Shown: positions 1 to 64,000 of the stretch, piece after piece
Layout of the letters: each line of letters begins with the position of its first letter
Position numbering within the stretch: position 1 is the first letter of the stretch
IMG/VR virus record: IMGVR_UViG_3300030616_000506
Span: 1 to 64,000 of that record
Direction: 5' to 3' (one strand)
Source: a virus
DNA length: 64,000 bases
Made by a program: the position numbers and the translations under genes
Notes under the pieces: generated by a model
What the model was told of the DNA's origin: nothing
Seen by the model: the letters and a program-made list of their open reading frames with translations, nothing else
Database searches by the model: none

Positions 1-2
1 TT

Positions 3-110
3 ATGAAAAGTTATGCTCGTGTATATTATTATGGAGAGGAAATAAAATATTTAAACCTTTCTACGATAAGTATAAATAAGATGAATTCGTTAATTACGGA
101 GAGCCAATAG
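3..110 (+). CDS. short ORF at left edge, unknown
   Basis: A 35-codon frame opens with ATG at base 3 and stops with TAG at 108-110. The product is rich in Tyr, Ser and Lys and shows no motif I recognise. Only two bases lie upstream, so the frame may be the tail end of a longer gene that begins outside the window. No ribosome-binding site can be judged. It precedes the putative small terminase gene. Confidence 0.25.
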   Translation: MKSYARVYYYGEEIKYLNLSTISINKMNSLITESQ

Positions 111-174
111 CTAAGGCGGGAATGATGGTGGGAAACATTTTACTTATTCTATTCTATATTAATTAGATGATATA

Positions 175-732
175 ATGACTAAAGTTAATAAGATCGTAAA
201 AAATAAGATTGAATCCTTTGTAGATCCACTTTTAGATAATGGTTATAGTGTCTACACTATTTCAGATATGATTAAAGATAATTACTCTGATAATCCAGAT
301 TTAAAGAATGGATCTCATATGATGGTCCAACGATATAAGGAGCATAGAGATAAGAGTAAACTAATAGAGGTGGATCAATCTGGGGAGGATATGGTAGAAT
401 TCGTCAAACAAGAATATAGAGACACAGTCTCTTCCATTAGGAAGGAAATAAATAAATGGAAGAAGAGAAATGATGAATTATATAAAAAGGCTGAAACTGA
501 TGGTAGTATCTCGGATGTAGCTAAGGTTATAAAACAAGCTAATGATACTCTAATGAATGAACTAAAGGTCTCAGAGTCTAAACTGGACAGACTCGGTAGA
601 CAGATAAAGAGTATTGGAGACATAAACCAAAAGAAGGTCCAGAATTTAAATATTATAATGATAGGTTTGGCTAATAAGTTGTGTCCTGAATGCAAAAAAC
701 GAATTCTTGAAGAGTTAAGTAAACTAACATAA
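175..732 (+). CDS. putative terminase small subunit
   Basis: The protein has 185 residues. Residues 1-60 are helical and could form a DNA-binding helix-turn-helix. Residues 65-150 are charged and predicted to be coiled coil. The C-terminus has a CPEC motif near residue 170, and no second CxxC pair is visible for a full zinc site. The assignment to the small terminase subunit, which recognises viral DNA for packaging, rests on size, the helical and coiled-coil layout, and position just before the large terminase. No sequence signature proves it. An AT-rich stretch ending in TATATTAATTAG lies directly upstream, and there is no obvious ribosome-binding site. It could also be an unrelated DNA-binding protein. 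Confidence 0.4.
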   Translation: MTKVNKIVKNKIESFVDPLLDNGYSVYTISDMIKDNYSDNPDLKNGSHMMVQRYKEHRDKSKLIEVDQSGEDMVEFVKQEYRDTVSSIRKEINKWKKRNDELYKKAETDGSISDVAKVIKQANDTLMNELKVSESKLDRLGRQIKSIGDINQKKVQNLNIIMIGLANKLCPECKKRILEELSKLT

Positions 733-756
733 TGTTGAAACAAATTAGGAGGAAAT

Positions 757-1020
757 ATGATAAAACCCAAGAGTTACGTAGAAGTATCATCTTATGATAA
801 ATGGAAAACCGTAAAGAAATTCTTAACTGGTTTATTATTGGGTATAGCACCAACAGCTTTGTTATACACCATAAACTTTCTTGAACAAGAAGAATTTCCT
901 GAGGAGTATGCAGTTTATATTCCTTTAGCAGTAGCGATACTACATGCAGCAATGAATTTAGTTAAACACTATAATGATACTATACTGGTAGATCCAACAG
1001 ATGGAGAACCAGTTTGTTAG
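757..1020 (+). CDS. two-TM membrane protein, holin candidate
   Basis: The protein has 87 residues and two hydrophobic segments, roughly residues 24-44 (TGLLLGIAPTALLY) and 52-70 (VYIPLAVAILHAAMNLV). A short acidic linker separates them and the tails are charged. An AGGAGG ribosome-binding site sits just upstream of the ATG, one of the strongest in the window. Size and topology match small phage holins, which form lesions in the cytoplasmic membrane at the end of infection. No endolysin gene is recognisable nearby, so the lysis role is inference from topology only. A structural or superinfection-related membrane protein is equally possible. Confidence 0.4.
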   Translation: MIKPKSYVEVSSYDKWKTVKKFLTGLLLGIAPTALLYTINFLEQEEFPEEYAVYIPLAVAILHAAMNLVKHYNDTILVDPTDGEPVC

Positions 1021-1024
1021 ACTT

Positions 1025-1153
1025 ATGAAGAATCTAAAATGTCCGTTGAAATACGAACGTGAACTCGTTGAATCCTATGATAACATAAACCATGCCCATG
1101 GTTCTTTGACACGGGCGTATCCGCTGAATCCTATATTAATCGTAGATCAATAA
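1025..1153 (+). CDS. short ORF of 42 codons, unknown
   Basis: An ATG at 1025 opens a 42-residue frame that starts 4 bases after the previous stop codon and ends with TAA at 1151-1153. The product has no motif I recognise. Codon choice differs from its neighbours, with CCG, CGT, CTC and CGG that are otherwise rare in this genome. There is no clear ribosome-binding site. The stretch also contains a perfect inverted repeat at 1088-1103, so it may be a structured RNA or a regulatory leader instead of a gene. Confidence 0.25.
   Translation: MKNLKCPLKYERELVESYDNINHAHGSLTRAYPLNPILIVDQ
1088..1103. repeat. perfect 7-bp inverted repeat (AACCATG/CATGGTT)
   Basis: AACCATG at 1088-1094 is followed after two bases by its exact reverse complement at 1097-1103. 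The formal loop of two bases means the innermost pairs would open in RNA. It could be a protein-binding palindrome or a small hairpin in the leader between the holin-like gene and the terminase. The surrounding 1021-1229 region is relatively GC-rich for this genome. Confidence 0.4.
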
Positions 1154-1229
1154 TCTGAACCAAATGGTATGTAAACATTAAAGGGAAATGTTATGTTATT
1201 ATATGATAAATATGAGGAAAAAGGATAAT

Positions 1230-1346
1230 ATGGATATAGACAAATGGCTAGCAGATGCAGCTAAATGGATTTTACCATTTTTCGGTTTTCTGTTTATAGC
1301 AAAAACAATCTTTGGTCTATCATTCAGCTTAGGATTTGCTTTCTAA
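1230..1346 (+). CDS. single-TM small protein (38 aa)
   Basis: The ATG at 1230 follows an AAGGATA ribosome-binding-like sequence and opens a 38-residue frame ending with TAA at 1344-1346. After an amphipathic start (MDIDKWLADAAKWILPFF), residues 15-36 form one hydrophobic membrane segment. It may act with the two-TM protein upstream, for example as a second holin or antiholin. That is inferred only from size, topology and proximity. Confidence 0.4.
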   Translation: MDIDKWLADAAKWILPFFGFLFIAKTIFGLSFSLGFAF

Positions 1347-1382
1347 GGTCTGATTTATAGACTTTAAGGGAGAAACTTTTAA

Positions 1383-1415
1383 TATGTATTATGTTTTTTA
1401 TTTTCACTTAAACTT
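1383..1415 (+). promoter_or_regulatory. promoter-like leader of the terminase gene
   Basis: TATGTATTATGTTT at 1383-1396 recurs exactly at 11311-11324, after the major capsid gene, and in shortened form (TATTATGTTT) at 10250-10259, before it. The terminase ATG at 1416 has no ribosome-binding site in its immediate leader, so initiation may be leaderless or close to it. I read this as a candidate archaeal-type promoter region. Neither the TATA element nor a start site is proven. Confidence 0.3.
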
Positions 1416-3821
1416 ATGACTCAAAAAGAATTTGATGCACTGAAATACTCTATAGATCCTATAGCCTTTATGAAGGAAATATTAGGACTAAAGTGTGAGT
1501 GGTTTCATCAAGAGTGGTTAAAGTTATTTGAAGACAATAACTTTATTTCCTTATTAGCTCCAAGAGGACATGGTAAGGAAGAAGATATAAATACACCTAT
1601 ATTAACTCCAAATGGTTGGAAGAAAATGGGAGACCTTCTTATAGGAGATTATGTTATAGGCTCTGATGGCAAACCAACTAAAGTAATAGGAGTTTACCCT
1701 CAGGGAGTTAAAGAAGTATATAAAGTAGAAACGTCTGATGGTAGAAGTACAAGATGTGGGAAAGAACATCTATGGACAGTACAAACTCCTAGTAATACCA
1801 AAGATAAATTTATAACTAAAACTACATTAGAATTATCTAAGAATTATAAATCAAAAAGATTTGATAAACGTAATGGTAAACATTACATAGAATATAGACA
1901 CTTTATACCTACTGTATCTCCAATTGAATTTGAAGAGAAAAAATTATTGATAGAACCTTATACTCTAGGTGCTTGGTTAGGTGATGGAGACTCTAATGGT
2001 AATGGATTTACTACTGCAGATGAAGAAATATTAAGATATTTAAATTATGAGATTACTTCACGGAAGAGAAAATATCGTTATGGTCTTATAGGATTAAAAA
2101 CTCACTTAAAAGAATTAGGATTAATAAACAATAAGAGTATTCCAGAAGAATATTTATTTGCAAGTAAAGAGCAAAGGATTGCTTTGCTACAAGGATTGAT
2201 GGATACTGATGGTAATAATCAAACTGATGGTCATGTATTTGAATTTAATAATTCAAATTATGAATTGATAAATGGTGTTCTCGCTTTAATAAGAAGTCTG
2301 GGAGGCACAGGTAAACTTTCAGAAAGATACACATCTTATTCAGGATCAAATAATAAATTTAAGAGTTATAGAATTACTGGAAAAGTTCCGAAAAGTATAA
2401 TACCTTTTAGATTAAAAAGGAAAATAGAACAATGGAAAGGAAGTTTAAAAACTCGCTCTTCAATCATTAATATATCCAAAGATGGATATGCTGAATGTCA
2501 GTGTATACAAGTAGAAAATGAAGATGGTTTATATATAACAAAAGATTATCTTCTTACACATAACACTGTATTAGTAAGCTCTTATCTTACATGGAAAATT
2601 GTACAGGACCCCGATATTAGGATATTAACGGTCACCATTAATCAAGATAAAGCTAATGAAATGATGTCTCTATTGCAATCAGCTTTAGAGAGAAATGAAA
2701 GATTAATAGAAATATTTGGCCAACAGAAGGGATATTCTGATTGGTCTAGATCTACCCTAAGAGTTATGAGAGCTGGTAGATCAGGTAAAGCTCATAAAGA
2801 ACCCACCTTCACTGTAGTAGGTGTAACGGCATCTATGGTTGGTGGGCATTACGATATAATAATATTAGATGATATAACTGATCAAAACAATTCAAGAACT
2901 GAACATAGAAGAAGAGATTTAGTTGATTGGTATAATTCAACATTGACTCCTATGTTAGAACCTGAGGGAAAGATAATCTCTATAGGAACTAGATGGCATG
3001 AATCAGATATACATACCTACTTACAAAAATTACCAAACTTTGAATCAAAAATATATAAAGCTATATTGGATGATGAAAACAAGGAAGTCTTATGGCCAGA
3101 ACAGTGGACATACGACAAACTAATGGAAAGAAAATATGGAATGGGATCTCTTAGTTTTCAGATGCAATATCAAAATGAAATAATATCTCATGAAGATTCT
3201 CCTATAAAGAGAGAATGGGTTGAAAACTCTATAAATAAATATAAGATGATACCTCAACCCTTTGAAACATTCATGGGAGTAGATCTCTCATCTAAGGGTG
3301 AAGAGACAGATTACTTCACCATAACTATAATAGGAATCCATGAAGGTATGATATATATACTTGATGGACTAAGAACCAAGGCATCCTTATTTAAACAATT
3401 TGAGTTAATAAAATCTTATGACTCAAAGTGGCAACCCTCTAAGATAGGAATTGAACAAGCTGCACAACAGAAAATGATAGTAGATCAACTAGTAGAATCT
3501 ACCACTCTACCAATAATTCCTATAAAGTCATCTATCGTTAGCGATAGAATGTCTAGGGTTCAACGATTATCAGTTTTATTTGAAACAGGAAGAGTTTATT
3601 TAAATCCAAACCTAGAGGATTGGGCTAACGAGATGATATATTTTCCAAGAGGATCTCATGATGATACCATAGATTCTCTCTCATTTGCAATTCAAGCTTC
3701 ACAGTCTGATGAAGAAGAACATAAAATTGATTGGACTCAAGTTAAAGAAATGATAGTAACTAGAAAGGATGTGGGTACAAAACCCATTGTTAAGAGAGAT
3801 TATAGGATAACAAAAATATAG
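1416..3821 (+). CDS. terL: terminase large subunit with intein
   Basis: This is the ATP-driven DNA-packaging motor and nuclease. The precursor has 801 residues, of which 329 (55-383) are an intein, leaving a 472-residue terminase of ordinary size. The Walker A region is split: APRGHGK precedes the intein and TVLVSSYLTW follows it. Walker B is IIILDD at about residue 481. Nuclease acidic positions appear in GVDLSSKGEETDY near 620 and GSHDDTIDSL near 746. The intein thus interrupts the ATP-binding loop, and the enzyme should be inactive until splicing. An AGGAGG ribosome-binding site for the next gene overlaps the stop region. Confidence 0.92.
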   Translation: MTQKEFDALKYSIDPIAFMKEILGLKCEWFHQEWLKLFEDNNFISLLAPRGHGKEEDINTPILTPNGWKKMGDLLIGDYVIGSDGKPTKVIGVYPQGVKEVYKVETSDGRSTRCGKEHLWTVQTPSNTKDKFITKTTLELSKNYKSKRFDKRNGKHYIEYRHFIPTVSPIEFEEKKLLIEPYTLGAWLGDGDSNGNGFTTADEEILRYLNYEITSRKRKYRYGLIGLKTHLKELGLINNKSIPEEYLFASKEQRIALLQGLMDTDGNNQTDGHVFEFNNSNYELINGVLALIRSLGGTGKLSERYTSYSGSNNKFKSYRITGKVPKSIIPFRLKRKIEQWKGSLKTRSSIINISKDGYAECQCIQVENEDGLYITKDYLLTHNTVLVSSYLTWKIVQDPDIRILTVTINQDKANEMMSLLQSALERNERLIEIFGQQKGYSDWSRSTLRVMRAGRSGKAHKEPTFTVVGVTASMVGGHYDIIILDDITDQNNSRTEHRRRDLVDWYNSTLTPMLEPEGKIISIGTRWHESDIHTYLQKLPNFESKIYKAILDDENKEVLWPEQWTYDKLMERKYGMGSLSFQMQYQNEIISHEDSPIKREWVENSINKYKMIPQPFETFMGVDLSSKGEETDYFTITIIGIHEGMIYILDGLRTKASLFKQFELIKSYDSKWQPSKIGIEQAAQQKMIVDQLVESTTLPIIPIKSSIVSDRMSRVQRLSVLFETGRVYLNPNLEDWANEMIYFPRGSHDDTIDSLSFAIQASQSDEEEHKIDWTQVKEMIVTRKDVGTKPIVKRDYRITKI
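1578..2564 (+). mobile_element. class 3-like intein with LAGLIDADG endonuclease
   Basis: The element occupies residues 55-383 of the terminase precursor. Its first residue is Glu55, not the Cys, Ser or Ala seen in class 1 or 2 inteins. The Hint fold begins with NTPILTPNGWKKMGDLLIGD. It has the W-C-T set of class 3 inteins: Trp120 in the HLWTV block, Cys363 (or Cys361) in the AECQCIQV block, and Thr381 just before the terminal His-Asn. The +1 extein residue is Thr384. Two LAGLIDADG-like motifs, LGAWLGDGD near 184 and LLQGLMDTDG near 257, indicate a homing endonuclease in the middle. Whether it still cuts DNA cannot be told. Confidence 0.85.
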
Positions 3822-3830
3822 GAGGATATC

Positions 3831-4109
3831 ATGGAAGAAATCTACATAGGTTCTAAGGATATATCTAGATATATATCAGCTTGTTTCTACTCTCTAGGAA
3901 AGGATAAAGATATAAAGATTATAGCTAGGGGAAACAATATCAAGAGAGCTATCGATATATTAGCTATTCTTGTCAGAGATTATTTAGAGAATCCCGAATA
4001 TGATATAAAGGTAGGTAGTGAACCATTTGAAAAGAGAAATGTTTCTACCTTGGAGATTATATTATCCGGAACTAAGAAGGGTAATGTAAATAATAAGAAA
4101 GAAAAATAA
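3831..4109 (+). CDS. alba: Alba-type nucleic-acid-binding protein
   Basis: The protein has 92 residues and reads end to end as an Alba domain: EIYIGSKDISRYISACFYSL, then IIARGNNIKRAIDILAIL, then IKVGSE and NVSTLEIILSG. This matches the family pattern of IGKKPVMNYVLA, IKARGRAISKAVD, IRVGSE and VSTIEI. Alba proteins bind double-stranded DNA and RNA and are abundant in archaeal chromatin. The usual acetylated or DNA-contacting Lys pair is only partly kept. It sits between terminase and portal with an AGGAGG ribosome-binding site. A viral Alba could coat viral DNA before packaging or modify host chromatin. It is the best host clue in the window. Confidence 0.75.
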   Translation: MEEIYIGSKDISRYISACFYSLGKDKDIKIIARGNNIKRAIDILAILVRDYLENPEYDIKVGSEPFEKRNVSTLEIILSGTKKGNVNNKKEK

Positions 4110-4126
4110 AAAAAGAGGATTAATAT

Positions 4127-5416
4127 ATGGGAATATTAGGAAGTATTAGGGATAAATTCCCTCTTACTTTAAAAAAGAAAAAGAAATCAATATTTTTGGA
4201 TAGTAAGGGTAGATACAAAACCATTATAGCTACCGGTAAGACTTCTGGTGGTGGAGGTGTATCTGCAGCTCCAGAGAGGTCTGAAAAGGCTCTAAAGAAT
4301 TATAAAACATATTATGATGGAGAAAATACTGTCTTTGCTGCTATAAATACTACTGCTTGGAATGCTATAATGGTTGGATACAACCTAGTATCAGATGATA
4401 GTAAAGCTAGATTGTTCATCCAGAGGTATTTAGATGCACTAGATTTAGATGCAGTATTATTGGATAATGTTGTATATACCTTAATTTATGGAGACTCCTT
4501 TATAGAAATAGTAAGAAATTCTTCAGAAGATATTACTGATTTGAAGACCGTAGATCCAATAACTATGGTTGTTAATTATGATAAATTTGGAATGGTTACT
4601 GGTTACCAACAAAAGATTCAGGGGCAATTACAAAAAACTATTCTAAAACCAGGAGATATAATGCACTTAAAGTTCTTTTCCAATCCCAGTAACCCTTATG
4701 GTATGTCCATAATACAGCCATCCATGGATACTATTGATAGAAAAATACAAACTGATGATGCTTTAGCTAACGCTATTCTAAGACATGGAACAAGTAAATA
4801 TCTAGTAAAGGTAGGAACAGAAGAAGATATACCTGACTCAGAGGTATTTACGGATATTAAGAATGAATTGGAGGATATAACATCTACTAATGAATTTATT
4901 GTACCAGCATTAATAGATATAACTACAATAGATGAAAAGGGAGTTCAGGGAGTAGAGGAGTATTCCTCGTTATTTCAGACTCAATTAGTTATAGGAATGT
5001 TATGTCCAGAGGAAGCTTTGGGTTTAGGAAAAGGATCTACTGAAGCCACTGCTACCGTCAAACAAATAATGTATGAGAGATTTATAAGATCTATTCAATT
5101 TAAATTATCAACTCAAATAAAAAATGAAATAATAAATCCTATATTGGAAAAAAATGGATTTAAGAAAAATATAGTAAAGTTAAGGTTTAATTCAGTAACA
5201 GATTCTGATGAGGCTGTAAAATCTAAATGGTTAGGTAATCTTCTCAGAGGATATCCTCAAGGAAAACATCCCTTTACTATTAATGAAGTAAGATCAATGT
5301 TTGGCTACCCTCCAATAAAGGGTGGTGATGTTTTATCCCATACTACTCCAGAAGAAGGAGATGAAAAACCGGAGGAAGAAGAAATTGAGGAACCAAAACC
5401 AGAAGAAGAAGAATGA
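4127..5416 (+). CDS. portal protein
   Basis: The protein has 429 residues and lies directly downstream of the terminase and Alba genes. The phage portal pattern is clear: an early AAINTTAWNAI helix, LDNVVYTLIYGDSFIEI near residue 120, KPGDIMHLKF with NPYGMSII near 185-205, and a long C-terminal helix region. It should form the dodecameric ring at the unique capsid vertex through which DNA enters and to which the neck attaches. The last 25 residues are almost all Glu, Pro and Lys (for example EEEIEEPKPEEEE), an acidic tail typical of disordered ends. Confidence 0.85.
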   Translation: MGILGSIRDKFPLTLKKKKKSIFLDSKGRYKTIIATGKTSGGGGVSAAPERSEKALKNYKTYYDGENTVFAAINTTAWNAIMVGYNLVSDDSKARLFIQRYLDALDLDAVLLDNVVYTLIYGDSFIEIVRNSSEDITDLKTVDPITMVVNYDKFGMVTGYQQKIQGQLQKTILKPGDIMHLKFFSNPSNPYGMSIIQPSMDTIDRKIQTDDALANAILRHGTSKYLVKVGTEEDIPDSEVFTDIKNELEDITSTNEFIVPALIDITTIDEKGVQGVEEYSSLFQTQLVIGMLCPEEALGLGKGSTEATATVKQIMYERFIRSIQFKLSTQIKNEIINPILEKNGFKKNIVKLRFNSVTDSDEAVKSKWLGNLLRGYPQGKHPFTINEVRSMFGYPPIKGGDVLSHTTPEEGDEKPEEEEIEEPKPEEEE

Positions 5417-5435
5417 AAGAACATTACACTTTCCA

Positions 5436-5900
5436 ATGATTCCCTTTAAATACAATGATAAAATATTATCTAAATCCACTGATGCACGAATATATCAAGA
5501 TGCTATATTGTTAACTCCTGGAGAATTTACGGACTCTTTAAGTAGAAGTCCTGTTGTATATACGGAAGAGGCTATACAAAAATCAGCTGGAAAATGGTCT
5601 GAAAATTATTTAAACTTAGATCATTCATATGAAACTCTAAATAGATTAGGATTTATAAAAAATACCTATTACAAGGATGGAGCAGTTAGAGGAGATCTTT
5701 ATATATTTCCTATAACAAATAATGCTAAGGATACAATAGCTATGATAGATAACAATTTAGTAAATTGGTTATCAGTTGAATTAACTACGGAAGATTATTG
5801 GAATACAGAGGATAACAAAAGATATGCTGACAATATAGATTATATTGGAGCCGCTATAGTCTTACATCCAGCCGATCCAGATACTAGAATTAAAACATGA
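5436..5900 (+). CDS. prohead-protease-like protein
   Basis: I chose ATG at 5436 because an earlier in-frame ATG at 5322 lies inside the portal gene and would add a Lys/Asn/Arg-rich tail unlike the rest. The 154-residue product has the layout of phage capsid-maturation serine proteases: a beta-rich start, His in LNLDHSYETL with LGFIKN soon after, and Ser in WLSVELTTEDYW near residue 110. These would cleave scaffold and capsid precursors inside the prohead. A second protein with the same His and Ser arrangement is encoded at 8347-9786. One of the two may be inactive or have a different role. Confidence 0.5.
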   Translation: MIPFKYNDKILSKSTDARIYQDAILLTPGEFTDSLSRSPVVYTEEAIQKSAGKWSENYLNLDHSYETLNRLGFIKNTYYKDGAVRGDLYIFPITNNAKDTIAMIDNNLVNWLSVELTTEDYWNTEDNKRYADNIDYIGAAIVLHPADPDTRIKT

Positions 5901-6424
5901 TATATATATGCAAATGGTGTGGCAAGGAATTTGAGCAACCAAGTTATAGGAGAGTATATAAGAATAAATTTTGCTCTCTATCATGTTCAGTATCTTACAA
6001 GAATTCTAAGAATATTAAAGGAAAATTTATTCCATGCTCATATTGTAGTAAATTAGTTTGGGTAACTCCTAATAGAGAGAAAAAAATGGAGCATATATTC
6101 TGTAACAAAGAGCACGAAATGAAATGGAGAACTAAAGAAAACCATCCCAGATATCATGGTGGATATGACAGTAATTATGGAAGAGGTTGGAAAAGACAAA
6201 GAGATTTAGTTTTAGAAAGAGATAAGACTTGTAGGAATTGTGGAACTAATAAGAAATTGGAAGCTCATCATATAATACCTTTTCAATTATCAAAAGATAA
6301 TTCAATATCTAATCTAATAATTCTCTGTAAATCATGTCACTCAAGTATAGGAAATACTTACTGGAAATTAGAAAATCGTCCTAAATACTTTGAGAAAATA
6401 AATTCTATGAGGTTAAGATCATGA
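5897..6424 (+). CDS. HNH homing endonuclease with zinc fingers
   Basis: The protein has 175 residues. Two Cys4-type zinc motifs come first (CKWCGKEF with CSLSC, then CSYC with FCNKEHE). An HNH nuclease follows, with CRNCG, EAHHIIPF, NLIILCKSCHSSIG. The family nicks or cuts DNA and is often a selfish free-standing homing endonuclease in phages, though some HNH proteins take part in packaging. The start ATG overlaps the stop of the protease-like gene (ATGA), and the next gene overlaps its own stop in the same way. It has therefore settled into the operon without breaking translation coupling. Confidence 0.85.
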   Translation: MIYICKWCGKEFEQPSYRRVYKNKFCSLSCSVSYKNSKNIKGKFIPCSYCSKLVWVTPNREKKMEHIFCNKEHEMKWRTKENHPRYHGGYDSNYGRGWKRQRDLVLERDKTCRNCGTNKKLEAHHIIPFQLSKDNSISNLIILCKSCHSSIGNTYWKLENRPKYFEKINSMRLRS

Positions 6425-6573
6425 ATAAAGCTATAATTTGTTCTTTTATAAATAGATGTAAAAATTATCCAAAAAAATGCCAAGATTGTAAATGGAACTC
6501 AAATAATGAATTAGGAGATTTTCTATTATTAGAGACTGAAGATGGTAAGACAATTAGATATCTGGTGAACTAA
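6421..6573 (+). CDS. small Cys-rich protein (50 aa)
   Basis: The ATG at 6421 overlaps the stop codon of the HNH gene (ATGA) and opens a 50-residue frame ending with TAA at 6571-6573. Four cysteines at residues 7, 13, 20 and 23 (CSFINRC and CQDCKW) could bind one zinc ion. The short C-terminal half ends LETEDGKTIRYLVN. Tight coupling on both sides argues that it is translated. Its function is unknown. Confidence 0.5.
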   Translation: MNKAIICSFINRCKNYPKKCQDCKWNSNNELGDFLLLETEDGKTIRYLVN

Positions 6574-6575
6574 TT

Positions 6576-6893
6576 TTGATAGAAGATCCCATAAGAGTAA
6601 AGAATTGTCCCCTATGTAGAATATTTACCCATAAAGAAGTTGTAACAAAATTATATTGGCCCAATACTATAGAGGAGGTTCCAGACTCAGAATTTGTGAT
6701 AGTTGATTGTAAGAGTTGTAATATACCAATGGTAGTTCTAGGAGAACACGTTACATCCCTAAATAAAGAGTGTTGGGGAAGAATATTATATCGTACTAAA
6801 AATATATTTGGTAAAAATATAATATTAAGAACTAAAACTAGAACAATAAGAGATCATTGGCATGCACATATACAAAATATAAATAAATATTAA
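6576..6893 (+). CDS. zinc-ribbon protein with HIT-like end
   Basis: The frame has no ATG before residue 52, and TTG at 6576, three bases after the previous stop, is the likely start. The 105-residue product has CPLC near residue 11 and CKSC near residue 46, a probable zinc ribbon. PMVVLGEHVTSL follows, and near the end is HWHAHI, which has the H-x-H-x-H spacing of the histidine triad (HIT) motif. HIT proteins hydrolyse or transfer nucleotides. The match is short, so I call it HIT-like only. It lies between an HNH gene and head genes, and its role in the virus is unknown. Confidence 0.45.
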   Translation: MIEDPIRVKNCPLCRIFTHKEVVTKLYWPNTIEEVPDSEFVIVDCKSCNIPMVVLGEHVTSLNKECWGRILYRTKNIFGKNIILRTKTRTIRDHWHAHIQNINKY

Positions 6894-6897
6894 ATAT

Positions 6898-6990
6898 ATG
6901 AAATTTGATAGTAAGGTTATGTATAAATTAGGTTGGTTATCTCTAACAATAATAGCAATAGCCTATATAATAGATTATTTCTGGATATAA
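6898..6990 (+). CDS. single-TM micro-protein (30 aa)
   Basis: ATG at 6898 opens a 30-residue frame ending at 6990, two bases before the next gene. After MKFDSKVMYK comes one hydrophobic stretch (LGWLSLTIIAIAYIIDYFW), enough to cross a membrane once. The leader is AT-rich with no ribosome-binding site. Position and tight spacing support it, but its length makes chance possible. Confidence 0.35.
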   Translation: MKFDSKVMYKLGWLSLTIIAIAYIIDYFWI

Positions 6991-6992
6991 TT

Positions 6993-7451
6993 ATGCCAAC
7001 TCGTTGCGGCCTTAAGGACTCCAAGGGATATTTCTGCAGATGGGGATCTCATGGAAAGAAGTATTACTATAAAAAGGGAGATAAAGCATCCATGGAGAGA
7101 GCAAGAAAGAAAGCAGATAAACAGGGTGCTGCTGCACATGCATCTGGATATCAAGGATCCATAGAAAAGGCATCAGATATCCAATCCGTAAGATTTGATA
7201 AGAAGAAATTTAATAGAAACCAAGCTATATCCTGGGCTAAGTCTCATGATTTTAAATATAATGATGTAGAGGAAACTCCCAACCAGTGGAGATTAAGACA
7301 ATTCGATCCAAAAAAGTGTATAAGATCTGGAGGTATGAAGGAATTAGCTCCAGGTGTTATGGCCTATATTTGTCCAACATCATCTAAAGCAAAGAGTATC
7401 TTGGAATCATTAAAGTCTGAAATAAAAATTATCAAGGAAACCTGTAAATAA
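6993..7451 (+). CDS. conserved-type virion-region protein, unknown
   Basis: I start at ATG 6993 because the upstream extension from 6933 overlaps the membrane micro-protein in another frame. The 152-residue product begins MPTRCGLKDSKGYFCRWG, followed by KKYYYKKGDKASMERARKKA and a KQGAAAHASGYQ stretch. This K-Y-Y/K-A-x-x-Q-G-x-A-x-x-A-S-G pattern resembles short basic segments I associate with phage head-assembly proteins, but I cannot name the family. The centre and C-terminus include IRSGGMKELAPGVMAYICP. It could be a minor head or internal protein. Confidence 0.5.
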   Translation: MPTRCGLKDSKGYFCRWGSHGKKYYYKKGDKASMERARKKADKQGAAAHASGYQGSIEKASDIQSVRFDKKKFNRNQAISWAKSHDFKYNDVEETPNQWRLRQFDPKKCIRSGGMKELAPGVMAYICPTSSKAKSILESLKSEIKIIKETCK

Positions 7452-7481
7452 ATGTAAATAAAATATGGAGAGAGAAATATT

Positions 7482-7670
7482 ATGAGTTTATTGGGAGCTT
7501 ATAGAGCATCCGGAATATCTTCATCAGATACATTCTCTAACACAGTTATTAATATGACTGGATTCAAGCCTTCTGGTATAGGGGGAAACGCGATGGCAAC
7601 ATGTCTTTATGTATGGTCAGGCACTACTTCAACGGGAGATTGGGTTCCTCTAAGAAGGGAGTGGCTATAA
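7482..7670 (+). CDS. small hypothetical protein (62 aa)
   Basis: The product is rich in Ser, Thr and Gly and ends in an aromatic and basic stretch (GDWVPLRREWL). The same type of ending, GWLRVQAMSG with a final Trp pair, is seen in the small protein at 11365-11622, so the two may be distant relatives or share a trimer-like beta fold. An AGAGAG purine run precedes the ATG. Probably a minor virion protein. Confidence 0.45.
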   Translation: MSLLGAYRASGISSSDTFSNTVINMTGFKPSGIGGNAMATCLYVWSGTTSTGDWVPLRREWL

Positions 7671-7683
7671 ATATTAAATTGAT

Positions 7684-8112
7684 ATGACAAATTTAACACC
7701 CTTAAGAAGACTAACAAAACAACTAGCAGAAGAGATAGAATATGATGAACATGGTAGAGTATGGAAGTTCATAACTCTTATCCTAGAAAGTATACAATCT
7801 CCAGCTGCAATAATAGATAAGAATCATACCTTACTATATGTAAATAAAGAGACATTTAGTAGATTCAAGAAAGTAGGATTTGATGGGAAAAAATATCTAG
7901 GCAAATCAATAGAAGGATCTGAATTCTGTAAACCTCTAGGAATGGAATGCGATAAATGCCCAGTTAAATTGGCTATGGATAGTAAGGAGGTTCATACAAT
8001 AGATTATAAGAGTTTTGTTACTGGGGTTGATTATAGAATGATATGTATTCCCTTAGTCTTTGATGGAGTCTCAGGAGTACTTGCAATATTGAGTGATAAA
8101 AATGGCAACTAA
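7684..8112 (+). CDS. PAS-domain protein
   Basis: The protein has 142 residues. Residues 1-40 are helical. Residues 40-135 have a PAS fold pattern: ILESIQSPAAIIDKNHTLLY, VNKETFSRF, then CKPLGMECDKCPVKLAM with three Cys, and VDYRMICIPLVFDGVSGVLA as the last strands. PAS domains sense ligands, light or redox state and usually sit in signalling proteins. Here no output domain follows, so the protein may work through a partner. The Cys cluster is common in PAS domains of archaeal and bacterial sensors. Its place in a head-gene operon, overlapping the next gene, is unusual. Confidence 0.65.
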   Translation: MTNLTPLRRLTKQLAEEIEYDEHGRVWKFITLILESIQSPAAIIDKNHTLLYVNKETFSRFKKVGFDGKKYLGKSIEGSEFCKPLGMECDKCPVKLAMDSKEVHTIDYKSFVTGVDYRMICIPLVFDGVSGVLAILSDKNGN

Positions 8113-8350
8113 TGAATTTGATAAATGGGATTTGAAGCAAGCTGAGTGGAGGGGTTATGCCCTTAGAGCTCTTGAAGATATGAACGTTGAGATAAAGGAT
8201 TTAAGAAAGTCCATAAAGAGAATGGAAGATAAAATAGATAATGTTAGTAGTAAGTTGACAAATACTCAAATAAAACTAGCTAGTCTTGCGGGAGTAGTAT
8301 CTTTATTAGTAACCATTGTAACATCCGTTATAATACAGGTAGTAACATGA
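8102..8350 (+). CDS. XhlA-like coiled-coil membrane protein
   Basis: I prefer ATG at 8102 over GTG at 8093, though both overlap the end of the PAS gene. The 82-residue product has a charged amphipathic helix or coiled coil (LEDMNVEIKDLRKSIKRMED and following) and one C-terminal membrane segment (LASLAGVVSLLVTIVTSVII). This is the architecture of XhlA/haemolysin-like phage proteins that assist holins. A membrane-anchored accessory to lysis or to virion assembly is likely. It overlaps the start of the protease-scaffold gene. Confidence 0.5.
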   Translation: MATNEFDKWDLKQAEWRGYALRALEDMNVEIKDLRKSIKRMEDKIDNVSSKLTNTQIKLASLAGVVSLLVTIVTSVIIQVVT

Positions 8351-9786
8351 AGGAAATTACATTAAAGGAACTAGAATTAAAGAAAGACTTAGATAAACAA
8401 TGGGATAAAATTTTTGAGATATTTGGTTCCGCAAAACTTAATGTTACCATAACTGAATTAGAAGATTCAGATGATGATTTAATAATAACACCCTTCGATT
8501 TAAGAGGATCAATTAATATAATAAACAAATCAGAGAACAATAGAATAATAGCGGGTTACGCTAATGTAGCGGTAGTAGATCAAGAAGAACAGTTTATACC
8601 AATAGAAACTTTAAAAAAGGGTATAGAGTGTTTATTAAAGGATCCTCATTATTCAAACTTAATGTTGGTTCACAAAAACATCCAGATAGGAAAAATAATA
8701 CCAAAGTATGAAAAGTTAACCACCCATGTTGATGAAAAGGGTTTATTTATTGTAGCTGAAATCAGAAAGGATATTAAAACAGCTGATGAAGTATGGAAGG
8801 CTATATTAGATAAAGATCTAACGGGATTTTCCATTGGATGTGAAGTAATTAGTTCTCATAAAAAATGTGATGATGACAAGTGTATTACAATACTAGATGA
8901 GATTAACATCTTTGAAGTTTCTGTATGTTCTCAACCCATTAATCAAGAATCAGGATTTATTGTTGTATCAAAATCAAAATTTGAAACATTAGATATTGAA
9001 GATGTATGTAATGAATGTATAAATCAAAAAATAAACATGGCAGAAAATAAAACTAAAACCGAAGAAAAATCAGATGTATCAGAAATAATTGAAGAGAATA
9101 CTAGTGAAGAAAAGGAGACAGAGATAGTCGAGGAGGAGGTAGAAGCTCCAACTGAAGAAGCACCAGTTGAAGATACTCCTACTGAGGAAAAGACAGTTGA
9201 AGAGCGTTTAGCTAATATAGAAAGAATGGTTGCAGCTTTAGAGGAAATATTAAGAGCTAAGGAGGAACCTGAGGAGGAAGCACCTCCAGAAGATATGCCT
9301 CCTGAGGATGAAGAGATTCCACCTGAGGAAGAAGAGGAAATGTCAGAGGAAACTCCAGAAGAGGTACCAGAAGTAGATATGGCCACCTTTATGCTAGAAT
9401 TTATAATGGCTAACCCAAAGGCATCAGCTCAAGATATTGCAAAGGCTTGGATAGATAAAAAGAAAGGAAATGAACCTAAAGAGGAGGAACAAGAACTTTC
9501 TGAGGAATCTACCACAAAAAAATCATTCAGTGAAATATTAGATAAATTATCTTGTATAGCAGATAAACTATCAGAGAAAGAAAAAATGGAAGAAATTAAA
9601 TTATCCATTAAGGCTAGAGATGATCAGATTGATGCTCTAAATAAAAAAATAGAGATATTAACAAAATCTGAAGATACTGAAGAAAAAGGTGAGCCAAAAA
9701 CTGTTCAAGATGAATCAAACAATACACCTCTTGAAAAGGATAATCCTATTAGAGTTGAAAGAGGAATCGTTTACTACAAAGAATAA
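8347..9786 (+). CDS. capsid maturation protease fused to scaffold
   Basis: The protein has 479 residues. Residues 60-210 resemble an XkdF-like prohead serine protease: IAGYANVAVVDQEEQFIP, His in LMLVHKNIQIGKIIP, Ser in LTGFSIGCEVIS, and VSVCSQPIN at the end of the domain. Residues 225-460 are highly acidic, rich in Glu and Pro, with a predicted coiled coil near 385-440, as expected of a capsid scaffold. Self-cleavage would release the scaffold during maturation. An internal ATG at 9037 (MAENKTKTEEKSD) begins exactly where the acidic part starts and could yield scaffold alone, as in lambda C/Nu3, but it has no strong ribosome-binding site. Confidence 0.7.
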   Translation: MKEITLKELELKKDLDKQWDKIFEIFGSAKLNVTITELEDSDDDLIITPFDLRGSINIINKSENNRIIAGYANVAVVDQEEQFIPIETLKKGIECLLKDPHYSNLMLVHKNIQIGKIIPKYEKLTTHVDEKGLFIVAEIRKDIKTADEVWKAILDKDLTGFSIGCEVISSHKKCDDDKCITILDEINIFEVSVCSQPINQESGFIVVSKSKFETLDIEDVCNECINQKINMAENKTKTEEKSDVSEIIEENTSEEKETEIVEEEVEAPTEEAPVEDTPTEEKTVEERLANIERMVAALEEILRAKEEPEEEAPPEDMPPEDEEIPPEEEEEMSEETPEEVPEVDMATFMLEFIMANPKASAQDIAKAWIDKKKGNEPKEEEQELSEESTTKKSFSEILDKLSCIADKLSEKEKMEEIKLSIKARDDQIDALNKKIEILTKSEDTEEKGEPKTVQDESNNTPLEKDNPIRVERGIVYYKE

Positions 9787-9833
9787 TGTTCAATGTGTAT
9801 TAAATCATGTTAAAATAAATAGGAAGATGAAAA

Positions 9834-10232
9834 ATGACATTCACATCGCCAACTGAAGACATAATCGTACAAGAAGGAACATTCGCTTTTGATTATCTTT
9901 GCTCAGGAGCAGTATCAGCAGGTCAAGGAGTAACAGCTATAGGTACTATGGCTGTAGAAGCACCAACTACAACTGGTGTAGACTTTGCAGCAAAGTGTGT
10001 TGGAGTTGCAGCTTACGATCAAACTCATGGAAATCACATAGCAGTTTACGGACCAGGAAATATAGTTAGAGTTATAGTTTCTGGAACTTCAGTAGCTGTT
10101 GGAGATAATCTAAAATTAGTTGAAGAAGGTAAATTCAGAGAATTTGCTTGTGCTAACGCTTCAGGAGTAACTGCAATTGCTTTAGAAACTCAAGGAACAG
10201 CTAATGGTACAGTAAAAGTATTATTAGTTTAA
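9834..10232 (+). CDS. capsid decoration protein (DUF2190-like)
   Basis: The protein has 132 residues and is rich in Ala, Gly, Val and Thr. It contains EGTFAFDYLCSGAVSAGQGV, a VGVAAYDQTHGNHIAVYG stretch and SGTSVAVGDNLKL. This is typical of the DUF2190 group of phage head proteins that sit on the capsid surface and cement it. It lies between the protease-scaffold and the major capsid gene, the usual place for this function. A GGAAGATG purine stretch precedes the start. Confidence 0.7.
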   Translation: MTFTSPTEDIIVQEGTFAFDYLCSGAVSAGQGVTAIGTMAVEAPTTTGVDFAAKCVGVAAYDQTHGNHIAVYGPGNIVRVIVSGTSVAVGDNLKLVEEGKFREFACANASGVTAIALETQGTANGTVKVLLV

Positions 10233-10249
10233 GATAAAAAAAAAAATGG

Positions 10250-10307
10250 TATTATGTTTATTTTGTATTTTTTAATGTTATAATGTAATAATAAATAGTG
10301 AGAAAAC
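10250..10307 (+). promoter_or_regulatory. promoter-like region before the major capsid gene
   Basis: TATTATGTTT at 10250-10259 and AATGTAATAATAAATAG at 10282-10298 recur, with small differences, downstream of the capsid gene at 11315-11324 and 11339-11352. Repetition in front of a gene expected to be highly expressed suggests a promoter and leader. A poly-A run (11 or more) lies just upstream at about 10236-10246. No start site is proven. Confidence 0.35.
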
Positions 10308-11282
10308 ATGAGCAAATTAACAAAACTTCTAGAATTTGGTTTTGCAGGAAACAATGAGAGATCAAGAATGCTCAATAAAGAGTCATTCAAAAATATAGTT
10401 GGAAAGGATACTCACTCTCTCTTACAATCTGAGAGAACAGCTATTTCTGATTCCACTTTAGTACAAGAAGAAGTCTATAAAACAGTTATAGAGGGTACAG
10501 AACCAGCCAGATGCATGAGAGAAGTAGTACCTATAATAAATACTAACTCTTATTCAGTTAGATTTGTAAAGGGAGAGGCAGGAACTTATGCAAATAAGGT
10601 AGCAGAGGGAGCCAAAATCGAAATTGATACACAAGAATATACAAAACAGGATATTACAATCGACAAATATGGAGTACGCCCATTGATTACAAATGAGTTA
10701 ATTGAAGATGCTTTATTTGACGTTGTAGAACTGGAACTTAAGAAAGCTGGTGCAAGAATGGAAAATGCTCTAAATAGAGCAGTTCTATATGAAATGGTAC
10801 AAGGTACATATAAATTCGATGCAAACACCGTTAATCCAGCTGGAACCCATATAGCTATCAGTGATATAGCTCAATTAATTGGAAAAATCAAAAAGGATAA
10901 CTATATCCCAGATACTTTGATTCTACATCCTACAGCTGAAGCATACTTACTTCAAGACTCTAATCTAGCATATGTATCATATGCAGGAAGTCCAGGAGCA
11001 TTAAGACAAGGAGATATTGGTGGAACCATAATGGGTCTAAAGCCATATGTTTGTACTACAACGGATGCATCATCTCCAACATGGGATGATACCACAGTTG
11101 CTTCAGATATCACTGCATTAGTATTTTCAAAGAATGATGCTGCAGCGATTTGTATGAGAAGAGACCTAACTATAGAGCAATATGATGATCCAATTCATGA
11201 TCTTATTGGAATTTCACTTACAATGAGATTTGGAACTGGTGTACTACAAGAAAATGCTGGTGGATCTATCTATCATAAATAG
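10308..11282 (+). CDS. major capsid protein, HK97-like
   Basis: The protein has 324 residues. Its pattern fits an HK97-fold capsid protein: an N-terminal helical arm, TVIEGTEPARCMREVVPII leading into the E-loop and spine region, IDKYGVRPLITNELIEDALF with a long spine helix, then the A-domain region ILHPTAEAYLLQDS, GTIMGLKPYVC and CMRRDLTIEQYDDPIHDL. Position after scaffold-protease and decoration protein, and before the connector genes, supports the call. No long pro-peptide is evident, which fits the separate scaffold. It probably forms the icosahedral shell. Confidence 0.85.
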   Translation: MSKLTKLLEFGFAGNNERSRMLNKESFKNIVGKDTHSLLQSERTAISDSTLVQEEVYKTVIEGTEPARCMREVVPIINTNSYSVRFVKGEAGTYANKVAEGAKIEIDTQEYTKQDITIDKYGVRPLITNELIEDALFDVVELELKKAGARMENALNRAVLYEMVQGTYKFDANTVNPAGTHIAISDIAQLIGKIKKDNYIPDTLILHPTAEAYLLQDSNLAYVSYAGSPGALRQGDIGGTIMGLKPYVCTTTDASSPTWDDTTVASDITALVFSKNDAAAICMRRDLTIEQYDDPIHDLIGISLTMRFGTGVLQENAGGSIYHK

Positions 11283-11312
11283 TTATAGATAACAATTATT
11301 GTTATATCTATA
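11283..11312 (+). terminator. hairpin after the major capsid gene
   Basis: TATAGATAACAAT just after the capsid stop codon pairs with ATTGTTATATCTATA, with a two-base bulge and a very small loop. The stem is all AT-rich. It is followed by T-rich sequence and then by the repeated promoter-like element. It could end capsid transcription, protect the 3' end of the message, or be a processing site. Archaeal termination relies mainly on U-tracts, so the terminator role is tentative. Confidence 0.4.
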
Positions 11313-11352
11313 TGTATTATGTTTCTTTATTTATGTTTAATGTAATAAATAG
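11311..11352 (+). promoter_or_regulatory. promoter-like element repeated from 1383 and 10250
   Basis: TATGTATTATGTTT at 11311-11324 is identical to 1383-1396, and AATGTAATAAATAG at 11339-11352 matches the leader of the capsid gene. It may restart transcription of the connector and tail genes after the capsid hairpin. Confidence 0.35.
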
Positions 11353-11364
11353 TTGGAATTAATT

Positions 11365-11622
11365 ATGGCAGGATCAAAAATTCCAGTATTAGAATGTGAA
11401 AAACTGACCTTCTCAGATGATGGAAGAGGACTTAATGTCTATTGGGATGGCACTAACTTTTGGTCTGGTGCAGCAACAAGTCATGTAGCAAGTCCTCAAG
11501 CATCAGGAGTTGCGGTATTACCTTTACCAAGTACAAGTGGATGGTTAAGAGTACAAGCAATGTCAGGATCAACTGGATCAATTCAAACTGGATATATACC
11601 GGTATTTAAGAACTGGTGGTAA
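11365..11622 (+). CDS. small structural-region protein (85 aa)
   Basis: I start at ATG 11365 because the sequence MAGSKIPVLE resembles other virion-protein starts here, and the TTG at 11353 lies in the leader. The product is beta-rich with Gly, Ser and Trp (FWSGAATSHVASPQASG, STSGWLRVQAMSG) and ends in two Trp. Its place after the major capsid gene suggests a minor head or decoration protein. I do not recognise a family. Confidence 0.5.
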   Translation: MAGSKIPVLECEKLTFSDDGRGLNVYWDGTNFWSGAATSHVASPQASGVAVLPLPSTSGWLRVQAMSGSTGSIQTGYIPVFKNWW

Positions 11623-11638
11623 ATTATAGAGATTTTAA

Positions 11639-11908
11639 ATGTTACATGGAAAAGGTAGAGGAAATTACGGCCCAAATGATCAATCTTGGATGACAAATTC
11701 CTTTGAGGAAAAACGTAAAAAGGGACTTTTAGATAGAGATAAGTTGACATCCTCTGAAAGAACTAAATATGAAATATCTGGAGCACAAGGAGGAGGTAGA
11801 ACCAATCCAGATACATATGAAATAAAGCAATTTCCTTTTCCAGAAACTGGTAAAAAAACTATAGATATCAGGAAAGTAGACCCAAGAATAGGAGAGCAGA
11901 GTGATTAG
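11639..11908 (+). CDS. hypothetical head-region protein (89 aa)
   Basis: The protein is hydrophilic, rich in Lys, Gly and Arg (HGKGRGNYGPNDQSWMTNSF, AQGGGRTNPDTYEI), and probably disordered at its start. There is no membrane segment and no known motif. It lies between a small virion-type protein and the head-tail adaptor, two bases before the latter. Confidence 0.45.
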   Translation: MLHGKGRGNYGPNDQSWMTNSFEEKRKKGLLDRDKLTSSERTKYEISGAQGGGRTNPDTYEIKQFPFPETGKKTIDIRKVDPRIGEQSD

Positions 11909-11910
11909 AT

Positions 11911-12333
11911 ATGAGTGATTATAATCCTAGTTATGTTACAGAAGCGGATGTTCGTGGTTTTTTCACACCACCTCTAGAGTATGATGATATTACAAAAAAT
12001 GAAATATTAAGAAAAATAGAAGCTGTAGAGGATTACGTTAAGGCAGTTTATTTTAATGATACCACAACTACTGCATCTAAAGCTAGAATTCCTTGTTTAC
12101 TCCTAATAGCATCAAAAATAATTCTATCACCTTCTCTAGCTAGAAAATACTATACTCTAAATAGAGAGGTATTAGGTGATTACGAATACGAACTAGCTCA
12201 ACCTATTTCAAGAGGTACTGATATTCAATCATCTCCTCATGTAATATCAAAAACTTGGGAAACTATGGCTATCGAGATGTTAGAGAAACGTACTAATTTA
12301 AGTAAGTATACATTATATAAAGTAAATGACTAA
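11911..12333 (+). CDS. head-tail adaptor (connector)
   Basis: The protein has 140 residues and is mostly helical. It starts YVTEADVRGFFTPPLEYDDI, continues with a helix (ILRKIEAVEDYVKAVYF) and a second helix pair (PCLLLIASKIILSPSLARKY), and ends in a C-terminal tail that could contact the portal. Size, helical layout and position between capsid and neck genes match the gp6/gp15-type adaptor that docks under the portal ring. The stop codon overlaps the start of an inserted HNH gene (TAATG). Confidence 0.6.
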   Translation: MSDYNPSYVTEADVRGFFTPPLEYDDITKNEILRKIEAVEDYVKAVYFNDTTTTASKARIPCLLLIASKIILSPSLARKYYTLNREVLGDYEYELAQPISRGTDIQSSPHVISKTWETMAIEMLEKRTNLSKYTLYKVND

Positions 12334-12589
12334 TGTCATATCAGAATCAAAGTATATCTAATAGGAAGAGATATTATATATTTAAACAATATGGATATAT
12401 TTGTCAACTCTGTGGTAGATATAGCAAGGGAAATTTACATCTACATCATATAACACCAGTATCATGCGGTGGATCCGATGAAGAGAATAACCTTATACCT
12501 CTTTGTAATAGTTGTCACAGATTTGTTCACATGGGTGGATATGAAGGTCCATTATTGAGATTAAGGAGAAAGAGATATTAATGTCATAT
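12331..12589 (+). repeat. 11-bp direct repeats flanking an HNH gene
   Basis: TAATGTCATAT occurs at 12331-12341 and again at 12579-12589. Each copy holds the stop codon of the upstream gene and the start codon of the next (TAA overlapping ATG, then Ser-Tyr). The repeat spacing equals the length of the HNH gene, so the gene looks inserted with duplication of the junction, keeping stop-start coupling on both sides. Confidence 0.55.
12333..12581 (+). CDS. small free-standing HNH endonuclease
   Basis: The protein has 82 residues and is little more than the HNH nuclease: CQLCGRYSKGNLHLHHITPV, then NNLIPLCNSCHRFVH, with the two CxxC pairs that bind structural zinc and the catalytic His pair. The start overlaps the adaptor's stop and its own stop overlaps the next start. 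It separates two neck genes that are normally adjacent in phages. It may be a mobile homing gene, or it may have been adopted as the HNH partner of the terminase seen in some phages. Confidence 0.85.
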   Translation: MSYQNQSISNRKRYYIFKQYGYICQLCGRYSKGNLHLHHITPVSCGGSDEENNLIPLCNSCHRFVHMGGYEGPLLRLRRKRY

Positions 12590-12901
12590 GAAGGTCTACT
12601 AAACAATTCAATATATTTAAGAACTAAATACTCATCTCAAAATGTTTTGGGAGAGTGGACATTCTCTTATTCATCAGCATCCAATTCTACTAAATGTAGA
12701 TTATCACCTCTTTCTGCATCAGAAAGAATAGATAAAACTGGATTATATGATGATGTTAGATACAAGTGTTTCTGCTTATCAAGTTCATCCATAGATAGAG
12801 ATAATCAAGTTGTATATAGAAACAAGAATTATAGAGTGAAGGAAGTAATTATAGATAGTAGTCATCACCACAAAACTGCTTTATTAAAGGAGATAACATG
12901 A
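12581..12901 (+). CDS. head-tail stopper / closure protein
   Basis: The protein has 106 residues and is beta-rich, containing SIYLRTKYSSQNVLGEWTFS, KCRLSPLSASERIDKTG, and NQVVYRNKNYRVKEVIIDSS. This resembles the SPP1 gp16 or lambda FII-like head closure group, with the pattern 'thing measured, then x-x-Y-R-V-x-x-V' near the C-terminus. It sits between the adaptor and the gp10-like protein, as in many siphoviruses. Its last codons overlap the next start (ATGA). Confidence 0.6.
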   Translation: MSYEGLLNNSIYLRTKYSSQNVLGEWTFSYSSASNSTKCRLSPLSASERIDKTGLYDDVRYKCFCLSSSSIDRDNQVVYRNKNYRVKEVIIDSSHHHKTALLKEIT

Positions 12902-13422
12902 TAAAAATAACACAGATAAGAGGAAAGAAGAGAATAGATAGTAATATAGATACTGCTAAAAATATAATATCTTCAAAAACCTATAAATTATTAGGAACTG
13001 GAGCTAGAATATTAAGGGATGCAGCTATAAATCAATTATTATCTAGAGCTACAATGGCAGGACAATCAGGTGAAGATTCTATTACATTAGAATCCAATTG
13101 GAAAGTAATTCCAGAATCTAATTTGAAGGTAAGATTAGACTGTAATTCTCCTCACGCAGCAGCAGTTGAGTTAGGAACATTTGGTAGCGGTAAGTTAGGA
13201 GCTAATAGTAAATTTTGGGCATCTCAATTGACACAAAATAAGGTAGGATTTGCAGTGGGTGCTCAACAAGGTAAACCTCCTCACTGGTCTCGTACTATAA
13301 GTCCACAAATAGGTTATCACTATTTACAAACGGTTATGTACAATGAATCCATAAAGGCACAAATAACAAATGATATGCAGAGACAATTAGATAAACTTGT
13401 TAATTCTATAAAATTGCGTTAG
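12898..13422 (+). CDS. HK97 gp10-like tail/neck protein
   Basis: The protein has 174 residues. A long N-terminal helix (ILRDAAINQLLSRATMAGQS) is followed by beta strands and the family mark AAAVELGTFGSG, then PPHWSRTISPQIGYHYLQTV and a C-terminal helix. HK97 gp10-family proteins act at the junction of head and tail or in tail completion. Order in the operon (adaptor, stopper, gp10-like, terminator, tube) is the standard siphovirus order. Confidence 0.75.
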   Translation: MIKITQIRGKKRIDSNIDTAKNIISSKTYKLLGTGARILRDAAINQLLSRATMAGQSGEDSITLESNWKVIPESNLKVRLDCNSPHAAAVELGTFGSGKLGANSKFWASQLTQNKVGFAVGAQQGKPPHWSRTISPQIGYHYLQTVMYNESIKAQITNDMQRQLDKLVNSIKLR

Positions 13423-13431
13423 AGAAATAAT

Positions 13432-13830
13432 ATGAGCTTAGAAACTATAAGACAGATAAGAGGTTATATGGTGAGCTCATCTGATATAACTTCTATAGTT
13501 GGAGCAAACGATATAAGAGTAGGTTGGTTAAAGACTAAGGATCAATTTCCTTGTATAACTATAAATCAAGTAGCTGGTTCAGATATAGGTTATTTAGGTT
13601 ATAATACATCAGCAGCAGGCTCTCAGATGAGAAAGGAAACCACTATATATCAAGTGGATATATTTTCTAAAACCAGTAGATTACAAACTCTACAAATAGC
13701 AGATTTGATTGTTCCCAGAATGATATCAGGAGGATGCAGAAAGGAATCTGATATTGAAGATTATAATGATGAATTAGGTATATATAGAAAAATACAGACC
13801 TATAGTAAAATTCATCACTTTGATGATTAA
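13432..13830 (+). CDS. tail terminator protein
   Basis: The protein has 132 residues with an N-terminal helix and a beta sheet. Features include FPCITINQVAGSDIGYLG, then the central strand ETTIYQVDIFSKTSRLQTLQ and a helix before a final strand pair. This is the DUF3168-like or gpU-like layout of proteins that cap the tail tube at the head end. It lies immediately before the tail-tube genes. A purine run (AGAGAAATA) precedes the ATG. Confidence 0.65.
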   Translation: MSLETIRQIRGYMVSSSDITSIVGANDIRVGWLKTKDQFPCITINQVAGSDIGYLGYNTSAAGSQMRKETTIYQVDIFSKTSRLQTLQIADLIVPRMISGGCRKESDIEDYNDELGIYRKIQTYSKIHHFDD

Positions 13831-13903
13831 TGTTAATTAAGTGTTTAAGAAATGTTATTATTAAATTGTAAGTTTAAAATGTATAAAGATAGGTAGATAA
13901 GTT

Positions 13904-14383
13904 ATGGCAGGAACAGTAACAGGTAAGAATGCAAGAGTATGGTTTGCTGCACATGCAGCTGGAAGTGCTCCAACATTTACCAGTAAGAGTCATTCAACAT
14001 GGGGTCTAGGAGATTTCTCTCTAACTCTAGATAGAGGAACAGTAGAACAAGATTTAATAGGAGAAGATGGAAACTACTTCGATCAGGGTACAATATCAAT
14101 TGAAGGCTCAGTAACAGCAGCTAAATTTGCTACAAGCGGTTTATCAGATTTAATAGATAATATGTTCGATACAAAGGGTGGAACCTATAAATACCTAGCC
14201 GTATCGGGTACAATATCAACAGATACTGATGCTACATATATAAGTTGGTATTTAGCGTCTTGTCAAGTTACCGGTTATGATATTTCTATAGGAGATGCAG
14301 ATACAATCACGGAAGCAAGTATAGACTTCATAATGCTTAATCCACAAGATCTAACCTATATAGGTAATACCTTAGAGGGATAA
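13904..14383 (+). CDS. tail tube protein, type A copy 1
   Basis: The protein has 159 residues, beginning MAGTVTGKNARVWF. It shares with the next three genes the core GDFSLTLDRGTVEQDL, GN-x-x-x-x-G-x-x-S-x-EGS, and LASCQVTGYDISIGDADTIT. This is the beta-barrel layout of siphovirus major tail proteins. The type A form has the SHSTWG insert near residue 30 and ends MLNPQDLTYI. It is most like the third gene (14862-15356), so genes 1-2 and 3-4 look like a duplicated pair. It may build the tail tube alone or together with the other forms. Confidence 0.75.
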   Translation: MAGTVTGKNARVWFAAHAAGSAPTFTSKSHSTWGLGDFSLTLDRGTVEQDLIGEDGNYFDQGTISIEGSVTAAKFATSGLSDLIDNMFDTKGGTYKYLAVSGTISTDTDATYISWYLASCQVTGYDISIGDADTITEASIDFIMLNPQDLTYIGNTLEG

Positions 14384-14384
14384 A

Positions 14385-14849
14385 ATGGCAGGAACAGCAA
14401 CAGTATATACGGGTGAAGATGCACAGGTTACTATAACTACAAATGGAAAAACAGCTCTAACTCATACAACTTTAGCTATATCAGATTTCTCTTTAACCTT
14501 TAGTAAAGGAACTGCAGAACAGGAATTAGTTGGTGAAAAAGGTAATTTCATGATAGCAGGTTCTTTATCAGCTGAAGGGTCTCTTACAGCTTGTAAATTA
14601 CATAACACGGCTGTGGGATATCTCGTATCAGATATGGTTAATGGATTATCTATACAGGTATCAGGAAATTGTGGAGCAGAAAGTTTGCACTTCTATTTAA
14701 GAAGTTGTCAAATAACTGGATTTGATTTCAGCATAGGAACAGCAGATGAAATCACTGAAGGATCAATAGATTTCGTATCCTTATATCCATACAAATTATC
14801 AGCTCAACGTCAAGGTCTAGGTTATACCTATATTAATGATACTTATTAG
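14385..14849 (+). CDS. tail tube protein, type B copy 1
   Basis: The protein has 154 residues and starts two bases after the previous stop. It lacks the SHSTWG insert of type A and carries ALTHTTLAISDFSLTFSKGT, GEKGNFMIAGSLSAEGSLTA and DFSIGTADEITEGSIDF. Its closest relative in the window is the fourth gene (15363-15806), which shares GEKGNFMIAG and GTADEITEG. All four belong to one tail-tube family, so a tube of alternating or layered subunits is conceivable. Confidence 0.75.
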   Translation: MAGTATVYTGEDAQVTITTNGKTALTHTTLAISDFSLTFSKGTAEQELVGEKGNFMIAGSLSAEGSLTACKLHNTAVGYLVSDMVNGLSIQVSGNCGAESLHFYLRSCQITGFDFSIGTADEITEGSIDFVSLYPYKLSAQRQGLGYTYINDTY

Positions 14850-14861
14850 AGGTGAATAATT

Positions 14862-15356
14862 ATGGCAGGAACAGTAACAGGAAAAAATGCTAGAATTTGG
14901 TTGGTTGCTCATTCAGGTGGTACTTGGAATAGAGATACTTTCTCTAGTGATAAGAGTCACTCAACATGGGGTATGGGAGACTTTTCTTTAACTATTGATA
15001 GAGGAACGGTAGAGCAAGATCTTATGGGAGAAAGAGGTAACTACTTTAAACAAGGTACAATCTCAGTAGAAGGATCTTTAACTGCAGCTAAGTTTGCTAC
15101 ACCGGGATATTCAGATATTCTATATAATATGGCTCATTTTGATGAAGACAAATATAAATATCTTGCGATATCTGGTAGTATTTCAACTGATTCAGATGCA
15201 TGCTACTTCAAGTGGTGTTTGGCTAGCTGTCAGGTAACTGGATTCGATTTTTCATTAGGTGATGCAGATACTATAACGGAAGCGAGTGTTGATTTTGTAA
15301 TGCTAAATCCACAAGACTTAACTTATATAACTGCTGTCAGTGGAGTACAGGGGTGA
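14862..15356 (+). CDS. tail tube protein, type A copy 2
   Basis: The protein has 164 residues and is closely related to the gene at 13904: MAGTVTGKNARIW, KSHSTWGMGDFSLTIDRG, VEQDLMGERGNYFKQGT and MLNPQDLTYI. It ends with a slightly longer tail (TAVSGVQG). An AGAGGTGA ribosome-binding site precedes the ATG, stronger than at the other three copies, so this copy may be made in the largest amount. Confidence 0.75.
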   Translation: MAGTVTGKNARIWLVAHSGGTWNRDTFSSDKSHSTWGMGDFSLTIDRGTVEQDLMGERGNYFKQGTISVEGSLTAAKFATPGYSDILYNMAHFDEDKYKYLAISGSISTDSDACYFKWCLASCQVTGFDFSLGDADTITEASVDFVMLNPQDLTYITAVSGVQG

Positions 15357-15362
15357 TTAAAT

Positions 15363-15806
15363 ATGGCAACACCAACAATATATAAGGGTGATGATGCTAC
15401 AATCTATATTAGTGGATTAAAACATACAGTCCTTGCAATATCTGATTTTTCATTGACCCTAGGAAAGGGTACAGCGGAACAGGAGTTAATAGGTGAAAAG
15501 GGTAATTTCATGATAGCAGGAGCTATGTCAGCTGAAGGATCCCTAACTGCATGTAAATTACATGCATCAGCGGTATCTAAGTTAGTACAAAATATGATAG
15601 GTCAAGGAATCATAAGGGTATCTGGAAATTGTGGTGCTAATTCACTATACTTTAATCTAGCTAGTTGTCAAGTAACTGGTTTTGACTTTAGTATAGGAAC
15701 AGCAGATGAAATTACAGAGGGTACAATAGATTTTACATCGCTAATTCCATATAGAATAGAAGTATCATCAAGTTCGACTCAGACATTTTTATCAGATTGC
15801 ATGTAG
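15363..15806 (+). CDS. tail tube protein, type B copy 2
   Basis: The protein has 147 residues and is related to the gene at 14385: LKHTVLAISDFSLTLGKGT, GEKGNFMIAGAMSAEGSLTA and GTADEITEGTIDFTSL. A GGGGTGATTAA sequence before the ATG provides a GGTGA ribosome-binding site that overlaps the stop codon of the preceding gene. It ends the four-gene tail-tube block. Confidence 0.75.
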   Translation: MATPTIYKGDDATIYISGLKHTVLAISDFSLTLGKGTAEQELIGEKGNFMIAGAMSAEGSLTACKLHASAVSKLVQNMIGQGIIRVSGNCGANSLYFNLASCQVTGFDFSIGTADEITEGTIDFTSLIPYRIEVSSSSTQTFLSDCM

Positions 15807-15866
15807 ATCTAAATCAAACAAATATGTTTTCATGTTCTTTAATTCAAATTACGGAGGAAATTCAAT

Positions 15867-16355
15867 TTGGCTGAAGAAACTAAGAAAAAAGATTCTAGTC
15901 CACCAGAGAGCTTTGATGAGCTCAAAAATAAAATAAATAAGAAAAAGAATGTGGACACTAAATCAGTTATAAAACAAATAGCTACAAGAGATAAATTAGA
16001 AAGGGATTATAAAGAAGACCTATTGGAAGTCTCTTTCTACTCTTCACCAGAAACAAAGAGAATGATAAAATCTAGAAGGCCTACTCAAGTAGAGATGATG
16101 ACCATCATGAGATTATCAGCAGAAGCAGCTATTTATGAAGGTAGAATGGATACCAAATCATTACAAAAAATGGTTGATATATACGATAAACTACCGGAAT
16201 TAGCAGCAAAACTCAGTGTTGATACTAAATTAGATGAGGAATTCTGGAAGGAGAAGATATCCTTTGCAACTCTACAGAATTTTATAACTGAATTAATTAA
16301 AGAAACCCAAAAAGGTACAGGATTAACTGAAGAAGAGATGCAGACCTTTCGTTAA
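15867..16355 (+). CDS. tail assembly chaperone, short (G-like) form
   Basis: The start is TTG at 15867, preceded by ACGGAGGAAA at an ideal distance. No in-frame ATG exists near the start. The 162-residue product has a charged N-terminus, a helical centre (TQVEMMTIMRLSAEAAIYEG) and ends EEEMQTFR. Its position between tube and fibre or tape-measure genes is that of the gpG chaperone that coats the tape measure during tail assembly. The stop codon lies within an overlap with a second open frame that would give the longer gpGT form by frameshift. Confidence 0.7.
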   Translation: MAEETKKKDSSPPESFDELKNKINKKKNVDTKSVIKQIATRDKLERDYKEDLLEVSFYSSPETKRMIKSRRPTQVEMMTIMRLSAEAAIYEGRMDTKSLQKMVDIYDKLPELAAKLSVDTKLDEEFWKEKISFATLQNFITELIKETQKGTGLTEEEMQTFR

Positions 16356-16560
16356 AAGCGGGTTAGGCCAGCTTGAAGCAAGGGTTTGTGAATTTCTACA
16401 TGTAACTCCTAAACAACTAGGTAAACTAAGAGAAGAAGATCCAGCGGGTGTATCCTTTCTTGAGAGACACATCATCTGGAAAGCTGAACAAGAACATAAA
16501 GCTTATGAAGATGCTAAGAAGAAATCTAAATCTAGCAAGGGAAAAACTAGGAGAAGATAA
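16327..16560 (+). CDS. tail chaperone T-domain by +1 frameshift
   Basis: This frame is open from 16327 to a TAA at 16558 and has no ATG, GTG or TTG anywhere. It encodes VKSGLGQLEARVCEFLHVTP and a basic, helical tail ending KSSKGKTRRR. The likely site is TTT CGT TAA at 16347-16355: tRNA-Phe on TTT can slip one base forward to TTC while the rare CGT codon and the following stop slow the ribosome. The product would be 161 residues of the short form joined to 69 new ones. Most tail chaperones use -1 shifts; +1 is known in Listeria phage PSA genes. A -2 shift is the alternative. Confidence 0.7.
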   Translation: MKKRCRPFVKSGLGQLEARVCEFLHVTPKQLGKLREEDPAGVSFLERHIIWKAEQEHKAYEDAKKKSKSSKGKTRRR

Positions 16561-16731
16561 ATCTCAATATGTATGTTTAAATATTATGTTTTAAAATTAA
16601 TAATGACACATCCCAAAGCATTTGAACTATTTTAATACTATTCGTCGCTTGGGATTTAGCATTCTTAATTTTTATGTTATTTTTGTTAAAGTATATTATA
16701 TTAAATTAATTTAAATTAGGATTATAAAATT
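16561..16731 (+). promoter_or_regulatory. intergenic region before the giant fibre, with hairpin
   Basis: ATCCCAAAGC at 16610-16619 pairs with GCTTGGGAT at 16647-16655 with one bulged A, closing a loop of 27 bases. T-rich sequence follows, including ATTTTTATGTTATTTTTGTT. The upstream part holds AATATTATGTTTTAAAA, akin to the TATTATGTTT elements before other genes. I read it as a terminator followed by a promoter for the fibre genes, without proof. Confidence 0.35.
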
Positions 16732-16809
16732 ATGTCATGGATAGATACTAAATCCACAGATGATGGTAAAATATGTGTTATGGGTAATGGTAAAATAACT
16801 ATATATTAA
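16732..16809 (+). CDS. short ORF (25 aa) before the giant fibre
   Basis: ATG at 16732 follows TTAGGATTATAAAATT, which contains an AGGA ribosome-binding-like sequence. The 25-residue product (WIDTKSTDDGKICVMGNGK in part) resembles a single beta-hairpin repeat and has no known motif. It ends 9 bases before the fibre start. It could be a leader peptide or a chance frame. Confidence 0.25.
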   Translation: MSWIDTKSTDDGKICVMGNGKITIY

Positions 16810-16818
16810 GAATAAATA

Positions 16819-19800
16819 ATGGCATTTAACGATAATAAGAGTGCCGGTGATATAATATTATCACAGGACTGGGATGATTTTGTAGACTTTGCGGAATTAA
16901 TATCTAGTAATAGCTATGGACATAGCTCAAATACAAATATACACTTAACAACTACTCAGAAAACTGATTTAACTGATGGTGGAGAAACATCTCTACATAT
17001 TCATGATTCTAGATATTATACTGAAACTGAGCTCAATGGAGGACAGTTAGATACATTATATTACACTGAATCAGAAGTAGATGCTATTTCTGGAGCTATA
17101 GTAGAACATATAAAGATTAATTATCAACCTAGCGGTACAACTCAGTATCTAGATGATTTCTATCCATCTAGTTTTGGTGCAGGATTATCTGGATCATATA
17201 GTACCCATAGACAAGATTCTTCAATACACTTCACTAAATCATCTTTAGATGATGATTATGCAGGTTCATCTAATGTAAATTGGACTAAGATCACTGCAAT
17301 ATCAAGTGGATTTGATGGTAGATTAGATACACTAGAAGCACAAGATGAATTTGATCAAACTCTATATATAATTAGTGCTAACGCTATATATAGATTTTAC
17401 CCTTCATCTATAGGAGCGGGAGTATCTAGCAATCTTAAACTTATAAAATTATGGTATGATGCATCTAGCGGTAAATTGACTGATGCTTATAAAGAAAGAG
17501 GAAGTCAGATAGCTGGTGATGGATTAACTTGGGATGGTTCAGAAATAGATTTAGATCATTTAGGTTTTGAAGATCTATCTGATCCAGGTGGAGATAGGAT
17601 ATTATATTGGGATGAAGCATTTGGTGCTGATGGTTCACTTAAATGGGGAACAACTGGCACTGGTATAGATCTTACTGGCTCAGCTGGAAGTAAATCAATA
17701 TCAGTAGAGAGTGATTATACTGATTCTAAGGATTGGTATTTAGCTTCAGCACAAAAGTTATCAGAGTTTGCATCATCAGGAGATAAATATTCTAAGGCAT
17801 ATGCTTCTGCACAAATAGCTGTTTACGATTCCACTACAGGTGGAATAACTGGTTGGTATAATCTAGGTGTTGGCACTGGTATAACTCCATTTGGAGGTAG
17901 CGTATCTATAAGCGGTACACAAGATGAAACTTTAACGGTATTAGGATATACCACAATATCAACACAAGCTCAAAAGGCTTACGCTTCAGCTCAGATAGCT
18001 CTATATGAATCCACAGCTGGAGGAATATCAAATTGGAGAGATTTTAATGCAGCTGATAATAGTATAGCTGGATTTACTGGTACATATTCAGTATCAGGTA
18101 CAGGAGCATTATCTATATCAGTTCCTGGTTATCTAAATATATCCGGTAATGCACATGATGCTAAGACTTGGTATGATGCATCAGCACAAAAACTTTCTGA
18201 TATATCAGGTAGTTTAGCTAGTAAGATTAAAGAAAATTTAGCTGATCTTGATGATATTTCTGATATGACTAATAAATCTGGAGGAGACGTTTTAACCTGG
18301 GATACTTCACAAAGTAAATGGTCTTCTCAGGCATCACAAGCTGGAGGTATATCAAACTGGCAAACGTTCACTGCAGCTGACTCTAGTATAGCTGGTATGA
18401 CTGGAACATATGCTATATCAGGAGATGTAGCTCTTTCTATATCAGTACCTGGATATCTTAATATTTCAGGTAATGCTTTTGATGGAGCACAGTTCTCTGC
18501 TAATGCATCAGCATTATTTCCAGGAAGTTCTAATGTAAATAAGATTTATCTAGATACAGTTTCTAGTAATGCTGAAGCAGGAGCTTGGTTCTCAGCTAAT
18601 AGTAATCTTTTTGATCAAACTCTTTATATTACTTCAGCTAACGCTTTATCTATATTCACAGCATCATCCGTAGTTAATAAAACATATATAGATGAAGTAT
18701 CTTCAAATGCTGCAGCTGGTGCTTGGTTCTCAGCAAATAGTAATCAATTTGATAGTGAATTATATATTACATCTTCAAATTTATTAGGTAAATTTTACCC
18801 ATCAGCTTTAGGAAGAGCTTTGATGGATTTCTCATCCAATGCTTCTAACCTATATGAACCTAAAGGTGCATCTGGAACATCATGGTCTGGTGCTTTAGCA
18901 TATGTAGGTTTTTCATCTAACACTAAAGTTTTATATCATCCATCTGGTTATGTAGTATCAGGAGGAGAATATAGTCAAGCGTATGCATCTGCTCAACTAT
19001 TAAGAGAACCAGCCTTTGCTACATGGGGTAGAACATCAACTGCTGTAGCGAGTGGATCTCATAATCATCCTTTATCAGGATTAGCTGATGTAATAGGAAA
19101 CTTTGATTCTCATGCTTATCACGACTCCGGTTTAAAGTGGAATGAAGCTGCAGGAACCTGGCAAGTAACAAAGGTTGCTGGTGGAGGAGGTGCAGTAGAT
19201 AATTTCACAGTGAAAATAGATGCTGGTGCTACGGCAGATTATATAGGTAATGCATCAAATGATGGGGTTATCCAAACTGATACCACAATGACCTATATTG
19301 ATGGTGGTAATTTTGTGACTCTAGGTGTAAATGAATCTGGAATTTTAACAACGGTATCTAGTAATGCTAGACAGGCATATGAATTCTCTTCAGCTAGTGA
19401 TATATTTGATCACGAATTATATATTGCATCAAGTGTAGCTCTATCAACATTTGCTGATAGTTCTGCAATCATTATAAAAATTGACTCTAAATTAGATTCA
19501 ATTGCAGGAAGTGGAGCATTTTATCCTTCTTCTCTCGGTGCAGCTTTAATGGCATTTTCTTCTAATGCATCAAATCTCTATGAACCAAAGGGAGCTTCAG
19601 GTACATCTTGGTCGGGGGCTTTATCTTATGTTTCGTTTTCATCAAATACAAAATCATTGTATCATCCCTCTGGATATGTTATATCTGGAGCTGAGTATAG
19701 TCAAGCTTATGCATCGGCACAAGTAGCTCTTTATTCTCCAGTAATTCAATCTCAATTAGCATCTGGTTCTCAATACTGGAAAGCCTATATGTCAGCTCAG

Positions 19801-22800
19801 ATAGCACAGTATGAGACTGAATTAGGATCCATATCCTTTAATGCACCAACATATGCATCAGGACTTATAACAGTAGGTACCGGTAAAGTATCCGGTAGTT
19901 TAAAATTAACACTAAGAGATATACCACAAGATGTAATTAAGTCAGGAGCAAATTGGCAAAAGGCTTATATGAGTGCTCAGTTAGCTTCTTATTCAGATAC
20001 AGGAGACAGCTTAGGAATAGTTAATTGGAACACTCCAACTGCAACCTCTGGAGCAATGGTTCAAGGAGGTGGTATGGTATCTGGTACTTTATCCATCTTT
20101 ATAGAAGATTATATAGCCTCCTCTAGTGTAATAGCTAATACAGTTGCTAGTTCTACAGCTTTAGGTAAGTTTTATCCATCTACATTAGGAAAGTCATTAA
20201 TGGACTTTTCAAGTAATGCATCTAATTTATATGATAATCTTGGTGATATAACATGGGGAACTCCTACACGGGCATCAGGAGTGATATTAGTAGGAACCTC
20301 TGCTGTATCAGGTGCTTTAAAGGTAACCTTACGAGATATTCCACAAAACGTTATTAAATCCGGTGCTAATTGGCAAAAGGCATATATGTCTGCACAACTT
20401 GCCTCTTATTCTGACACTGGAGATAGTCTAGGAGTAGTTAATTGGCAAACTCCTACTGCATCATCAGGATTAATAGCTACTGGAGTTGGTAAAACATCTG
20501 GTAGTATAGCTTTTTATATTGAAGATTACATAGCATCAGCATCTGCTATAGCAAAATTCCCTGGTAGTTCTAACATTATAGGAAGATATCATCCATCTAG
20601 TTATGGAACATTTCCTTATATATCTACACAGGCTATATCTGGAGTTCATACACATGACGTAAGAATAGATTATTATGGAGACACAATCTTTGATGATGTA
20701 TGCATGTATAATTCAATGATGGATGCATCAGTATTAACATCTGGTGGAATTATCACTAGAACTGCTGCATGTACAGGTGCTATAGATATAAGTAGAGGAA
20801 TTGTCTATGTAAAAGAGGATACTCACGATACTGCAGAGGGATGGGTTTCTGAGATAGATGCCTCATCAAATATATATTTAGATGAAGGAATAAATTATAT
20901 TTATGTAGATTACAATTCTGGTTCTCCTAAATATGCACATAAAACAACATCTGGATTTAATAAGAATTCTCAATTTCCAATAGGTCAAGTATATAATGAT
21001 ACTACTACTGGAACAATGTCTCAACTTCATATATTCCAAGGTGGATATAGATTTCCAGCTCTTGGACAGAAAGTCCAACAGAGATTTGGAGAGGTATATG
21101 GTTTAGAAAGAAGTACAGGATTAGTCGCTGCATCTTCACAACAATCTGGACATCCATTATGCTTATCTGTAACTGATGGTATTTTCTGGAAAGGATTAAA
21201 TAAATTTACTATGCCAAGTATTGATACTGGTCACTATCATGACATAACTGCAGTGAATCAATCTGAAAGATGGTTTGCAATTACTGGTTCTAAAGACCCA
21301 CATCTAGCTATGGGATACTTTATTGAAGTTGAAGATTCAACTGGTAATGATGGTATCTATCAAGTGAGTTCTGCTATAGAACCTAGTAGTGCTGGATATA
21401 CTAGAATTGGGGTTTGGCAGGCAATTCCAGATGCTACAATAGATGGACATATACATGATGAAACATTTACTTATTGGTATAGAGATGGTGCTGGAGGATG
21501 GATTGCAAAGAGTGGTCAAACAGATGTTGATCCAAATTATTATGATGATGGTACTGGAACTCTTAATACAGTTGGAAATAGTAAATATGGAATCCATTGG
21601 TTATTTCTTGAATCTGATGGAGATTTGAATATTCTATATGGTCAAGGGGGTTATAATTTAGCTGAAGCAGAAGATGCAACTACTCCAAGTTCTACTCCAG
21701 ATTTAATAACTAATAATGCATCCTTGATTGCTAGATTAATTATTGAACAAGGAGAGACTGATTTAAGTAATGCTGAATTTTCAGTTCCCTGGGTAATTAA
21801 ATTCACAGCAGGTTCAGTTGACCAGCATAACGATTTAGGTGGAATACAAGGAGGTACAGCTGGTGAATATTATCACTTAACTTCTACAGATGATACTAAC
21901 TTTAATACTTTAACTGGTACTGGAGATGCATCTACATTACATCATCATGATGGAAGATATTATACAGAAACTGAATCTGATGCAATATCAGGAGCAATAG
22001 TTGATCATGTAAGATATAATTATTATCCATCATCTCTAGGTAAATCTTTGATGGACTTTTCTTCAAATGCTTCAAATTTATACGAACCTAAAGGTGCATC
22101 AGGCACCTCTTGGAGTGGTGCATTAGCTTATGTTGGATTTTCTTCCAATACTAAATCACTATATCATCCATCTGGATTTGTTATCTCAGGTAATGAGTAT
22201 TCACAAGCATACGCATCTACACAAGCTCTCAAAGAGCATGCTTTCCATACTATTATATCAGGTCAATATATAGATGATTATATTGCATCTTCAGAAACAA
22301 TTGGTAGATTTTTCCCATCTACTTTAGGTTCTACCTTGATATCATTCTCATCTAATGCAAAGAATTTATATGATAATTTAGGTGATGTTACATGGGGAGC
22401 ACCGACACAAGCTTCTGGAGTAGTTTTAGTAGGAACTTCAGCAGTATCAGGTTCACTTAAAGTAACATTAAGAGATATCCCACAGGATGTCATAAAATCA
22501 GGTGCTAACTGGCAGAAAGCTTATATGTCAGCTCAATTATTAAAGGATCCAGCTTTCTCAGACTTTGGTACATCCGCTGGTGATGTAGCTGAAGGAAATC
22601 ACACTCATACTCAATATGATAATCTTGGAGAAATATCATGGACTACTCCTACAGCTGGTGATGGAATATCACTAGATGGAACTACTGGAATGACCTCAGG
22701 CTCTTTGACTATAAAGGTAGATGATGACTCTGTTACACAAGGTATGCTAAAATCTGGTTCGGAATATTGGAAAGCTTATCTAAGTGCACAAGTAGCATCC

Positions 22801-25800
22801 TATACTGATACTGGTGGTGATGACTTAGGAACAATAGATTGGCAAGTTCCAACAGCATCATCGGGTTTAAAAATAACTAATCTAGGTAAAACCTCTGGAA
22901 GTCTTGCATTATACATTGAAGATTACATAGCGTCTACTAGTGCTATAGCTAAATTTGCAGGAAGCTCTTCTATAAATACAAAAATAGATGGTAAGTTGGA
23001 CTCTAATGCTGCAAGTGGTGCTTTTTATCCTTCAAGTTTAGGAAAGGGAGTATCTTCTCAGGTTCTAATAAATACATTACATTCAGCTAACTCTGATATT
23101 CATTTTACACAAGCTAGCATAACTACTGTAGGAACTATAGATACTGGAATTTGGAATGGAACTGATATAGACCCATATTATGTCATATCAGGAGAAAAGA
23201 CTCTAATATCTGGAGTTATGTTTTCTAAGGCATACGCTTCAGCACAAATTGCTAGTTATGAATCTAGTGGATTCGATGCAACTCAATATATTACTAGTTC
23301 AAACGCTTTAAGTTTATTTGCTGATAGTAGCACAACTCAGAGTAAATTTATTTTAACAAGTTCTTACAATGCTTCAGGAGCATTCTATCCTAGCTCATTA
23401 GGTAAATCTTTGATGTCTTACTCTAGTAATGCTAGAAGTTTATATGCAGGTACAGGAGCAGCATCTAAATGGAGATTAGGAGCTGGTGGAATTTATTATT
23501 CTGGGGAAATATCCTTAGGACATTCAGGTTTTGATATAGGAGATTATAAACTTCAAGTATCAGGTGCATCATTCTTTAGTGGTTCAGTAACCTTTTTAGG
23601 GGAGATATCAGGTGTTGCAATTCCTACATATGATAGTGGAGCATCTAGTAAAAAGTATGTAGATAACATATCAGGAGCTATAGTAAGTCATGTTTTATTT
23701 AATTATTATCCATCTACTTTAGGAATTGGGGTTTCAAGTAATGTTAAAATATTAAGTGATTGGTATAATGCATCTAGTAATGAATATTCAAGAGCATTTG
23801 CATCAGCTAACGCTTTAAGAGCTTTAGCATTTAAAGATTCAGTAGATATATCTGATGATACCAATCTTTCTGCAGGAGAAGGGATAACTTTAACTGGAGA
23901 TACTATATCATGGGCATCAGGTACACAACTTCATGGTGCTTGGGCAAGTACACAAGCTTTACAAGATCTTGCATTCAAAGCTAGTATTGATATAGGAGAT
24001 GATACAAACTTATCAGGTGGAGATGGTATTACTCTTACAGGAGATGTTATATCGTGGGCATCAGGCTCAGAATTACATAGTGCTTATCTATCTGCTCAAT
24101 CTCTAAAGGAACATAGTTTTCATACTCTAATTTCTGGTTCATACCTACAATCAGGTTTAAAATATTCAAAGGCTTATAGAAGTGCACAAATTGCATTATA
24201 TACTTCAGCTGGTGATAGTTTAGGTATAATTAATTGGAACACTCCTACAGCCACATCTGGTGTTAATATACAGGGAGGTGGAATGGTATCAGGTACCTTA
24301 GCAATATTCTTAGAGGATTATATAGCTAGTTCATCTGTAGTATCTAACTTTGCAAATAGTGGTATCTTACTTGGTAAATATTATCCATCAACTTTAGGTA
24401 AAAAGGCTTTAGCATCAGCTCAATCAGCTATGTTCCAGATACAAGATGGAATAACTAATTGGGATTCAACTGAGTTTTTAAATTCAGGAATAATGTGGGA
24501 TGGTACAAACTGGGAAGCTATGCCATCTGGAGGATCAGATGGTAATGGAGGACAATGGAGTTCTAGAACGGGTGGTATATATTATGAAAATGAAGTTACT
24601 GTAGGACATAGTGATTTTGATTTAGGAAATTATAAATTACAAGTATCTGGAGCCTCCTACTTTAGTGGATCAGTTGACTTTATTGGAGAGATTTCTGGAA
24701 TATCTGACCCAACTTATGCTAGCGGGGTTTCTAATAAACATTATGTTGATACCATATCAGGTGCTATAGTAGACCATGTTCTTTTTAATTATTACCCATC
24801 TGATTTAGGATTAGCTAATAATTTACATTCAAGTAATGCTGATTTACACTTTCCATCAAGCAATTTATTGGAATGGTTAGGAAATCACTATGCACCAACT
24901 GGTACATCTTTTGATGCAACATCCTATATCACATCATCTAACTCAATAGATAGATTTCATCCTTCTGGATTTGTAATATCTGGTGGTGAATATAGCCAGG
25001 CTTACGCTTCCGCTCAAGTAGCAGTATACTCACCTGTAACACAGTCACAACTTGCATCAGGAACATCTTATTGGAAAGCATATCTTTCTGCTCAGGTAGC
25101 ATCTTATGATGCCGGATCAGGAGATAGTTTAGGGTCAATTTCATGGAACACCCCTACTGCCGCATCAGGAATAATAGTTCAAGGTGGAGGTATGTTATCA
25201 GGAAACTTAGCTATATTTATGGAAGACTATATAGCATCCACTAATGCTGTAGCTAACTTTGCTCATAGTACTAATATAAATGGTAGATTTTATGGTAGTG
25301 GTTCTACTATTAATTCTAATTATATAATGTCTAGTGCTAAATTTACAGTTGCTGCAGATACTGATAATGATGGTTATCTAACATCAACTGATTGGGATAC
25401 CTTTAATAATAAGAGTGATACAGCTGGTGTTCCTGGAACTACTATAAGTAGTAACTTCTTCTTAGTGGGATCTGGTAACACTCTTTGGGGATGGTATAGT
25501 GCATCCGGAGAAAAGTTATCAACAATGTCTGGTAGTATAAACACTAAAATAAATAGTAAATTAGACTCAATGGCAGGAAGTGGTTCATTCTATCCATCAT
25601 CATTAGGTGCTGGTGTGTCATCCCAACATAAGATAGTTTATGATTGGTTTGCTGGTTCATCATCTAAGTATTCTGGTTGGTATACATCTGGAGCTAAATT
25701 TGCATTAGCTTATGATCATAGCCAGGATAATACCCAAGCTCACTCAGATTATCTACTAAATAGTGGAGATGATTCGTCAGATGGAGTTATAACTGCATTT

Positions 25801-26853
25801 GGATTTGTTGGAGCTCTATCTTCACAAAAGATATCAAGTGCTGCTCTCAAGATGGGAGTAGAAGTAACCAATATCTTAGATGAAGATGAGATGGATAGTG
25901 ACTCAGATACAGCTTTAGCTACCCAACAATCTATAAAGGCTTATGTTTTAAATAATGCAACTGGAGTTCCTGGGGCTACAATCAGTAGTAACTTCTTCCT
26001 AATAGGTTCCGGTAATACACTATGGTCTTGGTATGATGACTCATCTCAAAGTATATCTACTCATATAACTAATGTAGATGGAGTAAATGGATTAGTAAAG
26101 GGAGATGGAGCTGGGAATTATTCAGCAGTTACTGATAACTCATCTGATTGGGAAGCGGCTCATGATTGGTATAATGCATCATCTAGTAAAATATCTCAGA
26201 ATATAGATTCTGGTACCAAATATACATCAACTTATAATTGGTTTTCAGATTCATCATCAAAGATATCCAATATTGTAGCAAGTGGACATGAATATACTAA
26301 AGCTTATCAATCAGCACAAATAGCTATATATGAAGCTGGATCAGGTGATAGTCTGGGATCTATAGATTGGAATACCCCTACTGCTACATCAGGTTTATCC
26401 ATACAAAGTACTGGTATGGTGTCTGGTAGTTTGGCTATATTTATAGATGATTATATAAGTAGTTCTAATGCAGTTTCTAACTTTACTGGAAGCTCAAATG
26501 TAAATAGAAATTATATTGATAATGTATCATCTAATGCTCAAGCTGCATATAATTGGACTAATTCAGTTTCAGGTCAAATATTAGCATACCCTTCATCCTT
26601 AGGGAAATCTTTATATGACTTCTCAAGTAATGTTCAGGCAGGGACAGTTACCTATAATGCAGTATCATCTGCAGCTATATCAGGAGCTTGGACTGCTCCT
26701 ATATATAGAACAAATAAACCAGCTGCAGCAGTTGCATATGAAGGTCAAATAATAGTAGCATCTGGTGGTACAGACAAGAAATCTTGGGTATTTATTTGTC
26801 TCCATAATGATGCTAATGGTTATGAATGGGTACAGTTAGGATTGAGTACATAA
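16819..26853 (+). CDS. giant repetitive tail fibre (3344 aa)
   Basis: This is the longest gene of the window. It is rich in Ser, Ala, Gly, Asn and Tyr with short repeats around SAQIA, SNASNLYEP and FYPSSLG, typical of trimeric phage fibres. One long module (LMDFSSNASNLYEPKGAS and on) occurs near 18.81, 19.53 and 22.03 kb. A second (LRDIPQDVIKSGANWQKAYM) occurs near 19.91, 20.32 and 22.47 kb. A third, ending in a variant of IFIEDYIAS, occurs about six times. A non-repetitive island at residues 1275-1670 may form a globular domain. The N-terminus (GHSSNTNIHLTTTQK) resembles that of the fibre at 43806. The likely role is host recognition. Confidence 0.85.
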   Translation: MAFNDNKSAGDIILSQDWDDFVDFAELISSNSYGHSSNTNIHLTTTQKTDLTDGGETSLHIHDSRYYTETELNGGQLDTLYYTESEVDAISGAIVEHIKINYQPSGTTQYLDDFYPSSFGAGLSGSYSTHRQDSSIHFTKSSLDDDYAGSSNVNWTKITAISSGFDGRLDTLEAQDEFDQTLYIISANAIYRFYPSSIGAGVSSNLKLIKLWYDASSGKLTDAYKERGSQIAGDGLTWDGSEIDLDHLGFEDLSDPGGDRILYWDEAFGADGSLKWGTTGTGIDLTGSAGSKSISVESDYTDSKDWYLASAQKLSEFASSGDKYSKAYASAQIAVYDSTTGGITGWYNLGVGTGITPFGGSVSISGTQDETLTVLGYTTISTQAQKAYASAQIALYESTAGGISNWRDFNAADNSIAGFTGTYSVSGTGALSISVPGYLNISGNAHDAKTWYDASAQKLSDISGSLASKIKENLADLDDISDMTNKSGGDVLTWDTSQSKWSSQASQAGGISNWQTFTAADSSIAGMTGTYAISGDVALSISVPGYLNISGNAFDGAQFSANASALFPGSSNVNKIYLDTVSSNAEAGAWFSANSNLFDQTLYITSANALSIFTASSVVNKTYIDEVSSNAAAGAWFSANSNQFDSELYITSSNLLGKFYPSALGRALMDFSSNASNLYEPKGASGTSWSGALAYVGFSSNTKVLYHPSGYVVSGGEYSQAYASAQLLREPAFATWGRTSTAVASGSHNHPLSGLADVIGNFDSHAYHDSGLKWNEAAGTWQVTKVAGGGGAVDNFTVKIDAGATADYIGNASNDGVIQTDTTMTYIDGGNFVTLGVNESGILTTVSSNARQAYEFSSASDIFDHELYIASSVALSTFADSSAIIIKIDSKLDSIAGSGAFYPSSLGAALMAFSSNASNLYEPKGASGTSWSGALSYVSFSSNTKSLYHPSGYVISGAEYSQAYASAQVALYSPVIQSQLASGSQYWKAYMSAQIAQYETELGSISFNAPTYASGLITVGTGKVSGSLKLTLRDIPQDVIKSGANWQKAYMSAQLASYSDTGDSLGIVNWNTPTATSGAMVQGGGMVSGTLSIFIEDYIASSSVIANTVASSTALGKFYPSTLGKSLMDFSSNASNLYDNLGDITWGTPTRASGVILVGTSAVSGALKVTLRDIPQNVIKSGANWQKAYMSAQLASYSDTGDSLGVVNWQTPTASSGLIATGVGKTSGSIAFYIEDYIASASAIAKFPGSSNIIGRYHPSSYGTFPYISTQAISGVHTHDVRIDYYGDTIFDDVCMYNSMMDASVLTSGGIITRTAACTGAIDISRGIVYVKEDTHDTAEGWVSEIDASSNIYLDEGINYIYVDYNSGSPKYAHKTTSGFNKNSQFPIGQVYNDTTTGTMSQLHIFQGGYRFPALGQKVQQRFGEVYGLERSTGLVAASSQQSGHPLCLSVTDGIFWKGLNKFTMPSIDTGHYHDITAVNQSERWFAITGSKDPHLAMGYFIEVEDSTGNDGIYQVSSAIEPSSAGYTRIGVWQAIPDATIDGHIHDETFTYWYRDGAGGWIAKSGQTDVDPNYYDDGTGTLNTVGNSKYGIHWLFLESDGDLNILYGQGGYNLAEAEDATTPSSTPDLITNNASLIARLIIEQGETDLSNAEFSVPWVIKFTAGSVDQHNDLGGIQGGTAGEYYHLTSTDDTNFNTLTGTGDASTLHHHDGRYYTETESDAISGAIVDHVRYNYYPSSLGKSLMDFSSNASNLYEPKGASGTSWSGALAYVGFSSNTKSLYHPSGFVISGNEYSQAYASTQALKEHAFHTIISGQYIDDYIASSETIGRFFPSTLGSTLISFSSNAKNLYDNLGDVTWGAPTQASGVVLVGTSAVSGSLKVTLRDIPQDVIKSGANWQKAYMSAQLLKDPAFSDFGTSAGDVAEGNHTHTQYDNLGEISWTTPTAGDGISLDGTTGMTSGSLTIKVDDDSVTQGMLKSGSEYWKAYLSAQVASYTDTGGDDLGTIDWQVPTASSGLKITNLGKTSGSLALYIEDYIASTSAIAKFAGSSSINTKIDGKLDSNAASGAFYPSSLGKGVSSQVLINTLHSANSDIHFTQASITTVGTIDTGIWNGTDIDPYYVISGEKTLISGVMFSKAYASAQIASYESSGFDATQYITSSNALSLFADSSTTQSKFILTSSYNASGAFYPSSLGKSLMSYSSNARSLYAGTGAASKWRLGAGGIYYSGEISLGHSGFDIGDYKLQVSGASFFSGSVTFLGEISGVAIPTYDSGASSKKYVDNISGAIVSHVLFNYYPSTLGIGVSSNVKILSDWYNASSNEYSRAFASANALRALAFKDSVDISDDTNLSAGEGITLTGDTISWASGTQLHGAWASTQALQDLAFKASIDIGDDTNLSGGDGITLTGDVISWASGSELHSAYLSAQSLKEHSFHTLISGSYLQSGLKYSKAYRSAQIALYTSAGDSLGIINWNTPTATSGVNIQGGGMVSGTLAIFLEDYIASSSVVSNFANSGILLGKYYPSTLGKKALASAQSAMFQIQDGITNWDSTEFLNSGIMWDGTNWEAMPSGGSDGNGGQWSSRTGGIYYENEVTVGHSDFDLGNYKLQVSGASYFSGSVDFIGEISGISDPTYASGVSNKHYVDTISGAIVDHVLFNYYPSDLGLANNLHSSNADLHFPSSNLLEWLGNHYAPTGTSFDATSYITSSNSIDRFHPSGFVISGGEYSQAYASAQVAVYSPVTQSQLASGTSYWKAYLSAQVASYDAGSGDSLGSISWNTPTAASGIIVQGGGMLSGNLAIFMEDYIASTNAVANFAHSTNINGRFYGSGSTINSNYIMSSAKFTVAADTDNDGYLTSTDWDTFNNKSDTAGVPGTTISSNFFLVGSGNTLWGWYSASGEKLSTMSGSINTKINSKLDSMAGSGSFYPSSLGAGVSSQHKIVYDWFAGSSSKYSGWYTSGAKFALAYDHSQDNTQAHSDYLLNSGDDSSDGVITAFGFVGALSSQKISSAALKMGVEVTNILDEDEMDSDSDTALATQQSIKAYVLNNATGVPGATISSNFFLIGSGNTLWSWYDDSSQSISTHITNVDGVNGLVKGDGAGNYSAVTDNSSDWEAAHDWYNASSSKISQNIDSGTKYTSTYNWFSDSSSKISNIVASGHEYTKAYQSAQIAIYEAGSGDSLGSIDWNTPTATSGLSIQSTGMVSGSLAIFIDDYISSSNAVSNFTGSSNVNRNYIDNVSSNAQAAYNWTNSVSGQILAYPSSLGKSLYDFSSNVQAGTVTYNAVSSAAISGAWTAPIYRTNKPAAAVAYEGQIIVASGGTDKKSWVFICLHNDANGYEWVQLGLST

Positions 26854-26874
26854 TTAGTATGAGAGTATATTAAA

Positions 26875-27681
26875 ATGACTGAATTAAGATATATAAATTT
26901 AGGATCCGTTGACTCTAATCATTTTTATACATCTTGGGAGTACTCAAGAATTTATGATATCACAACACCAACCCTATTTGCTGTTATGCCAAATAAAACA
27001 TTAGTGGATGTTCACTATAAAAATAAATTAGAGGATTATCTTAACTTAGATGAAATCTCAGAAGATGTAGATATAATTAGATCATTTGATAAAACTACTA
27101 ATAATCTGGATACTACTATAGTTTGGGATCCAGCAACGGTATGGTACACTTTACATATCAAACTAACGGGTGATAATATCGAGAGACAAAAATCAAATAT
27201 AGAAAGAAAGTTCAGTTCTGCAACCATTAAAGTATTAAGAGAAAGAGGTTTAAAGTGTTTTTGTGATCTTCGTGGCAATGATCTACTATTCATATCAAAT
27301 GGAAAAACAAGAAAGTTTGGTTGTTTCCTGTGGTTAGATTGGGGAAATAATAATTATATGTTTGGTATGATGGTATCTTTTAGAATAAATACAGACTTAA
27401 TGAATAAAGTCTTTAAATTTGATAATGATAAATATAATAATAAAATTGATTTTACTGGTGATATGAATGATTTACTTGGAAGTATTTTAGATGAAAAACC
27501 AGATTTAGATATAGAAAATGTAATTAAAGATATAGCATATGAATTCTCAAAAGGAGTGAATTTAAACATAATAGATGATACTTTAAATGATTCAGAAGTT
27601 AAAAGGTTAAATAAACTTGCAGAAGGTCTTAAAAGTGAAGATTGGTCATTAAGGGGTATTCATCCAGAGGTAAAAAACTAA
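26875..27681 (+). CDS. lipoate/biotin ligase-like protein
   Basis: The protein has 268 residues. The layout recalls LplA-type protein ligases: LRYINLGSVDSNHFYTSWEY at the start, TPTLFAVMPNKTLVDVHY, an IIRSFDKTTNN segment where ligases have RRxTGGG, then RGNDLLFISNGKTRKFGC where they have the ND-x-x-x-x-GKK-x-x-G substrate-binding loop, and a C-terminal accessory part with LKSEDWSLRG. The glycine-rich loop is not conserved, so catalysis is uncertain. These enzymes attach lipoate or biotin to carrier proteins. In this context it could be a degenerate or repurposed host gene. It sits between fibre and transporter genes. Confidence 0.4.
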   Translation: MTELRYINLGSVDSNHFYTSWEYSRIYDITTPTLFAVMPNKTLVDVHYKNKLEDYLNLDEISEDVDIIRSFDKTTNNLDTTIVWDPATVWYTLHIKLTGDNIERQKSNIERKFSSATIKVLRERGLKCFCDLRGNDLLFISNGKTRKFGCFLWLDWGNNNYMFGMMVSFRINTDLMNKVFKFDNDKYNNKIDFTGDMNDLLGSILDEKPDLDIENVIKDIAYEFSKGVNLNIIDDTLNDSEVKRLNKLAEGLKSEDWSLRGIHPEVKN

Positions 27682-28100
27682 TGAAACTTAAATTAGAATA
27701 TATATATGGAATACTATCTGCACTATTCTTTGCAGCAATGGTACCCATTGGAAAACTAGCTATGCTAGAATCTAGTCCAGAGACTATACTAATCATTAGA
27801 TTAACATTAGCATCAGCTATATTAGCTCTTATGTGTCCATTATTGGATATACATCCTATAAGGGATTTGAAATCTCATAAGAGTATTTTATTACTGTCAT
27901 TACTGTTTGCCATAGACACTATAGCATTTTGGGTTGCATTAAGTGAATTGCAGGTAATCCAATTTCTGGCTTTAGCATGGACATTTCCATTAATAATTGA
28001 AATTATTAATATGATTCAAGATAAGAGATTGTATTGGAAATCCATGGTCCTTCTTGCTATTGGGTTTATTGGTGCGTTTATTGTAAATTGGTATGGGTGA
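27681..28100 (+). CDS. EamA-type transporter, N-terminal half
   Basis: I start at ATG 27681, whose first base is the last base of the upstream stop codon. The 139-residue protein has about five membrane segments: YGILSALFFAAMVPIGKLAM, a second with IIRLTLASAILALM, SILLLSLLFAIDTIAFWVAL, an FLALAWTFPLIIEII helix and SMVLLAIGFIGAFIVNW. This is one half of the ten-helix EamA or DMT fold. The second half is a separate gene in another frame four bases later. The two may assemble as a heterodimer, as in EmrE-like pairs. The substrate is unknown. Confidence 0.7.
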   Translation: MKLKLEYIYGILSALFFAAMVPIGKLAMLESSPETILIIRLTLASAILALMCPLLDIHPIRDLKSHKSILLLSLLFAIDTIAFWVALSELQVIQFLALAWTFPLIIEIINMIQDKRLYWKSMVLLAIGFIGAFIVNWYG

Positions 28101-28104
28101 TTAA

Positions 28105-28557
28105 ATGTTAGGAATACTAGCGATAATGATATTTTCAATAGTTTATGCAATATATTGTAAGATTAATGAAAAAATTGAAGCAAATATCTTCTCTAAGGTA
28201 TTTTGGCAATTTTTAATTGCGATACCAATAATATACCTTACTCTTGGTAATTTTAAATTAGATGATGTAGTATCATTAAGTTCAACTAATTGGATGTATA
28301 TAATAATCCTTGTATTATGTTGTAGTTTAGGAGCTTATCTATTTCTTGTAAAGAGTATAAAGACTATTGGTGCGGTAGCTACAGGTGCATTAGATTATCT
28401 AGAACCTATACTTGTAGTAATATTAGTGGTAGCTATATTTAGTGTAGGAATAAATCCGATGCAGTTAATTGGTTGGGGATTAATATTCTTTGCTCTAATA
28501 AACATCAAAAAGATAAGAAAAAAACTAGACTTAAATAAAAAATTATTAAAAGAGTAA
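28105..28557 (+). CDS. EamA-type transporter, C-terminal half
   Basis: The protein has 150 residues and about five membrane segments: LGILAIMIFSIVYAIYC, VFWQFLIAIPIIYLTL, NWMYIIILVLCCSLGAYLFL, the VATGALDYLEPILVVILVVA helix typical of the second EamA repeat, and the final LIGWGLIFFALINI. The start follows GGGTGATTAA, a GGTGA ribosome-binding site overlapping the stop of the first half. The two genes are in different frames, so the pair is a genuine split or an old frameshift, not one gene with an internal stop. Possible exporters of metabolites or precursors. Confidence 0.7.
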   Translation: MLGILAIMIFSIVYAIYCKINEKIEANIFSKVFWQFLIAIPIIYLTLGNFKLDDVVSLSSTNWMYIIILVLCCSLGAYLFLVKSIKTIGAVATGALDYLEPILVVILVVAIFSVGINPMQLIGWGLIFFALINIKKIRKKLDLNKKLLKE

Positions 28558-28560
28558 AGT

Positions 28561-30273
28561 ATGTCTATATATGATGATTGGGATATAGATCCTGATGAAG
28601 AGTTAAGAGAAAGTAGAGGAAAGACTTATAAAGTTATTAGACCTTCTGGAACCTCTCGTAATATCCTATATGCTGCAGGTGTCCCAATTCATTTCATTTC
28701 TCCATCTGGTTATGGAGAGAATCCATCTGTTGAAGAGTTACAGGATATTGATAAAGAATTACATCTTGAGAGTACTCCATCTGGCTATGATTGGAGTCAT
28801 CATTGGACTACCTCAAGTAATAAATTTAAGATAGGGTTTAGAAGTGGAAATGTCTTATCTAAATTCCAAACTATAAGACCATATATAAATGATGATTATA
28901 GAATAGACTTTACACCTTATAAGGCATGGACAGGACCTTATATGGTTCTATTGCCAGTCTTCTTTAATTTCACAAGATTATCTGGTGCATCAAGAATAAT
29001 CCATAGACCTAGCTTTCCAGGAGGAAGTCCTGTATCTAGTCTAGTGGAATTGGATACTAGAGTAACTAATATTAGATCTAGAAGTTACTTTAAAATAAAT
29101 TGGTGGTTAACTGATCTTAGATATCAAGAAATCATAGAATTAACTGGATTTGAGATAGTTAATGACTTTGTTACATCTGGTAATGTAAAAGTATACACTC
29201 CTGATTCAAATGATAACTTTACAATTAGATTATCTAGTAATACTGATTACTCTGTTAAACTTGGGCATCCAAGATTTGAATCAGATACAAATTTATGTCC
29301 ACGCCAAGGAGTGACCCATAGATTATTTGAAGAGGCAGATGGTACAATAATATATGAAAAATCAACTACACCTTCAGGTAATGATTGGTTATTAACTCAA
29401 ACTCCACCTTATTACATTGATGCTGATACCTATTTGAATGATTCTAGAGATGGATGGGTTGGTTATACAGCAATTCATGCGGATCAACAAACTAGCTGGG
29501 ATAATTGTCATGATGCTACTACGGGTTCTACCACTGATGATGCAGGCACTGATTACTTTGATGCAGTTGAAGCTGTACAGAGTCAACCTAAAGATTGGCA
29601 AACTAATATTACAAGATCGTTTTTCTATTATTCCACCGAAGCAATTACTGCTGGATCTACAATAGTTTGGGCATCTGGAGTGTTCATTTTTGATGAAACT
29701 GTAGGTGGTGCTACAGTAGGATTTCAAGAAGGGACTCAAGCCACTCCCTTAACAACTGCAGATTACGATGCTTTTACTGGAGATGAAATAGGAACTAGAG
29801 GAGATACTCTTGGTGCAGGTGGTACAGAGCAGCAAATGGATATAGGATTCTATAATAGTGGATTCTCATGGATAAAGATGGGAGCTGGAGCTACTACAAA
29901 GATATGTATGAGAGAGGCTCCTCATGATATTGAAGATACACAGACTGGACCTTTTGATTATGATGCTCCATTTTATTATTCTGAGGGTACATCTCATCAA
30001 AGTATAAAAGTAGAATGGACTGCAGCTGCTGCAGTATCTACACACACATACTTCATTACTCCTCAATACTCTGGAACATCTCATGTTGCTCTAGGATGGA
30101 TATGGAATTCAGGTTGCTTTAATTCAGCATCAGGTATGAGATCAACATCATCTGATGGTGCTACATGGGAATGGGGAACTATAAGCTCAAGTCACTTATA
30201 TTTCTATCCAAGTGGAGGTCCAACTGGCTGGATTTGGGTTTCAGGAAGTTATCAAGGTGGAGGAGTTGCTTAA
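28561..30273 (+). CDS. tail-associated structural protein (570 aa)
   Basis: The protein is rich in Ser, Thr, Gly, Tyr and Trp and mostly beta, with no membrane segment. Repeated 'PSG' turns occur at the N-terminus (VIRPSGTSRN, ISPSGYG, STPSGYDW) and the C-terminus (YFYPSGGPTGW). Its middle (DVTSGNVKV-like strands, then TSWDNCHDATTGSTTDDAGT) looks like a beta-sandwich adhesin. It is probably a minor tail, collar or fibre protein. A HNH gene follows, overlapping its stop codon (TAATG). Confidence 0.5.
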   Translation: MSIYDDWDIDPDEELRESRGKTYKVIRPSGTSRNILYAAGVPIHFISPSGYGENPSVEELQDIDKELHLESTPSGYDWSHHWTTSSNKFKIGFRSGNVLSKFQTIRPYINDDYRIDFTPYKAWTGPYMVLLPVFFNFTRLSGASRIIHRPSFPGGSPVSSLVELDTRVTNIRSRSYFKINWWLTDLRYQEIIELTGFEIVNDFVTSGNVKVYTPDSNDNFTIRLSSNTDYSVKLGHPRFESDTNLCPRQGVTHRLFEEADGTIIYEKSTTPSGNDWLLTQTPPYYIDADTYLNDSRDGWVGYTAIHADQQTSWDNCHDATTGSTTDDAGTDYFDAVEAVQSQPKDWQTNITRSFFYYSTEAITAGSTIVWASGVFIFDETVGGATVGFQEGTQATPLTTADYDAFTGDEIGTRGDTLGAGGTEQQMDIGFYNSGFSWIKMGAGATTKICMREAPHDIEDTQTGPFDYDAPFYYSEGTSHQSIKVEWTAAAAVSTHTYFITPQYSGTSHVALGWIWNSGCFNSASGMRSTSSDGATWEWGTISSSHLYFYPSGGPTGWIWVSGSYQGGGVA

Positions 30274-30818
30274 TGCCAGTTGAACAGACATTTAATATCA
30301 TATTAAGAAAATGTTCAAGATGTAATAAATATAAATCTTTAGATAATTTCTCAAATAAATCTTCCTCTAAAGATGGACTTAATTATAGATGTAAAACTTG
30401 TGATAAAGAATTATATGAAGATTGGTTTATTAAAAATAAAGAGAGACGTTTAGAATATTGGAGAAACTATGAACTTATTAATAAAAAAAAGAGATTAGAA
30501 AAAAATAGGAAATATATTAAGAAACATAAGAAAGATTTAAAAGAATATATGAAGAAATATAGAAAGACAAAAAGTGGAAAAAGAGCAATAATTAGAGGTG
30601 CTGCTAAACATGGAAGGAATCTTAAATTTATACCTATTATGGAAAATCCATTTCCTGAAGAGGTGGATATTCATTGGCATCACATTAATAAATTTTTAGT
30701 TATTCCATTGCCTGCAATAACACATAGAAAATGCCTTGGATTTAAACATAAGGAATATTGTAATAATAAAATTATAGATTTGTATGGAATAAATTTAAAT
30801 AAAATACTAGGAGATTAA
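30273..30818 (+). CDS. HNH-type homing endonuclease
   Basis: I use ATG 30273, overlapping the stop of the structural gene (TAATG), instead of an earlier ATG inside that gene. The 181-residue product starts with a zinc ribbon (CSRCNKYKSLDNFSNK and CKTCDKE), continues with a long Lys/Arg-rich helix that could bind DNA, and ends with an HNH-like catalytic part (DIHWHHINKFLVIPL, HRKCLGFKHKEYCN). This order is usual for phage homing endonucleases. It is the third HNH gene of the window and shows the same stop-start coupling as the other two. Confidence 0.7.
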   Translation: MPVEQTFNIILRKCSRCNKYKSLDNFSNKSSSKDGLNYRCKTCDKELYEDWFIKNKERRLEYWRNYELINKKKRLEKNRKYIKKHKKDLKEYMKKYRKTKSGKRAIIRGAAKHGRNLKFIPIMENPFPEEVDIHWHHINKFLVIPLPAITHRKCLGFKHKEYCNNKIIDLYGINLNKILGD

Positions 30819-30820
30819 AT

Positions 30821-31114
30821 ATGGGATCTTACATCTGTGGGTTTTTTGATCATGATGGTACAGGAGATACTACTTGGTCTAAATTTGATTCAGCTATATA
30901 TGATTGTAGATGGATAGGTGAGTTACATCCAACATCTTTAGTAGTAACTACAACCGAAAGACATAAACCAACAATAAATATATCAGAAAGACTTAAATCA
31001 TCAATATCAAAGTCAGAAGTCAATAAATCTACAATAAATACCGATGAAAAACATAAATCTACTCAAAGTAAATCGCAACGTAATAATTCTTCTGTAGGTA
31101 CATCGGAAGGATAA
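30821..31114 (+). CDS. hypothetical protein with Ser/Lys repeats
   Basis: The protein has 97 residues. Residues 1-40 include CGFFDHDGTGDTTW, a possible small beta domain. Residues 45-95 are an imperfect repeat of about 11-12 residues: ERHKPTINISER, then KSSISKSEVNKS, then KHKSTQSKSQRN. They are hydrophilic and probably disordered. A CTAGGAGATTAA ribosome-binding site precedes the start. Probably a virion-associated linker; function unknown. Confidence 0.45.
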   Translation: MGSYICGFFDHDGTGDTTWSKFDSAIYDCRWIGELHPTSLVVTTTERHKPTINISERLKSSISKSEVNKSTINTDEKHKSTQSKSQRNNSSVGTSEG

Positions 31115-31158
31115 TGTAATAATATGTATAAAATAAATAATAAAAAGAAGAAATAAAT

Positions 31159-31473
31159 ATGTCGCTTACAAGCTATGAAAGAGGAACTACATTTCGTACT
31201 TATACTACATACACTTCAGGCTCTACAAATATAGATTGCTCCGGAAATATGGCATTCTTTACTATGTATAATCCAGATGGTTCAATAAATATGGGTCCAG
31301 TCTCTGGTCATCATATAGGTACTGGAGTCTATGAATACTTTGCATCTACTCAGACTACAGATGATCTTGGTATCTATGTGCTAGAATGGAAATCCTACTT
31401 CAATTATCAATTCCCTTGGTATTACTCACCAAAGTACGATAGAGAAGCTGTGCACATATGTCATGTAAAGTAG
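31159..31473 (+). CDS. small beta-rich structural protein (104 aa)
   Basis: The protein contains RGTTFRTYTTYTSGSTNID, MAFFTMYNPDGSI, and TGVYEYFASTQTTDDLGIYV, then a Tyr-rich C-terminus. The pattern of alternating strands with 'GVYEY' and 'GIYVLEWK' is that of an immunoglobulin-like domain, often found in minor tail proteins that bind carbohydrate. It sits directly before the tape measure. Confidence 0.5.
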   Translation: MSLTSYERGTTFRTYTTYTSGSTNIDCSGNMAFFTMYNPDGSINMGPVSGHHIGTGVYEYFASTQTTDDLGIYVLEWKSYFNYQFPWYYSPKYDREAVHICHVK

Positions 31474-31529
31474 TAATTTATGTTAAAATTAATGTTTAAA
31501 TTTATTTATTATTAAAATATTAGATTAAA

Positions 31530-34500
31530 ATGAGCTCTCTCGGAAAATTAACGGTCTATGTAGATGCTAACATAAAGGGATTTACTTCCCAAATGGGTAA
31601 ACTTAGAACTGAAGTTCAAAAGATGAACAAAACCATAACTAAAGAAGCTACAAAGGGTGCTGGTAAAAGTAAAAACTTATTTGGTGATCCAAGAGATGCA
31701 GCAGCATATGCAGAAAAGGTTAGGGCATCTTTACAAAAAATCTTAGGACCATTATATCAAGTTAAAAATACCGTTAGAGAAGTGGATGGTCAATTTAAGG
31801 TAGGAGGAGCATCCATAACTAAATCAGCCCAAAGAATGGGAACCGGTATAGCATCTGGTGCTAAAACTGGAATGGCTGGATTATTATCTTTAAGATCCTT
31901 TATGGCTAAAATAGTTCACTATATTACCTTCAGTATAGGTGTACAGTTAGTTATGGGAATTAGACAAGCATTCTCATCTCTTATAGAAACATTTTCTGAA
32001 TATGAGAGAGCCATTACAAATGCCGTAACTGTATCGGGATATCTAGGATCAGCCTTTGAAGAAGTTAAGGATAGAGTATCTGATCTAGCTGAAACTTTAA
32101 GCAAAAAGACCGTATATAGCTCTTTAGAGGTAGCTAAGGCTTTTTACAGTATAGCATCAGCAGGTTATGATATATCTAAAATAACTGAACAAGAAGTTAT
32201 ACCCATACTAAATTATGCTGCAGCAACTCAAGCTGAACTCGATACCGCTACACAAGCAGTATTAACAACCATTAAAGCATTTAATCTAACTCTAGAAGAT
32301 ACCGCTAGAGTTACGGATGTATTTGTATCCGCAATTACATCATCATTTTTGACCATGGATAAGCTAAGGGAAGCCATGAAATATGTAGCTCCAATAGCGG
32401 GTACCTTAGGAGTATCAGTAGAAGAAACAGTAGGAGCAGTAGCAGCATTAGCTAATGTTGGTATGGAAGGTGGACAAGCTGGACAACGTTTAAATATGGT
32501 TCTAACTAAGTTACTAAAACCAACTGATAGAGCAAGAACTATGTTTGAGAGTATGGGGCTAACCATGCAAGATTTAGATCCTAATATACATTCCATAGTT
32601 GATATTTTATATAAATTACAAGCAGCAAACTTTGGTGCTGCAGAAGCTGCAACTATGTTTAGAGCAAGAACAGCAGGTGCAGCAGTAGTATTAGTGGAAA
32701 ATGCAGATTCGATAGCTAGAATGATAACTCAATATAAATTAGCTTTAGGAGTTACGGAAGCAGTAGCTCAAGCTCAAGAAGAAACTTTATGGGGAACTCT
32801 AAAGAAAACTGCAGATGAAATGCAGAGAATAGCAATAAATATAGGAGAGCAGCTAGCTCCATCAATAGAAAATATATTAACAAGTTTATTAAGTACATTT
32901 GAACCTCTGCTCTTAGGTTTAGGTAGCACTCTAAATAGTATATTCACTACTTTAACAGGTACATTTAATCAATTAAAGCCTCTAATACAGGGAATGGTTA
33001 ATGGTGTTGTTACTTTAGTTAATTCATTTTTATCTTTGTATAATATTATAAAGCCTATTTTACCAGTAATAATTATGTATTTCGTCATAATGAAAAGTTT
33101 AAAATTAATATTATGGGCTGTTGCTAAGGCTACAGTATTTTACTATAAAGTATTACTTCCATTAGCTAAATTCATAAGGATGTTAGTTACTTATAAGAAG
33201 ACATATGTAGGTGTCTCTCTTATGCTACATAAAGCTGTATTAGCTGAATCAGTAGCTAACGTTCAGGCAGCTGGATCTCAAGCTGTTTTAACTGGCTCAA
33301 CAGTTGCTTTAACAGGTGCTATAAAATCTCTAACTGCAGCTTTATTAACGAATCCTTTAACTTGGTTTGCTGTAGCTATAGGTGCAGTGGTTGCAGCATT
33401 TGCTGTGTTTGGAAGAGGTCAGCAAAAAATATCTAGATATGTTAGATCTTCAAGTGAAGAGATGGCTATTCAGATGGGAATAATGGAAGATACTGATAGT
33501 GTATTATTAAAATCTACTAAAAATATGAGAAAATTCTGGGGAGCTATGTCTGAATTATACTTTGAAAATAAGGAGGATCCTTGGTCCGCTATAAATATTG
33601 GAAAGTTTGCAGAGGATATGAAAATAACAGAAAAAGATCTTAGAGAGGTTTATAAAAGATTAATGGATGATACTGAAGAATATATAGGTATAAATAAAAA
33701 AGAATTAAGAGAAGCTCTAGAAACTTGGGGTAATATAGAATCAATTGAAGGTGTTGGAGCAATAATGAAAAATATAAGTAAGGAAACAGTAGAATATGTC
33801 AATAATTTAATAGCATCTGCAACTAAGAATAAAGAAAAATTAAGAGCTGTAGTAGATTTATCGGATGAATATATAGGATATCAAGTAGCTATAGAAAATG
33901 CTATACAAGCAGATAAAGATGAGAAAGTAGCATTGGATGCTCTAAATGATGCATATCTTAATAATGCAGATAGTTTAGATATATTAATAGAAAAAACTGA
34001 AGAATATGAAGCAGCTAAAGCAAAATCAACTAAAACTGATGAGTTGTTATTAACAGCCGTTAAAGATTTGTTAACTGGTATAAGATCCTATTCTGAAGAT
34101 TTATCGGGTGATGAGCCAGGAGGTAATCTAGATGAATGGGTAGGAATATTAGAAGATGCATCAGCAAAAACATTTGAATTATCTGAAAAACAGGCTAGAC
34201 AAACTATAATAATGAGAGATCAAAAAAATGCAGCTGTGGAATTATCTAGAGCTATTCTACAATATGGATCAAGTTCAGATGAAGCAGCTTCTGCACAAGA
34301 GCGTTTAAATACTCTAATAGAAGCTAGTGCTAGTCTTACTACTGAAATAGCTGAAATACAATCAGTAATAAATACAAACACTAGTTTATATAATGCAGTA
34401 TTGAAGGATAGAGTAGATGATACTCAATTATTGACTGATACAGAGAAATTATTATTACAAGATGCAAACAATATCATAAATATTAGAGATAAATCTATAA

Positions 34501-37500
34501 AGGCTGAGATAAAATATAATAAAGCTTTAGCTCAACAAAATGTTTTGGATAATATCAGAGAAAGTCACTCTACTATATTAGAAGAAAAGATGAGAATTTA
34601 CCTAGAAGCTCAACAAAAAATATTTGATATAGAAGAGAAACTATATAAATTAAGAGTTAATGAAGATGAACAAATGGAGGGATTATTTGATAAATTAGCT
34701 GAGCAAGGTCAGTTAACTGAAGAGATGATAAAAATGTATTCTGATATAGAAGAGGCTCAAGGAGCTATATTAGAAATTGAATATGACCATACTAGAGCTT
34801 TCGATGCTTTAACTGAATCTCAACAAGAAGTTGTTAAGGCATATTATAGGGGAGAAGTTGGTTTAGATGCATTAAGAGCTGCAGGTATAGATAATATAGA
34901 TATATTTGAAATATATAAACAAAGACAACAAGACTTAAAGGATGCTACAGATGCTTTTAGGGAAGCAATAATACCATTAGTTTCTGATTTAAAGGATATA
35001 GGAGCTATAACAGCTGAGACAGCACAAGCTTATTATGATATTATAGATAATGCTCTTGAAGTAGCTCAGGCTAATTTTGATATGTTAGAGAGTCAAAATG
35101 CTATAGTTGATAGTTGGAATGGTATGATAGACACTAATTCTATGTTAGCATTATCATTAATGGATAATGCAGACTCAGCATCTAGTGTTATAGATGTGTA
35201 TGACGAATTTTTAAATAAATTAGGAGTTACTAGACAGGAAGCATCTTCTACCATGGGATCCTTAGGAGCTCTTAGTGATGAAGAATTAATAGTTGGAGCT
35301 ACTCTAATACAAGCAGCTAAAAGTATAGGAGTTTATGAAGAAGGAATGTCTATAGCTGAATTAAAAAATAAACTAATGATTAAGTCCTTAGAAGATCTTA
35401 ATAATATAGCTACAGTAAGTCTTTCATCTATGGAACCTTATTATGAAATTGCTGATGCTGTTGGTGAATTAAAGACAGCTTTTGATTTAGCTAAGGATGC
35501 ATTACTAGACTTAACAGCTCAATTACAGGTATTTCTTGGTCTTACTAGTGAAGATATGTTTGAATTTTCAGTTGGATTTAATTTTAAAGAAGTTTTAGAG
35601 AGAGGATTCAAGGGAAATTTGGAAGCGTTACTAGATTTTGCAAAAGGGAAGGGATATGAGTTTTCATTTGATATTGCTAGTCAATGGGAAGGAGAAGATT
35701 GGAAGTCATTTATAGATGCAATAGATGATAATTATATGCCTGCACTTGAGGGAATACTAGAGGATGTATCTCCTGAAATAGATATAAATACTGAATGGGA
35801 TGGAAACGAATGGAAATCTTGGTATAGTAATTTAAGTAGTACCAAGAAAAATCAAATAAATAGAGCATTTGATAATTTTATATATAAATTTGAAGTTGGA
35901 ACATTATGGGATGGTACAGATTATGTTTCTTGGTATAATAGTTTATCATCAGATAAACAAACCGCTATAAAAACTATAATTGGGAATATGGGAGGAGATA
36001 TAAAAAATATAACAAAATGGGATAATGAAGATTGGGATAATTTTTTAAATACACTTCTTCCACAACATGAACTTGCTATCCAAGAATTAATGGATGCTTG
36101 GGATTTAACTTTTAATATACAACCAAATTTTGAAGAACCGAAAAAACCTGAGGAACCATTTAAGGATGTAGTAGTACTTCCAGATACACCTACTGGTAGT
36201 ATTGGATTATCAAAGGGTCAGACTGTAATTAGTCCAGATAAAGTAAAAATAATTCCAGATACACCTACTGGTAGTATTGGATTAGCTCCTGGTGATATAG
36301 TTGTAGATCGTGGAACTGTAGAAAAAGCAAATGCAGGAAACATAACTTTACCTCCAGGTATTCGTAATATTATAGAGAAAAGTCCATTAGGACATCTATT
36401 AAAACTTCAATCAGGTGGAATTATAACCAAACAACAACTTGCATTAATTGGAGAAAAAGGACCAGAAGCAATAATTCCTCTAACTGGTTCTAATAAAAAA
36501 GAAGGAGAGAAGATATTAGCTTCTATAATACCTGAATTTTTCCCAATAGTTCATGAAAAATTACCTACTTTACCACCAGGATCTAATATAGATCCCAGAG
36601 ATTGGTATGGAAACTCACTACCCCCTAAACCTTATTCTGGGTTCAATAAGGATGATTATGAATTCAATAAACTAGATTTATGGATTCAGGCTGAAGAAAA
36701 TTTAGGCAAATTAAATGATAGCTTAAAGAAAAGAGGAGTAAGTGAAGAAACTATTGCTAGATTAGCTCCTATAGCTGCTGATAAGTTTAAAGGAAAAATA
36801 GGAGACTCATCTAAAGAACTTGAATTTGCAATTGATTGGGTTATTCAAAATGAAAAGAAATCAGCTTTAGAAAAGATAAATATAGAAAAAACTGCTGCCG
36901 AAAGTGTATCTATCTCACTATCAGATTCTACCAATATGTTAACATCATCCTTTAATGATGTACTATCAGATTTTAGTGAAACATCCTTAACTGCATCTCA
37001 AAATTGGATACAATCAGTTCTAAAAAGCTCTGGGGATTGGCTAAGTTATATAAACACAACTTCACAAAACTGGTATGAATCAGTAGGAAATTCAGCTATC
37101 TCTCTTTATAATTACATTATTTCTTCATCAGACCAATTTAATACCCTATTAACTTCTACTGGAGGAGTATTCTCATCTCAAGTTTTATCAGCTAGTGTTG
37201 TATTATTATCTCATGCCACTATAGCTAGTGGATTGATAGTTGCAGCAGCTACTGAATTAATGAGAAAAATAAATGCTGCTAGCATCAATATTAACGTGCA
37301 ACATTCTCATGTGTTCTCTTATTATTATTATACCTTTGGTTGGGCTAAGGGAGGTATAGTACCCGGTCTACAAAAAGGAGATATAGTTAAGGGATCTCAA
37401 ATAATTGAAGTTGGAGAAAAAGGTGCAGAAGCTATAGTGCCATTAACGGGTACAAATAAGAAATTTGGTGAGAAAATATTACAAACAATAATACCTAAAT

Positions 37501-37703
37501 ATTATCCTGATTTATTTTTACAAGCTCAAACGGGGGGTCTCTTTGGTGGAGCCACTGGAGGTAGTGTTACTTATGGTGGTGATACTAATTATGTTGATGA
37601 GTATAATATAATGGGCCCCATAACAGTTACAGGAGTTCAAGACGTAAAAGGATTTATGGATAATTTAAAGATGAGAGCAAGGGCTACAGGAGCTAGAAAG
37701 TAA
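31530..37703 (+). CDS. tail tape measure protein (2057 aa)
   Basis: Residues 130-430 form a TP901-type tape-measure domain, with YERAITNAVTVSGYLGSAF, VAKAFYSIASAGYDISK and GVSVEETVGAVAALANVG. Hydrophobic stretches lie near 495-560 and 605-630. Long helical or coiled-coil regions fill 700-1380. Four units spaced by about 37 residues (WEGEDW, WDGNEW, WDGTDY, WDNEDW) lie at 1386-1500. Two C-terminal GEKGPEAIIPLTG/GEKGAEAIVPLTG motifs at about 1642 and 1962 are typical of tape-measure ends. At the usual 1.5 angstrom per residue, the length predicts a tail of about 300 nm, so the virus is probably a long-tailed siphovirus. Confidence 0.92.
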   Translation: MSSLGKLTVYVDANIKGFTSQMGKLRTEVQKMNKTITKEATKGAGKSKNLFGDPRDAAAYAEKVRASLQKILGPLYQVKNTVREVDGQFKVGGASITKSAQRMGTGIASGAKTGMAGLLSLRSFMAKIVHYITFSIGVQLVMGIRQAFSSLIETFSEYERAITNAVTVSGYLGSAFEEVKDRVSDLAETLSKKTVYSSLEVAKAFYSIASAGYDISKITEQEVIPILNYAAATQAELDTATQAVLTTIKAFNLTLEDTARVTDVFVSAITSSFLTMDKLREAMKYVAPIAGTLGVSVEETVGAVAALANVGMEGGQAGQRLNMVLTKLLKPTDRARTMFESMGLTMQDLDPNIHSIVDILYKLQAANFGAAEAATMFRARTAGAAVVLVENADSIARMITQYKLALGVTEAVAQAQEETLWGTLKKTADEMQRIAINIGEQLAPSIENILTSLLSTFEPLLLGLGSTLNSIFTTLTGTFNQLKPLIQGMVNGVVTLVNSFLSLYNIIKPILPVIIMYFVIMKSLKLILWAVAKATVFYYKVLLPLAKFIRMLVTYKKTYVGVSLMLHKAVLAESVANVQAAGSQAVLTGSTVALTGAIKSLTAALLTNPLTWFAVAIGAVVAAFAVFGRGQQKISRYVRSSSEEMAIQMGIMEDTDSVLLKSTKNMRKFWGAMSELYFENKEDPWSAINIGKFAEDMKITEKDLREVYKRLMDDTEEYIGINKKELREALETWGNIESIEGVGAIMKNISKETVEYVNNLIASATKNKEKLRAVVDLSDEYIGYQVAIENAIQADKDEKVALDALNDAYLNNADSLDILIEKTEEYEAAKAKSTKTDELLLTAVKDLLTGIRSYSEDLSGDEPGGNLDEWVGILEDASAKTFELSEKQARQTIIMRDQKNAAVELSRAILQYGSSSDEAASAQERLNTLIEASASLTTEIAEIQSVINTNTSLYNAVLKDRVDDTQLLTDTEKLLLQDANNIINIRDKSIKAEIKYNKALAQQNVLDNIRESHSTILEEKMRIYLEAQQKIFDIEEKLYKLRVNEDEQMEGLFDKLAEQGQLTEEMIKMYSDIEEAQGAILEIEYDHTRAFDALTESQQEVVKAYYRGEVGLDALRAAGIDNIDIFEIYKQRQQDLKDATDAFREAIIPLVSDLKDIGAITAETAQAYYDIIDNALEVAQANFDMLESQNAIVDSWNGMIDTNSMLALSLMDNADSASSVIDVYDEFLNKLGVTRQEASSTMGSLGALSDEELIVGATLIQAAKSIGVYEEGMSIAELKNKLMIKSLEDLNNIATVSLSSMEPYYEIADAVGELKTAFDLAKDALLDLTAQLQVFLGLTSEDMFEFSVGFNFKEVLERGFKGNLEALLDFAKGKGYEFSFDIASQWEGEDWKSFIDAIDDNYMPALEGILEDVSPEIDINTEWDGNEWKSWYSNLSSTKKNQINRAFDNFIYKFEVGTLWDGTDYVSWYNSLSSDKQTAIKTIIGNMGGDIKNITKWDNEDWDNFLNTLLPQHELAIQELMDAWDLTFNIQPNFEEPKKPEEPFKDVVVLPDTPTGSIGLSKGQTVISPDKVKIIPDTPTGSIGLAPGDIVVDRGTVEKANAGNITLPPGIRNIIEKSPLGHLLKLQSGGIITKQQLALIGEKGPEAIIPLTGSNKKEGEKILASIIPEFFPIVHEKLPTLPPGSNIDPRDWYGNSLPPKPYSGFNKDDYEFNKLDLWIQAEENLGKLNDSLKKRGVSEETIARLAPIAADKFKGKIGDSSKELEFAIDWVIQNEKKSALEKINIEKTAAESVSISLSDSTNMLTSSFNDVLSDFSETSLTASQNWIQSVLKSSGDWLSYINTTSQNWYESVGNSAISLYNYIISSSDQFNTLLTSTGGVFSSQVLSASVVLLSHATIASGLIVAAATELMRKINAASININVQHSHVFSYYYYTFGWAKGGIVPGLQKGDIVKGSQIIEVGEKGAEAIVPLTGTNKKFGEKILQTIIPKYYPDLFLQAQTGGLFGGATGGSVTYGGDTNYVDEYNIMGPITVTGVQDVKGFMDNLKMRARATGARK

Positions 37704-40700
37704 TGGTTAGTACATATTCGGTAATATTTAATTCTGGTCAGGGAACTCAATTTGAGTATGAGCCTGGTGGAAATGTAGATTATTTTACCATAACTAATTC
37801 AGATCAATCTTATTATCAAAATGCATCTTTAAGAATTCATAATTTATCTACTGATAATGAAGGTTATCTAGACTTAAATAATACATTAAAGATATATATA
37901 GATAATGAATTGGAATTCGATGGATACGTTAATAGAATACAGAAATCTTTAGAAGGGGTTAGAGTATATGATATTCAAGCTATAGGTAGAACGTACGATC
38001 TCTGGAGATTTATAACTTCTTCTAATACTAAATATAACAGCAAATATTCATCTTATATAGTATCATCTCTAGTTCATGATTATTGTTCAGGAAATGGAGT
38101 TTATATATCACCTCCTAAAATAGGTTCTACTTTAGGCTCTTATATTAATGAGATTACTTTTTCTGATATGGAAATAGGGAGTTGTATAGGTAGAATGGCT
38201 CAAATGGATGGTTATAGTTTTTTTGTTGATAGTGATAAGGTATTAAATTATTATCAACCTAAATTATCTCCTCAGTTTACCGTAGATGAAAGTGATGTAA
38301 TAGAGATGTCTCCTCATGAGAAATCAGATGACTCAATGAGGAATTCAATTTTAGTTATAGGATCAGTAGAATATGAGAAATATTCAGAAAATACAGAATC
38401 TCCTGATGGATATTATTACATATCAGGTCATAATAAATCTGATGGAGCTATTAGTGATGCCACTTACATAGCTCAAAGAATGAAGATTCCGAATAATCTT
38501 CATTTTGATAGATTAAGTTCAGTTAAACTTTATGTAGATAGAAGTTCTGGTGATAATACTCCTTATTATTTAAAGGGATCTATTAGAAAAGATGATGATG
38601 GATCTCCATCTAGTAATAGTACTATATTTCCGGTATCAAATGCATTTGTTAGCAGTGATTCCATGAAATTTATTGGTACCGATATTATGTCTCCTCCTGA
38701 TTGGACACCTTATTATTCATATCCAAATCCTGACTCTATAGATATTAGTGGAGGACAGACTATATGGTTAGTATTTAATTATGATGGTGCATCATCAGAT
38801 AAATATTGGAAATTAGCTTATAGTAATTTATCTAATTTATCTTATGGAGAAGATCCAGATGGCAATGGATTAAAAATTACAAATGATCCAAACTTAGTTG
38901 GAACTCTTTCAGCTCCTTATAGTGGTTCTATTCCTTATAAGAAAATGGAGGGTCTTGGAGATAAGAGTTGTGGTAAATGTGGTAATACCTCTTATTGGAT
39001 TGGGGGAGAGTATGGTATATTAGGACCTACTAATAGAATGTACGGAACAACATTTACTGTAGGTACTATTGCTGATAATAGTAGGTATCTTTTATCTGGG
39101 GTATCTATATATTGCTTTATATCTGGTCTAAATGGAGATGAAATTATAAAGCAGGTTATATATACTTTGGATGATGATGATAAACCTAAGGATGTATTAA
39201 TAACAAAATCCTTAGCAGTAGGAGAGGGGGATGTTATGCCATCTGGAGGAATAAATGATGCAGATTGGTTTTGGTTTCCCTTTAGTACTAATACATATCT
39301 TGAGGGTGGTAGGAAATATGCTTTAGTTTATAGTGGACAAACTAGTGGTTCAACTGCTGCATATACATTTGCTGAAGATAGAGCTTTTAATATTCCTGTA
39401 AGTAGCTCTTTTTCAGATCCATATGTAGGTGGTAAGTTATATAGAATAAATAGTGCACAAGATTCTAATACAGGAGAATTGGATTCTACTTATATATACT
39501 TTAATATATCCAGTACCGCTTATCCATATAACTATGGAAGTATAGATTATGACTCTTCTCATGAGCACATAATTTTCCATGTATCATCAGTAGGATTATC
39601 TCCTCAGGATGGATATACTTCAGGATCTATAAGATATAAAGAGTTCGGTATTACTGGTGGAGGTATAACTACTGATTTGGGAGAATTTATTATATCCTGC
39701 AATATAGAGAACTATACTGGAGGTAATTATACTAGTCAACCTAAAAGTGATGCATATGAAAAATATCATTCTAAATTAATATTTGGTTTATTTGATCCTA
39801 CCTCACCAGGTGGGAATGATTATAATCCAACAATGGGATTTGAATTTAATTTGGATTTATCTAGTCAAAGAAAATTAATTTATAATGAAACTACAACAGT
39901 TGGTACACAAGGATTTTATGGAGCTTATTGGCATGCACAAACATTTACATCTGATTTTCCATTTATCTTAACGGATCTATATTCTTATACAAAAAAGATG
40001 TTGGGTGGTACTATAACTTTTTGGGCATTCATAGAAAAAACAGATGCGAGTCATCATCCTGATGGTAATCCATTAGCTTCTGGATCTGTTACTACAAGTA
40101 ATGGAAATTTCTTATTTCATAGACATAATATGAATAATAATATTTATATTAGTGCTAATATGGAATATGCTATAGTATTAAAGTGTGAACATGGAGATAC
40201 TTCTAATTGTCCAGCTTATGGCAAAAATATAAATGTATCTAATCCATATGAAGATGGTAGTTGTTATGTAACTACTGATGGTGGATCATCATGGCAGCTT
40301 TATACAAGTTGGGCTAGTTGGCCAGCATCTTATGATGATATGCCCTTCAAGTTGTATGGTTTTGTTGATAAAGCTGTTAGACCAGTATTATGTACTAATA
40401 TAGATGATAGTACACCACAAAATCCTCAATATGTAACAGGAGATTGGTTTGCTACTGGAGCTAAAACTTACAAATGCCAGTTAGATGGATCTAATTTTTT
40501 ATTTTATATTGATGGAAGTTTAAAACAAACTTGGGATGTCTCTAATGTAACATTAAATGGTAATTATAAATTTGGAGCTGGTAATGAATATGATTGGAGT
40601 GGTTTTAGATTTATATTAGTTGATGGAGCTGGTTGTAAATATAGTTCAGGAACTATAGGAGAGATAAGTGGTAATATAAAATATATAAGTGTTCCAGCTA

Positions 40701-41155
40701 CAGATTTAATTTTATCTCGATCAACTGATTCAGGTCAAACTTGGACTAATGACTCCTCAAAACATCTGCTATATTCTATAGGATGGAATTATGATAATGT
40801 AAGAGGAGAGGCAGAATCTGATACTATAGATAAATATGGAAAACATTTTTATAAAGTTAATGAAAATTTATTAAATACATACGTTGATTGTGAAAATTAT
40901 GCAGAAAGATTAATGGATACCTATCAAAGTGGAATATCTACTGGAGAAATAACTATAGATGGAAGAACGGATGTAGATATAAAGACTAAATTTAGATACA
41001 GTGGTACAAATCTAGATCTAAAGGATAAATTTGTTATATCTCAATATGAGCAGATATTTGATAAAGATGGATTCAGAACTAAAATAATATATGGAGAAGC
41101 TCCTTATGATATAGCCAGAAAGGTGGCTAACCTAGAATCTGAGGTGTATGAATAA
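37703..41155 (+). CDS. tail hub protein with inserted beta domains
   Basis: The protein has 1150 residues. Residues 1-230 resemble phage late-control gene D or gp27-like hub domains: VIFNSGQGTQFEYE, LKIYIDNELEFDGYVNRIQK and MAQMDGYSFFVDSDKVL. The final 150 residues return to the hub (ENYAERLMDTYQSG, LDLKDKFVISQYEQI). Between them lie about 700 residues of beta-sandwich modules, one near 740-890 similar to the separate gene at 42025. Such insertions in hub proteins usually serve host attachment. It overlaps the tape-measure stop by one base (TAATG). Confidence 0.7.
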   Translation: MVSTYSVIFNSGQGTQFEYEPGGNVDYFTITNSDQSYYQNASLRIHNLSTDNEGYLDLNNTLKIYIDNELEFDGYVNRIQKSLEGVRVYDIQAIGRTYDLWRFITSSNTKYNSKYSSYIVSSLVHDYCSGNGVYISPPKIGSTLGSYINEITFSDMEIGSCIGRMAQMDGYSFFVDSDKVLNYYQPKLSPQFTVDESDVIEMSPHEKSDDSMRNSILVIGSVEYEKYSENTESPDGYYYISGHNKSDGAISDATYIAQRMKIPNNLHFDRLSSVKLYVDRSSGDNTPYYLKGSIRKDDDGSPSSNSTIFPVSNAFVSSDSMKFIGTDIMSPPDWTPYYSYPNPDSIDISGGQTIWLVFNYDGASSDKYWKLAYSNLSNLSYGEDPDGNGLKITNDPNLVGTLSAPYSGSIPYKKMEGLGDKSCGKCGNTSYWIGGEYGILGPTNRMYGTTFTVGTIADNSRYLLSGVSIYCFISGLNGDEIIKQVIYTLDDDDKPKDVLITKSLAVGEGDVMPSGGINDADWFWFPFSTNTYLEGGRKYALVYSGQTSGSTAAYTFAEDRAFNIPVSSSFSDPYVGGKLYRINSAQDSNTGELDSTYIYFNISSTAYPYNYGSIDYDSSHEHIIFHVSSVGLSPQDGYTSGSIRYKEFGITGGGITTDLGEFIISCNIENYTGGNYTSQPKSDAYEKYHSKLIFGLFDPTSPGGNDYNPTMGFEFNLDLSSQRKLIYNETTTVGTQGFYGAYWHAQTFTSDFPFILTDLYSYTKKMLGGTITFWAFIEKTDASHHPDGNPLASGSVTTSNGNFLFHRHNMNNNIYISANMEYAIVLKCEHGDTSNCPAYGKNINVSNPYEDGSCYVTTDGGSSWQLYTSWASWPASYDDMPFKLYGFVDKAVRPVLCTNIDDSTPQNPQYVTGDWFATGAKTYKCQLDGSNFLFYIDGSLKQTWDVSNVTLNGNYKFGAGNEYDWSGFRFILVDGAGCKYSSGTIGEISGNIKYISVPATDLILSRSTDSGQTWTNDSSKHLLYSIGWNYDNVRGEAESDTIDKYGKHFYKVNENLLNTYVDCENYAERLMDTYQSGISTGEITIDGRTDVDIKTKFRYSGTNLDLKDKFVISQYEQIFDKDGFRTKIIYGEAPYDIARKVANLESEVYE

Positions 41156-41562
41156 TGGGAACTTATACTGATGGTCATGGTTTGAAGATTTATTTTTCTG
41201 GAGTTGCATATCCTAATCATTATATAGAATGTTGGTGTAAGAGATGGGATGAAAATGATTATGATATTATTATTGAAACTTTTTTAAGCTCTGGTGCTAG
41301 GGATGCCCTATTTAGTAATGTAGTTCCTGGATCTCTAAGAGAATATAGCAATTCTTTAGGATGGGTAATTAATTTAGATGGTACATTCTCAAGATCATCT
41401 AATACCTTAATATTTGAACCTCAACATGGATATGGTATATCTAGTTTGAGATCTAGAAAAATAGGTATAGTTAAAAATATTTCAGATACCTTTATAAATT
41501 CAAATAAATTTGATGTAAAAATAGAATCTAAGTGGAAAAGATCTTGGAGTGATTTCTCTTGA
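41155..41562 (+). CDS. tail-tip paralogue 1 (135 aa)
   Basis: It shares its pattern with the next gene and with the end of the protein at 48289: YIECWCKRWDENDYDIIIET, then GSLREYSNSLGW, and a final V-x-I-x-x-x-W strand. The sequence has drifted most of the three and lacks the IEGMISG ending. The family is unknown to me; it looks like a small beta domain on the tail tip. It overlaps the hub stop (TAATG) and the next start. Confidence 0.5.
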   Translation: MGTYTDGHGLKIYFSGVAYPNHYIECWCKRWDENDYDIIIETFLSSGARDALFSNVVPGSLREYSNSLGWVINLDGTFSRSSNTLIFEPQHGYGISSLRSRKIGIVKNISDTFINSNKFDVKIESKWKRSWSDFS

Positions 41563-41939
41563 ATGATTTAATAATTAGTGGTAACTCTTGTTACATAAAG
41601 TGTAAATGCTCTAGATGGGATGTACAAAACTATAATGTTATTATAGAAACTTGGCTAAATAAATCCAATTATGAAGATTTAAGGGATAGTGTAAGACCGG
41701 GTGCAGTAGGAGAGTTATATAATATTCTAGGTAGACCTAGATACTACGATAAATCTTGGAGATCCTATAATACTTTATGGATATATCCTGACACTACAAG
41801 TAATTCTAATTTAAAGAATATGAGGGATGGTAATACTTTGATATATGTTAAGAATATTAATAGTTCACCGGTTGCTGGTGCATCTGGTTGGATAAATATT
41901 AAAATTGAAGGAATGATTAGCGGACAAGGTGCTTTATAA
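41559..41939 (+). CDS. tail-tip paralogue 2 (126 aa)
   Basis: It contains CKCSRWDVQNYNVIIETWLN, RPGAVGELYNILGRPRYYDK, and ends KIEGMISGQGAL. The first two blocks are nearly identical in the C-terminal half of the protein at 48289, seven kilobases away. The start may be ATG at 41562; TTG at 41559 overlaps the previous stop. The function is unknown; conservation of the copies suggests a repeated tail-tip part. Confidence 0.55.
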   Translation: MNDLIISGNSCYIKCKCSRWDVQNYNVIIETWLNKSNYEDLRDSVRPGAVGELYNILGRPRYYDKSWRSYNTLWIYPDTTSNSNLKNMRDGNTLIYVKNINSSPVAGASGWINIKIEGMISGQGAL

Positions 41940-42025
41940 TGTCAGGTATTGAAGTTATAGGACCATCTCATAAATATATTAAAACTAATAAATCCCCTTA
42001 CAAAAAACTTATAGAGGTAGTATAA
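41939..42025 (+). CDS. micro-ORF between tail genes (28 aa)
   Basis: ATG at 41939 overlaps the stop of the paralogue gene, and the TAA at 42023-42025 overlaps the next ATG. The product (MSGIEVIGPSHKYIKTNKSP and eight more residues) is basic, with no known motif. Exact stop-start coupling on both sides supports translation. It may be a remnant C-terminal linker similar to the KIKFNKV ends of neighbouring genes. Confidence 0.4.
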   Translation: MSGIEVIGPSHKYIKTNKSPYKKLIEVV

Positions 42026-42615
42026 TGAAAGAAAAACTATATGAATATAATGATTTAGGTGCGATGGTAATTCCTGCATATTTATCTGGAAGTAAATGGT
42101 GGGGTCAAACTATAACCATAGGAAATGTAGGTACAAATGAAGACCATTATCTTACTGCATTAAAAATAACATTCCAAAAAAACAGTAATCCAAATGGAGA
42201 TTGTACTATTAGTGTTAGAAATGTTGATGGAGATGGATTACCAACTGGTGATGATTTAACTTCCACATCACTTAGCTGTAGTGATTTTCCAACTGATAAT
42301 AATGTATCAACTAAATTGGAATTTGATAATAATATAAAATTAAAGAAGGATACATCTTATGCCTTTATATTTAGAGCTCCAGAAGCAGATACCTCAAATA
42401 ATTTAAATATGGCATATAAACCAGCTGACTATGGTGGAGGGTGTTTTTTAGAATCATCTGATGATGGAGAATCTTGGTCCAAAGTTGACGAGGGTGTATC
42501 TGATACTGAATTTTGGGAATATGGAACTGTAGGATATGAAACAAAATTCATCAAAGTTCCAGGAAAGAAAATTAAATTTAATAAAGTTTCTAATAAAGGA
42601 TTTAAAATAGGATAA
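42025..42615 (+). CDS. beta-sandwich adhesin-like protein (196 aa)
   Basis: The sequence WWGQTITIGNVG, LTALKITFQKNSNPNGDCTI, GLPTGDDLTSTSLSCSDF and KKDTSYAFIFRAP is a jelly-roll-like module, also seen inside the tail hub at residues 740-890. The C-terminus FIKVPGKKIKFNKVSNKGFK is shared with the next large gene and may be a trimer or attachment tag. Likely a host-binding or tail-tip adhesin. Confidence 0.5.
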   Translation: MKEKLYEYNDLGAMVIPAYLSGSKWWGQTITIGNVGTNEDHYLTALKITFQKNSNPNGDCTISVRNVDGDGLPTGDDLTSTSLSCSDFPTDNNVSTKLEFDNNIKLKKDTSYAFIFRAPEADTSNNLNMAYKPADYGGGCFLESSDDGESWSKVDEGVSDTEFWEYGTVGYETKFIKVPGKKIKFNKVSNKGFKIG

Positions 42616-42634
42616 AATTATGTTGGATTCAATT
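42603..42634 (+). repeat. 3'-end repeat, copy 1 of 2
   Basis: AAAATAGGATAAAATTATG followed by TTGGATTCA recurs at 43743-43774 with two or three differences. Both copies cover the Lys-Ile-Gly ends of the two adhesin-like genes and the start of a vestigial frame behind each. This suggests duplication of an adhesin cassette with its downstream junction. Confidence 0.45.
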
Positions 42635-42666
42635 GAAATTTATATATCAGGAACAGGTGCTTTATA
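42619..42666 (+). pseudogene. vestigial C-terminal fragment (15 codons)
   Basis: ATG at 42619 opens a 15-codon frame, MLDSIEIYISGTGAL, that resembles the final residues of paralogue 2 and of the protein at 48289 (IEGMISGQGAL, IEGMISGTNSL). Its stop overlaps the next start (TAATG). It looks like the leftover end of a deleted third paralogue, still used to couple translation. Confidence 0.35.
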
Positions 42667-43755
42667 ATGCCAGATGCATATGAATACTTTACGGCACCAG
42701 CAAACTCCTTTGGAATAAAGGAAGCTAAATTTATTAAGTGGCCATATTTCTGGAATCTCCTTCACAATAATGCTGTATGGCAAATGGAGGGATGGAATCC
42801 AGTAACTGAAGAGTGGCAGGATAACTATGAAGGTACTAATCTAAATAACTGGTTAGATATAGATTTAGCACCAAATGAAGATGGATCTCAGGAAAAGATT
42901 ACTTTATCCTTTACATCTCCTTATACAACCAAATATAGATTTGGATTTGCATTCAATCTTAGAGTTAAACAATACATAGATAATAGTGGTAATCATCAAT
43001 ATACTCTCACTATCCCTACATCTGATGATGAAGAGGATGAAGAGTATGAGATAATATTTGATTGGTCTGATGTAGTTCCCTTAATACAGACTGGAACTAT
43101 TACAGTAACTCATGGTATTAAAGAAGTTGGTGGTAAGAATTATTTCTGGGTAAAATTAACAGGAACTAGTAATTTAGCTGAAGGAAATACATTTGTTATT
43201 GATCCTTGGTTTGGTAGTCAAGCAGAAGGAGGAACTATTGCTAGTATAGAGGATACTTTATATTCATCTTATGTTCAGATGGCTGCTGTAGATTCTATTG
43301 CTAATAGTATTACAGTACGTATAGCTACTGGAACATATGCTAAGGGAGTTAAATGTGCAATTTATGACTCTTCTCTTAATAAAATAGCTGAGACAGAGAG
43401 CATTAGTGCATTGAGGGATATTGATTGGTATACTTTTGAATTTGATATACCACCTGAATTAACGGCTAGTGCTTGGTATTATATTTGTGTTCTTGGGGAC
43501 GGTGGCTCTGGTAATAATTATGGTTATTATGCAACAAGTGGTGGTTGGGGAGTTTGGTCAGAATCTGAAAGTTATCCAACTATTCCTGCAACACTTGGGA
43601 AGGATTCAGAAAAAGATTCAAATGGCATTTTTAATATTTATTGTACTTATACTGAAATTAGTGGAGAAGAAACTTCTCCAGTCAAAGTAAATAAAGTTCA
43701 AGGTAAATTTGTTAAATTAAATAAAGTTAGTGGTAGAAAAATTAAAATAGGATAA
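42667..43755 (+). CDS. tail adhesin-like protein (362 aa)
   Basis: Residues 1-200 contain FIKWPYFWNLLHNNAVWQME, TTKYRFGFAFNLRVKQYID and a FVIDPWFG turn. Residues 205-325 form a second beta-sandwich module of the kind found in the neighbouring gene and hub (TIASIEDTLYSSYVQMAAV, KGVKCAIYDSSLNKIA). The C-terminus KVNKVQGKFVKLNKVSGRK matches that of the previous gene. Probable tail-tip or fibre protein that binds host surface material. Confidence 0.5.
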   Translation: MPDAYEYFTAPANSFGIKEAKFIKWPYFWNLLHNNAVWQMEGWNPVTEEWQDNYEGTNLNNWLDIDLAPNEDGSQEKITLSFTSPYTTKYRFGFAFNLRVKQYIDNSGNHQYTLTIPTSDDEEDEEYEIIFDWSDVVPLIQTGTITVTHGIKEVGGKNYFWVKLTGTSNLAEGNTFVIDPWFGSQAEGGTIASIEDTLYSSYVQMAAVDSIANSITVRIATGTYAKGVKCAIYDSSLNKIAETESISALRDIDWYTFEFDIPPELTASAWYYICVLGDGGSGNNYGYYATSGGWGVWSESESYPTIPATLGKDSEKDSNGIFNIYCTYTEISGEETSPVKVNKVQGKFVKLNKVSGRKIKIG

Positions 43756-43774
43756 AATTATGATGGATTCATTG
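43743..43774 (+). repeat. 3'-end repeat, copy 2 of 2
   Basis: This is the second copy of the sequence at 42603-42634. Here the frame behind the ATG (MMDSLDKIF) stops after nine codons, so nothing of the paralogue end survives. Confidence 0.45.
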
Positions 43775-43805
43775 GATAAAATATTTTAAGAATAGAGGTA
43801 ATTAA

Positions 43806-46541
43806 ATGGCAAGTACATGGTATTCTAGTATGAGCTCTGGATCGGTGATCCACTATACTAATTGGAATAATATGGTTGATACCATATGGTGTCAAGGTGG
43901 TATTAGCGGAAGCTATGTTGGCCACTCAAGTAATACTACTACTGCTCATGGATTAGATTCCTATGCAGGCAATACTAGTCTAGTAACTCTAGGTACTGTA
44001 ACTACAGGTACTTGGAATGGTACTGCTGTTGATAGTAATTATATAACATTAGCATCTGGTGAACAATATCATTCTGCTTATATGTCGGGTAGTAAGTACA
44101 CTAATGCTTATCTATCAGGTCATTATTATACTAGAGCTTATCAAAGTGCTCAGATTGCATCTTATGGTACATCTGATGTTGATATGAGTAATCTAATAGC
44201 TAGTACAAATGCAATAACTAGATTTGCAGATTCATCTTCTATACAAACTAAATTTTTATTAAGTGGAGAAACCTTAAATGCTATATCTGCTAATAGAATA
44301 TGGGCTGGTACCGGTTATATTTCTGCACAAACTGGTATATATGCTTATTTTATATCAGCCGAAAACACTAATTTAACAGGAACTGGTATATCTGATATAG
44401 TTGAGGATACCACTCCACAACTTGGAGGTGATTTGGATGCTAATTTAAAATCCATATACAATGCAACTAGTATATCAAGTTCATCAATATCTGGAGGTTC
44501 AATAATAACTAATTCTATAGGAATAGGTACAATAAATCCATCTGCATCTATTCATATAAGATATGGATATGCTCAAGGATTACCAGTTTTAGGTACTGAT
44601 GCTAATAAAGGTTTATTAATTCAAAATAATACTGATGGAACTTCTATTGCCTCTATGACTTTAATAGGAGGTGATGGAGCTGATGCTGGTGGTGGTGCTG
44701 CAAAAATACAATTCGGTGATAATGGAAATGATGATCAGGGATATATTACTTATGAGAATGCTACAAATTCATTTAAAATAGGTGCTAATCACGGTACTAG
44801 ATTAGTCTTATCTGGCAGTAAATTATATGTAGGTGGATCAAATACAGCTTCTTATCCACTACAAGTAAATGGCTCCACATATTCCACTGCATATTCAGGT
44901 GGTGTATATGGAGATGATGCAGATCATATATTCAAAAAAGCAGGAAATCAAATATTTAAGATAAACCAAGAAGCTAATGCATATAATCACACTAATTTAT
45001 ATGGATCTGATGATACTGGAGAATTTTTATATATATATGCTAATACTAAGGATGGTTACCCTAAAATACAACTTCAAGGAAGTGGAGGTACCTATATATG
45101 GCTGAAGTCTGGAGCAGCTTCTAGAGGTCTTTATATAGCAGATGATCTTAGAGGTCAATTAATTAGAATACATGCTACTGGAGGAACTACCGATACAACT
45201 AATAAAATAATAGGTGTTGGAACTGCTGATAGACTCTTTATAGGAGGAGCTAATAAATCTTCTCCCTATATATTAATTGGTAAAAATGAAGCAAGCGAAG
45301 GTATAGAATATAATGCTGAAGGAGATCACATCTTTAAAGTTGATGGAAATAATAGATTCAAAATAGATGATGTATATATATCAACATCTACTGGTTTATA
45401 TGCAGACTGGATCTCTGGTAATAATAGTAATTTATCAATGGCTCCTGGTGGCTCAGAGGGTCAAATACAATATAATAATACTACTATGGGAGGAGCTGAC
45501 GCTTTATACTGGGATGATACAACAAATAGATTAGGTGTTGGAACTGCAAATCCATCAGCTGCAGTTCATATAGCTAGTGGAACTGCAGAGGGATTAACCG
45601 GTTTGGCTGGAAGACAAACTGGTTTATTAATACAATCTAATGAAGATGCATCTAAAAAAGCTTATATTACTTTAATTGGTGGTGATGGAGCCGGAGGAGG
45701 AGCAGGTGGTGGATCCATAGAATTTGGTGATAGTGATAGTATATCTCAGGGATCTATAACTTATGCTAATGCAGATGATGAAATGAATTTTAGTGCTGAT
45801 AATGTTAACAGTATGAATTTAGCAAAACAAAAATTATATGTTGGTGGAGCAGTCACACCAAATTATACTCTACATGTTGGTGGTACTACTCATTCAGTAG
45901 TATATTCAGGTGGGGTATATGGTGATGAAACAGATCATATGTTTAAAAAAGCTGGAAATCAAATACTTAAAATAGATGACTCTGGAGATTATACACTATT
46001 ATATGGTAAAGATGCTACTACTAATAGTTTAAAGATATATGCAAATTCAGTTGATATAAATCCTCATATAGAAGCTCATGGAAGCTCTGGATTTTATGTA
46101 TATATACCATCTGGGTCATCAAATGGATTTTTTATGGTACAACCCAGTGGGGAGGCAAATTCTCAATTATTTAAATTTTATAAAAAGGATGCTGATAGAA
46201 CCTGTTATTTAGAGGGAACAGCAGGTAATCCAGATTATGATATACTGATTAGACCTAGACCTGGAGAACCTAGTATGAGATTAGATACTGTGGATGATAC
46301 AATAGAATTTCAAGTCGGTGGTAATGATAGGTTTAAGATAGATAACACTTATATTTCAACTTCTACAGGTTTGTATGCTTATTGGATATCTACTAATTCT
46401 AATGGTATGATAAGCTCATTTGATGGAGAATCTAATAAAATAGCTGTAGTTAAATCATCTGAAGATAAAATAGTATTTAGAGATATTGTATGTACTAAAA
46501 CTGATGTTGTTGTTGCTAATAATAGTGTTGTAATGGCTTAG
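43806..46541 (+). CDS. tail fibre protein (911 aa)
   Basis: The N-terminus (WNNMVDTIWCQGG, GHSSNTTTAHG) and the SAQIASYG repeats resemble the giant fibre. Two long related blocks follow, each starting with a GIGT-x-NPSA-x-HI motif near residues 239 and 577 and running through PLQVNGSTYSTAYSGGVYG and TLHVGGTTHSVVYSGGVYG. This G-x-x-x-P-x-x-x-L-x-V-x-G pattern is common in phage fibre shafts. No intramolecular chaperone of the endosialidase type is evident at the C-terminus. Probably a trimeric host-binding fibre. Confidence 0.75.
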   Translation: MASTWYSSMSSGSVIHYTNWNNMVDTIWCQGGISGSYVGHSSNTTTAHGLDSYAGNTSLVTLGTVTTGTWNGTAVDSNYITLASGEQYHSAYMSGSKYTNAYLSGHYYTRAYQSAQIASYGTSDVDMSNLIASTNAITRFADSSSIQTKFLLSGETLNAISANRIWAGTGYISAQTGIYAYFISAENTNLTGTGISDIVEDTTPQLGGDLDANLKSIYNATSISSSSISGGSIITNSIGIGTINPSASIHIRYGYAQGLPVLGTDANKGLLIQNNTDGTSIASMTLIGGDGADAGGGAAKIQFGDNGNDDQGYITYENATNSFKIGANHGTRLVLSGSKLYVGGSNTASYPLQVNGSTYSTAYSGGVYGDDADHIFKKAGNQIFKINQEANAYNHTNLYGSDDTGEFLYIYANTKDGYPKIQLQGSGGTYIWLKSGAASRGLYIADDLRGQLIRIHATGGTTDTTNKIIGVGTADRLFIGGANKSSPYILIGKNEASEGIEYNAEGDHIFKVDGNNRFKIDDVYISTSTGLYADWISGNNSNLSMAPGGSEGQIQYNNTTMGGADALYWDDTTNRLGVGTANPSAAVHIASGTAEGLTGLAGRQTGLLIQSNEDASKKAYITLIGGDGAGGGAGGGSIEFGDSDSISQGSITYANADDEMNFSADNVNSMNLAKQKLYVGGAVTPNYTLHVGGTTHSVVYSGGVYGDETDHMFKKAGNQILKIDDSGDYTLLYGKDATTNSLKIYANSVDINPHIEAHGSSGFYVYIPSGSSNGFFMVQPSGEANSQLFKFYKKDADRTCYLEGTAGNPDYDILIRPRPGEPSMRLDTVDDTIEFQVGGNDRFKIDNTYISTSTGLYAYWISTNSNGMISSFDGESNKIAVVKSSEDKIVFRDIVCTKTDVVVANNSVVMA

Positions 46542-46573
46542 ATTTAATAAAATTAATAAAGGAGATAATAATT

Positions 46574-46672
46574 ATGAATAATAAAAATAATAAAAGGAAT
46601 GTATATGATGTTTATTTTGGAATTGATAGAATAATGATTTATAATATGGACTTATTAAAAGGAGGTGGCTGA
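46574..46672 (+). CDS. micro-protein (32 aa) between fibre genes
   Basis: A strong AAAGGAGATAA ribosome-binding site precedes ATG 46574. The product is basic at the start (MNNKNNKRNVYDVYFGIDRI) and ends in LLKGGG, the codons of which form the GGAGGTGG ribosome-binding site of the next gene. That arrangement suggests a coupled leader peptide as much as a functional protein. Confidence 0.45.
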   Translation: MNNKNNKRNVYDVYFGIDRIMIYNMDLLKGGG

Positions 46673-46674
46673 TA

Positions 46675-47280
46675 ATGGTTCATCATTCTGGTTTAACTGG
46701 AACTCAACTCCATAATCCTAGAGGTATTCAGTATGCTGATGATATATTAGATTGGGATTCAAATCGTTGGTTTAATTCTGGTATTATATGGAATGGTAGT
46801 TACTGGGTTCCTAAATCAAGTAGTAATACATCAGAAGGAGGATCAGCTACTCTAGATGAATTAACCGATACTAATCTAACTACTCCAGCTAGTGGAGAAA
46901 CTTTAGTATATAAAGCTGATGATGAAAAATGGGAAAATGAGCTTCCATCTCTTACTTATAATGTGGCTAACGTTATACTATATTCAGGACAATATTTAAG
47001 TATGGCTAGATATTCTACTAGTGAATGTACTTATATATGGCAAGCATCTGTTTGTAATTCAGGTGGAGCATCCGTTAGTGGACTAAATATAGAATTATTA
47101 TGTAATGATACTAGTGTTTATAAAACATCATCTGCTATTTTACAGAAAGGATATCCTCTTGATAAAGCTCAACCAGGTGAAATAGAAATTAGAATAATGC
47201 ATTCAGGTGGACATACTTATGGAAGTCAAGAACATCAACTTGAATATGGTATGGGTTTTATGCAAGTATCTGTTTATTAA
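46675..47280 (+). CDS. fibre-associated protein (201 aa)
   Basis: The first 60 residues (ILDWDSNRWFNSGIIWNGSY) match a motif in the giant fibre near residue 2550 (NWDSTEFLNSGIMWDGTNW), showing module exchange among fibre genes. Residues 65-90 (LDELTDTNLTTPASGETLVY) are a common phage fibre repeat. The C-terminal 110 residues form a beta domain with two Cys. It is probably the tip or an accessory of a fibre. Confidence 0.6.
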   Translation: MVHHSGLTGTQLHNPRGIQYADDILDWDSNRWFNSGIIWNGSYWVPKSSSNTSEGGSATLDELTDTNLTTPASGETLVYKADDEKWENELPSLTYNVANVILYSGQYLSMARYSTSECTYIWQASVCNSGGASVSGLNIELLCNDTSVYKTSSAILQKGYPLDKAQPGEIEIRIMHSGGHTYGSQEHQLEYGMGFMQVSVY

Positions 47281-47295
47281 TCTAGGGAGTAATAT

Positions 47296-47568
47296 ATGAC
47301 TAATATTAATTATCCAGAATCAGTAACTAACAATTATGAGAAAGCAGCTTTTCTTTATAGAGTTCAGGAATTATTGAGATTAGAATTCAATAATAAGGGT
47401 AAACAATATAGAGAGAAGAAAATCTCAGATGAGGATTGGAAATCCTATAAAAAGGAGTGGGATAATAAACATCTAAAGATAGTTAATGCTATGTTAGAAA
47501 TTAGATCTCAACTTCAAAATGATGATAGTTTAGAGGTTGATCTAGAAAATATCTTTACTGGTAAATAA
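47296..47568 (+). CDS. hypothetical helical protein (90 aa)
   Basis: The protein is charged and helical, with YEKAAFLYRVQELLRLEFNN and a Lys/Glu-rich centre, and ends DDSLEVDLENIFTGK. A GGGAGTAAT sequence precedes the start. No family is recognised. The position in the fibre region, with no signal or membrane segment, suggests a cytoplasmic assembly helper or minor virion part. Confidence 0.45.
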   Translation: MTNINYPESVTNNYEKAAFLYRVQELLRLEFNNKGKQYREKKISDEDWKSYKKEWDNKHLKIVNAMLEIRSQLQNDDSLEVDLENIFTGK

Positions 47569-47570
47569 AT

Positions 47571-48263
47571 ATGCCTATAGAAGATTTTCATAAACTTTAT
47601 GTTGAACTAGATCCTAGTAGTAAAATAACTAAGAGTCACACTAGAGTAACCGCTAATTCTTTACCTAGAAATGAAGTTGCATATGTCTATAAAGACTTTG
47701 GTAAAGATTATTTTAAAGATATTATCCATCTTTTTGAAATATTTATAGGGACATATGATGCTAATTCAGAGTGTGTATTATATGGAGTAGAAAATAACTT
47801 AGGAGATTATGCCCAATGTACAGCTGCAGGTCTTGCTGGGTTCCATGCTTTAATTATAAATACAGAAAATAAGAGATATCTTTATTTTAAGGACAATGAT
47901 TCTCACAGTGATTCTAATGCTACTATTGGAATAAATACCCTTTATTATCCTAAGATAACTAGAGTTGGTACCACAGTTTCAATGGTTATTTATACAGATG
48001 CTGCTAGAACTAATATTCTTGATACTGTATCTATAACTACATCAGCTGAAGGATTGAGATATTTATATCCTTTAATGGGAGATAGTGGAGATCAAGCTGA
48101 TCAAATCTTTAATGGATATTCTCAGAATTATGATTTACAAGAAGGACATCCTTATACAAAGGGAGGAACCTACTTAGGTTCAATGAATTATGGTGATGGA
48201 ACCCATTTGAGATCATCTAATAATGGGAATAAGGATAATCTAATAGGCACTTGTTACCAATAA
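47571..48263 (+). CDS. lectin-like virion protein (230 aa)
   Basis: The protein is beta-rich with a jelly-roll pattern: LYVELDPSSKITKSHTRVTA, HLFEIFIGTYDANSECVLYG, ALIINTENKRYLYFKDND, and TTVSMVIYTDAARTNILDTV. The last two blocks are typical of LamG or concanavalin-like domains that bind sugar. It lies among fibre genes, so a host-glycan-binding role is plausible. Confidence 0.5.
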   Translation: MPIEDFHKLYVELDPSSKITKSHTRVTANSLPRNEVAYVYKDFGKDYFKDIIHLFEIFIGTYDANSECVLYGVENNLGDYAQCTAAGLAGFHALIINTENKRYLYFKDNDSHSDSNATIGINTLYYPKITRVGTTVSMVIYTDAARTNILDTVSITTSAEGLRYLYPLMGDSGDQADQIFNGYSQNYDLQEGHPYTKGGTYLGSMNYGDGTHLRSSNNGNKDNLIGTCYQ

Positions 48264-48288
48264 CTTTTTATATATATAAGTAATTGAT

Positions 48289-48831
48289 ATGGCATCTGAT
48301 AAGCAAAATTATCCCAATGCTGGTCATAAAGCATTTCCCTATTTTTTTACTACTGATGAAGATGATGTTAATCCCATAGAGGGATTTTGGTTAAAGGAGC
48401 CTTACTCTCCACCCTTTGTGGAGGATTATAAATATAACTATGATCTAGCTATATTCTATAATTCTTTAGCAGGAAATGATTTTGTTGATTGTAGATGTAG
48501 CAGATGGGATATTCAGAATTATAATGTTATAGTGGAGACATGGTTAAATTCTACAGACTTAAAGAGTATTAGAGATAATATAAGACCTGGAGCTGTAGGT
48601 GAACTATATAATATATTAGGAAGACCTCGATATTACGATAAAACCTGGAGAGGTAAAAATACTCTAAGGTTATTACCTACACCATCATCTGCTAGTATGA
48701 GAACTAGTAATCTAAAAAATATGAGAGATGAGACATTAATATATGTTAAAAATATAACCACTCATCCCATAAATGAAAATTGGACTGAAATAAAAATAGA
48801 GGGAATGATTAGCGGAACTAATAGTTTATAA
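48289..48831 (+). CDS. tail-tip paralogue 3 with N-terminal extension
   Basis: Residues 65-180 match the gene at 41559: CRCSRWDIQNYNVIVETWLN, RPGAVGELYNILGRPRYYDK and IEGMISGTNSL. Residues 1-60 (ASDKQNYPNAGHKAFPYFFT, then WLKEPYSPPFVEDYKYNYD) are specific to this copy. The leader has a long TTTTTATATATATAAG stretch that could be a TATA element, though its distance to the ATG is short. It is the last gene of the plus-strand operon. Confidence 0.55.
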   Translation: MASDKQNYPNAGHKAFPYFFTTDEDDVNPIEGFWLKEPYSPPFVEDYKYNYDLAIFYNSLAGNDFVDCRCSRWDIQNYNVIVETWLNSTDLKSIRDNIRPGAVGELYNILGRPRYYDKTWRGKNTLRLLPTPSSASMRTSNLKNMRDETLIYVKNITTHPINENWTEIKIEGMISGTNSL

Positions 48832-49003
48832 AAAAGTCGAGGACTACCAAAAAAAGGCTCAAATTTTGCTCGAGGATTGCCGGAAACGGCCCTCTCGCTG
48901 CAAAACGTTTTTCACGAATGGTAAAGGTCCAACCATATAAAAAAAGGGGTATTTTCCCTCCTGTTATAAGGAGAGAATTAAAGTGCCTCAGAATCGCTTA
49001 AAA
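48832..49003. terminator. convergent intergenic region with GNRA hairpin
   Basis: The gap between the two convergent operons is clearly richer in G+C than its flanks. GAGG-ATT-GCCG-GAAA-CGGC-CCTC at 48872-48894 forms an eight-pair stem with a three-base bulge and a GNRA tetraloop. A second hairpin, CTCCT-GTTATA-AGGAG, lies at 48958-48973. A-tracts of six or seven at 48832, 48849 and 48939, which read as T-tracts on the minus strand, and T5 at 48908 on the plus strand could end transcription in both directions. GTCGAGGACT and GCTCGAGGAT form a short repeat. A structured small RNA is an alternative. Confidence 0.5.
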
Positions 49004-49855
49004 TCAATCTTTATTTTTGGTGCTCATAGCACCCTTAATTTTAAGCCAATCTTTATTTTTTCTAATTTCTATATTCTTTTTCCATGATGCATCCAATACT
49101 TTTGGGTCTATGCCTAACTCTCTGGATTTATATATTAGTGATCTAAGATCCTTAGGAAAACATAATCCTCCAAAACCAAAGTCTCCATCATGTCCCGGAA
49201 CATCCATATGAGAATTACCTATTCTACCGTCAGCTAATAGCATTTTCTTTACCTCTTCAAAATCTATACCTAATTTTTGGCATATCTGATAATATTCGTT
49301 CATTAATGATACTTTAACTGAAAAGAAACAGTTGGCTGAATATTTAACCATTTCAGCTGTAGTTGGATCAGTCCAATATATAGGAGTATGGATAAATCTC
49401 TCTCTATAGAGTTTATCTACTTCACATAGATCATCTGGATCTCCCCCTATAATAATTCTAGAAGAATTTATAAAATCTAATTTTGATGTTCTTGCAGTTA
49501 AAAACTCTGGATTAAACACAATTCTTAAGTGAGGTATATTTTTTTTTATTCTCTCCGTAGTTCCAGGAGGAATAGTGGATTTTATTATAAGTATCTTTTT
49601 TGGAGTAATATATTCTCTACTTTTTTCTATTGTTTTTTCCAATATAGAAATATCACATTCTCCTGTATCAATATCAGATGGTGTAGGTACACATATAAAT
49701 ATAAAGTCACTATCCCTTATAGTCTCTTCAAATGTATTCTCAGATATAATAGGATCTATATCATATATTCTAAAATCAGCTATTTGAGCAAATCCATGTT
49801 GAATTGCTCTTCCGACCATTCCAAATCCTATAATTCCTATTATACATTTCTTCAT
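49004..49855 (-). CDS. short UDP-sugar dehydrogenase family protein
   Basis: The protein has 283 residues. Residues 1-170 form the NAD-binding domain (IGIIGFGMVGRAIQHGF, FIFICVPTPSD, STIPPGTTERIKK, NPEFLTAR). Residues 170-270 form the dimer domain with the catalytic motif FGFGGLCFPKDL (Cys plus Lys-Asp). The C-terminal sugar-nucleotide domain of about 100-150 residues is missing compared with UDP-glucose or UDP-N-acetylmannosamine dehydrogenases. It may be a shortened, still active enzyme making a uronic-acid-type sugar. It is the last gene of the minus-strand operon and overlaps the upstream methyltransferase gene (ATGA). Confidence 0.75.
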   Translation of the reverse strand: MKKCIIGIIGFGMVGRAIQHGFAQIADFRIYDIDPIISENTFEETIRDSDFIFICVPTPSDIDTGECDISILEKTIEKSREYITPKKILIIKSTIPPGTTERIKKNIPHLRIVFNPEFLTARTSKLDFINSSRIIIGGDPDDLCEVDKLYRERFIHTPIYWTDPTTAEMVKYSANCFFSVKVSLMNEYYQICQKLGIDFEEVKKMLLADGRIGNSHMDVPGHDGDFGFGGLCFPKDLRSLIYKSRELGIDPKVLDASWKKNIEIRKNKDWLKIKGAMSTKNKD

Positions 49856-50421
49856 ATCTTTTTCCTCATAACTACAAGTGTATTTCTTCTACCATATAGT
49901 TCTCTGGGTATCTTATTTTTTCCAATTGATTTTATTATATCAAAGTACTCTTCAAGTCCATATAGTGTATCTAAATTATGATAATAATCATGTATAAATA
50001 AAACTGATTTCTCATCCATATATTTGAGGGCTGCTAAAGCACAAGCTTTTCTAGATCTACCATCTATTAATATTGCATCAAATCTTTTCTCTCCAAATTT
50101 CTCTATATAATTTATGTAATTTTTATAAAATATATCATCACAATATGGATATTTATCTACCTTTTTAACTTTCGCTAGATTCATATATACATTATCATAA
50201 CGTTTAAATTTCTCTATCCTATCTTTAACTTGTAAGAAAAAGTCCTTGTCATGCTCTATACTATAGTATTTTTTTACAAATTTTGGAAAGTAGACTGTAC
50301 TACCACCTGCTCCCCACTCTAACATTATGCTATTCTTATCTAAATAAGATACAACACAAGAAATCTCTTTAAGTGTCATTAATGGAGTATCACCTAAATT
50401 TCCTTTTTTACTTATCTTCAT
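49852..50421 (-). CDS. SAM-dependent methyltransferase-like protein
   Basis: I start at ATG 50421 (MKISKKGN) because the longer frame overlaps the sugar kinase by 68 bases. The 189-residue product has IMLEWGAGGSTVYFPKFV as a SAM-binding motif, YSIEHDKDF as the acidic loop after strand 2, and FDAILIDGRSRKACALAAL near the fourth strand. This resembles the class I methyltransferase families found in surface-polysaccharide clusters. The substrate is probably a sugar or lipid precursor, but this is inferred from context. Confidence 0.6.
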   Translation of the reverse strand: MKISKKGNLGDTPLMTLKEISCVVSYLDKNSIMLEWGAGGSTVYFPKFVKKYYSIEHDKDFFLQVKDRIEKFKRYDNVYMNLAKVKKVDKYPYCDDIFYKNYINYIEKFGEKRFDAILIDGRSRKACALAALKYMDEKSVLFIHDYYHNLDTLYGLEEYFDIIKSIGKNKIPRELYGRRNTLVVMRKKI

Positions 50422-51373
50422 ATATAATCCTTGTTCCCTCATCCTCAAAGTTAAATGGTAATTCCTTAAGATCACTTAGGGCATATCTAACATCATTCTG
50501 TTTATCTGGTTCACAATAGAATAAAATAAAACCACCAGATCCAGCTCCACATATCTTTCCACCCTTAGCTCCAGATTTTATTCCTCTATTATAAATATCA
50601 TCTATTATATTATTACTAACCTTACCAGTACTCTTCTTTATTTTCCATACTTCATTAAGATAATAACCCATATCTTTTAGGTTATCTTTAATTATATCAT
50701 CATAAATGCACTTTGCTAACCAACATAGATCAGATACATCATTATATATGTCATCATATCTTTCTTTTTGGTCCTTCAATACACTTCCAGCACATCTCGT
50801 CATACCAGTATGAAATAATAACATATTATCCTGCATTTTATTATAGGTCTCTATATCAGTAAATACTGGAGATATCTTAACTCCTTTTCTATTAAATATC
50901 AACTTATTTAGACCTCCAAAGGTACATGCATATTGATCTTGTTTACCTATTGGTTCTCCCAATATTTCTATTTCAATCTTACATGCATCTTCAGCTAATT
51001 TGGATCTATTGAAGGTTATACCCTTATATGTATATAGTGCATTAAGTAATCCAACGGTAAACGCAGAACTTGATCCTAATCCACTTCCTCCTACTGTATC
51101 TGCTAGAGATACTATTTCAAGAGGTTCTTCTATATCAGCGTACTTAAGACATTCTCTAATTATAGGATGTTTGATATCATTTATATTACTTACAGTTTCT
51201 ACATCTCTATAAACTACTCTAAACTTATCTGAATGACTTTTGGTTATCATAACATATATATATTTATCTATTGTTGTTGATATCACAAATCCATCATTAT
51301 GTTTATAGTAATTCTCTAGGTCTGATAGACCTCCAGCGAGACTTAATCTATAAGGTGTCTTAGATATTATCAT
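50408..51373 (-). CDS. GHMP sugar kinase (heptose-7-P kinase-like)
   Basis: The protein has 321 residues, complete for the family. N-terminal ISKTPYRLSLAGGLSDLENY is the substrate loop seen in HddA and fucokinase-like enzymes. GGSGLGSSSAFTVGLLNALY is the ATP-binding loop and KICGAGSGGFILFYC the third motif. HddA phosphorylates D-glycero-D-manno-heptose 7-phosphate at O1, a step to GDP-heptose. The other heptose enzymes are not in this window, though they may lie beyond the right edge, so the substrate is uncertain. It overlaps the epimerase gene upstream by 14 bases. Confidence 0.75.
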   Translation of the reverse strand: MIISKTPYRLSLAGGLSDLENYYKHNDGFVISTTIDKYIYVMITKSHSDKFRVVYRDVETVSNINDIKHPIIRECLKYADIEEPLEIVSLADTVGGSGLGSSSAFTVGLLNALYTYKGITFNRSKLAEDACKIEIEILGEPIGKQDQYACTFGGLNKLIFNRKGVKISPVFTDIETYNKMQDNMLLFHTGMTRCAGSVLKDQKERYDDIYNDVSDLCWLAKCIYDDIIKDNLKDMGYYLNEVWKIKKSTGKVSNNIIDDIYNRGIKSGAKGGKICGAGSGGFILFYCEPDKQNDVRYALSDLKELPFNFEDEGTRIIYEDK

Positions 51374-52238
51374 TCTTCATCAAATATTCAACAGTTCTAT
51401 TTACAGCTTCTTGTGTTGTATAATTAGGTTTCCATCTAGTTTCTAATAACTTTCTATTATCCAATATAGTTATAGGTACATCTCCCTTCCAACCTCTATC
51501 TCCTCCAGTAAATATTAATTTTGTTTCATCATCAGTTACTATTTCTGATATGTATCTAGCTAAATTTTTAATTTTTACTGTATCTGATGCAGCTAAGTTA
51601 TATATATTAAAATTACTATCACTATGGGGTAAATTACAAAATGCATCTATACAATCCTCTACATCTAGAAATTGTTTAGTTTGGTTACCGTCTCCTAAAA
51701 CTTCTAACTCTTTAGGATTTTCCTTTAATTTTTTAACAAAGTCTTTAATAACTCCATGTGTATTACTAGGACCTATTATATTTCCTAACCTAAATATGTA
51801 GGACTTTATATCAAAACAATGACTATAAGCTGATATAAGTTTCTCACAAGCTAACTTGCTTGCTCCATACATAGAAATAGGTTCTAAATTAGGTGCATCT
51901 TCTTTTGTAGGGATATCTACCCTTTCTCCATATATAGTAGCACTAGAAGTAAATACTAATTTCTTACAACCGTTACTTACCATAAATTCTAATACAGAAT
52001 GAGTTCCTATTATATTATAACTTAAATCTATAGATCTATTTTCTACTCCACCTCTTACATCTGCATTTGCAGCTAAATGATATATAATATCATATTTCTT
52101 ATCTGGATAATCTCTTGGTATATTTATATTCTTATCTATCTTTAGATCTATAATATCAACTTCATGTCCTTCTGATGTAAGTCTATCAACTAGATGACTT
52201 CCTATGAATCCCTTTCCTCCTGTAACTAATATATTCAT
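51360..52238 (-). CDS. NAD-dependent sugar epimerase
   Basis: I choose ATG 52238, since GGAG lies seven bases upstream and the start overlaps the previous stop (ATGA); the ATG at 52250 lies within that ribosome-binding region. The 292-residue extended SDR has MNILVTGGKGFIGSHLVDRL, YHLAANADVRGG, FTSSATIYGE and MYGASKLACEK with the Tyr-x-x-x-Lys pair. RLGNIIGPSNTHGVIKDF and EVLGDGNQTKQFLDVEDCID fit the GalE or NDP-sugar epimerase group. It acts on a nucleotide sugar in the glycan pathway. Confidence 0.8.
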   Translation of the reverse strand: MNILVTGGKGFIGSHLVDRLTSEGHEVDIIDLKIDKNINIPRDYPDKKYDIIYHLAANADVRGGVENRSIDLSYNIIGTHSVLEFMVSNGCKKLVFTSSATIYGERVDIPTKEDAPNLEPISMYGASKLACEKLISAYSHCFDIKSYIFRLGNIIGPSNTHGVIKDFVKKLKENPKELEVLGDGNQTKQFLDVEDCIDAFCNLPHSDSNFNIYNLAASDTVKIKNLARYISEIVTDDETKLIFTGGDRGWKGDVPITILDNRKLLETRWKPNYTTQEAVNRTVEYLMKNDNI

Positions 52239-53098
52239 ATTTTTCTCCATATTCTAGGTATACCATGTATCTCTTCTTTATCCTTTAATTCAACCTTAAG
52301 ATGTAATTCAAAACCATATTTAGGTAATAATTTCTCTATATTTAAGTTGTGTGCAGAATATTTCCAATTTTTACCATGATCTCTTATATAAAGTATACCG
52401 TCTTTCCTTATAACATCCCTAAATACATCCAGCATATAGTATACTAGATCTTCATTTATCTCTTGTAAAACTTGAACACAAAGTATTTTATCAAAGTAAT
52501 TCTTAGGTAAGATATCAGCTCTCCAAGTAGGTATATGGTATATTCCAGGATCATATATTTTTAATTTATTATTATCTAAATATTCTACTAATCGATGCTT
52601 TGATTTAGAATAGTATAGATTCTGCATACAATAAGACTGTAGTATAGCATCCATACCAACATATACTAGATCATCCTTAAATTGTGATAGTAAATTGATT
52701 TGTCTTCCATATCCTGGTCCGAAATCTAGAATTTTATTACCCTTATATAAATAAGTATATAAATAATCTTCTGCATTATATCTCCCTATAGTAGAATAAT
52801 ATTTATCAAAGTCTTTAATTTTTACAATAGCATCATCATAGAAATAACTAGAATTAATATAGGGTTCTATATAATCATCATCAATATTGTCTTTAAATTC
52901 ACTTTTAGATATCCAATCCATCCATTTATTTATATCCTTAATCCCTTCATAAGTATCAAAGGTTGATGGATAATTATCTGGATATTTAACATGTTCTATT
53001 CTCTCTTCTTGATAATCCCAAGATATCATCCAAGGTTTAATATATTTCTTATCTTCTTTAATTACTTCTCGAAATCTTCTTTCAATCTTAGTATGCAT
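52235..53098 (-). CDS. SAM-dependent methyltransferase
   Basis: The protein has 287 residues. Residues 1-115 are Tyr/Asp/Lys-rich and not recognised. Residues 118-260 form a class I fold: KILDFGPGYGRQINLLSQF is motif I, YVGMDAI the strand 2 end, KILCVQVLQEINEDLVYYML and GILYIRDHGKNW the later strands. It overlaps both neighbours. The substrate may be a glycan, a lipid-linked sugar or the phosphonate itself; methyl esters or O-methyl groups on hydroxyethylphosphonate are conceivable but unsupported by sequence. Confidence 0.7.
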   Translation of the reverse strand: MHTKIERRFREVIKEDKKYIKPWMISWDYQEERIEHVKYPDNYPSTFDTYEGIKDINKWMDWISKSEFKDNIDDDYIEPYINSSYFYDDAIVKIKDFDKYYSTIGRYNAEDYLYTYLYKGNKILDFGPGYGRQINLLSQFKDDLVYVGMDAILQSYCMQNLYYSKSKHRLVEYLDNNKLKIYDPGIYHIPTWRADILPKNYFDKILCVQVLQEINEDLVYYMLDVFRDVIRKDGILYIRDHGKNWKYSAHNLNIEKLLPKYGFELHLKVELKDKEEIHGIPRIWRKI

Positions 53099-53868
53099 TT
53101 TTTAATATCCCATTGATATTTAATATCTGACAAATCTACATCTCTATTTACAATCAAAGGAATTTCATCAATTTGATCATTTGTAAATGGTAAATCAGTT
53201 AATGTTCCATGATCAGAAGTTATTAATATAGTTTGATATCCAGATAACTCTTCTATATATTTAATTACCTCTCGATATCTTCTAACTCCCCATAGATAAA
53301 CTTCTTTCTTTAGAGCTTTATCTTTTCTTATTTCATCGTAAGTCTTTAATGAAGGTAATCTACCTAATTCATATGGGCCAGGAAACATAACTGCTCCCTT
53401 AACTATAGATGAATGTATCCAGAATAAGTCATAGTCATCTCTTGCAGCTTCAGCAAATATACAAAGCTCTTCACAAGGTACTCTCTTAACACCTTTATCT
53501 TCTAGACTATGATAAAATTTCCATACTTGTTCACCAGAATATGGAGAATCTCCTACAACTTTCTCAAAGAATTTTGACTTATCAAAGTGATCCCAGACTA
53601 AATCTAATTTATTACCAAATCTATCTTCCCAAATGAAGGATTCGGTTTTATATTTATCTGTAAATCTAGTAAAGAAATCTGGATGTAGATTCTTAATTCT
53701 CTCTCCACTCCATAAACAAGTTAGTCCTATAGGAGTAGCTGATACTCCCTGCATCGAGAATGGTCTAACATCGCATCTTATCATCCTCATGGATTGCTCT
53801 TTAAATATATCTTTATATAAATCTTTTGCATATTTCCAGTTTAATCCATCAATACTAATTATTATCAT
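53062..53868 (-). CDS. alkaline phosphatase-superfamily enzyme
   Basis: The protein has 268 residues. The metal- and nucleophile-site layout of type I phosphodiesterases is visible: IIISIDGLNW (Asp7), GVSATPIGLTCLWSGER with Thr45 as likely nucleophile, and ILITSDHGTLTDLPFT with the Asp-His pair. It lacks a signal peptide and membrane segments. The family includes phosphodiesterases, sulfatases and phosphoethanolamine or phosphoglycerol transferases. It overlaps the phosphonate gene upstream by one base, so it may transfer the phosphonate from CMP to a sugar or hydrolyse an intermediate. The first is my inference. Confidence 0.65.
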   Translation of the reverse strand: MIIISIDGLNWKYAKDLYKDIFKEQSMRMIRCDVRPFSMQGVSATPIGLTCLWSGERIKNLHPDFFTRFTDKYKTESFIWEDRFGNKLDLVWDHFDKSKFFEKVVGDSPYSGEQVWKFYHSLEDKGVKRVPCEELCIFAEAARDDYDLFWIHSSIVKGAVMFPGPYELGRLPSLKTYDEIRKDKALKKEVYLWGVRRYREVIKYIEELSGYQTILITSDHGTLTDLPFTNDQIDEIPLIVNRDVDLSDIKYQWDIKKCILRLKEDFEK

Positions 53869-55151
53869 TATATTAATTCAACTATCTCTTTAATTGTACA
53901 ACATTTATTATTTACATCAAAACTTCTCTTATTTATTAATATAGATTCTGCCACTATTTTCATACTTAAATAACTAGCTCTTAACAAATGATTTGCATAT
54001 ATTACTATTGATGCTCCTAATTTTTGTAAATCTTCTTCATACATATGATTATATGTACTTGGAACTAATACTAGTGGAACTCTATTTTTAATATTTTTAT
54101 ATTTATTACAAAATTCTATTAATTCTGTTGGTATATGGTTTTTACTATGTATCATAATAGCATCTGCACCAGCTGATATATAAGCTTTTGCTCTGATTAA
54201 AGCATCTTCAACTCCTTTATTAGCAATTAATGATTCTATTCTAGCTATTATCATAAAATCTTCTGTTAATTTGGAATTAATACCCAATTTAATTTTTTCA
54301 CAGAAATTCTCTACAGATTCTTGAGAGTGAGTAGTATTATCTAACAATGAATTTTTTTTAGGATATTTTTTATCTTCTATTATTATAGCAGAGACTCCTA
54401 TTCTTTCTAGTGTTTTTACCATAGATACAAAATTCTCTTTTGTTCCTCCAGTATCACCATCTACTATTATAGGCTTAGTGGTTACTTCTATTATTTCATT
54501 TACTCTCTGAAGTCTAGATGTGAAGTCTACTATTTCTATATCAGGTTTTCCTTTAGATGCAGAATCAGTTAAACTACTTTCCCATATTGCATCAAACTCT
54601 AGTATATTATTATCATTTTCTATTTTAGTCTTTTCTACTATAATACCTGATAGTCCATTATGAGATTCTAGTACTCTAACTAATGGCTTATACTTTAATA
54701 GGTTCTTTAGAGCTTTTCTTCTCTCATTTGGAGTTATACCATTTTTTAATTTGTTATTTATTAATTTAGTGGAGGATATCCCCTCAGTATAAGATGGCTC
54801 TATTAATTCTCCACCCCATTCACTAATAATATCTATAACATTCTGTCTTATCTCTGACTGTATTCCCTTCTTCCAATCATCACCATGCACTACATAATCT
54901 GGTTTATATTTAATGAGGTTATCTGTATAATCTAATGTATATTGAGGTACTACTCTAGTAACTCCATTTATATTACTAATAACTTTTTTTCTTTGTTCGT
55001 ATGAAGTTATTGGAACTCTTTTATATGAAGCTATAGCTTGATCTGTTAATAGACCTACTATTACATCTCCATAATCTCTAGCTTTATCAATTAGATTAAT
55101 ATGACCTACATGCAGGTAATCTGCTGACATTCCAACATATACTGTCTTCAT
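53868..55151 (-). CDS. pepM: cytidylyltransferase-PEP mutase fusion
   Basis: The protein has 427 residues. Residues 1-140 are a nucleotidyltransferase, with DYLHVGH (His14, His17) and GISSTKL near 125, which attaches CMP. Residues 150-427 are PEP mutase, with DGDTGG near 228 and EDKKYPKKNS near 259, matching the EDKX5NS signature of true mutases and not of the related lyases. The mutase turns phosphoenolpyruvate into phosphonopyruvate, forming a C-P bond. The domain order is that of Fom1 in fosfomycin synthesis and of enzymes that make CMP-phosphonates for glycans. The start overlaps the stop of the dehydrogenase gene. Confidence 0.92.
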   Translation of the reverse strand: MKTVYVGMSADYLHVGHINLIDKARDYGDVIVGLLTDQAIASYKRVPITSYEQRKKVISNINGVTRVVPQYTLDYTDNLIKYKPDYVVHGDDWKKGIQSEIRQNVIDIISEWGGELIEPSYTEGISSTKLINNKLKNGITPNERRKALKNLLKYKPLVRVLESHNGLSGIIVEKTKIENDNNILEFDAIWESSLTDSASKGKPDIEIVDFTSRLQRVNEIIEVTTKPIIVDGDTGGTKENFVSMVKTLERIGVSAIIIEDKKYPKKNSLLDNTTHSQESVENFCEKIKLGINSKLTEDFMIIARIESLIANKGVEDALIRAKAYISAGADAIMIHSKNHIPTELIEFCNKYKNIKNRVPLVLVPSTYNHMYEEDLQKLGASIVIYANHLLRASYLSMKIVAESILINKRSFDVNNKCCTIKEIVELI

Positions 55152-55771
55152 AATAACTCTCTTACTTTTTTATATTCAGTAGCTAGATTTAATATATGAG
55201 CTAATGCTACACCATGAGGTATATCATATTTAGCAGTTAGTGCATATGACATACCATGTATTATATTAGTTCCAGTATAATCTATAGCATTACCAGCTAA
55301 TATACTAGCATATAACCAATCATCATTTCTTATAGATTCTATAGCTTCTAAACAAATTGTAGCTATATGAGGTTTACATTTCTTAGATGTAAATGATTCT
55401 ATAATATGACATAGACAATCTATCTTACTAGCTATTTCTATCTCTTTTGGTAGATGCTCTAAATATTCATATTTTAATTTAGTTAGTGGTAACTTACAAT
55501 CTATGTTATGTTTCTTTCCTTCATGCCAATATACTGCGTGTCTCGTTCCAGATGCACCTGAGTATGTAGTAGGTATTGCTATTATTTGATATCTACATAA
55601 AATCTTAGCAGTATCTATCACAGAACCCCCTCCAATAGCTATGACCTCATCATATAGATTTCTCTTCTGGACTATTCTTATATCTGGTGGATGCTCTACT
55701 ATATATATTTTATCATATTTCCAATCATCTGCATATTTCCTAGTTGAAGGGCTTACAACCATTAATCTCAT
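55148..55771 (-). CDS. short iron-type dehydrogenase, phosphonoacetaldehyde
   Basis: The protein has 207 residues against about 370-390 in usual iron-dependent alcohol dehydrogenases. It keeps the NAD loop AIGGGSVIDTAK (46-56), PTTYSGASG (67-75) and all four metal ligands: Asp118, His122, His172 and His186 in IDCLCHIIES, IIHGMS and DIPHG. The C-terminal helical bundle is cut short. Next to phosphonate genes it should reduce phosphonoacetaldehyde to 2-hydroxyethylphosphonate, as FomC-type enzymes do. The alternative, transamination to 2-aminoethylphosphonate, has no dedicated aminotransferase in this stretch. It overlaps both neighbours. Confidence 0.8.
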   Translation of the reverse strand: MRLMVVSPSTRKYADDWKYDKIYIVEHPPDIRIVQKRNLYDEVIAIGGGSVIDTAKILCRYQIIAIPTTYSGASGTRHAVYWHEGKKHNIDCKLPLTKLKYEYLEHLPKEIEIASKIDCLCHIIESFTSKKCKPHIATICLEAIESIRNDDWLYASILAGNAIDYTGTNIIHGMSYALTAKYDIPHGVALAHILNLATEYKKVRELL

Positions 55772-56249
55772 TATAAAACCTCTCAGTTATATCTTTATGT
55801 TTCATATCTATTCTAGGTGGTATATCTTTATCATCTTTCTTTATTTTTATTACACTACAGTTACATAGGTCAGTAAAATTAATAGCATCACTACAAGTTT
55901 TCTGTCCACCTGTACTTTGATATTGATTATTATCTAATATACATAATGTAAGATTTGGTAAATCTAACTTATTCATTAATGTTAATGTACCTAAACTCAT
56001 TAATACCTCTCCATCACCAGCTATTACTAATACTTCTCTATTGGTATGTAGAGCTAATCCTATTCCAAATCCCAATGCAGATCCCATGGAACCCATCATA
56101 TAGAAGTTAGCTGGTCTGTCACATACTCTATATAATTCTCTACTTATCATTCCTGCAGATGAAACTACCAGTTCATCATCAAATCTTTTTGATAAAAGTT
56201 CTACGATTTCTCTTCTTGATTTTAATGAATTTGTAATTATCATATTCAA
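55740..56249 (-). CDS. ppd: phosphonopyruvate decarboxylase, TPP subunit
   Basis: The protein has 169 residues and corresponds to the C-terminal half of single-chain Ppd. It has MGSMGSALGFGIGLAL, the thiamine-diphosphate motif beginning IAGDGEVLMSLGTLT (GDG at 78-80, Asn-Asn at 107-108) and LDNNQYQSTGGQKT. Phosphonopyruvate decarboxylase removes CO2 to make phosphonoacetaldehyde, which drives the unfavourable mutase step forward. The other subunit is encoded just upstream and overlaps by 71 bases. The split form resembles sulfopyruvate decarboxylase ComDE of methanogens, but the PEP mutase neighbour favours phosphonopyruvate. Confidence 0.88.
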   Translation of the reverse strand: MNMIITNSLKSRREIVELLSKRFDDELVVSSAGMISRELYRVCDRPANFYMMGSMGSALGFGIGLALHTNREVLVIAGDGEVLMSLGTLTLMNKLDLPNLTLCILDNNQYQSTGGQKTCSDAINFTDLCNCSVIKIKKDDKDIPPRIDMKHKDITERFYNEINGCKPFN

Positions 56250-56544
56250 GTAATTCTAATAAATATTTGGATATCTTATACATAAACTTATGATGTGCAG
56301 GATCTTTCCTCAAACTTATAATCAAGTGAGGTAGTGGTATATTATAAGGCTTATATAGACTAGTTACTATATCTACTATATTACCTATTCCACTATTTTG
56401 CATATACACTTCTGGTTTCTTACCTGCAAACCATGCTCCAGCTGCGATAGCCATAGCTTCTCCTTCACTAGTGCATGGTACATCTACATCTTTAATAAAT
56501 TCCTTTAATTTAGAGCAAGGAATTCCATACTTAATCTTCTTCAT
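56179..56544 (-). CDS. ppd: phosphonopyruvate decarboxylase, PYR subunit
   Basis: The protein has 121 residues and is the N-terminal half of Ppd: YGIPCSKLKEFIKDV, CTSEGEAMAIAAGAWFAGKK (with the Glu that activates thiamine diphosphate at 27 or 29), VYMQNSGIGNIVDIVTSLYK and the histidine region DPAHHKFMYK. It pairs with the TPP-binding subunit made by the next gene. The start overlaps the end of the small zinc-ribbon gene by 14 bases. The two halves together (290 residues) are shorter than a typical single-chain enzyme, so the linker domain is missing. Confidence 0.88.
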   Translation of the reverse strand: MKKIKYGIPCSKLKEFIKDVDVPCTSEGEAMAIAAGAWFAGKKPEVYMQNSGIGNIVDIVTSLYKPYNIPLPHLIISLRKDPAHHKFMYKISKYLLELLEYDNYKFIKIKKRNRRTFIKKI

Positions 56545-56695
56545 CTTTATATGGAGACGGCACTCTAATTATTTCATCTCCCTTATATCCACAATGTGAG
56601 CATCTCCAGAACCAAATTAGAAAATTATCTTTTTCTATATTGCCCCATTCTAGACCACTCTTACATCTTGGACAAATATATTCTTCACCAGCCAT
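56531..56695 (-). CDS. small zinc-ribbon protein (54 aa)
   Basis: ATG at 56695 opens a 54-residue frame that overlaps the sulfotransferase end upstream (11 bases) and the decarboxylase start downstream (14 bases). It carries CPRCKSGLEWGNI and FWRCSHCGYKG, two CxxC pairs that make a rubredoxin-like zinc ribbon. Such proteins often bind RNA or carry a helper function in a larger complex. The tight overlaps on both sides support real translation. Its role in glycan or phosphonate metabolism is unknown. Confidence 0.65.
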   Translation of the reverse strand: MAGEEYICPRCKSGLEWGNIEKDNFLIWFWRCSHCGYKGDEIIRVPSPYKDEED

Positions 56696-57320
56696 AAAAT
56701 TTCTCTGGGTTTGCTTTAGCTATTCTATACATTCTTTCATATCCTAGATGTGGGGATTGATTCTTTCTGTTTGGGAATGGAATTCCTTCTATAATAGGTT
56801 TATCTAAGAATTTACACAATATTTTCCATGTATCTTTTGACCCAGGTTTATAATTATTCCATTCTATTTCCAAGAAATCTTCCCTATCTTTAAAATATTC
56901 CTTTACATTCTTATTATGATTTCTATACAATTCCAACATATCTTCTTTGTGTGTAGCTAAATATTTAAATCCGTATTCTTCATAATTTCTTTTATCTACT
57001 TTTGCTCGTCTTTCTATTGTCTTGGACCTCATGTTTTGATATAGGATATCAATTATCCATTCTTCCTCTGGACGCTCTACAAATACGAATTTTGAATTTG
57101 GATATTTTTTATCAAATTCTTTGTAAATATACGGCCATGGATAATCTTCAAATGCATCATAATTATTTGCTACTTTCCATAATTCTTCATAATTACCTTC
57201 ATTCCAATCTATTACTAATTTTCCTACATTTTCTATGACTCTATATCCAAGAATTTGTAGAGCTGTACCAAATGCTGAAGTTCCAGTTTTACCCATTCCT
57301 ACATATAATACTTTTTCTAT
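56685..57320 (-). CDS. sulfotransferase, probable ATA start
   Basis: The PAPS-binding loop VLYVGMGKTGTSAFGTALQI requires eight residues before the first ATG (57296). An in-frame TGA lies four codons upstream of the ATA at 57320, and no ATG, GTG or TTG falls between. GAGGTGAT, a perfect ribosome-binding match, sits three bases before ATA 57320, so I propose initiation there (211 residues). The rest fits the Sulfotransfer_4-like group: FVFVERPEEEWIIDILYQ is the 3'-phosphate-binding region. It would transfer sulfate from PAPS to a sugar hydroxyl on the glycan. If ATG is used, the protein lacks its first strand. Confidence 0.7.
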   Translation of the reverse strand: MEKVLYVGMGKTGTSAFGTALQILGYRVIENVGKLVIDWNEGNYEELWKVANNYDAFEDYPWPYIYKEFDKKYPNSKFVFVERPEEEWIIDILYQNMRSKTIERRAKVDKRNYEEYGFKYLATHKEDMLELYRNHNKNVKEYFKDREDFLEIEWNNYKPGSKDTWKILCKFLDKPIIEGIPFPNRKNQSPHLGYERMYRIAKANPEKFYGW

Positions 57321-57352
57321 ATTATCACCTCACATCCTTTTACTGTTGGATA

Positions 57353-57955
57353 TCATTCATATATCTGCAATTTTAATACATCTTCAATTGATTTTAAATC
57401 TTTTTCAAAGAATTCTACATTATTTCTTATTTTGTTATCATCCCAATCCCACCATTTTAATTTTAAGAGATATTTTCTAATATCCTCATTAAATCTATAT
57501 TTTATACGCTTAGCTGGTACTCCTCCAACTATTGAATAGTGATCTATGTCTTTAGTTACTACTGCTCCAGCTCCTATTACAGCTCCATTACCTATAGTTA
57601 CTCCTTCTAGAATTATTACTCTAGTTCCTATCCACACATCATTTCCTATATTAACTGCTTTTTTACTATTTCTTAAACCTCGATTACCTATGATTGTGTC
57701 ATATAAAGCTCTACTTATAGAAGGTTGTTTGGTATTATAATTAACTGTTTGAAATATAACTTCTCTAGCTATATTACAATATTTACCTATATTTATCTCT
57801 CCACCATAAAATTCACACCCTTCATTAACTATACTTCCGTGATCTAGATAAACATTTCCCTTAACTTTAGTATTTATATTACTAACTCCAGTATGTCCTC
57901 TAACAAAAAACTTACCTTTGCCTCTCATATAAATTTGTTTGTATCCTTCTTTCAT
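57353..57955 (-). CDS. hexapeptide-repeat acetyltransferase
   Basis: The protein has 200 residues. A left-handed beta-helix is built from repeats such as [30 protein letters not shown] and [17 protein letters not shown]. The C-terminal [14 protein letters not shown] is the usual acyl-CoA-site end of WbbJ/maa-type O-acetyltransferases. Members acetylate sugars in surface polysaccharides. It overlaps the radical SAM gene start by four bases and precedes the sulfotransferase, so both probably decorate the same glycan. Confidence 0.85.
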
Positions 57956-59202
57956 ACTTTATCCTTATGTCTAAATACAACATATCTTCTATATTTATCT
58001 ATCAATCTCTTTTGCTCATATCTTAAATCTTCATTTGATAAAGTCTTTGTGTTCACCCAATTATTATTGTATTCATCAAAGGTTGACCAATCCCAATCTT
58101 TCATCAAATCATGATCATAATATTCGTTATTAGGGAACGGTGATAATAAAGCAAATCCTACCATATCTGGCTCTAATTCATCACATAATTCTTCTGTCAT
58201 TTTTATATCTTCAATTGTTTCATTTGGCATTCCTAATAAAAAATAAGCTCTAGTTTTAATACCATACTCTTTAGTTAATTTGAATGCATCCCTTATCTTA
58301 TCTACATTTGTATGTTTATTCATATCCTTTAGTATTCTAGGAGATCCACTCTCTACTCCATACCATAATTCTGTACAGTTAGCTTTATATAGATGTTCCA
58401 ATAAATCTCTGTTTATGGTATTAACGTGAGCATTAGCACCAAAAGGTATATTAATATTTCTTTTAATCTTCTCATTACAGAATTCTTTTACCTTACCTCT
58501 ATTTAAGGTAAAGGTATCATCTGCAAACTTTATAAAATCTATATTCCACTTATTTACGGTATATTCAAATTCATCTAAAACATTAATTGGAGATCTTATT
58601 CTAGCTTTACTACCCCATAAAAATCTACTACAACAAAAGCTACAATTAAATGGACATCCTCTACTACTAAATATAGATGTTATTCTCTTACCTCCATCAT
58701 TATAAGCTTGTTGTATATTCCTCTCATTCTTGATAGTATCCCTATCAGGATAAGGTAAGTTATCTAAATTCTTAATAGATCTAGAATTAACTATAGTATT
58801 TCTACTTTGTCTATTTTCTAATATATTTCTAACTATCCTATAGAAGGATAACTCTCCCTCTCCCTCTATGACTATGTCTACATCTTTCTCTCTTATAACA
58901 TCTTTAGGTAGACATGTAGGATGTATTCCTCCCATAACTATCCAATTATTTTCACTTCTTAATTTCTTAGATAAATCAAGAGCATGTTTAAATTGTGGAC
59001 TAGTGCATCCGAATCCTATTATATCAGAATCTTCTGCTCCTCTTAATATGGTTTTATCACTATCATAAAAACCTGAATAGAAATTTATATCTAAATCTTC
59101 TTTAATATATTTTCTCAAAGTAGATATTATATATCCTATACCAAGTGCTTCCCATGTATGTCCTTTATATCCAACATTAGGTTGTATAAATGTTATTTTC
59201 AT
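57952..59202 (-). CDS. B12-binding-type radical SAM enzyme
   Basis: The protein has 416 residues. Residues 1-140 resemble a cobalamin-binding domain ([44 protein letters not shown]). Residues 170-400 are a radical SAM barrel with [14 protein letters not shown], the Cys-x3-Cys-x2-Cys cluster near residue 183, and [20 protein letters not shown]. Members include methyltransferases of phosphonate (Fom3 type), glycan and lipid substrates. In this window the phosphonate genes lie four genes downstream, so a C-methylation of the phosphonate is possible, though sugar or lipid targets are at least as likely. Confidence 0.85.
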
Positions 59203-59936
59203 TTAGCCTCTATTAATTTCCACCCATTTCTTGTGGCCCATCTAACATATCCAGTTCTGTTTATCCAGTGCTCTTGTCTTCTCCAAGATGCAGTTGCATC
59301 ATCATCTTTATTAGGCATTATTTCTTTTTTATACATTGGTAACATCCCTTCTTCTGGTGGATGTGGGGTATAAACTTTGCAGTTACCATATTTCTGTATT
59401 GTGTATGCAAAGTGCATATCCGATATAGCTACATAGGTAGGAGGTTTCTCTCTTAGAAAATGTTGTGTATAACTATTTGGATAAAAAGATACTCCTCCAC
59501 CAAAATCTACTAGTTCTAACTCTCCATTCCTTACTTTACTTGATATTCTAGTATTAGGAAGATAAGATTTCTTACTACTTAATCTAACTCCTCTCTGTAC
59601 ATACCATCCTTGAGTCTCTTCTTGCTTCTTAATAGCCCACTCTACAAATTTAGGACCTGGAGGTCTATCATCATCTATGGCTAATATATAATCAGACTTA
59701 GTTAGATGTCCTAACATTATAAAGGCTATAGTTTCAAACCTATTAGTATTACTATTAATAATATCTATCTTTAGCTCATCATCTTTTATATGTATATCCT
59801 TACCATCTTCAGTACAATTATTATTCCATATCATTACCCTCTCTATAGGATATGTAAATTCTTTTATTCTCTTTATTAGAATAGGAATATTATCTGGTCT
59901 TCTATAAGATGGTATTAGGATTGTTACTGATTTCAT
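59199..59936 (-). CDS. glycosyltransferase, GT-A fold
   Basis: The protein has 245 residues. It opens with VTILIPSYRRPDNIPILIKR and carries SDYILAIDDDRPPGPKFV, with the Asp-x-Asp metal motif near residue 90. The middle half has YLPNTRISSKVRNGELELVD, then FGGGVSFYPNSYTQHFLRE as the acceptor region. It is the size of small single-domain GT2-like enzymes and should add one sugar to the glycan. It overlaps both neighbours by four bases. Confidence 0.8.
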   Translation of the reverse strand: MKSVTILIPSYRRPDNIPILIKRIKEFTYPIERVMIWNNNCTEDGKDIHIKDDELKIDIINSNTNRFETIAFIMLGHLTKSDYILAIDDDRPPGPKFVEWAIKKQEETQGWYVQRGVRLSSKKSYLPNTRISSKVRNGELELVDFGGGVSFYPNSYTQHFLREKPPTYVAISDMHFAYTIQKYGNCKVYTPHPPEEGMLPMYKKEIMPNKDDDATASWRRQEHWINRTGYVRWATRNGWKLIEAK

Positions 59937-60889
59937 TCTACCTCATCTAACAGTTTTCTTATATACTTCTTATCTCCCTTAAAGAACATATCTTCTTTAT
60001 ATCCACCATTATCTATATCTCTTTCTATAACTAATAAGTCATCTATTTCCTTTATAGCTGATATTTCATCATCATATAGAATTTCTTCATATATTTTTTC
60101 ACCTGGTCTTATACCTATTCTCTCTATCTTAACGGTCTTATCTTTAGAATATTTATCTATAAGAGCATCAATTATATCTCCAGTTTTGATGATGGGCATT
60201 CTCTTTAGGAATATCTCATCTCCTTTAGATAAATATAATCCCTTAATAACTATCTCTGCAGCCTGGACTGGTTTTAAATAGAATCTGGTCATCTTTAGAT
60301 CTGTTATAGTTATAGGTTCTCTCTCTTGTATTTGTTCCTTAACTATAGGAACTACGGATCTATTGGAGAATAAGACATTACCGAATCTAGTTACTGAGAA
60401 TATTGTATTCTTATATTTCTTGCTAGCTAATCTAGTTAGATATTCTCCTATTAGTTTAGTCATTCCATAATAACTAATAGGATTTACAGCTTTATCTGAA
60501 CTTAGATATATAAATTTCTTAATATCATATTTACCACTACATTTTATAACATTTTTTGTTCCATTTATATTAGTATCATATACCATATCTCTAAATTCTT
60601 CTGCTTCTGGAACAAATTTATATGCAGCAGCATGTATTACATAATCTACATTATAAAATAAATCATCTAACTCATTTAAATTTCTAATATCTACATGTTC
60701 TAAATTAAATTTAGACCAGTTATCATAGAAATCTTCTTTAAATTCCAATAATTCACCTATATCATTGGATATTATTTTGATTAATTTTATGTCATACTTT
60801 AATAAATTTCTACATATTTCTTTACCTATAGATCCACTTCCACCTGTTATTAGAATGATTTTGTTTTTATAAAAATCTTCTATTTCCAT
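59933..60889 (-). CDS. UDP-GlcNAc 4,6-dehydratase-like (CapD/PseB)
   Basis: The protein has 318 residues. IILITGGSGSIGKEICRNLL is the NAD-binding loop, HAAAYKFVPEAEEF matches the family's AAxKHVP-like signature, and YLSSDKAVNPISYYGMTKLI has the catalytic SDK and Tyr-x-x-x-Lys. RFGNVLFSNRSVVPIVKEQI and GIRPGEKIYEEIL complete the soluble PseB/FnlA-type enzyme. It dehydrates UDP-N-acetylglucosamine to a 4-keto-6-deoxy sugar, which the DegT aminotransferase at the right end could aminate. It is soluble, without the membrane part of CapD. Confidence 0.88.
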   Translation of the reverse strand: MEIEDFYKNKIILITGGSGSIGKEICRNLLKYDIKLIKIISNDIGELLEFKEDFYDNWSKFNLEHVDIRNLNELDDLFYNVDYVIHAAAYKFVPEAEEFRDMVYDTNINGTKNVIKCSGKYDIKKFIYLSSDKAVNPISYYGMTKLIGEYLTRLASKKYKNTIFSVTRFGNVLFSNRSVVPIVKEQIQEREPITITDLKMTRFYLKPVQAAEIVIKGLYLSKGDEIFLKRMPIIKTGDIIDALIDKYSKDKTVKIERIGIRPGEKIYEEILYDDEISAIKEIDDLLVIERDIDNGGYKEDMFFKGDKKYIRKLLDEVE

Positions 60890-61917
60890 TTTAAATCTTT
60901 AATATTATACATTGGTACATCCATAAACTTATTCCAATTAGGATCCAATTCTCCTTTGTTGTGATTATGCCACATCTTATATCTTCTAAGTTGAATTTTA
61001 GAGGGTTTCCAAGAATTAGCTCTTATATGTTTAACTCTAAATATATTTCTCATCATAATATCATCTCTAATTTGTGGTTTAGGAGCAGGATCATCTATTT
61101 CATATATATAATTTTGTGATGCAACTCTTTTGTATTTACTTATCATGGCTAATCTATTACCAGCATCCATATCAATACCGGCTAGGGCTCCATCGTATAA
61201 CTCATCATATCCATTAATTTCTAACATTTCTTCCATTGATACTGTAGCTGAACATGTCCAAAACATATTCATTGGTATCACTGGGTGTATTTCATCAGTA
61301 AATGTTAAAGGCTTATGTTCTCCTCTCCATCCATCCTTTATGAATTCTACCTTTCTAGGGCCTAATTTCTGTTCCTTTTCATAATTATACTTGTCCTTAT
61401 CGTATTTAATACACCTAAAGGATCTTCCCGTCATATATTTACCTTCTTTCCATAGGTTCCATATCTCCTCTAGTATATATTTATTGAATATGATTAAATC
61501 ATCTATATGCCATATAAGTTCTCCATCTGCATTAATAACTCCAGTATTCTTATTATTTGCTACTGTTTGATATTGTGGACCTAATTTATGCCATATAGAA
61601 GGTTTTTCCTTAACTAGCTTTATTGGAAAATTACATTCCTTCTGATATTCTCTTACGAGTTCTTCTGCATCTTCTGGATATCTATGGCTGATGATCAATT
61701 CAAAATCCTTAAATGTTTGGCTCTCCAAACAATTAAGGGTAGGCTCCAGTATATGTTTAGCATTGAACAAATTCCATCCAGCTAATTCTATAAATTCATC
61801 TGTGAATATTGAGTTATAATCATCAGTTTCTTCTAAACCTTTCTGTATTTCATTCATTTTATGTATAACATTTTTATTTAATCTGTTTGTAGTTAGTATA
61901 ACACTAATTTTATGCAT
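60880..61917 (-). CDS. glycosyltransferase-like protein (345 aa)
   Basis: The start ISVILTTNRLNKNVIHKMNE and the later FKDFELIISHRYPEDAEELV, NADGELIWHIDDLIIFNKY suggest a GT2 glycosyltransferase, with His-Ile-Asp-Asp as the metal-binding acidic pair. A long insert follows residue 22. The C-terminal third (MFWTCSATVSMEEMLEINGY, GALAGIDMDAGNRL) has the typical acceptor loop with Asp-x-Asp. It overlaps both neighbours. It is probably the second sugar-transfer step in the operon. Confidence 0.75.
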   Translation of the reverse strand: MHKISVILTTNRLNKNVIHKMNEIQKGLEETDDYNSIFTDEFIELAGWNLFNAKHILEPTLNCLESQTFKDFELIISHRYPEDAEELVREYQKECNFPIKLVKEKPSIWHKLGPQYQTVANNKNTGVINADGELIWHIDDLIIFNKYILEEIWNLWKEGKYMTGRSFRCIKYDKDKYNYEKEQKLGPRKVEFIKDGWRGEHKPLTFTDEIHPVIPMNMFWTCSATVSMEEMLEINGYDELYDGALAGIDMDAGNRLAMISKYKRVASQNYIYEIDDPAPKPQIRDDIMMRNIFRVKHIRANSWKPSKIQLRRYKMWHNHNKGELDPNWNKFMDVPMYNIKDLKWK

Positions 61918-63295
61918 ATAATCCTTCCTTAAGTTGTTTGTAATTATTATAAATTTTATCCTTATATTTACTATACTCTTCAGATACTTCTATGATTTCC
62001 TTTATTCCATCATCTATACTATACTTATACCTTATACCTAACTCTTTCATTAATTTAAGAGAATTTATTATATAGTCTCTCTTATCTAACATATCTTCTT
62101 TTGTTCTTATATCACAATCTGGTATAATGCTCTTTATCTTTTCACCTATTGTACGGATATCTTCACTCTCTGAAGATATATTGTAGGTTTTACCCTTAAT
62201 CACATTTATTGGAGCTTCTATACACTTCTTATATATAAGAGCTGCATCCTTTACATGACAGAATCCTCTATATTGATTTCCTCCATATATAGTTATCTCC
62301 TTATCTATACAACCCTTTATTGATAGAAGATTGATAACCAAATCAAATCTCATCCTATCTGATAAGCCATATAAAGTGCCCATCCTTAATATTATTGGTG
62401 AGAAGTTTTCATCTGATAACTCCAATATCCCCTTTTCTGATTCTAGTTTCATTCTTGCATAAAGAGATACTGGATTTAACTCAGATTTCTCATCTAATAA
62501 ACGGTTGTGCTTACTTGCTCCATATACACTACAGGTTGATGCAAATATAAATCTATTTATTTGACTATACTTACAAATCTCTGCAATCATCTTTGATGCT
62601 AAGTAGTTAATCTCTATTGTTTCTTCTGGATTTAAAGAGGATGCTTCATCTCCAACTATAGCTGCTAGATGAATAACAGCATCCACACTCTTGGTAGCTT
62701 CTATCAAATCCTTTAGGTTTCTTATGTCTCCCAATATAAATTTAAAGTTCGGATTGTTCTCTATTTTCTCTATACCTGATCTACCATAAGTTAGGTTATC
62801 CAAAACCTTAACCTTATAACCTGCATCCAATAATATCTTAGAAAGAACTGACCCTAAGTATCCTGCTCCACCTATTATTAAAATATTTTTTATTATATTA
62901 TTTTCCTTATACCCATCCTCTAATTTTCCTTGATAACCCTTTTCTGATATGAATATTACATCAATTATCTTATCTTCCTCATCTATTATAGGTATAGCTA
63001 AAACTCCTCTCTCAGGTAATTTCTTCCTTACATTTTTCTTGTTTAATATATTCTCTATAGTTAATTTATTCCATCCCCTTCTTAGGAATATAGGTTTCTT
63101 ATTTATGATATCAACTATATTATCTTCAACTGTGTGACCTTTTAGAATAGCACTCCTAATATCTCCATCTGTCACAGATCCAATCAATTTATTGTTTTCA
63201 GTTATAAATAATATACCATAACCCATTATATCTAACTTCTTCATTATACCCTTTAGGTTGTTTGATTTGTCTGCTATTATAGAATTCAATTTCAT
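61910..63295 (-). CDS. CBS-pair domain fused to SDR epimerase
   Basis: The protein has 461 residues. Residues 1-125 are two CBS repeats (YGILFITENNKLIGSVTDGD, then VLAIPIIDEEDKIIDVIFIS). Residues 133-450 are an extended SDR (ILIIGGAGYLGSVLSKILLD, VIHLAAIVGDEASSLNPEET, FASTCSVYGASKHNRLLDE, LYARMKLESEKGI). CBS pairs bind adenosyl nucleotides and regulate partner enzymes; they occur beside sugar nucleotidyltransferases in glycan clusters. Fusion to an epimerase is unusual and may place nucleotide-sugar flow under energy control. It overlaps both neighbours. Confidence 0.8.
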   Translation of the reverse strand: MKLNSIIADKSNNLKGIMKKLDIMGYGILFITENNKLIGSVTDGDIRSAILKGHTVEDNIVDIINKKPIFLRRGWNKLTIENILNKKNVRKKLPERGVLAIPIIDEEDKIIDVIFISEKGYQGKLEDGYKENNIIKNILIIGGAGYLGSVLSKILLDAGYKVKVLDNLTYGRSGIEKIENNPNFKFILGDIRNLKDLIEATKSVDAVIHLAAIVGDEASSLNPEETIEINYLASKMIAEICKYSQINRFIFASTCSVYGASKHNRLLDEKSELNPVSLYARMKLESEKGILELSDENFSPIILRMGTLYGLSDRMRFDLVINLLSIKGCIDKEITIYGGNQYRGFCHVKDAALIYKKCIEAPINVIKGKTYNISSESEDIRTIGEKIKSIIPDCDIRTKEDMLDKRDYIINSLKLMKELGIRYKYSIDDGIKEIIEVSEEYSKYKDKIYNNYKQLKEGLYA

Positions 63296-64000
63296 TTATA
63301 ATATTCCTTTATTTTATCTGCTACATAATCTACTTCTTTAAATGTTAGGGATGGATATAAAGGTATATTTAATATCCTTTTAGAGATTTTTTCTGTTACT
63401 GGAAGTTTAATCCTTTTATCATAATATAGTGGAGTCAAATGTACAGGTGGATCAAAATAAGGTTTTGTTGATATTCCATTATCTAATAAATATTTCATTA
63501 GATTATCTCTATCATTCACTTCTATTGGCATCATTTGAAAGACATGATGAAAATATGGATTTATTGGAGGTCTATTAATGTTTATATATCTATGTAATTT
63601 ATGGATGTATCTTTCAGCTAACTTTCTTCTTTTATTAGAATATATGTAAATATCCTTAAGTTGAGAAATAGCCAAAGCTGCACATATGGTTGGCATTCTA
63701 AAGTTATATCCTAGATATATATATTCATCATCTTTTCTTCCATGTGACCTTATTAATTTTAATTTTTCATATATCTTATCATCATCTAATACTAGTAATC
63801 CTCCCTCTCCTGAAGTTATTACTTTAGTCTGACATAGACTATACATTCCACAATTTCCGAAGGAACCAGTATGGTCTCCATATATTCTAGCACCCATGGA
63901 TTCTGCTGCATCTTCAAAGAATAATAACTTATGATCTTCTGCTAAATCTTTTAGAGCCTTTGTATAATATGCTGGACAACCTGCATAGTGAACTACAGTT
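63292..64000 (-). CDS. DegT/DnrJ sugar aminotransferase (partial)
   Basis: The reading frame is open to the window edge, so the start lies beyond base 64000; the frame read back from the edge gives VVHYAGCPAYYTKALKDLA and FFEDAAESMGARIYG. The EDAAES block and the SLCQTKVITSGEGGLLV block with the PLP-binding Lys are typical of DegT/DnrJ/EryC1 enzymes. The C-terminus (YFHHVFQMMPIEV, ISTKPYFDPPVHLTPLYY) completes the fold. It aminates a 4-keto sugar made by the dehydratase in the same operon. It is the first gene seen of the minus-strand operon. Confidence 0.9.
   Translation of the reverse strand, partial: TVVHYAGCPAYYTKALKDLAEDHKLLFFEDAAESMGARIYGDHTGSFGNCGMYSLCQTKVITSGEGGLLVLDDDKIYEKLKLIRSHGRKDDEYIYLGYNFRMPTICAALAISQLKDIYIYSNKRRKLAERYIHKLHRYININRPPINPYFHHVFQMMPIEVNDRDNLMKYLLDNGISTKPYFDPPVHLTPLYYDKRIKLPVTEKISKRILNIPLYPSLTFKEVDYVADKIKEYYK

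Follow-up and report, generated by a model that had tools for sequence, protein, structure and literature searches.

Two overlapping frames between the tail tube and tape measure genes

The DNA analysed here, referred to as the window, is a stretch of 64,000 nucleotides belonging to a virus record of 144,545 bases. Two overlapping open reading frames at positions 15,867 to 16,560 lie between the tail tube and tape measure genes, the layout of a tail assembly chaperone gene with a short product (G) and an extension (T). The features at and around the junction are as follows.

13904..15806, + strand: four tandem major-tail-protein paralogues, upstream, with one PHROG tail match
15853..15857, + strand: GGAGG, Shine-Dalgarno-like, before the TTG start of ORF1, read as AATTACGGAGGAAATTCAAT and then TTG
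15867..16355, + strand: ORF1, putative gpG-like tail assembly chaperone, zero-frame product of 162 aa ending ...EEEMQTFR
16327..16560, + strand: T extension in the +1 frame; translated part 16351-16557, 69 codons, VKSGLGQLEARVCEFL...TRRR, plus stop
16344..16352, + strand: predicted shift site ACC_UUU_CGU, with the P-site Phe codon at 16347-16349 and the A-site CGU at 16350-16352
16353..16355, + strand: zero-frame stop TAA of ORF1; in relatives, 0-7 codons separate it from CGT
31530..37703, + strand: tape measure protein, matching PHROGs up to 4e-53

The 3' end of ORF1 reads ATG CAG ACC TTT CGT TAA. The T frame overlaps this end, lies +1 (or -2) relative to ORF1 and is open for 77 codons, 68 of them past the stop and 69 past the shared Phe. 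ATG, GTG and TTG are all absent from the whole frame (16327-16560 of the window), and T would be reached only by a frameshift. The original prediction had described such a startless frame after and overlapping the chaperone gene, entered by a shift of +1 or -2; both points were confirmed. A check of gene ends took in 144 kb of the virus genome. Among 292 gene-end frames, 87 were open for at least 60 codons past the stop, and only one of these, the T frame, had no start codon. As the sole frame among the 292 that is open this far without a start, this layout is more than chance. A scan for TTTCG at junctions over the same 144 kb returned the T junction alone.

G gave no match in Pfam or PHROG. 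Structure prediction was run on G and T separately rather than on the G-T fusion. The AF2 model of G (pLDDT 77) contained a beta hairpin and helices; its best matches in BFVD (E 2e-4) were unnamed proteins, and named tail chaperones and a pre-tape-measure frameshift protein were matched weakly (E 0.08-0.4). T was predicted to be all-helical, with three helices (pLDDT 79.5), as had been proposed, and its fold matches were weak. Tail-tube paralogues precede G in all relatives. The tape measure gene directly follows T in the most distant relatives (L048, L050, L051); in the window, the two are separated by other genes, one of them encoding a 3344-aa protein. We take the gene to be a G/GT chaperone on the basis of its position and layout, in support of the earlier assignment; its roles in tail assembly are suggested by analogy with lambda.

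The virus carries archaeal-type replication genes, including a PriL/PriS-like primase, a Hef/Xpf nuclease, a RadA/RadB-like recombinase and a family B polymerase, and its major capsid protein (MCP) is nearest to those of haloviruses. A search with the MCP returned two MAG contigs, one carrying the same TTT CGT site; the capsid relatives come from two MAGs, one of ANME-2 and one from Guaymas that carries the label Planctomycetota. An archaeal host is well supported, and the window clade is not from haloarchaea. The contig binned in the Planctomycetota MAG from Guaymas Basin (L068) is itself a virus of the window clade and is probably mis-binned.

Several other features of the window were recorded. 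A Hint/LAGLIDADG intein appears to be present in the terminase large subunit (1416-3821), and the four tandem tail-tube paralogues at 13904-15806 are of two alternating types. A 3344-aa fibre-like protein built of repeated short motifs (YASAQ, SSNA, WNTPTASSG) is encoded at 16819-26853, after T and ahead of the tape measure gene region. On the minus strand, 49004-63897 holds a very large sugar/glycan gene cluster that extends beyond the window and is unusual in a virus; its genes include PEP mutase, radical SAM, epimerases and transketolase-like genes.

Conservation of the junction and direction of the shift

Relatives of the G/T pair were collected from three IMG/VR scans and one contig in a GTDB MAG, giving 27 distinct sequences with G identity to the window down to 37%. 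Searches with G found no relatives in GTDB genomes or in isolated phages. The junction TTT CGT was present in all 27 sequences, each time in frame within the overlap and followed by an open +1 ORF. In the 26 sequences analysed jointly, the codon before TTT was TCC (18), AAA (6) or ACC (2), and the codon after CGT was TAA (11), TGA (8), AAA (6) or GGA (1). The longer unit TTTCGTTAA, whose conservation in relatives had been suggested as a check, was not conserved as such; the conserved unit is TCC, ACC or AAA followed by TTT CGT.

This constancy stands out from the codon usage around it. Among 34 conserved degenerate columns of G, only the Phe and Arg at its end used a single codon throughout the 26 sequences, against a median top-codon share of 0.58. 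The Ser before the shift site was TCC in 18/18 cases, though TCC makes up 8% of Ser codons in the relatives' loci; there, TTT accounts for 65% of Phe codons and CGT for 7.7% of Arg codons. Elsewhere TTT CGN is nearly absent: it occurred 19 times in 44,782 codons of 18 relatives' loci, 18 of these being the shift sites, and 3 times in 34,908 codons of the virus's own genome; relatives share ancestry, and simple probabilities drawn from such counts therefore overstate significance. The overlap partly dictates CGT, since frame 0 requires Arg and frame +1 requires Val. It forces neither TTT in place of TTC nor TCC ahead of TTT.

T was also conserved as a protein. Its length in relatives was 62-71 codons (one T cut by a contig end aside), with 21 invariant columns in 9 sequences and 11 in 20 sequences. 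Variability by codon position in the +1 reading was 0.41/0.23/0.54. This pattern, together with the 11 invariant residues in 20 sequences, indicates that the +1 ORF is coding. In a metagenome contig such as this one, the frame change might be suspected to come from gene decay or from an error of sequencing or assembly. Its recurrence at one position across many samples and 27 distinct sequences, and purifying selection on both halves, refute this explanation, and we regard its probability as negligible. Within T, one TGT Cys codon (window 16387-16389) was the same in 26/26 sequences, which may be codon bias; no structure explaining it was found.

Translation of T on its own, through a non-standard start, re-initiation or a separate message, would gain some credit from relatives that have an in-frame ATG, GTG or TTG early in T. 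These starts are not at conserved places, the window and about half of the relatives have no usable start near the beginning of T, and the shift codon is precisely where conservation of T sets in. We therefore consider independent translation very unlikely, and a shift at the junction is preferred. Slippage of the RNA polymerase would result in the same fusion. Such slippage usually requires long homopolymers, and the run of T here is only three long. UUU_CGN is, in addition, already known as a ribosomal site. A transcriptional origin is thus even less probable than independent translation of T, and a ribosomal shift is the reading we follow.

The position of the shift could be narrowed from the upstream limit of the T frame. 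In over half of the relatives, the +1 frame opens 6 nt before UUC, owing to an upstream stop. The shift must therefore fall on the codon before TTT, on TTT or on CGT, that is, within about three codons. Forward re-pairing of TCC or ACC on CCU, of AAA on AAU and of CGU on GUN would be poor by pairing rules, and UUU on UUC would be sound and would improve the third pair. The identical frame would result from a -2 shift, which occurs in phage Mu gpGT (PMC3498833) and is stated in the GenBank notes on HRTV-14, HJTV-2, HRTV-25 and HRTV-27 among the Hafunaviridae. A Phe tRNA moved back two bases must, however, pair on CCU, AAU, AGU, GGU and so on. The upstream codon is variable (TCC, ACC, AAA, AAG, GGG, GGA, CAG, GAA), and only the forward base C is constant. 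Because no other re-pairing is sound and a -2 shift needs bases that differ among relatives, pairing rules point to +1 at UUU_C; the -2 shift is, in our estimate, highly improbable.

We consider it very probable that 15867-16560 is a tail assembly chaperone gene (G/G-T) belonging to an uncultured tailed archaeal virus, with a long form made by a +1 slip at UUU_CGU. From the layout, the conserved +1 frame and the invariant TTT CGT, we infer the slippage and its rate as follows. Most ribosomes would stop after ...TFR (...SFR in most relatives), giving G. Otherwise, tRNA-Phe (anticodon GAA) would slip one base forward from UUU to UUC at 16348-16350, a better pair, with CGU in the A site. Translation would then continue at GUU and yield a G-T fusion of about 230 aa. 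By analogy with lambda, the fusion would function together with G, the tape measure protein being coated by G and the tail tube protein being recruited by the T tail.

The original prediction had proposed this tRNA-Phe re-pairing on TTC with CGT in the A site, and TTT CGT in 27/27 sequences supports it. It had also made the stop part of the signal, and this part did not hold, as the stop lies 1-7 codons farther on in about a third of the relatives; in one of them (L020), the zero frame continues for 7 codons. The site thus differs from the stop-codon-dependent +1 type (prfB, antizyme, tsh), with CGU in the A site and the stop 1-7 codons later in several relatives. Nor does it resemble a structure-stimulated site: prediction of downstream RNA structure gave no consensus pairs in 26 sequences and z-scores of 0.12 to -1.5, pseudoknots being outside the model. 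No viral tRNA able to tune decoding was found in the virus. CGT was said to be rare, and it is so in this genome (1.0 per 1000 codons, 2.7% of Arg). Rarity did not stand as a general cause, given the use of CGC at the same site in haloviruses, where it is the commonest Arg codon. The shift signal is independent of stop position, predicted structure and codon rarity.

UUU_C junctions in other archaeal viruses

We expected beforehand that relatives of the Hafunaviridae and Haloferuviridae G in IMG/VR would share the TTT-C junction. All 31 distinct haloarchaeal-virus loci from IMG/VR, some of which are the isolates themselves, had an in-frame TTT-C with an open +1 T. The junction was TTT CGY in 30 of them and TTT CCG in one, in genomes that prefer TTC overall. 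In HSTV-2, where the annotation joins the two parts of the chaperone gene, the overlap contains AAG TCC TTT CGC, and the other Hafunaviridae examined all have AAG or GAA TTT CGY. HFTV1, HRTV-4, HRTV-29 and BLv36 have GGG TTT CGC, with T in the +1 frame and mutually alignable T sequences. TTT is the minority Phe codon, at 13% in HSTV-2 and 48% in haloferuviruses. Arg is encoded most often by CGC in HSTV-2 and the Haloferuviridae, which means that a scarce A-site codon cannot explain the shift in general. What stays constant in the site is UUU_C, with CGY strongly preferred.

No homology of the window G to hafunavirus or haloferuvirus G was detectable, and T was borderline against haloferuvirus T (E 5e-4, probability 30%). 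Beyond these families, Methanobacterium virus Drs3 has a +1 junction at ~23640 (AAA TTT CCT GAA), where gene 30 meets a 45-codon extension that lacks annotation. HGTV-1 shows a -1 arrangement at GAT TTT CAC (5824-5832), seemingly reaching a similar T (FSRTGLGQ...), and psiM2 has a -1 rather than a +1 site. The +1 site is thus not universal in archaeal viruses. No +1 T was seen in Bacillus phage KLEB27-3, which has a related capsid protein. The HGTV-1 junction looks as though the same Phe codon slipped in the opposite direction.

Relation to known frameshift sites

The window bears comparison with lambda gpG/gpGT, which also lies between the tail tube and tape measure genes and gives a short and a long form. 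Lambda uses -1 tandem slippage on a heptamer, whereas the window would use +1 slippage on one codon. The tail chaperone frameshift of tailed phages was reportedly treated by Xu, Hendrix and Duda in 2004. The tsh gene of Listeria phages PSA, A118 and A500 (CCC_UGA) resembles the window in its +1 P-site slippage near a stop; it is a tail tube gene rather than a chaperone gene, with a Pro codon and a stop in the A site.

The statement that no +1 case had been described in archaeal viruses could not be maintained. The tail chaperone of HSTV-2 was reported as +1, according to passages of PMC5009743 and PMC8211752 that cite Pietila 2013. HSTV-2 resembles what is predicted for the window in forming G/GT by +1, with TCC TTT CGC in the overlap; unlike the window virus, it is a contractile-tailed halovirus with an unrelated G sequence. 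TTT-CGC was proposed for HF1-group haloviruses in the 2020 Serpecor1/Hardycor2 paper (PMC7230728), which was based on six closely related genomes and linked the site to the PA-X and amalgavirus sites. The HF1 group and the window, both archaeal tailed viruses, share the gene pair, the direction and the TTT-CGY motif. Their G sequences are not alignable, and the window clade, which is AT-rich, has CGT in place of CGC.

In influenza A virus, +1 shifting at UCC_UUU_CGU has been proven (PMC3498833), and the UUU_CGN motif class has been described for eukaryotic viruses (PMC3498833, PMC5052127). The nine-base PA-X site is identical to the TCC TTT CGT of most relatives, for which the same P-site move from UUU to UUC is predicted. 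PA-X and the amalgavirus UUU_CGN belong to RNA viruses of eukaryotes and to proteins unrelated to those of the window, and the likeness is presumably convergent.

A 2021 review (PMC8211752) names the -1 shift of fucA1 as the sole programmed frameshift that has been demonstrated in archaeal cells. The open-access literature contained, in our searches, neither a measured +1 product at any archaeal UUU_CGN site nor a paper joining the halovirus families and the window clade. With +1 in HSTV-2 already reported in the passages mentioned above and TTT-CGC already proposed for HF1-like haloviruses, what is new is an unrelated archaeal virus clade outside haloarchaea, the addition of the Haloferuviridae, and far stronger comparative support, drawn from sequence comparison, for a site of a kind already proposed.

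These observations incline us, with some reserve, to see UUU_C(GY) slippage as a +1 element that is both old and general among the chaperones of archaeal tailed viruses, kept in at least three lineages with unalignable G and working on archaeal ribosomes with no need for a stop codon, RNA structure or codon scarcity. If this is true, the PA-X-type site would be a signal common to archaeal and eukaryotic ribosomes. A six-base +1 site that is constant across nearly 60 distinct archaeal virus sequences, and that matches the influenza PA-X site exactly, offers a simple, testable +1 case in archaea. It speaks against a leading role for codon rarity (CGC being common in haloviruses) or for stop codons, and in favour of a property of UUU-then-CGN itself. 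GenBank annotations can also be corrected on this basis. The hafunavirus records noted as -2 all fit +1 at TTT CGY, as do HRTV-29, listed as -1, and HFTV1 gp36/gp37 and HRTV-4 gp64/gp65, which are listed as separate hypothetical proteins with no fusion.

Follow-up and report, generated by a model that had tools for sequence, protein, structure and literature searches.

A tailed virus with archaeal-type features carries a four-gene cassette that probably makes CMP-2-hydroxyethylphosphonate (CMP-HEP), from which a transferase would move 2-hydroxyethylphosphonate (HEP) to a viral or host glycan and thereby alter the surface. The cassette lies in the window (the whole analysed stretch of 64,000 nucleotides), which is part of a 144,545-bp virus record. 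The genes encode a phosphoenolpyruvate (PEP) mutase fused to a cytidylyltransferase, the alpha and beta chains of phosphonopyruvate decarboxylase (Ppd), and a short iron-type alcohol dehydrogenase (ADH). All four are open, have intact motifs, and follow one another with overlaps on the minus strand between positions 53868 and 56544, in agreement with the preliminary description. The overlaps measure 71 nt between Ppd alpha and beta, 32 nt between Ppd beta and ADH, and 4 nt between ADH and mutase; the start of Ppd beta (TTG at 56249) is uncertain. A chance arrangement is excluded, since the same four genes recur next to one another in further virus records.

In the predicted pathway, PEP mutase would convert phosphoenolpyruvate to phosphonopyruvate, and the two-chain thiamine diphosphate (ThDP) decarboxylase would pull this product on to phosphonoacetaldehyde. 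The short dehydrogenase would reduce phosphonoacetaldehyde to HEP, and the fused cytidylyltransferase would activate HEP to CMP-HEP. A soluble transferase would then attach HEP to a viral or host glycan of the surrounding operon. The steps to CMP-HEP follow established Fom1/Ppd/PhpC-type chemistry. The virus-encoded route from phosphoenolpyruvate to CMP-HEP that had been proposed earlier is supported by protein families and motifs. HEP rather than 2-aminoethylphosphonate is the expected product, because the repeated four-gene set includes a reductase and no aminotransferase.

Table 1. Features of the window discussed in the text
Feature	Position	Strand	Evidence
Terminase large subunit with intein	1416..3821	+	phrog_38 E 5e-85; intein-type domains; homologue in L002
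HK97-type major capsid protein	10308..11282	+	phrog_10 E 3e-16
Structural-side gene converging on the operon	48289..48831	+	Same junction in L002
Nucleotide-sugar dehydrogenase, UDP-glucose dehydrogenase type	49004..49855	-	TIGR03026 190.0, cut-off 189.8
Candidate phosphonate transferase, 268 aa	53062..53868	-	Alkaline-phosphatase-superfamily signature by motif only
Cytidylyltransferase (residues 1-135) and PEP mutase (about 148-427), 427 aa	53868..55151	-	TIGR02320, PF13714, PF01467
Reduced iron-type ADH, 207 aa, phosphonoacetaldehyde reductase expected	55148..55771	-	PF25137 and PF00465 above cut-offs
Ppd beta, 169 aa, C-terminal half with TPP binding	55740..56249	-	PF02775 E 7e-14
Ppd alpha, N-terminal half, 121 aa	56179..56544	-	TIGR03297 positions 6-126, E 3e-23

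The cassette is part of a viral genome

The record contains the hallmarks of tailed viruses, as profile matches to terminase, portal, and HK97 capsid protein. The closest isolates in a comparison of the capsid protein are for the most part haloarchaeal tailed viruses. A capsid search of ten archaeal genomes as possible hosts, run without a positive control, gave no match. A polymerase search among 292 genomes of the phylum of metagenome-assembled contig L015 was discarded as a host clue; it matched 197 of them with a best E of 3.5e-18 and about 20-30% identity, and was unspecific.

The glycan operon that includes the phosphonate genes converges on structural genes, as previously described. The nucleotide-sugar dehydrogenase is the last gene of the operon ahead of the convergence and is 66% identical to its counterpart in L002, a second, collinear virus record that has the same gene set at the same junction. 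The structural-side gene is 61% identical over 135 aa to the gene at the same junction of G001 (84313-84795, minus strand). The GC content across the junction is 28-34%. A chimeric assembly, in which the flanking structural genes would belong to another contig, had been named as an objection; it is very unlikely because L002 matches the window in gene set and junction. No mutase was found in the 39 records related to the virus by capsid protein, most of them fragments, which indicates that the phosphonate set is not fixed in the virus group.

Enzymes of the cassette

Judged by its sequence, the product of the mutase gene combines a Fom1-like cytidylyltransferase and a PEP mutase in one chain, and both domains agree with the preliminary description. 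The PEP mutase equivalog model TIGR02320 scores 379.2 bits, above its cut-off of 319.55. The EDKX5NS signature reads EDKKYPKKNS in the window and is present in all 26 non-redundant viral mutases (at least 330 aa, E below 1e-60). Signature and score argue against an isocitrate-lyase-type enzyme, which had been raised as an objection. The N-terminal PF01467 domain contains HVGH at the HxGH position and an ISST-type motif. Its best solved relative is 5x3d ('phosphoenolpyruvate phosphomutase', E 3e-50), which we take to be the cytidylyltransferase domain of Fom1; the fusion protein also matches PDB entry 5unc.

The claim of a two-subunit decarboxylase is borne out by the two Ppd chains. Ppd alpha has a conserved Glu at residue 27 (SEGEAMA), found in 24 of 24 aligned viral sequences, and the motif QNSG. 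Ppd beta has the ThDP motif GDG...NN, kept as GD[GA]...N in 26 of 26 viral sequences, and aligns to TIGR03297 positions 170-298 (E 1e-31). The sulfopyruvate decarboxylase beta model TIGR03846 scores higher for this chain (E 2e-37, 129 bits), under its cut-off of 221.5. The two halves reach 110.2 and 82.3 bits against TIGR03297, each under the whole-chain cut-off of 312.5. The two-chain enzyme may work like Ppd, and it is not a typical member of TIGR03297.

The family matches of the dehydrogenase confirm the iron-type enzyme claimed earlier, as does its nucleotide loop GGGSVIDTAK. Four residues that putatively bind the metal (D118, H122, H172, and H186) agree as well and are invariant in 12 of 12 aligned viral sequences. 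Its best NCBIfam match is the phosphonate-cluster ADH TIGR03405, for which it reaches 71.7 bits, far short of the required 423.7. Large portions of both termini of the family are missing from the protein, a strong shortening that the preliminary description overlooked; viral ADHs are 207-289 aa long, compared to a cellular median of 374.

It is improbable that a viral or host aminotransferase takes the pathway to 2-aminoethylphosphonate, or to a phosphonate with additional modifications, with the short ADH doing another job. The phosphonate capacity of bacteria reportedly goes mostly into surface tailoring, for example with 2-aminoethylphosphonate (PMC6697681), and in one viral locus (L195) a mutase and a single-chain Ppd occur without ADH. 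However, the short ADH occurs in all 27 full cassettes, its putative ligands are kept in the 12 sequences aligned, and the closest solved cytidylyltransferase, presumably that of Fom1, has HEP as its substrate.

Distribution and evolution of the cassette

The set is spread over other viruses, which had escaped the preliminary description. All four genes were found in 27 of 40 virus records, which were pooled by a mutase or ADH match, so that the fraction is no frequency among viruses. The order is mutase-alpha-beta-dehydrogenase in 25 of the full sets, and two have another order. Every full cassette holds the short ADH, which in L170 is broken into two frames. At the thresholds used, at least one of the genes is absent from 13 of the 40 records, some of them at contig ends. 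Odd subsets include mutase and ADH without Ppd (L160), cytidylyltransferase, ADH, and LicD without mutase (L201), and a lone cytidylyltransferase (L199 and L200).

A quick tree without bootstrap placed 28 viral short ADHs, including that of the window, in one clade, and the ADH of L172 outside it on a very long branch; the ADH and Ppd trees were built after length and E-value filters and without the broken ADH of L170. The mutase tree contains 104 sequences after removal of duplicates, of lengths outside 330-460 aa, and of L181 and L203. L181 is the same contig as L158, whose alkaline-phosphatase part was trimmed. The cellular sequences are the best 80 of at least 552 relatives and two faecal fragments. 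In this tree, also without bootstrap, the window, L002, and L015 lie apart from a viral clade of 18 sequences, so that support for a single viral origin is confined to the ADH.

The terminase model phrog_2 matched 6 of 25 other contigs, which is weak evidence alone since it also matched 11 of 14 control genomes. PF03237 matched 4 of 25, and this model matches control genomes as well. The T4-type capsid model PF07068 matched none of 24 contigs, and the control was likewise empty. Because the terminase models also match control genomes, the virus status of most contigs rests on IMG/VR.

In four closer pairs tested, dN/dS was 0.03-0.25, indicating purifying selection. The many cellular homologues (at least 552 relatives) could point to contamination by bacterial DNA, to a chimeric contig, or to passenger genes in decay. 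This explanation is exceedingly improbable in view of the selection, the viral-only ADH clade, the GC content, and the shared junction of the collinear record; the terminase matches in the other contigs add weakly.

Comparison with known systems

Synthesis of fosfomycin starts with Fom1 (mutase and cytidylyltransferase), Fom2 (Ppd), and FomC (reductase). The viral cassette resembles it in the four expected activities, in the N-terminal position of the cytidylyltransferase on the mutase, and in having 5x3d as its best relative. It differs in that Ppd is divided into two small chains, the ADH is about half the size, and the context is glycan-related and viral. The Fom1 cytidylyltransferase acts on HEP (PMC6697681). 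Fom3, FomD, and Fom4 are not named among the families listed for the ten cassette neighbours scanned; the protein at 57353-57955 matches the phosphonate-family hexapeptide model TIGR03308 under its cut-off.

Fom3 belongs to the B12-binding radical SAM class, and such a protein is encoded nearby (57952-59202), which would suit a small secreted phosphonate, a fosfomycin-type antimetabolite, instead of a glycan decoration. This product is very unlikely. The best NCBIfam match of the protein is BchE, under cut-off, and Fom3 is absent from the best 25 of its 35 families, so that a Fom3 role is unsupported. By eye, L002 has no radical SAM gene beside its cassette, and the usual cassette neighbours are glycan-type genes.

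PF01467 was fused to the mutase in 23.6% of 1485 mutases analysed by Rice et al. 2019 (PMC6697681). Bacterial Pnt tailoring clusters described there are like the viral cassette in this fusion, in glycan genes, and in nearby LicD, whereas the split Ppd and the short ADH set the virus apart. Among the best 80 of at least 552 cellular loci, a Ppd chain is encoded in 74 and an ADH no shorter than 330 aa in 70.

The preliminary description knew of no described virus with the complete set, and the searches agree. Queries with the mutase and with dehydrogenases other than that of the window found no isolate phage with the set in INPHARED, and no virus with it was found in the open-licence literature among the matches listed. 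Two INPHARED faecal fragments labelled 'Bacteriophage sp.' (MT837901 and MT836947), with mutase matches of nearly full length, resemble capsule loci of bacteria by eye and were excluded as phages. The isolated Vibrio phage Va2 has a 'phosphoenolpyruvate mutase' (MW073017) with a mutase-like domain, as in the window. However, the two are 29% identical over part of their length, EDK and NS are six residues apart in the Va2 protein, which has no HxGH, and neither Ppd nor ADH is among the annotated neighbours listed. Yet a likely mutase-cytidylyltransferase fusion was reported in 2025 from the glycoconjugate region of the Cobalt Borg, with 'genes that may form phosphonates' (PMC12660748). As described, it resembles the viral fusion in lying in a surface-decoration region of an archaeal extrachromosomal element, but Borgs are not tailed viruses and the relevant section of the source names no Ppd or ADH.

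A candidate phosphonate transferase

A fifth gene, which the preliminary description overlooked, overlaps the mutase gene by 1 nt (Table 1). Its product has the motifs D7, T45-x8-SG, and D219-H220, and a 46% identical protein adjoins the cassette in L002. Sub-threshold matches are to Sulfatase, Phosphodiest, and Metalloenzyme for the L002 homologue and to PglZ for the window protein. An AF2 model from two sequences is poor (pLDDT 35).

Another protein, AP2, lies beside the mutase in 14 contigs, as a fragment in L154 and fused to the mutase in L158. It is positioned upstream or downstream of the mutase, in frame with it, or between mutase and Ppd. Its model (pLDDT 78, pTM 0.84) is that of an alkaline phosphatase (AP) superfamily member (Foldseek E 1e-8; VIA Z 22.7, rmsd 3.5 over 299). 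D9, T37, H175, D210, and H211 are invariant in 10 of 10 sequences. A profile comparison of the window protein to AP2 gave no real match past the DHG stretch. A PDB sequence search with both AP alignments gave no trustworthy match, and both AP profiles matched none of the 80 cellular loci (best 80 of at least 552).

LicD-type transferases were found in 8 of the 34 contigs searched for them and AP2 in 14, with no overlap, and neither in 12; the AP2 contigs belong mostly to one clade and include near-identical records, so that this exclusivity is weakly independent.

The transferase in many cassettes would be the AP-superfamily enzyme, with its invariant Thr at the putative nucleophile position, and the fifth gene is the candidate in the window; a LicD-type enzyme would serve in other cassettes. 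The AP-superfamily protein of the cassettes is new here, and from position, fusion, and replacement we infer an enzyme that passes the phosphonate to the glycan.

It is considerably less likely that the pathway is the same and the AP-superfamily protein is a hydrolase (of phosphodiesters, phosphonate esters, or CMP-HEP), with another operon or host enzyme transferring HEP. The listed structure matches of AP2 are mostly sulfatases, together with phosphonate monoester hydrolase 4upk and LtaS/LtaP-type phosphotransferases; a shared fold shows no function. Sulfatases use a Cys or Ser converted to formylglycine as nucleophile, whereas the putative nucleophile here is, by motif, Thr. The L158 fusion to a CMP-HEP-making protein and the replacement by LicD elsewhere also fit a transferase better.

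There is an even chance that the genes form an old, mobile viral five-gene module with streamlined enzymes, by which viruses of archaea and bacteria place C-P groups on virion or host glycans, and in which the AP protein takes the place of LicD as a soluble CMP-phosphonate transferase of a new class.

Implications

The decorated surface would be expected to alter receptor binding, defence, or superinfection. Cell-surface phosphonates of marine cells have been proposed as a guard against viruses and grazers (PMC8931226). A viral route to activated HEP reverses this picture, as viruses could bear the decoration themselves, which is testable. The cassette makes viruses a possible additional source of phosphonate esters and supplies a candidate enzyme for phosphonate transfer. 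Its Ppd and ADH are unusually small, which makes them attractive for biochemical work.

The phosphonate cassette and its predicted pathway

The preliminary description recognized four phosphonate biosynthesis genes at 53868-56544, and matches of their open reading frames to protein families and structural relatives bear out both the genes and their coordinates (table). Overlaps link all four genes on the minus strand. The mutase has the previously claimed EDKX5NS motif and scores above the equivalog cut-off, and HxGH and ISST are present in the cytidylyltransferase domain fused to it. The phosphonopyruvate decarboxylase (Ppd) keeps the conserved glutamate and the motif for its cofactor ThDP. 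Sulfopyruvate decarboxylase beta outscores Ppd for the beta chain, with both scores below cut-off; the adjoining mutase gene favours phosphonopyruvate as the expected substrate. The short iron-type alcohol dehydrogenase (ADH) contains a GGGS loop and residues D118, H122, H172, and H186, which align with those of solved iron ADHs and which we take to be metal ligands.

By the families to which they belong and by known chemistry, the enzymes would convert PEP to phosphonopyruvate, phosphonopyruvate to phosphonoacetaldehyde, phosphonoacetaldehyde to 2-hydroxyethylphosphonate (HEP), and HEP to CMP-HEP. The HEP of CMP-HEP would then be moved to a hydroxyl on a glycan or glycoprotein, a transfer suggested by gene order, fusion, and replacement.

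Coordinates of the cassette and of the convergence between glycan and structural genes in the window and in G001, the virus record of the related locus L002
Feature	Window	Strand	G001
Ppd alpha	56179-56544	-	
Ppd beta	55740-56249	-	
ADH	55148-55771	-	
Cytidylyltransferase-mutase	53868-55151	-	
Alkaline-phosphatase-like protein	53062-53868	-	
Nucleotide-sugar dehydrogenase at convergence	49004-49855		82670-83500
Opposing structural-side gene	48289-48831		84313-84795
Extra glycan-side gene, G001 only			83487-84191

Genomic context of the cassette

The whole virus record around the window is 144,545 bp long. Genes for terminase, portal, and HK97 capsid protein are present in the window, and beyond it a long region of glycan genes, recognized partly by eye, is followed by genes for a B-family DNA polymerase, a Rad51/RadA-like recombinase, and a protein resembling primases. 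The nearest isolates by capsid protein are haloarchaeal tailed viruses (nine of the 11 matching records, with identity of at most 29.4%). We interpret the record as a tailed archaeal virus.

A chimeric assembly, named in the preliminary description as a possible refutation, would place the structural genes on a different contig. G001 (137,847 bp) is collinear with the window record, with matches in it for 87 query ORFs that are 80 aa or longer, a few of them nested or spurious. In both records a nucleotide-sugar dehydrogenase gene faces a structural-side gene, with one extra gene between them in G001, and the GC content across the junction is 28-34%. The same junction in a collinear record, together with the GC content, makes a chimera very unlikely. 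Identity between the window and L002 is about 58-59% for the terminase, 67% for the mutase, 56% for ADH, 49% for Ppd beta, and 61% for Ppd alpha.

The terminase large subunit (window 1416-3821) has an insertion at approximately residues 55-383 that is absent from the L002 terminase. It matches LAGLIDADG_3 above cut-off and Hint-type families below cut-off, and probably represents an intein that encodes a homing endonuclease. Genes 13904-14383 and 14385-14849 are apparently tandem-duplicated as 14862-15356 and 15363-15806, because each pair shares best matches in L002's virus. In L006, another locus of the same virus, two similar-looking proteins (10513-11253 and 11486-12172) have, by eye, a GHG...SC-type pattern recalling caspase-like peptidases.

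Distribution among viruses and cells

The window was pooled with IMG/VR records from scans with mutase and ADH queries, giving 40 records. All four genes occur in 27, in the order mutase-alpha-beta-ADH in 25 of these and alpha-beta-ADH-mutase in the window and L002. The other 13 miss at least one cassette gene at the thresholds used, some lying at contig ends and some carrying subsets. The lineages are fewer than the records because of apparent near copies (L151/L152, L150/L153, L155/L157/L164, and L013/L167). EDKX5NS is kept in all 26 non-redundant viral mutases tested; the ADH of L170 is split over two frames. In quick trees without bootstrap, one starred clade comprises 28 viral short ADHs, including that of the window, and the mutases form an 18-row viral clade, a separate clade of the window, L002, and the metagenome-assembled genome (MAG) contig L015, and six viral rows elsewhere. 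The dN/dS is 0.03-0.25 in four closer pairs and 0.27-0.46 for the window versus L002, at dS of 0.8-1.4.

Among the best 80 of at least 552 cellular relatives, a Ppd chain occurs at 74 loci and an ADH of 330 aa or more at 70, and L015 alone has solely short Ppd. This 4.2-kb Thermoplasmatota-binned contig contains a split Ppd, a mutase fusion, and, by eye, a LicD-like open end; the mutase tree places it beside the window, and it may be viral DNA that binning assigned to a MAG.

Among 50,697 phage records, the mutase queries had no near full-length match beyond two faecal fragments, and the ADH of L159 had no match. The fragments, MT837901.1 and MT836947.1 ('Bacteriophage sp.'), encode mutase fusions with partial or one-chain Ppd; they were rejected as phages, since by eye they resemble bacterial capsule loci. 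PF13714 had no match in the 39 records retrieved via the capsid protein of the window's virus, just two of which exceed 100 kb.

Other arrangements were also observed. L201:1100-2930 encodes cytidylyltransferase, ADH, and LicD without mutase, and in L160:4275-6381 ADH follows mutase without an intervening Ppd. Stand-alone cytidylyltransferases resembling the fused one occur without mutase at L199:5992-6405 (138 aa) and L200:5944-6411 (156 aa). An 853-aa viral protein at L203:2730 matches the mutase fusion in a cytidylyltransferase-like stretch and lacks EDKX5NS.

Candidate transferases beside the mutase

Fourteen of the 40 contigs encode a family without clear Pfam match, AP2. Its gene directly precedes that of the mutase, follows it (L003), or lies in the mutase-Ppd gap (L192). 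Whole proteins have 342-408 aa; the L003 copy is truncated by the contig end and that of L154 is a 111-aa fragment. In L158, as assembled, AP2 is fused in frame to the mutase (801 aa). An AF2 model from 10 sequences (pLDDT 78, pTM 0.84) resembles members of the alkaline phosphatase superfamily, with matches to 3lxq (E 1e-8), YejM, and LtaP, and in VIA to a sulfatase (Z 22.7, rmsd 3.5, 299 aligned) and LtaS (Z 19.6). Residues D9, T37, H175, D210, and H211 are invariant in all 10 rows. None of the five proteins tested for a membrane anchor has a sufficiently hydrophobic stretch.

LicD (PF04991) occurs in eight of 34 contigs searched, never together with AP2, and 12 have neither; the zero overlap has P ~0.007 assuming independent contigs, which these are not. 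Outside the 34, the L014 contig encodes LicD and a cytidylyltransferase with no mutase motif. In L197, a different Sulfatase-family protein, above cut-off, is encoded immediately upstream of the mutase.

The window's 268-aa protein at the AP position is 46% identical to its L002 counterpart and shares with AP2 the succession of D, T-x8-SG, and DHG. Sub-threshold matches are to Sulfatase, Phosphodiest, and Metalloenzyme for the L002 protein and to PglZ for that of the window, families that presumably belong to one clan. A second protein with alkaline-phosphatase-like motifs, seen by eye, is encoded at L006:14562-15446; it has no Pfam match listed at E 10 and a 54% identical gene in L002's virus.

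By sequence, the cassette is often accompanied by an AP-type or LicD-type protein. According to PMC6697681, LicD-like phosphotransferases adjoin bacterial phosphonate genes with cytidylyl activation. By analogy, we infer that the AP-type protein would do the same job.

Relation to known glycan and phosphonate systems

The viral glycan region includes PseB-, PseC-, NeuB-, and CMP-sugar-synthetase-like genes (window 59933-63897 and L005:293-7031), which recall the nonulosonic (pseudaminic/legionaminic-type) acid pathway. The glycan operon also encodes a B12-binding radical SAM protein (window 57952-59202), nearest to BchE, below cut-off.

Mutase-cytidylyltransferase fusions are described as common in bacteria (PMC6697681), one likely fusion is reported in a Borg (PMC12660748), and Acker et al. 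propose cellular phosphonoglycoproteins as protection from viral lysis and grazing (PMC8931226). No report of the full cassette in viruses was found in the literature searched, mostly outside subscription journals. The chemistry of the cassette is already known; its viral carriers, the reduced enzymes, and the AP partner are new within the searches made.
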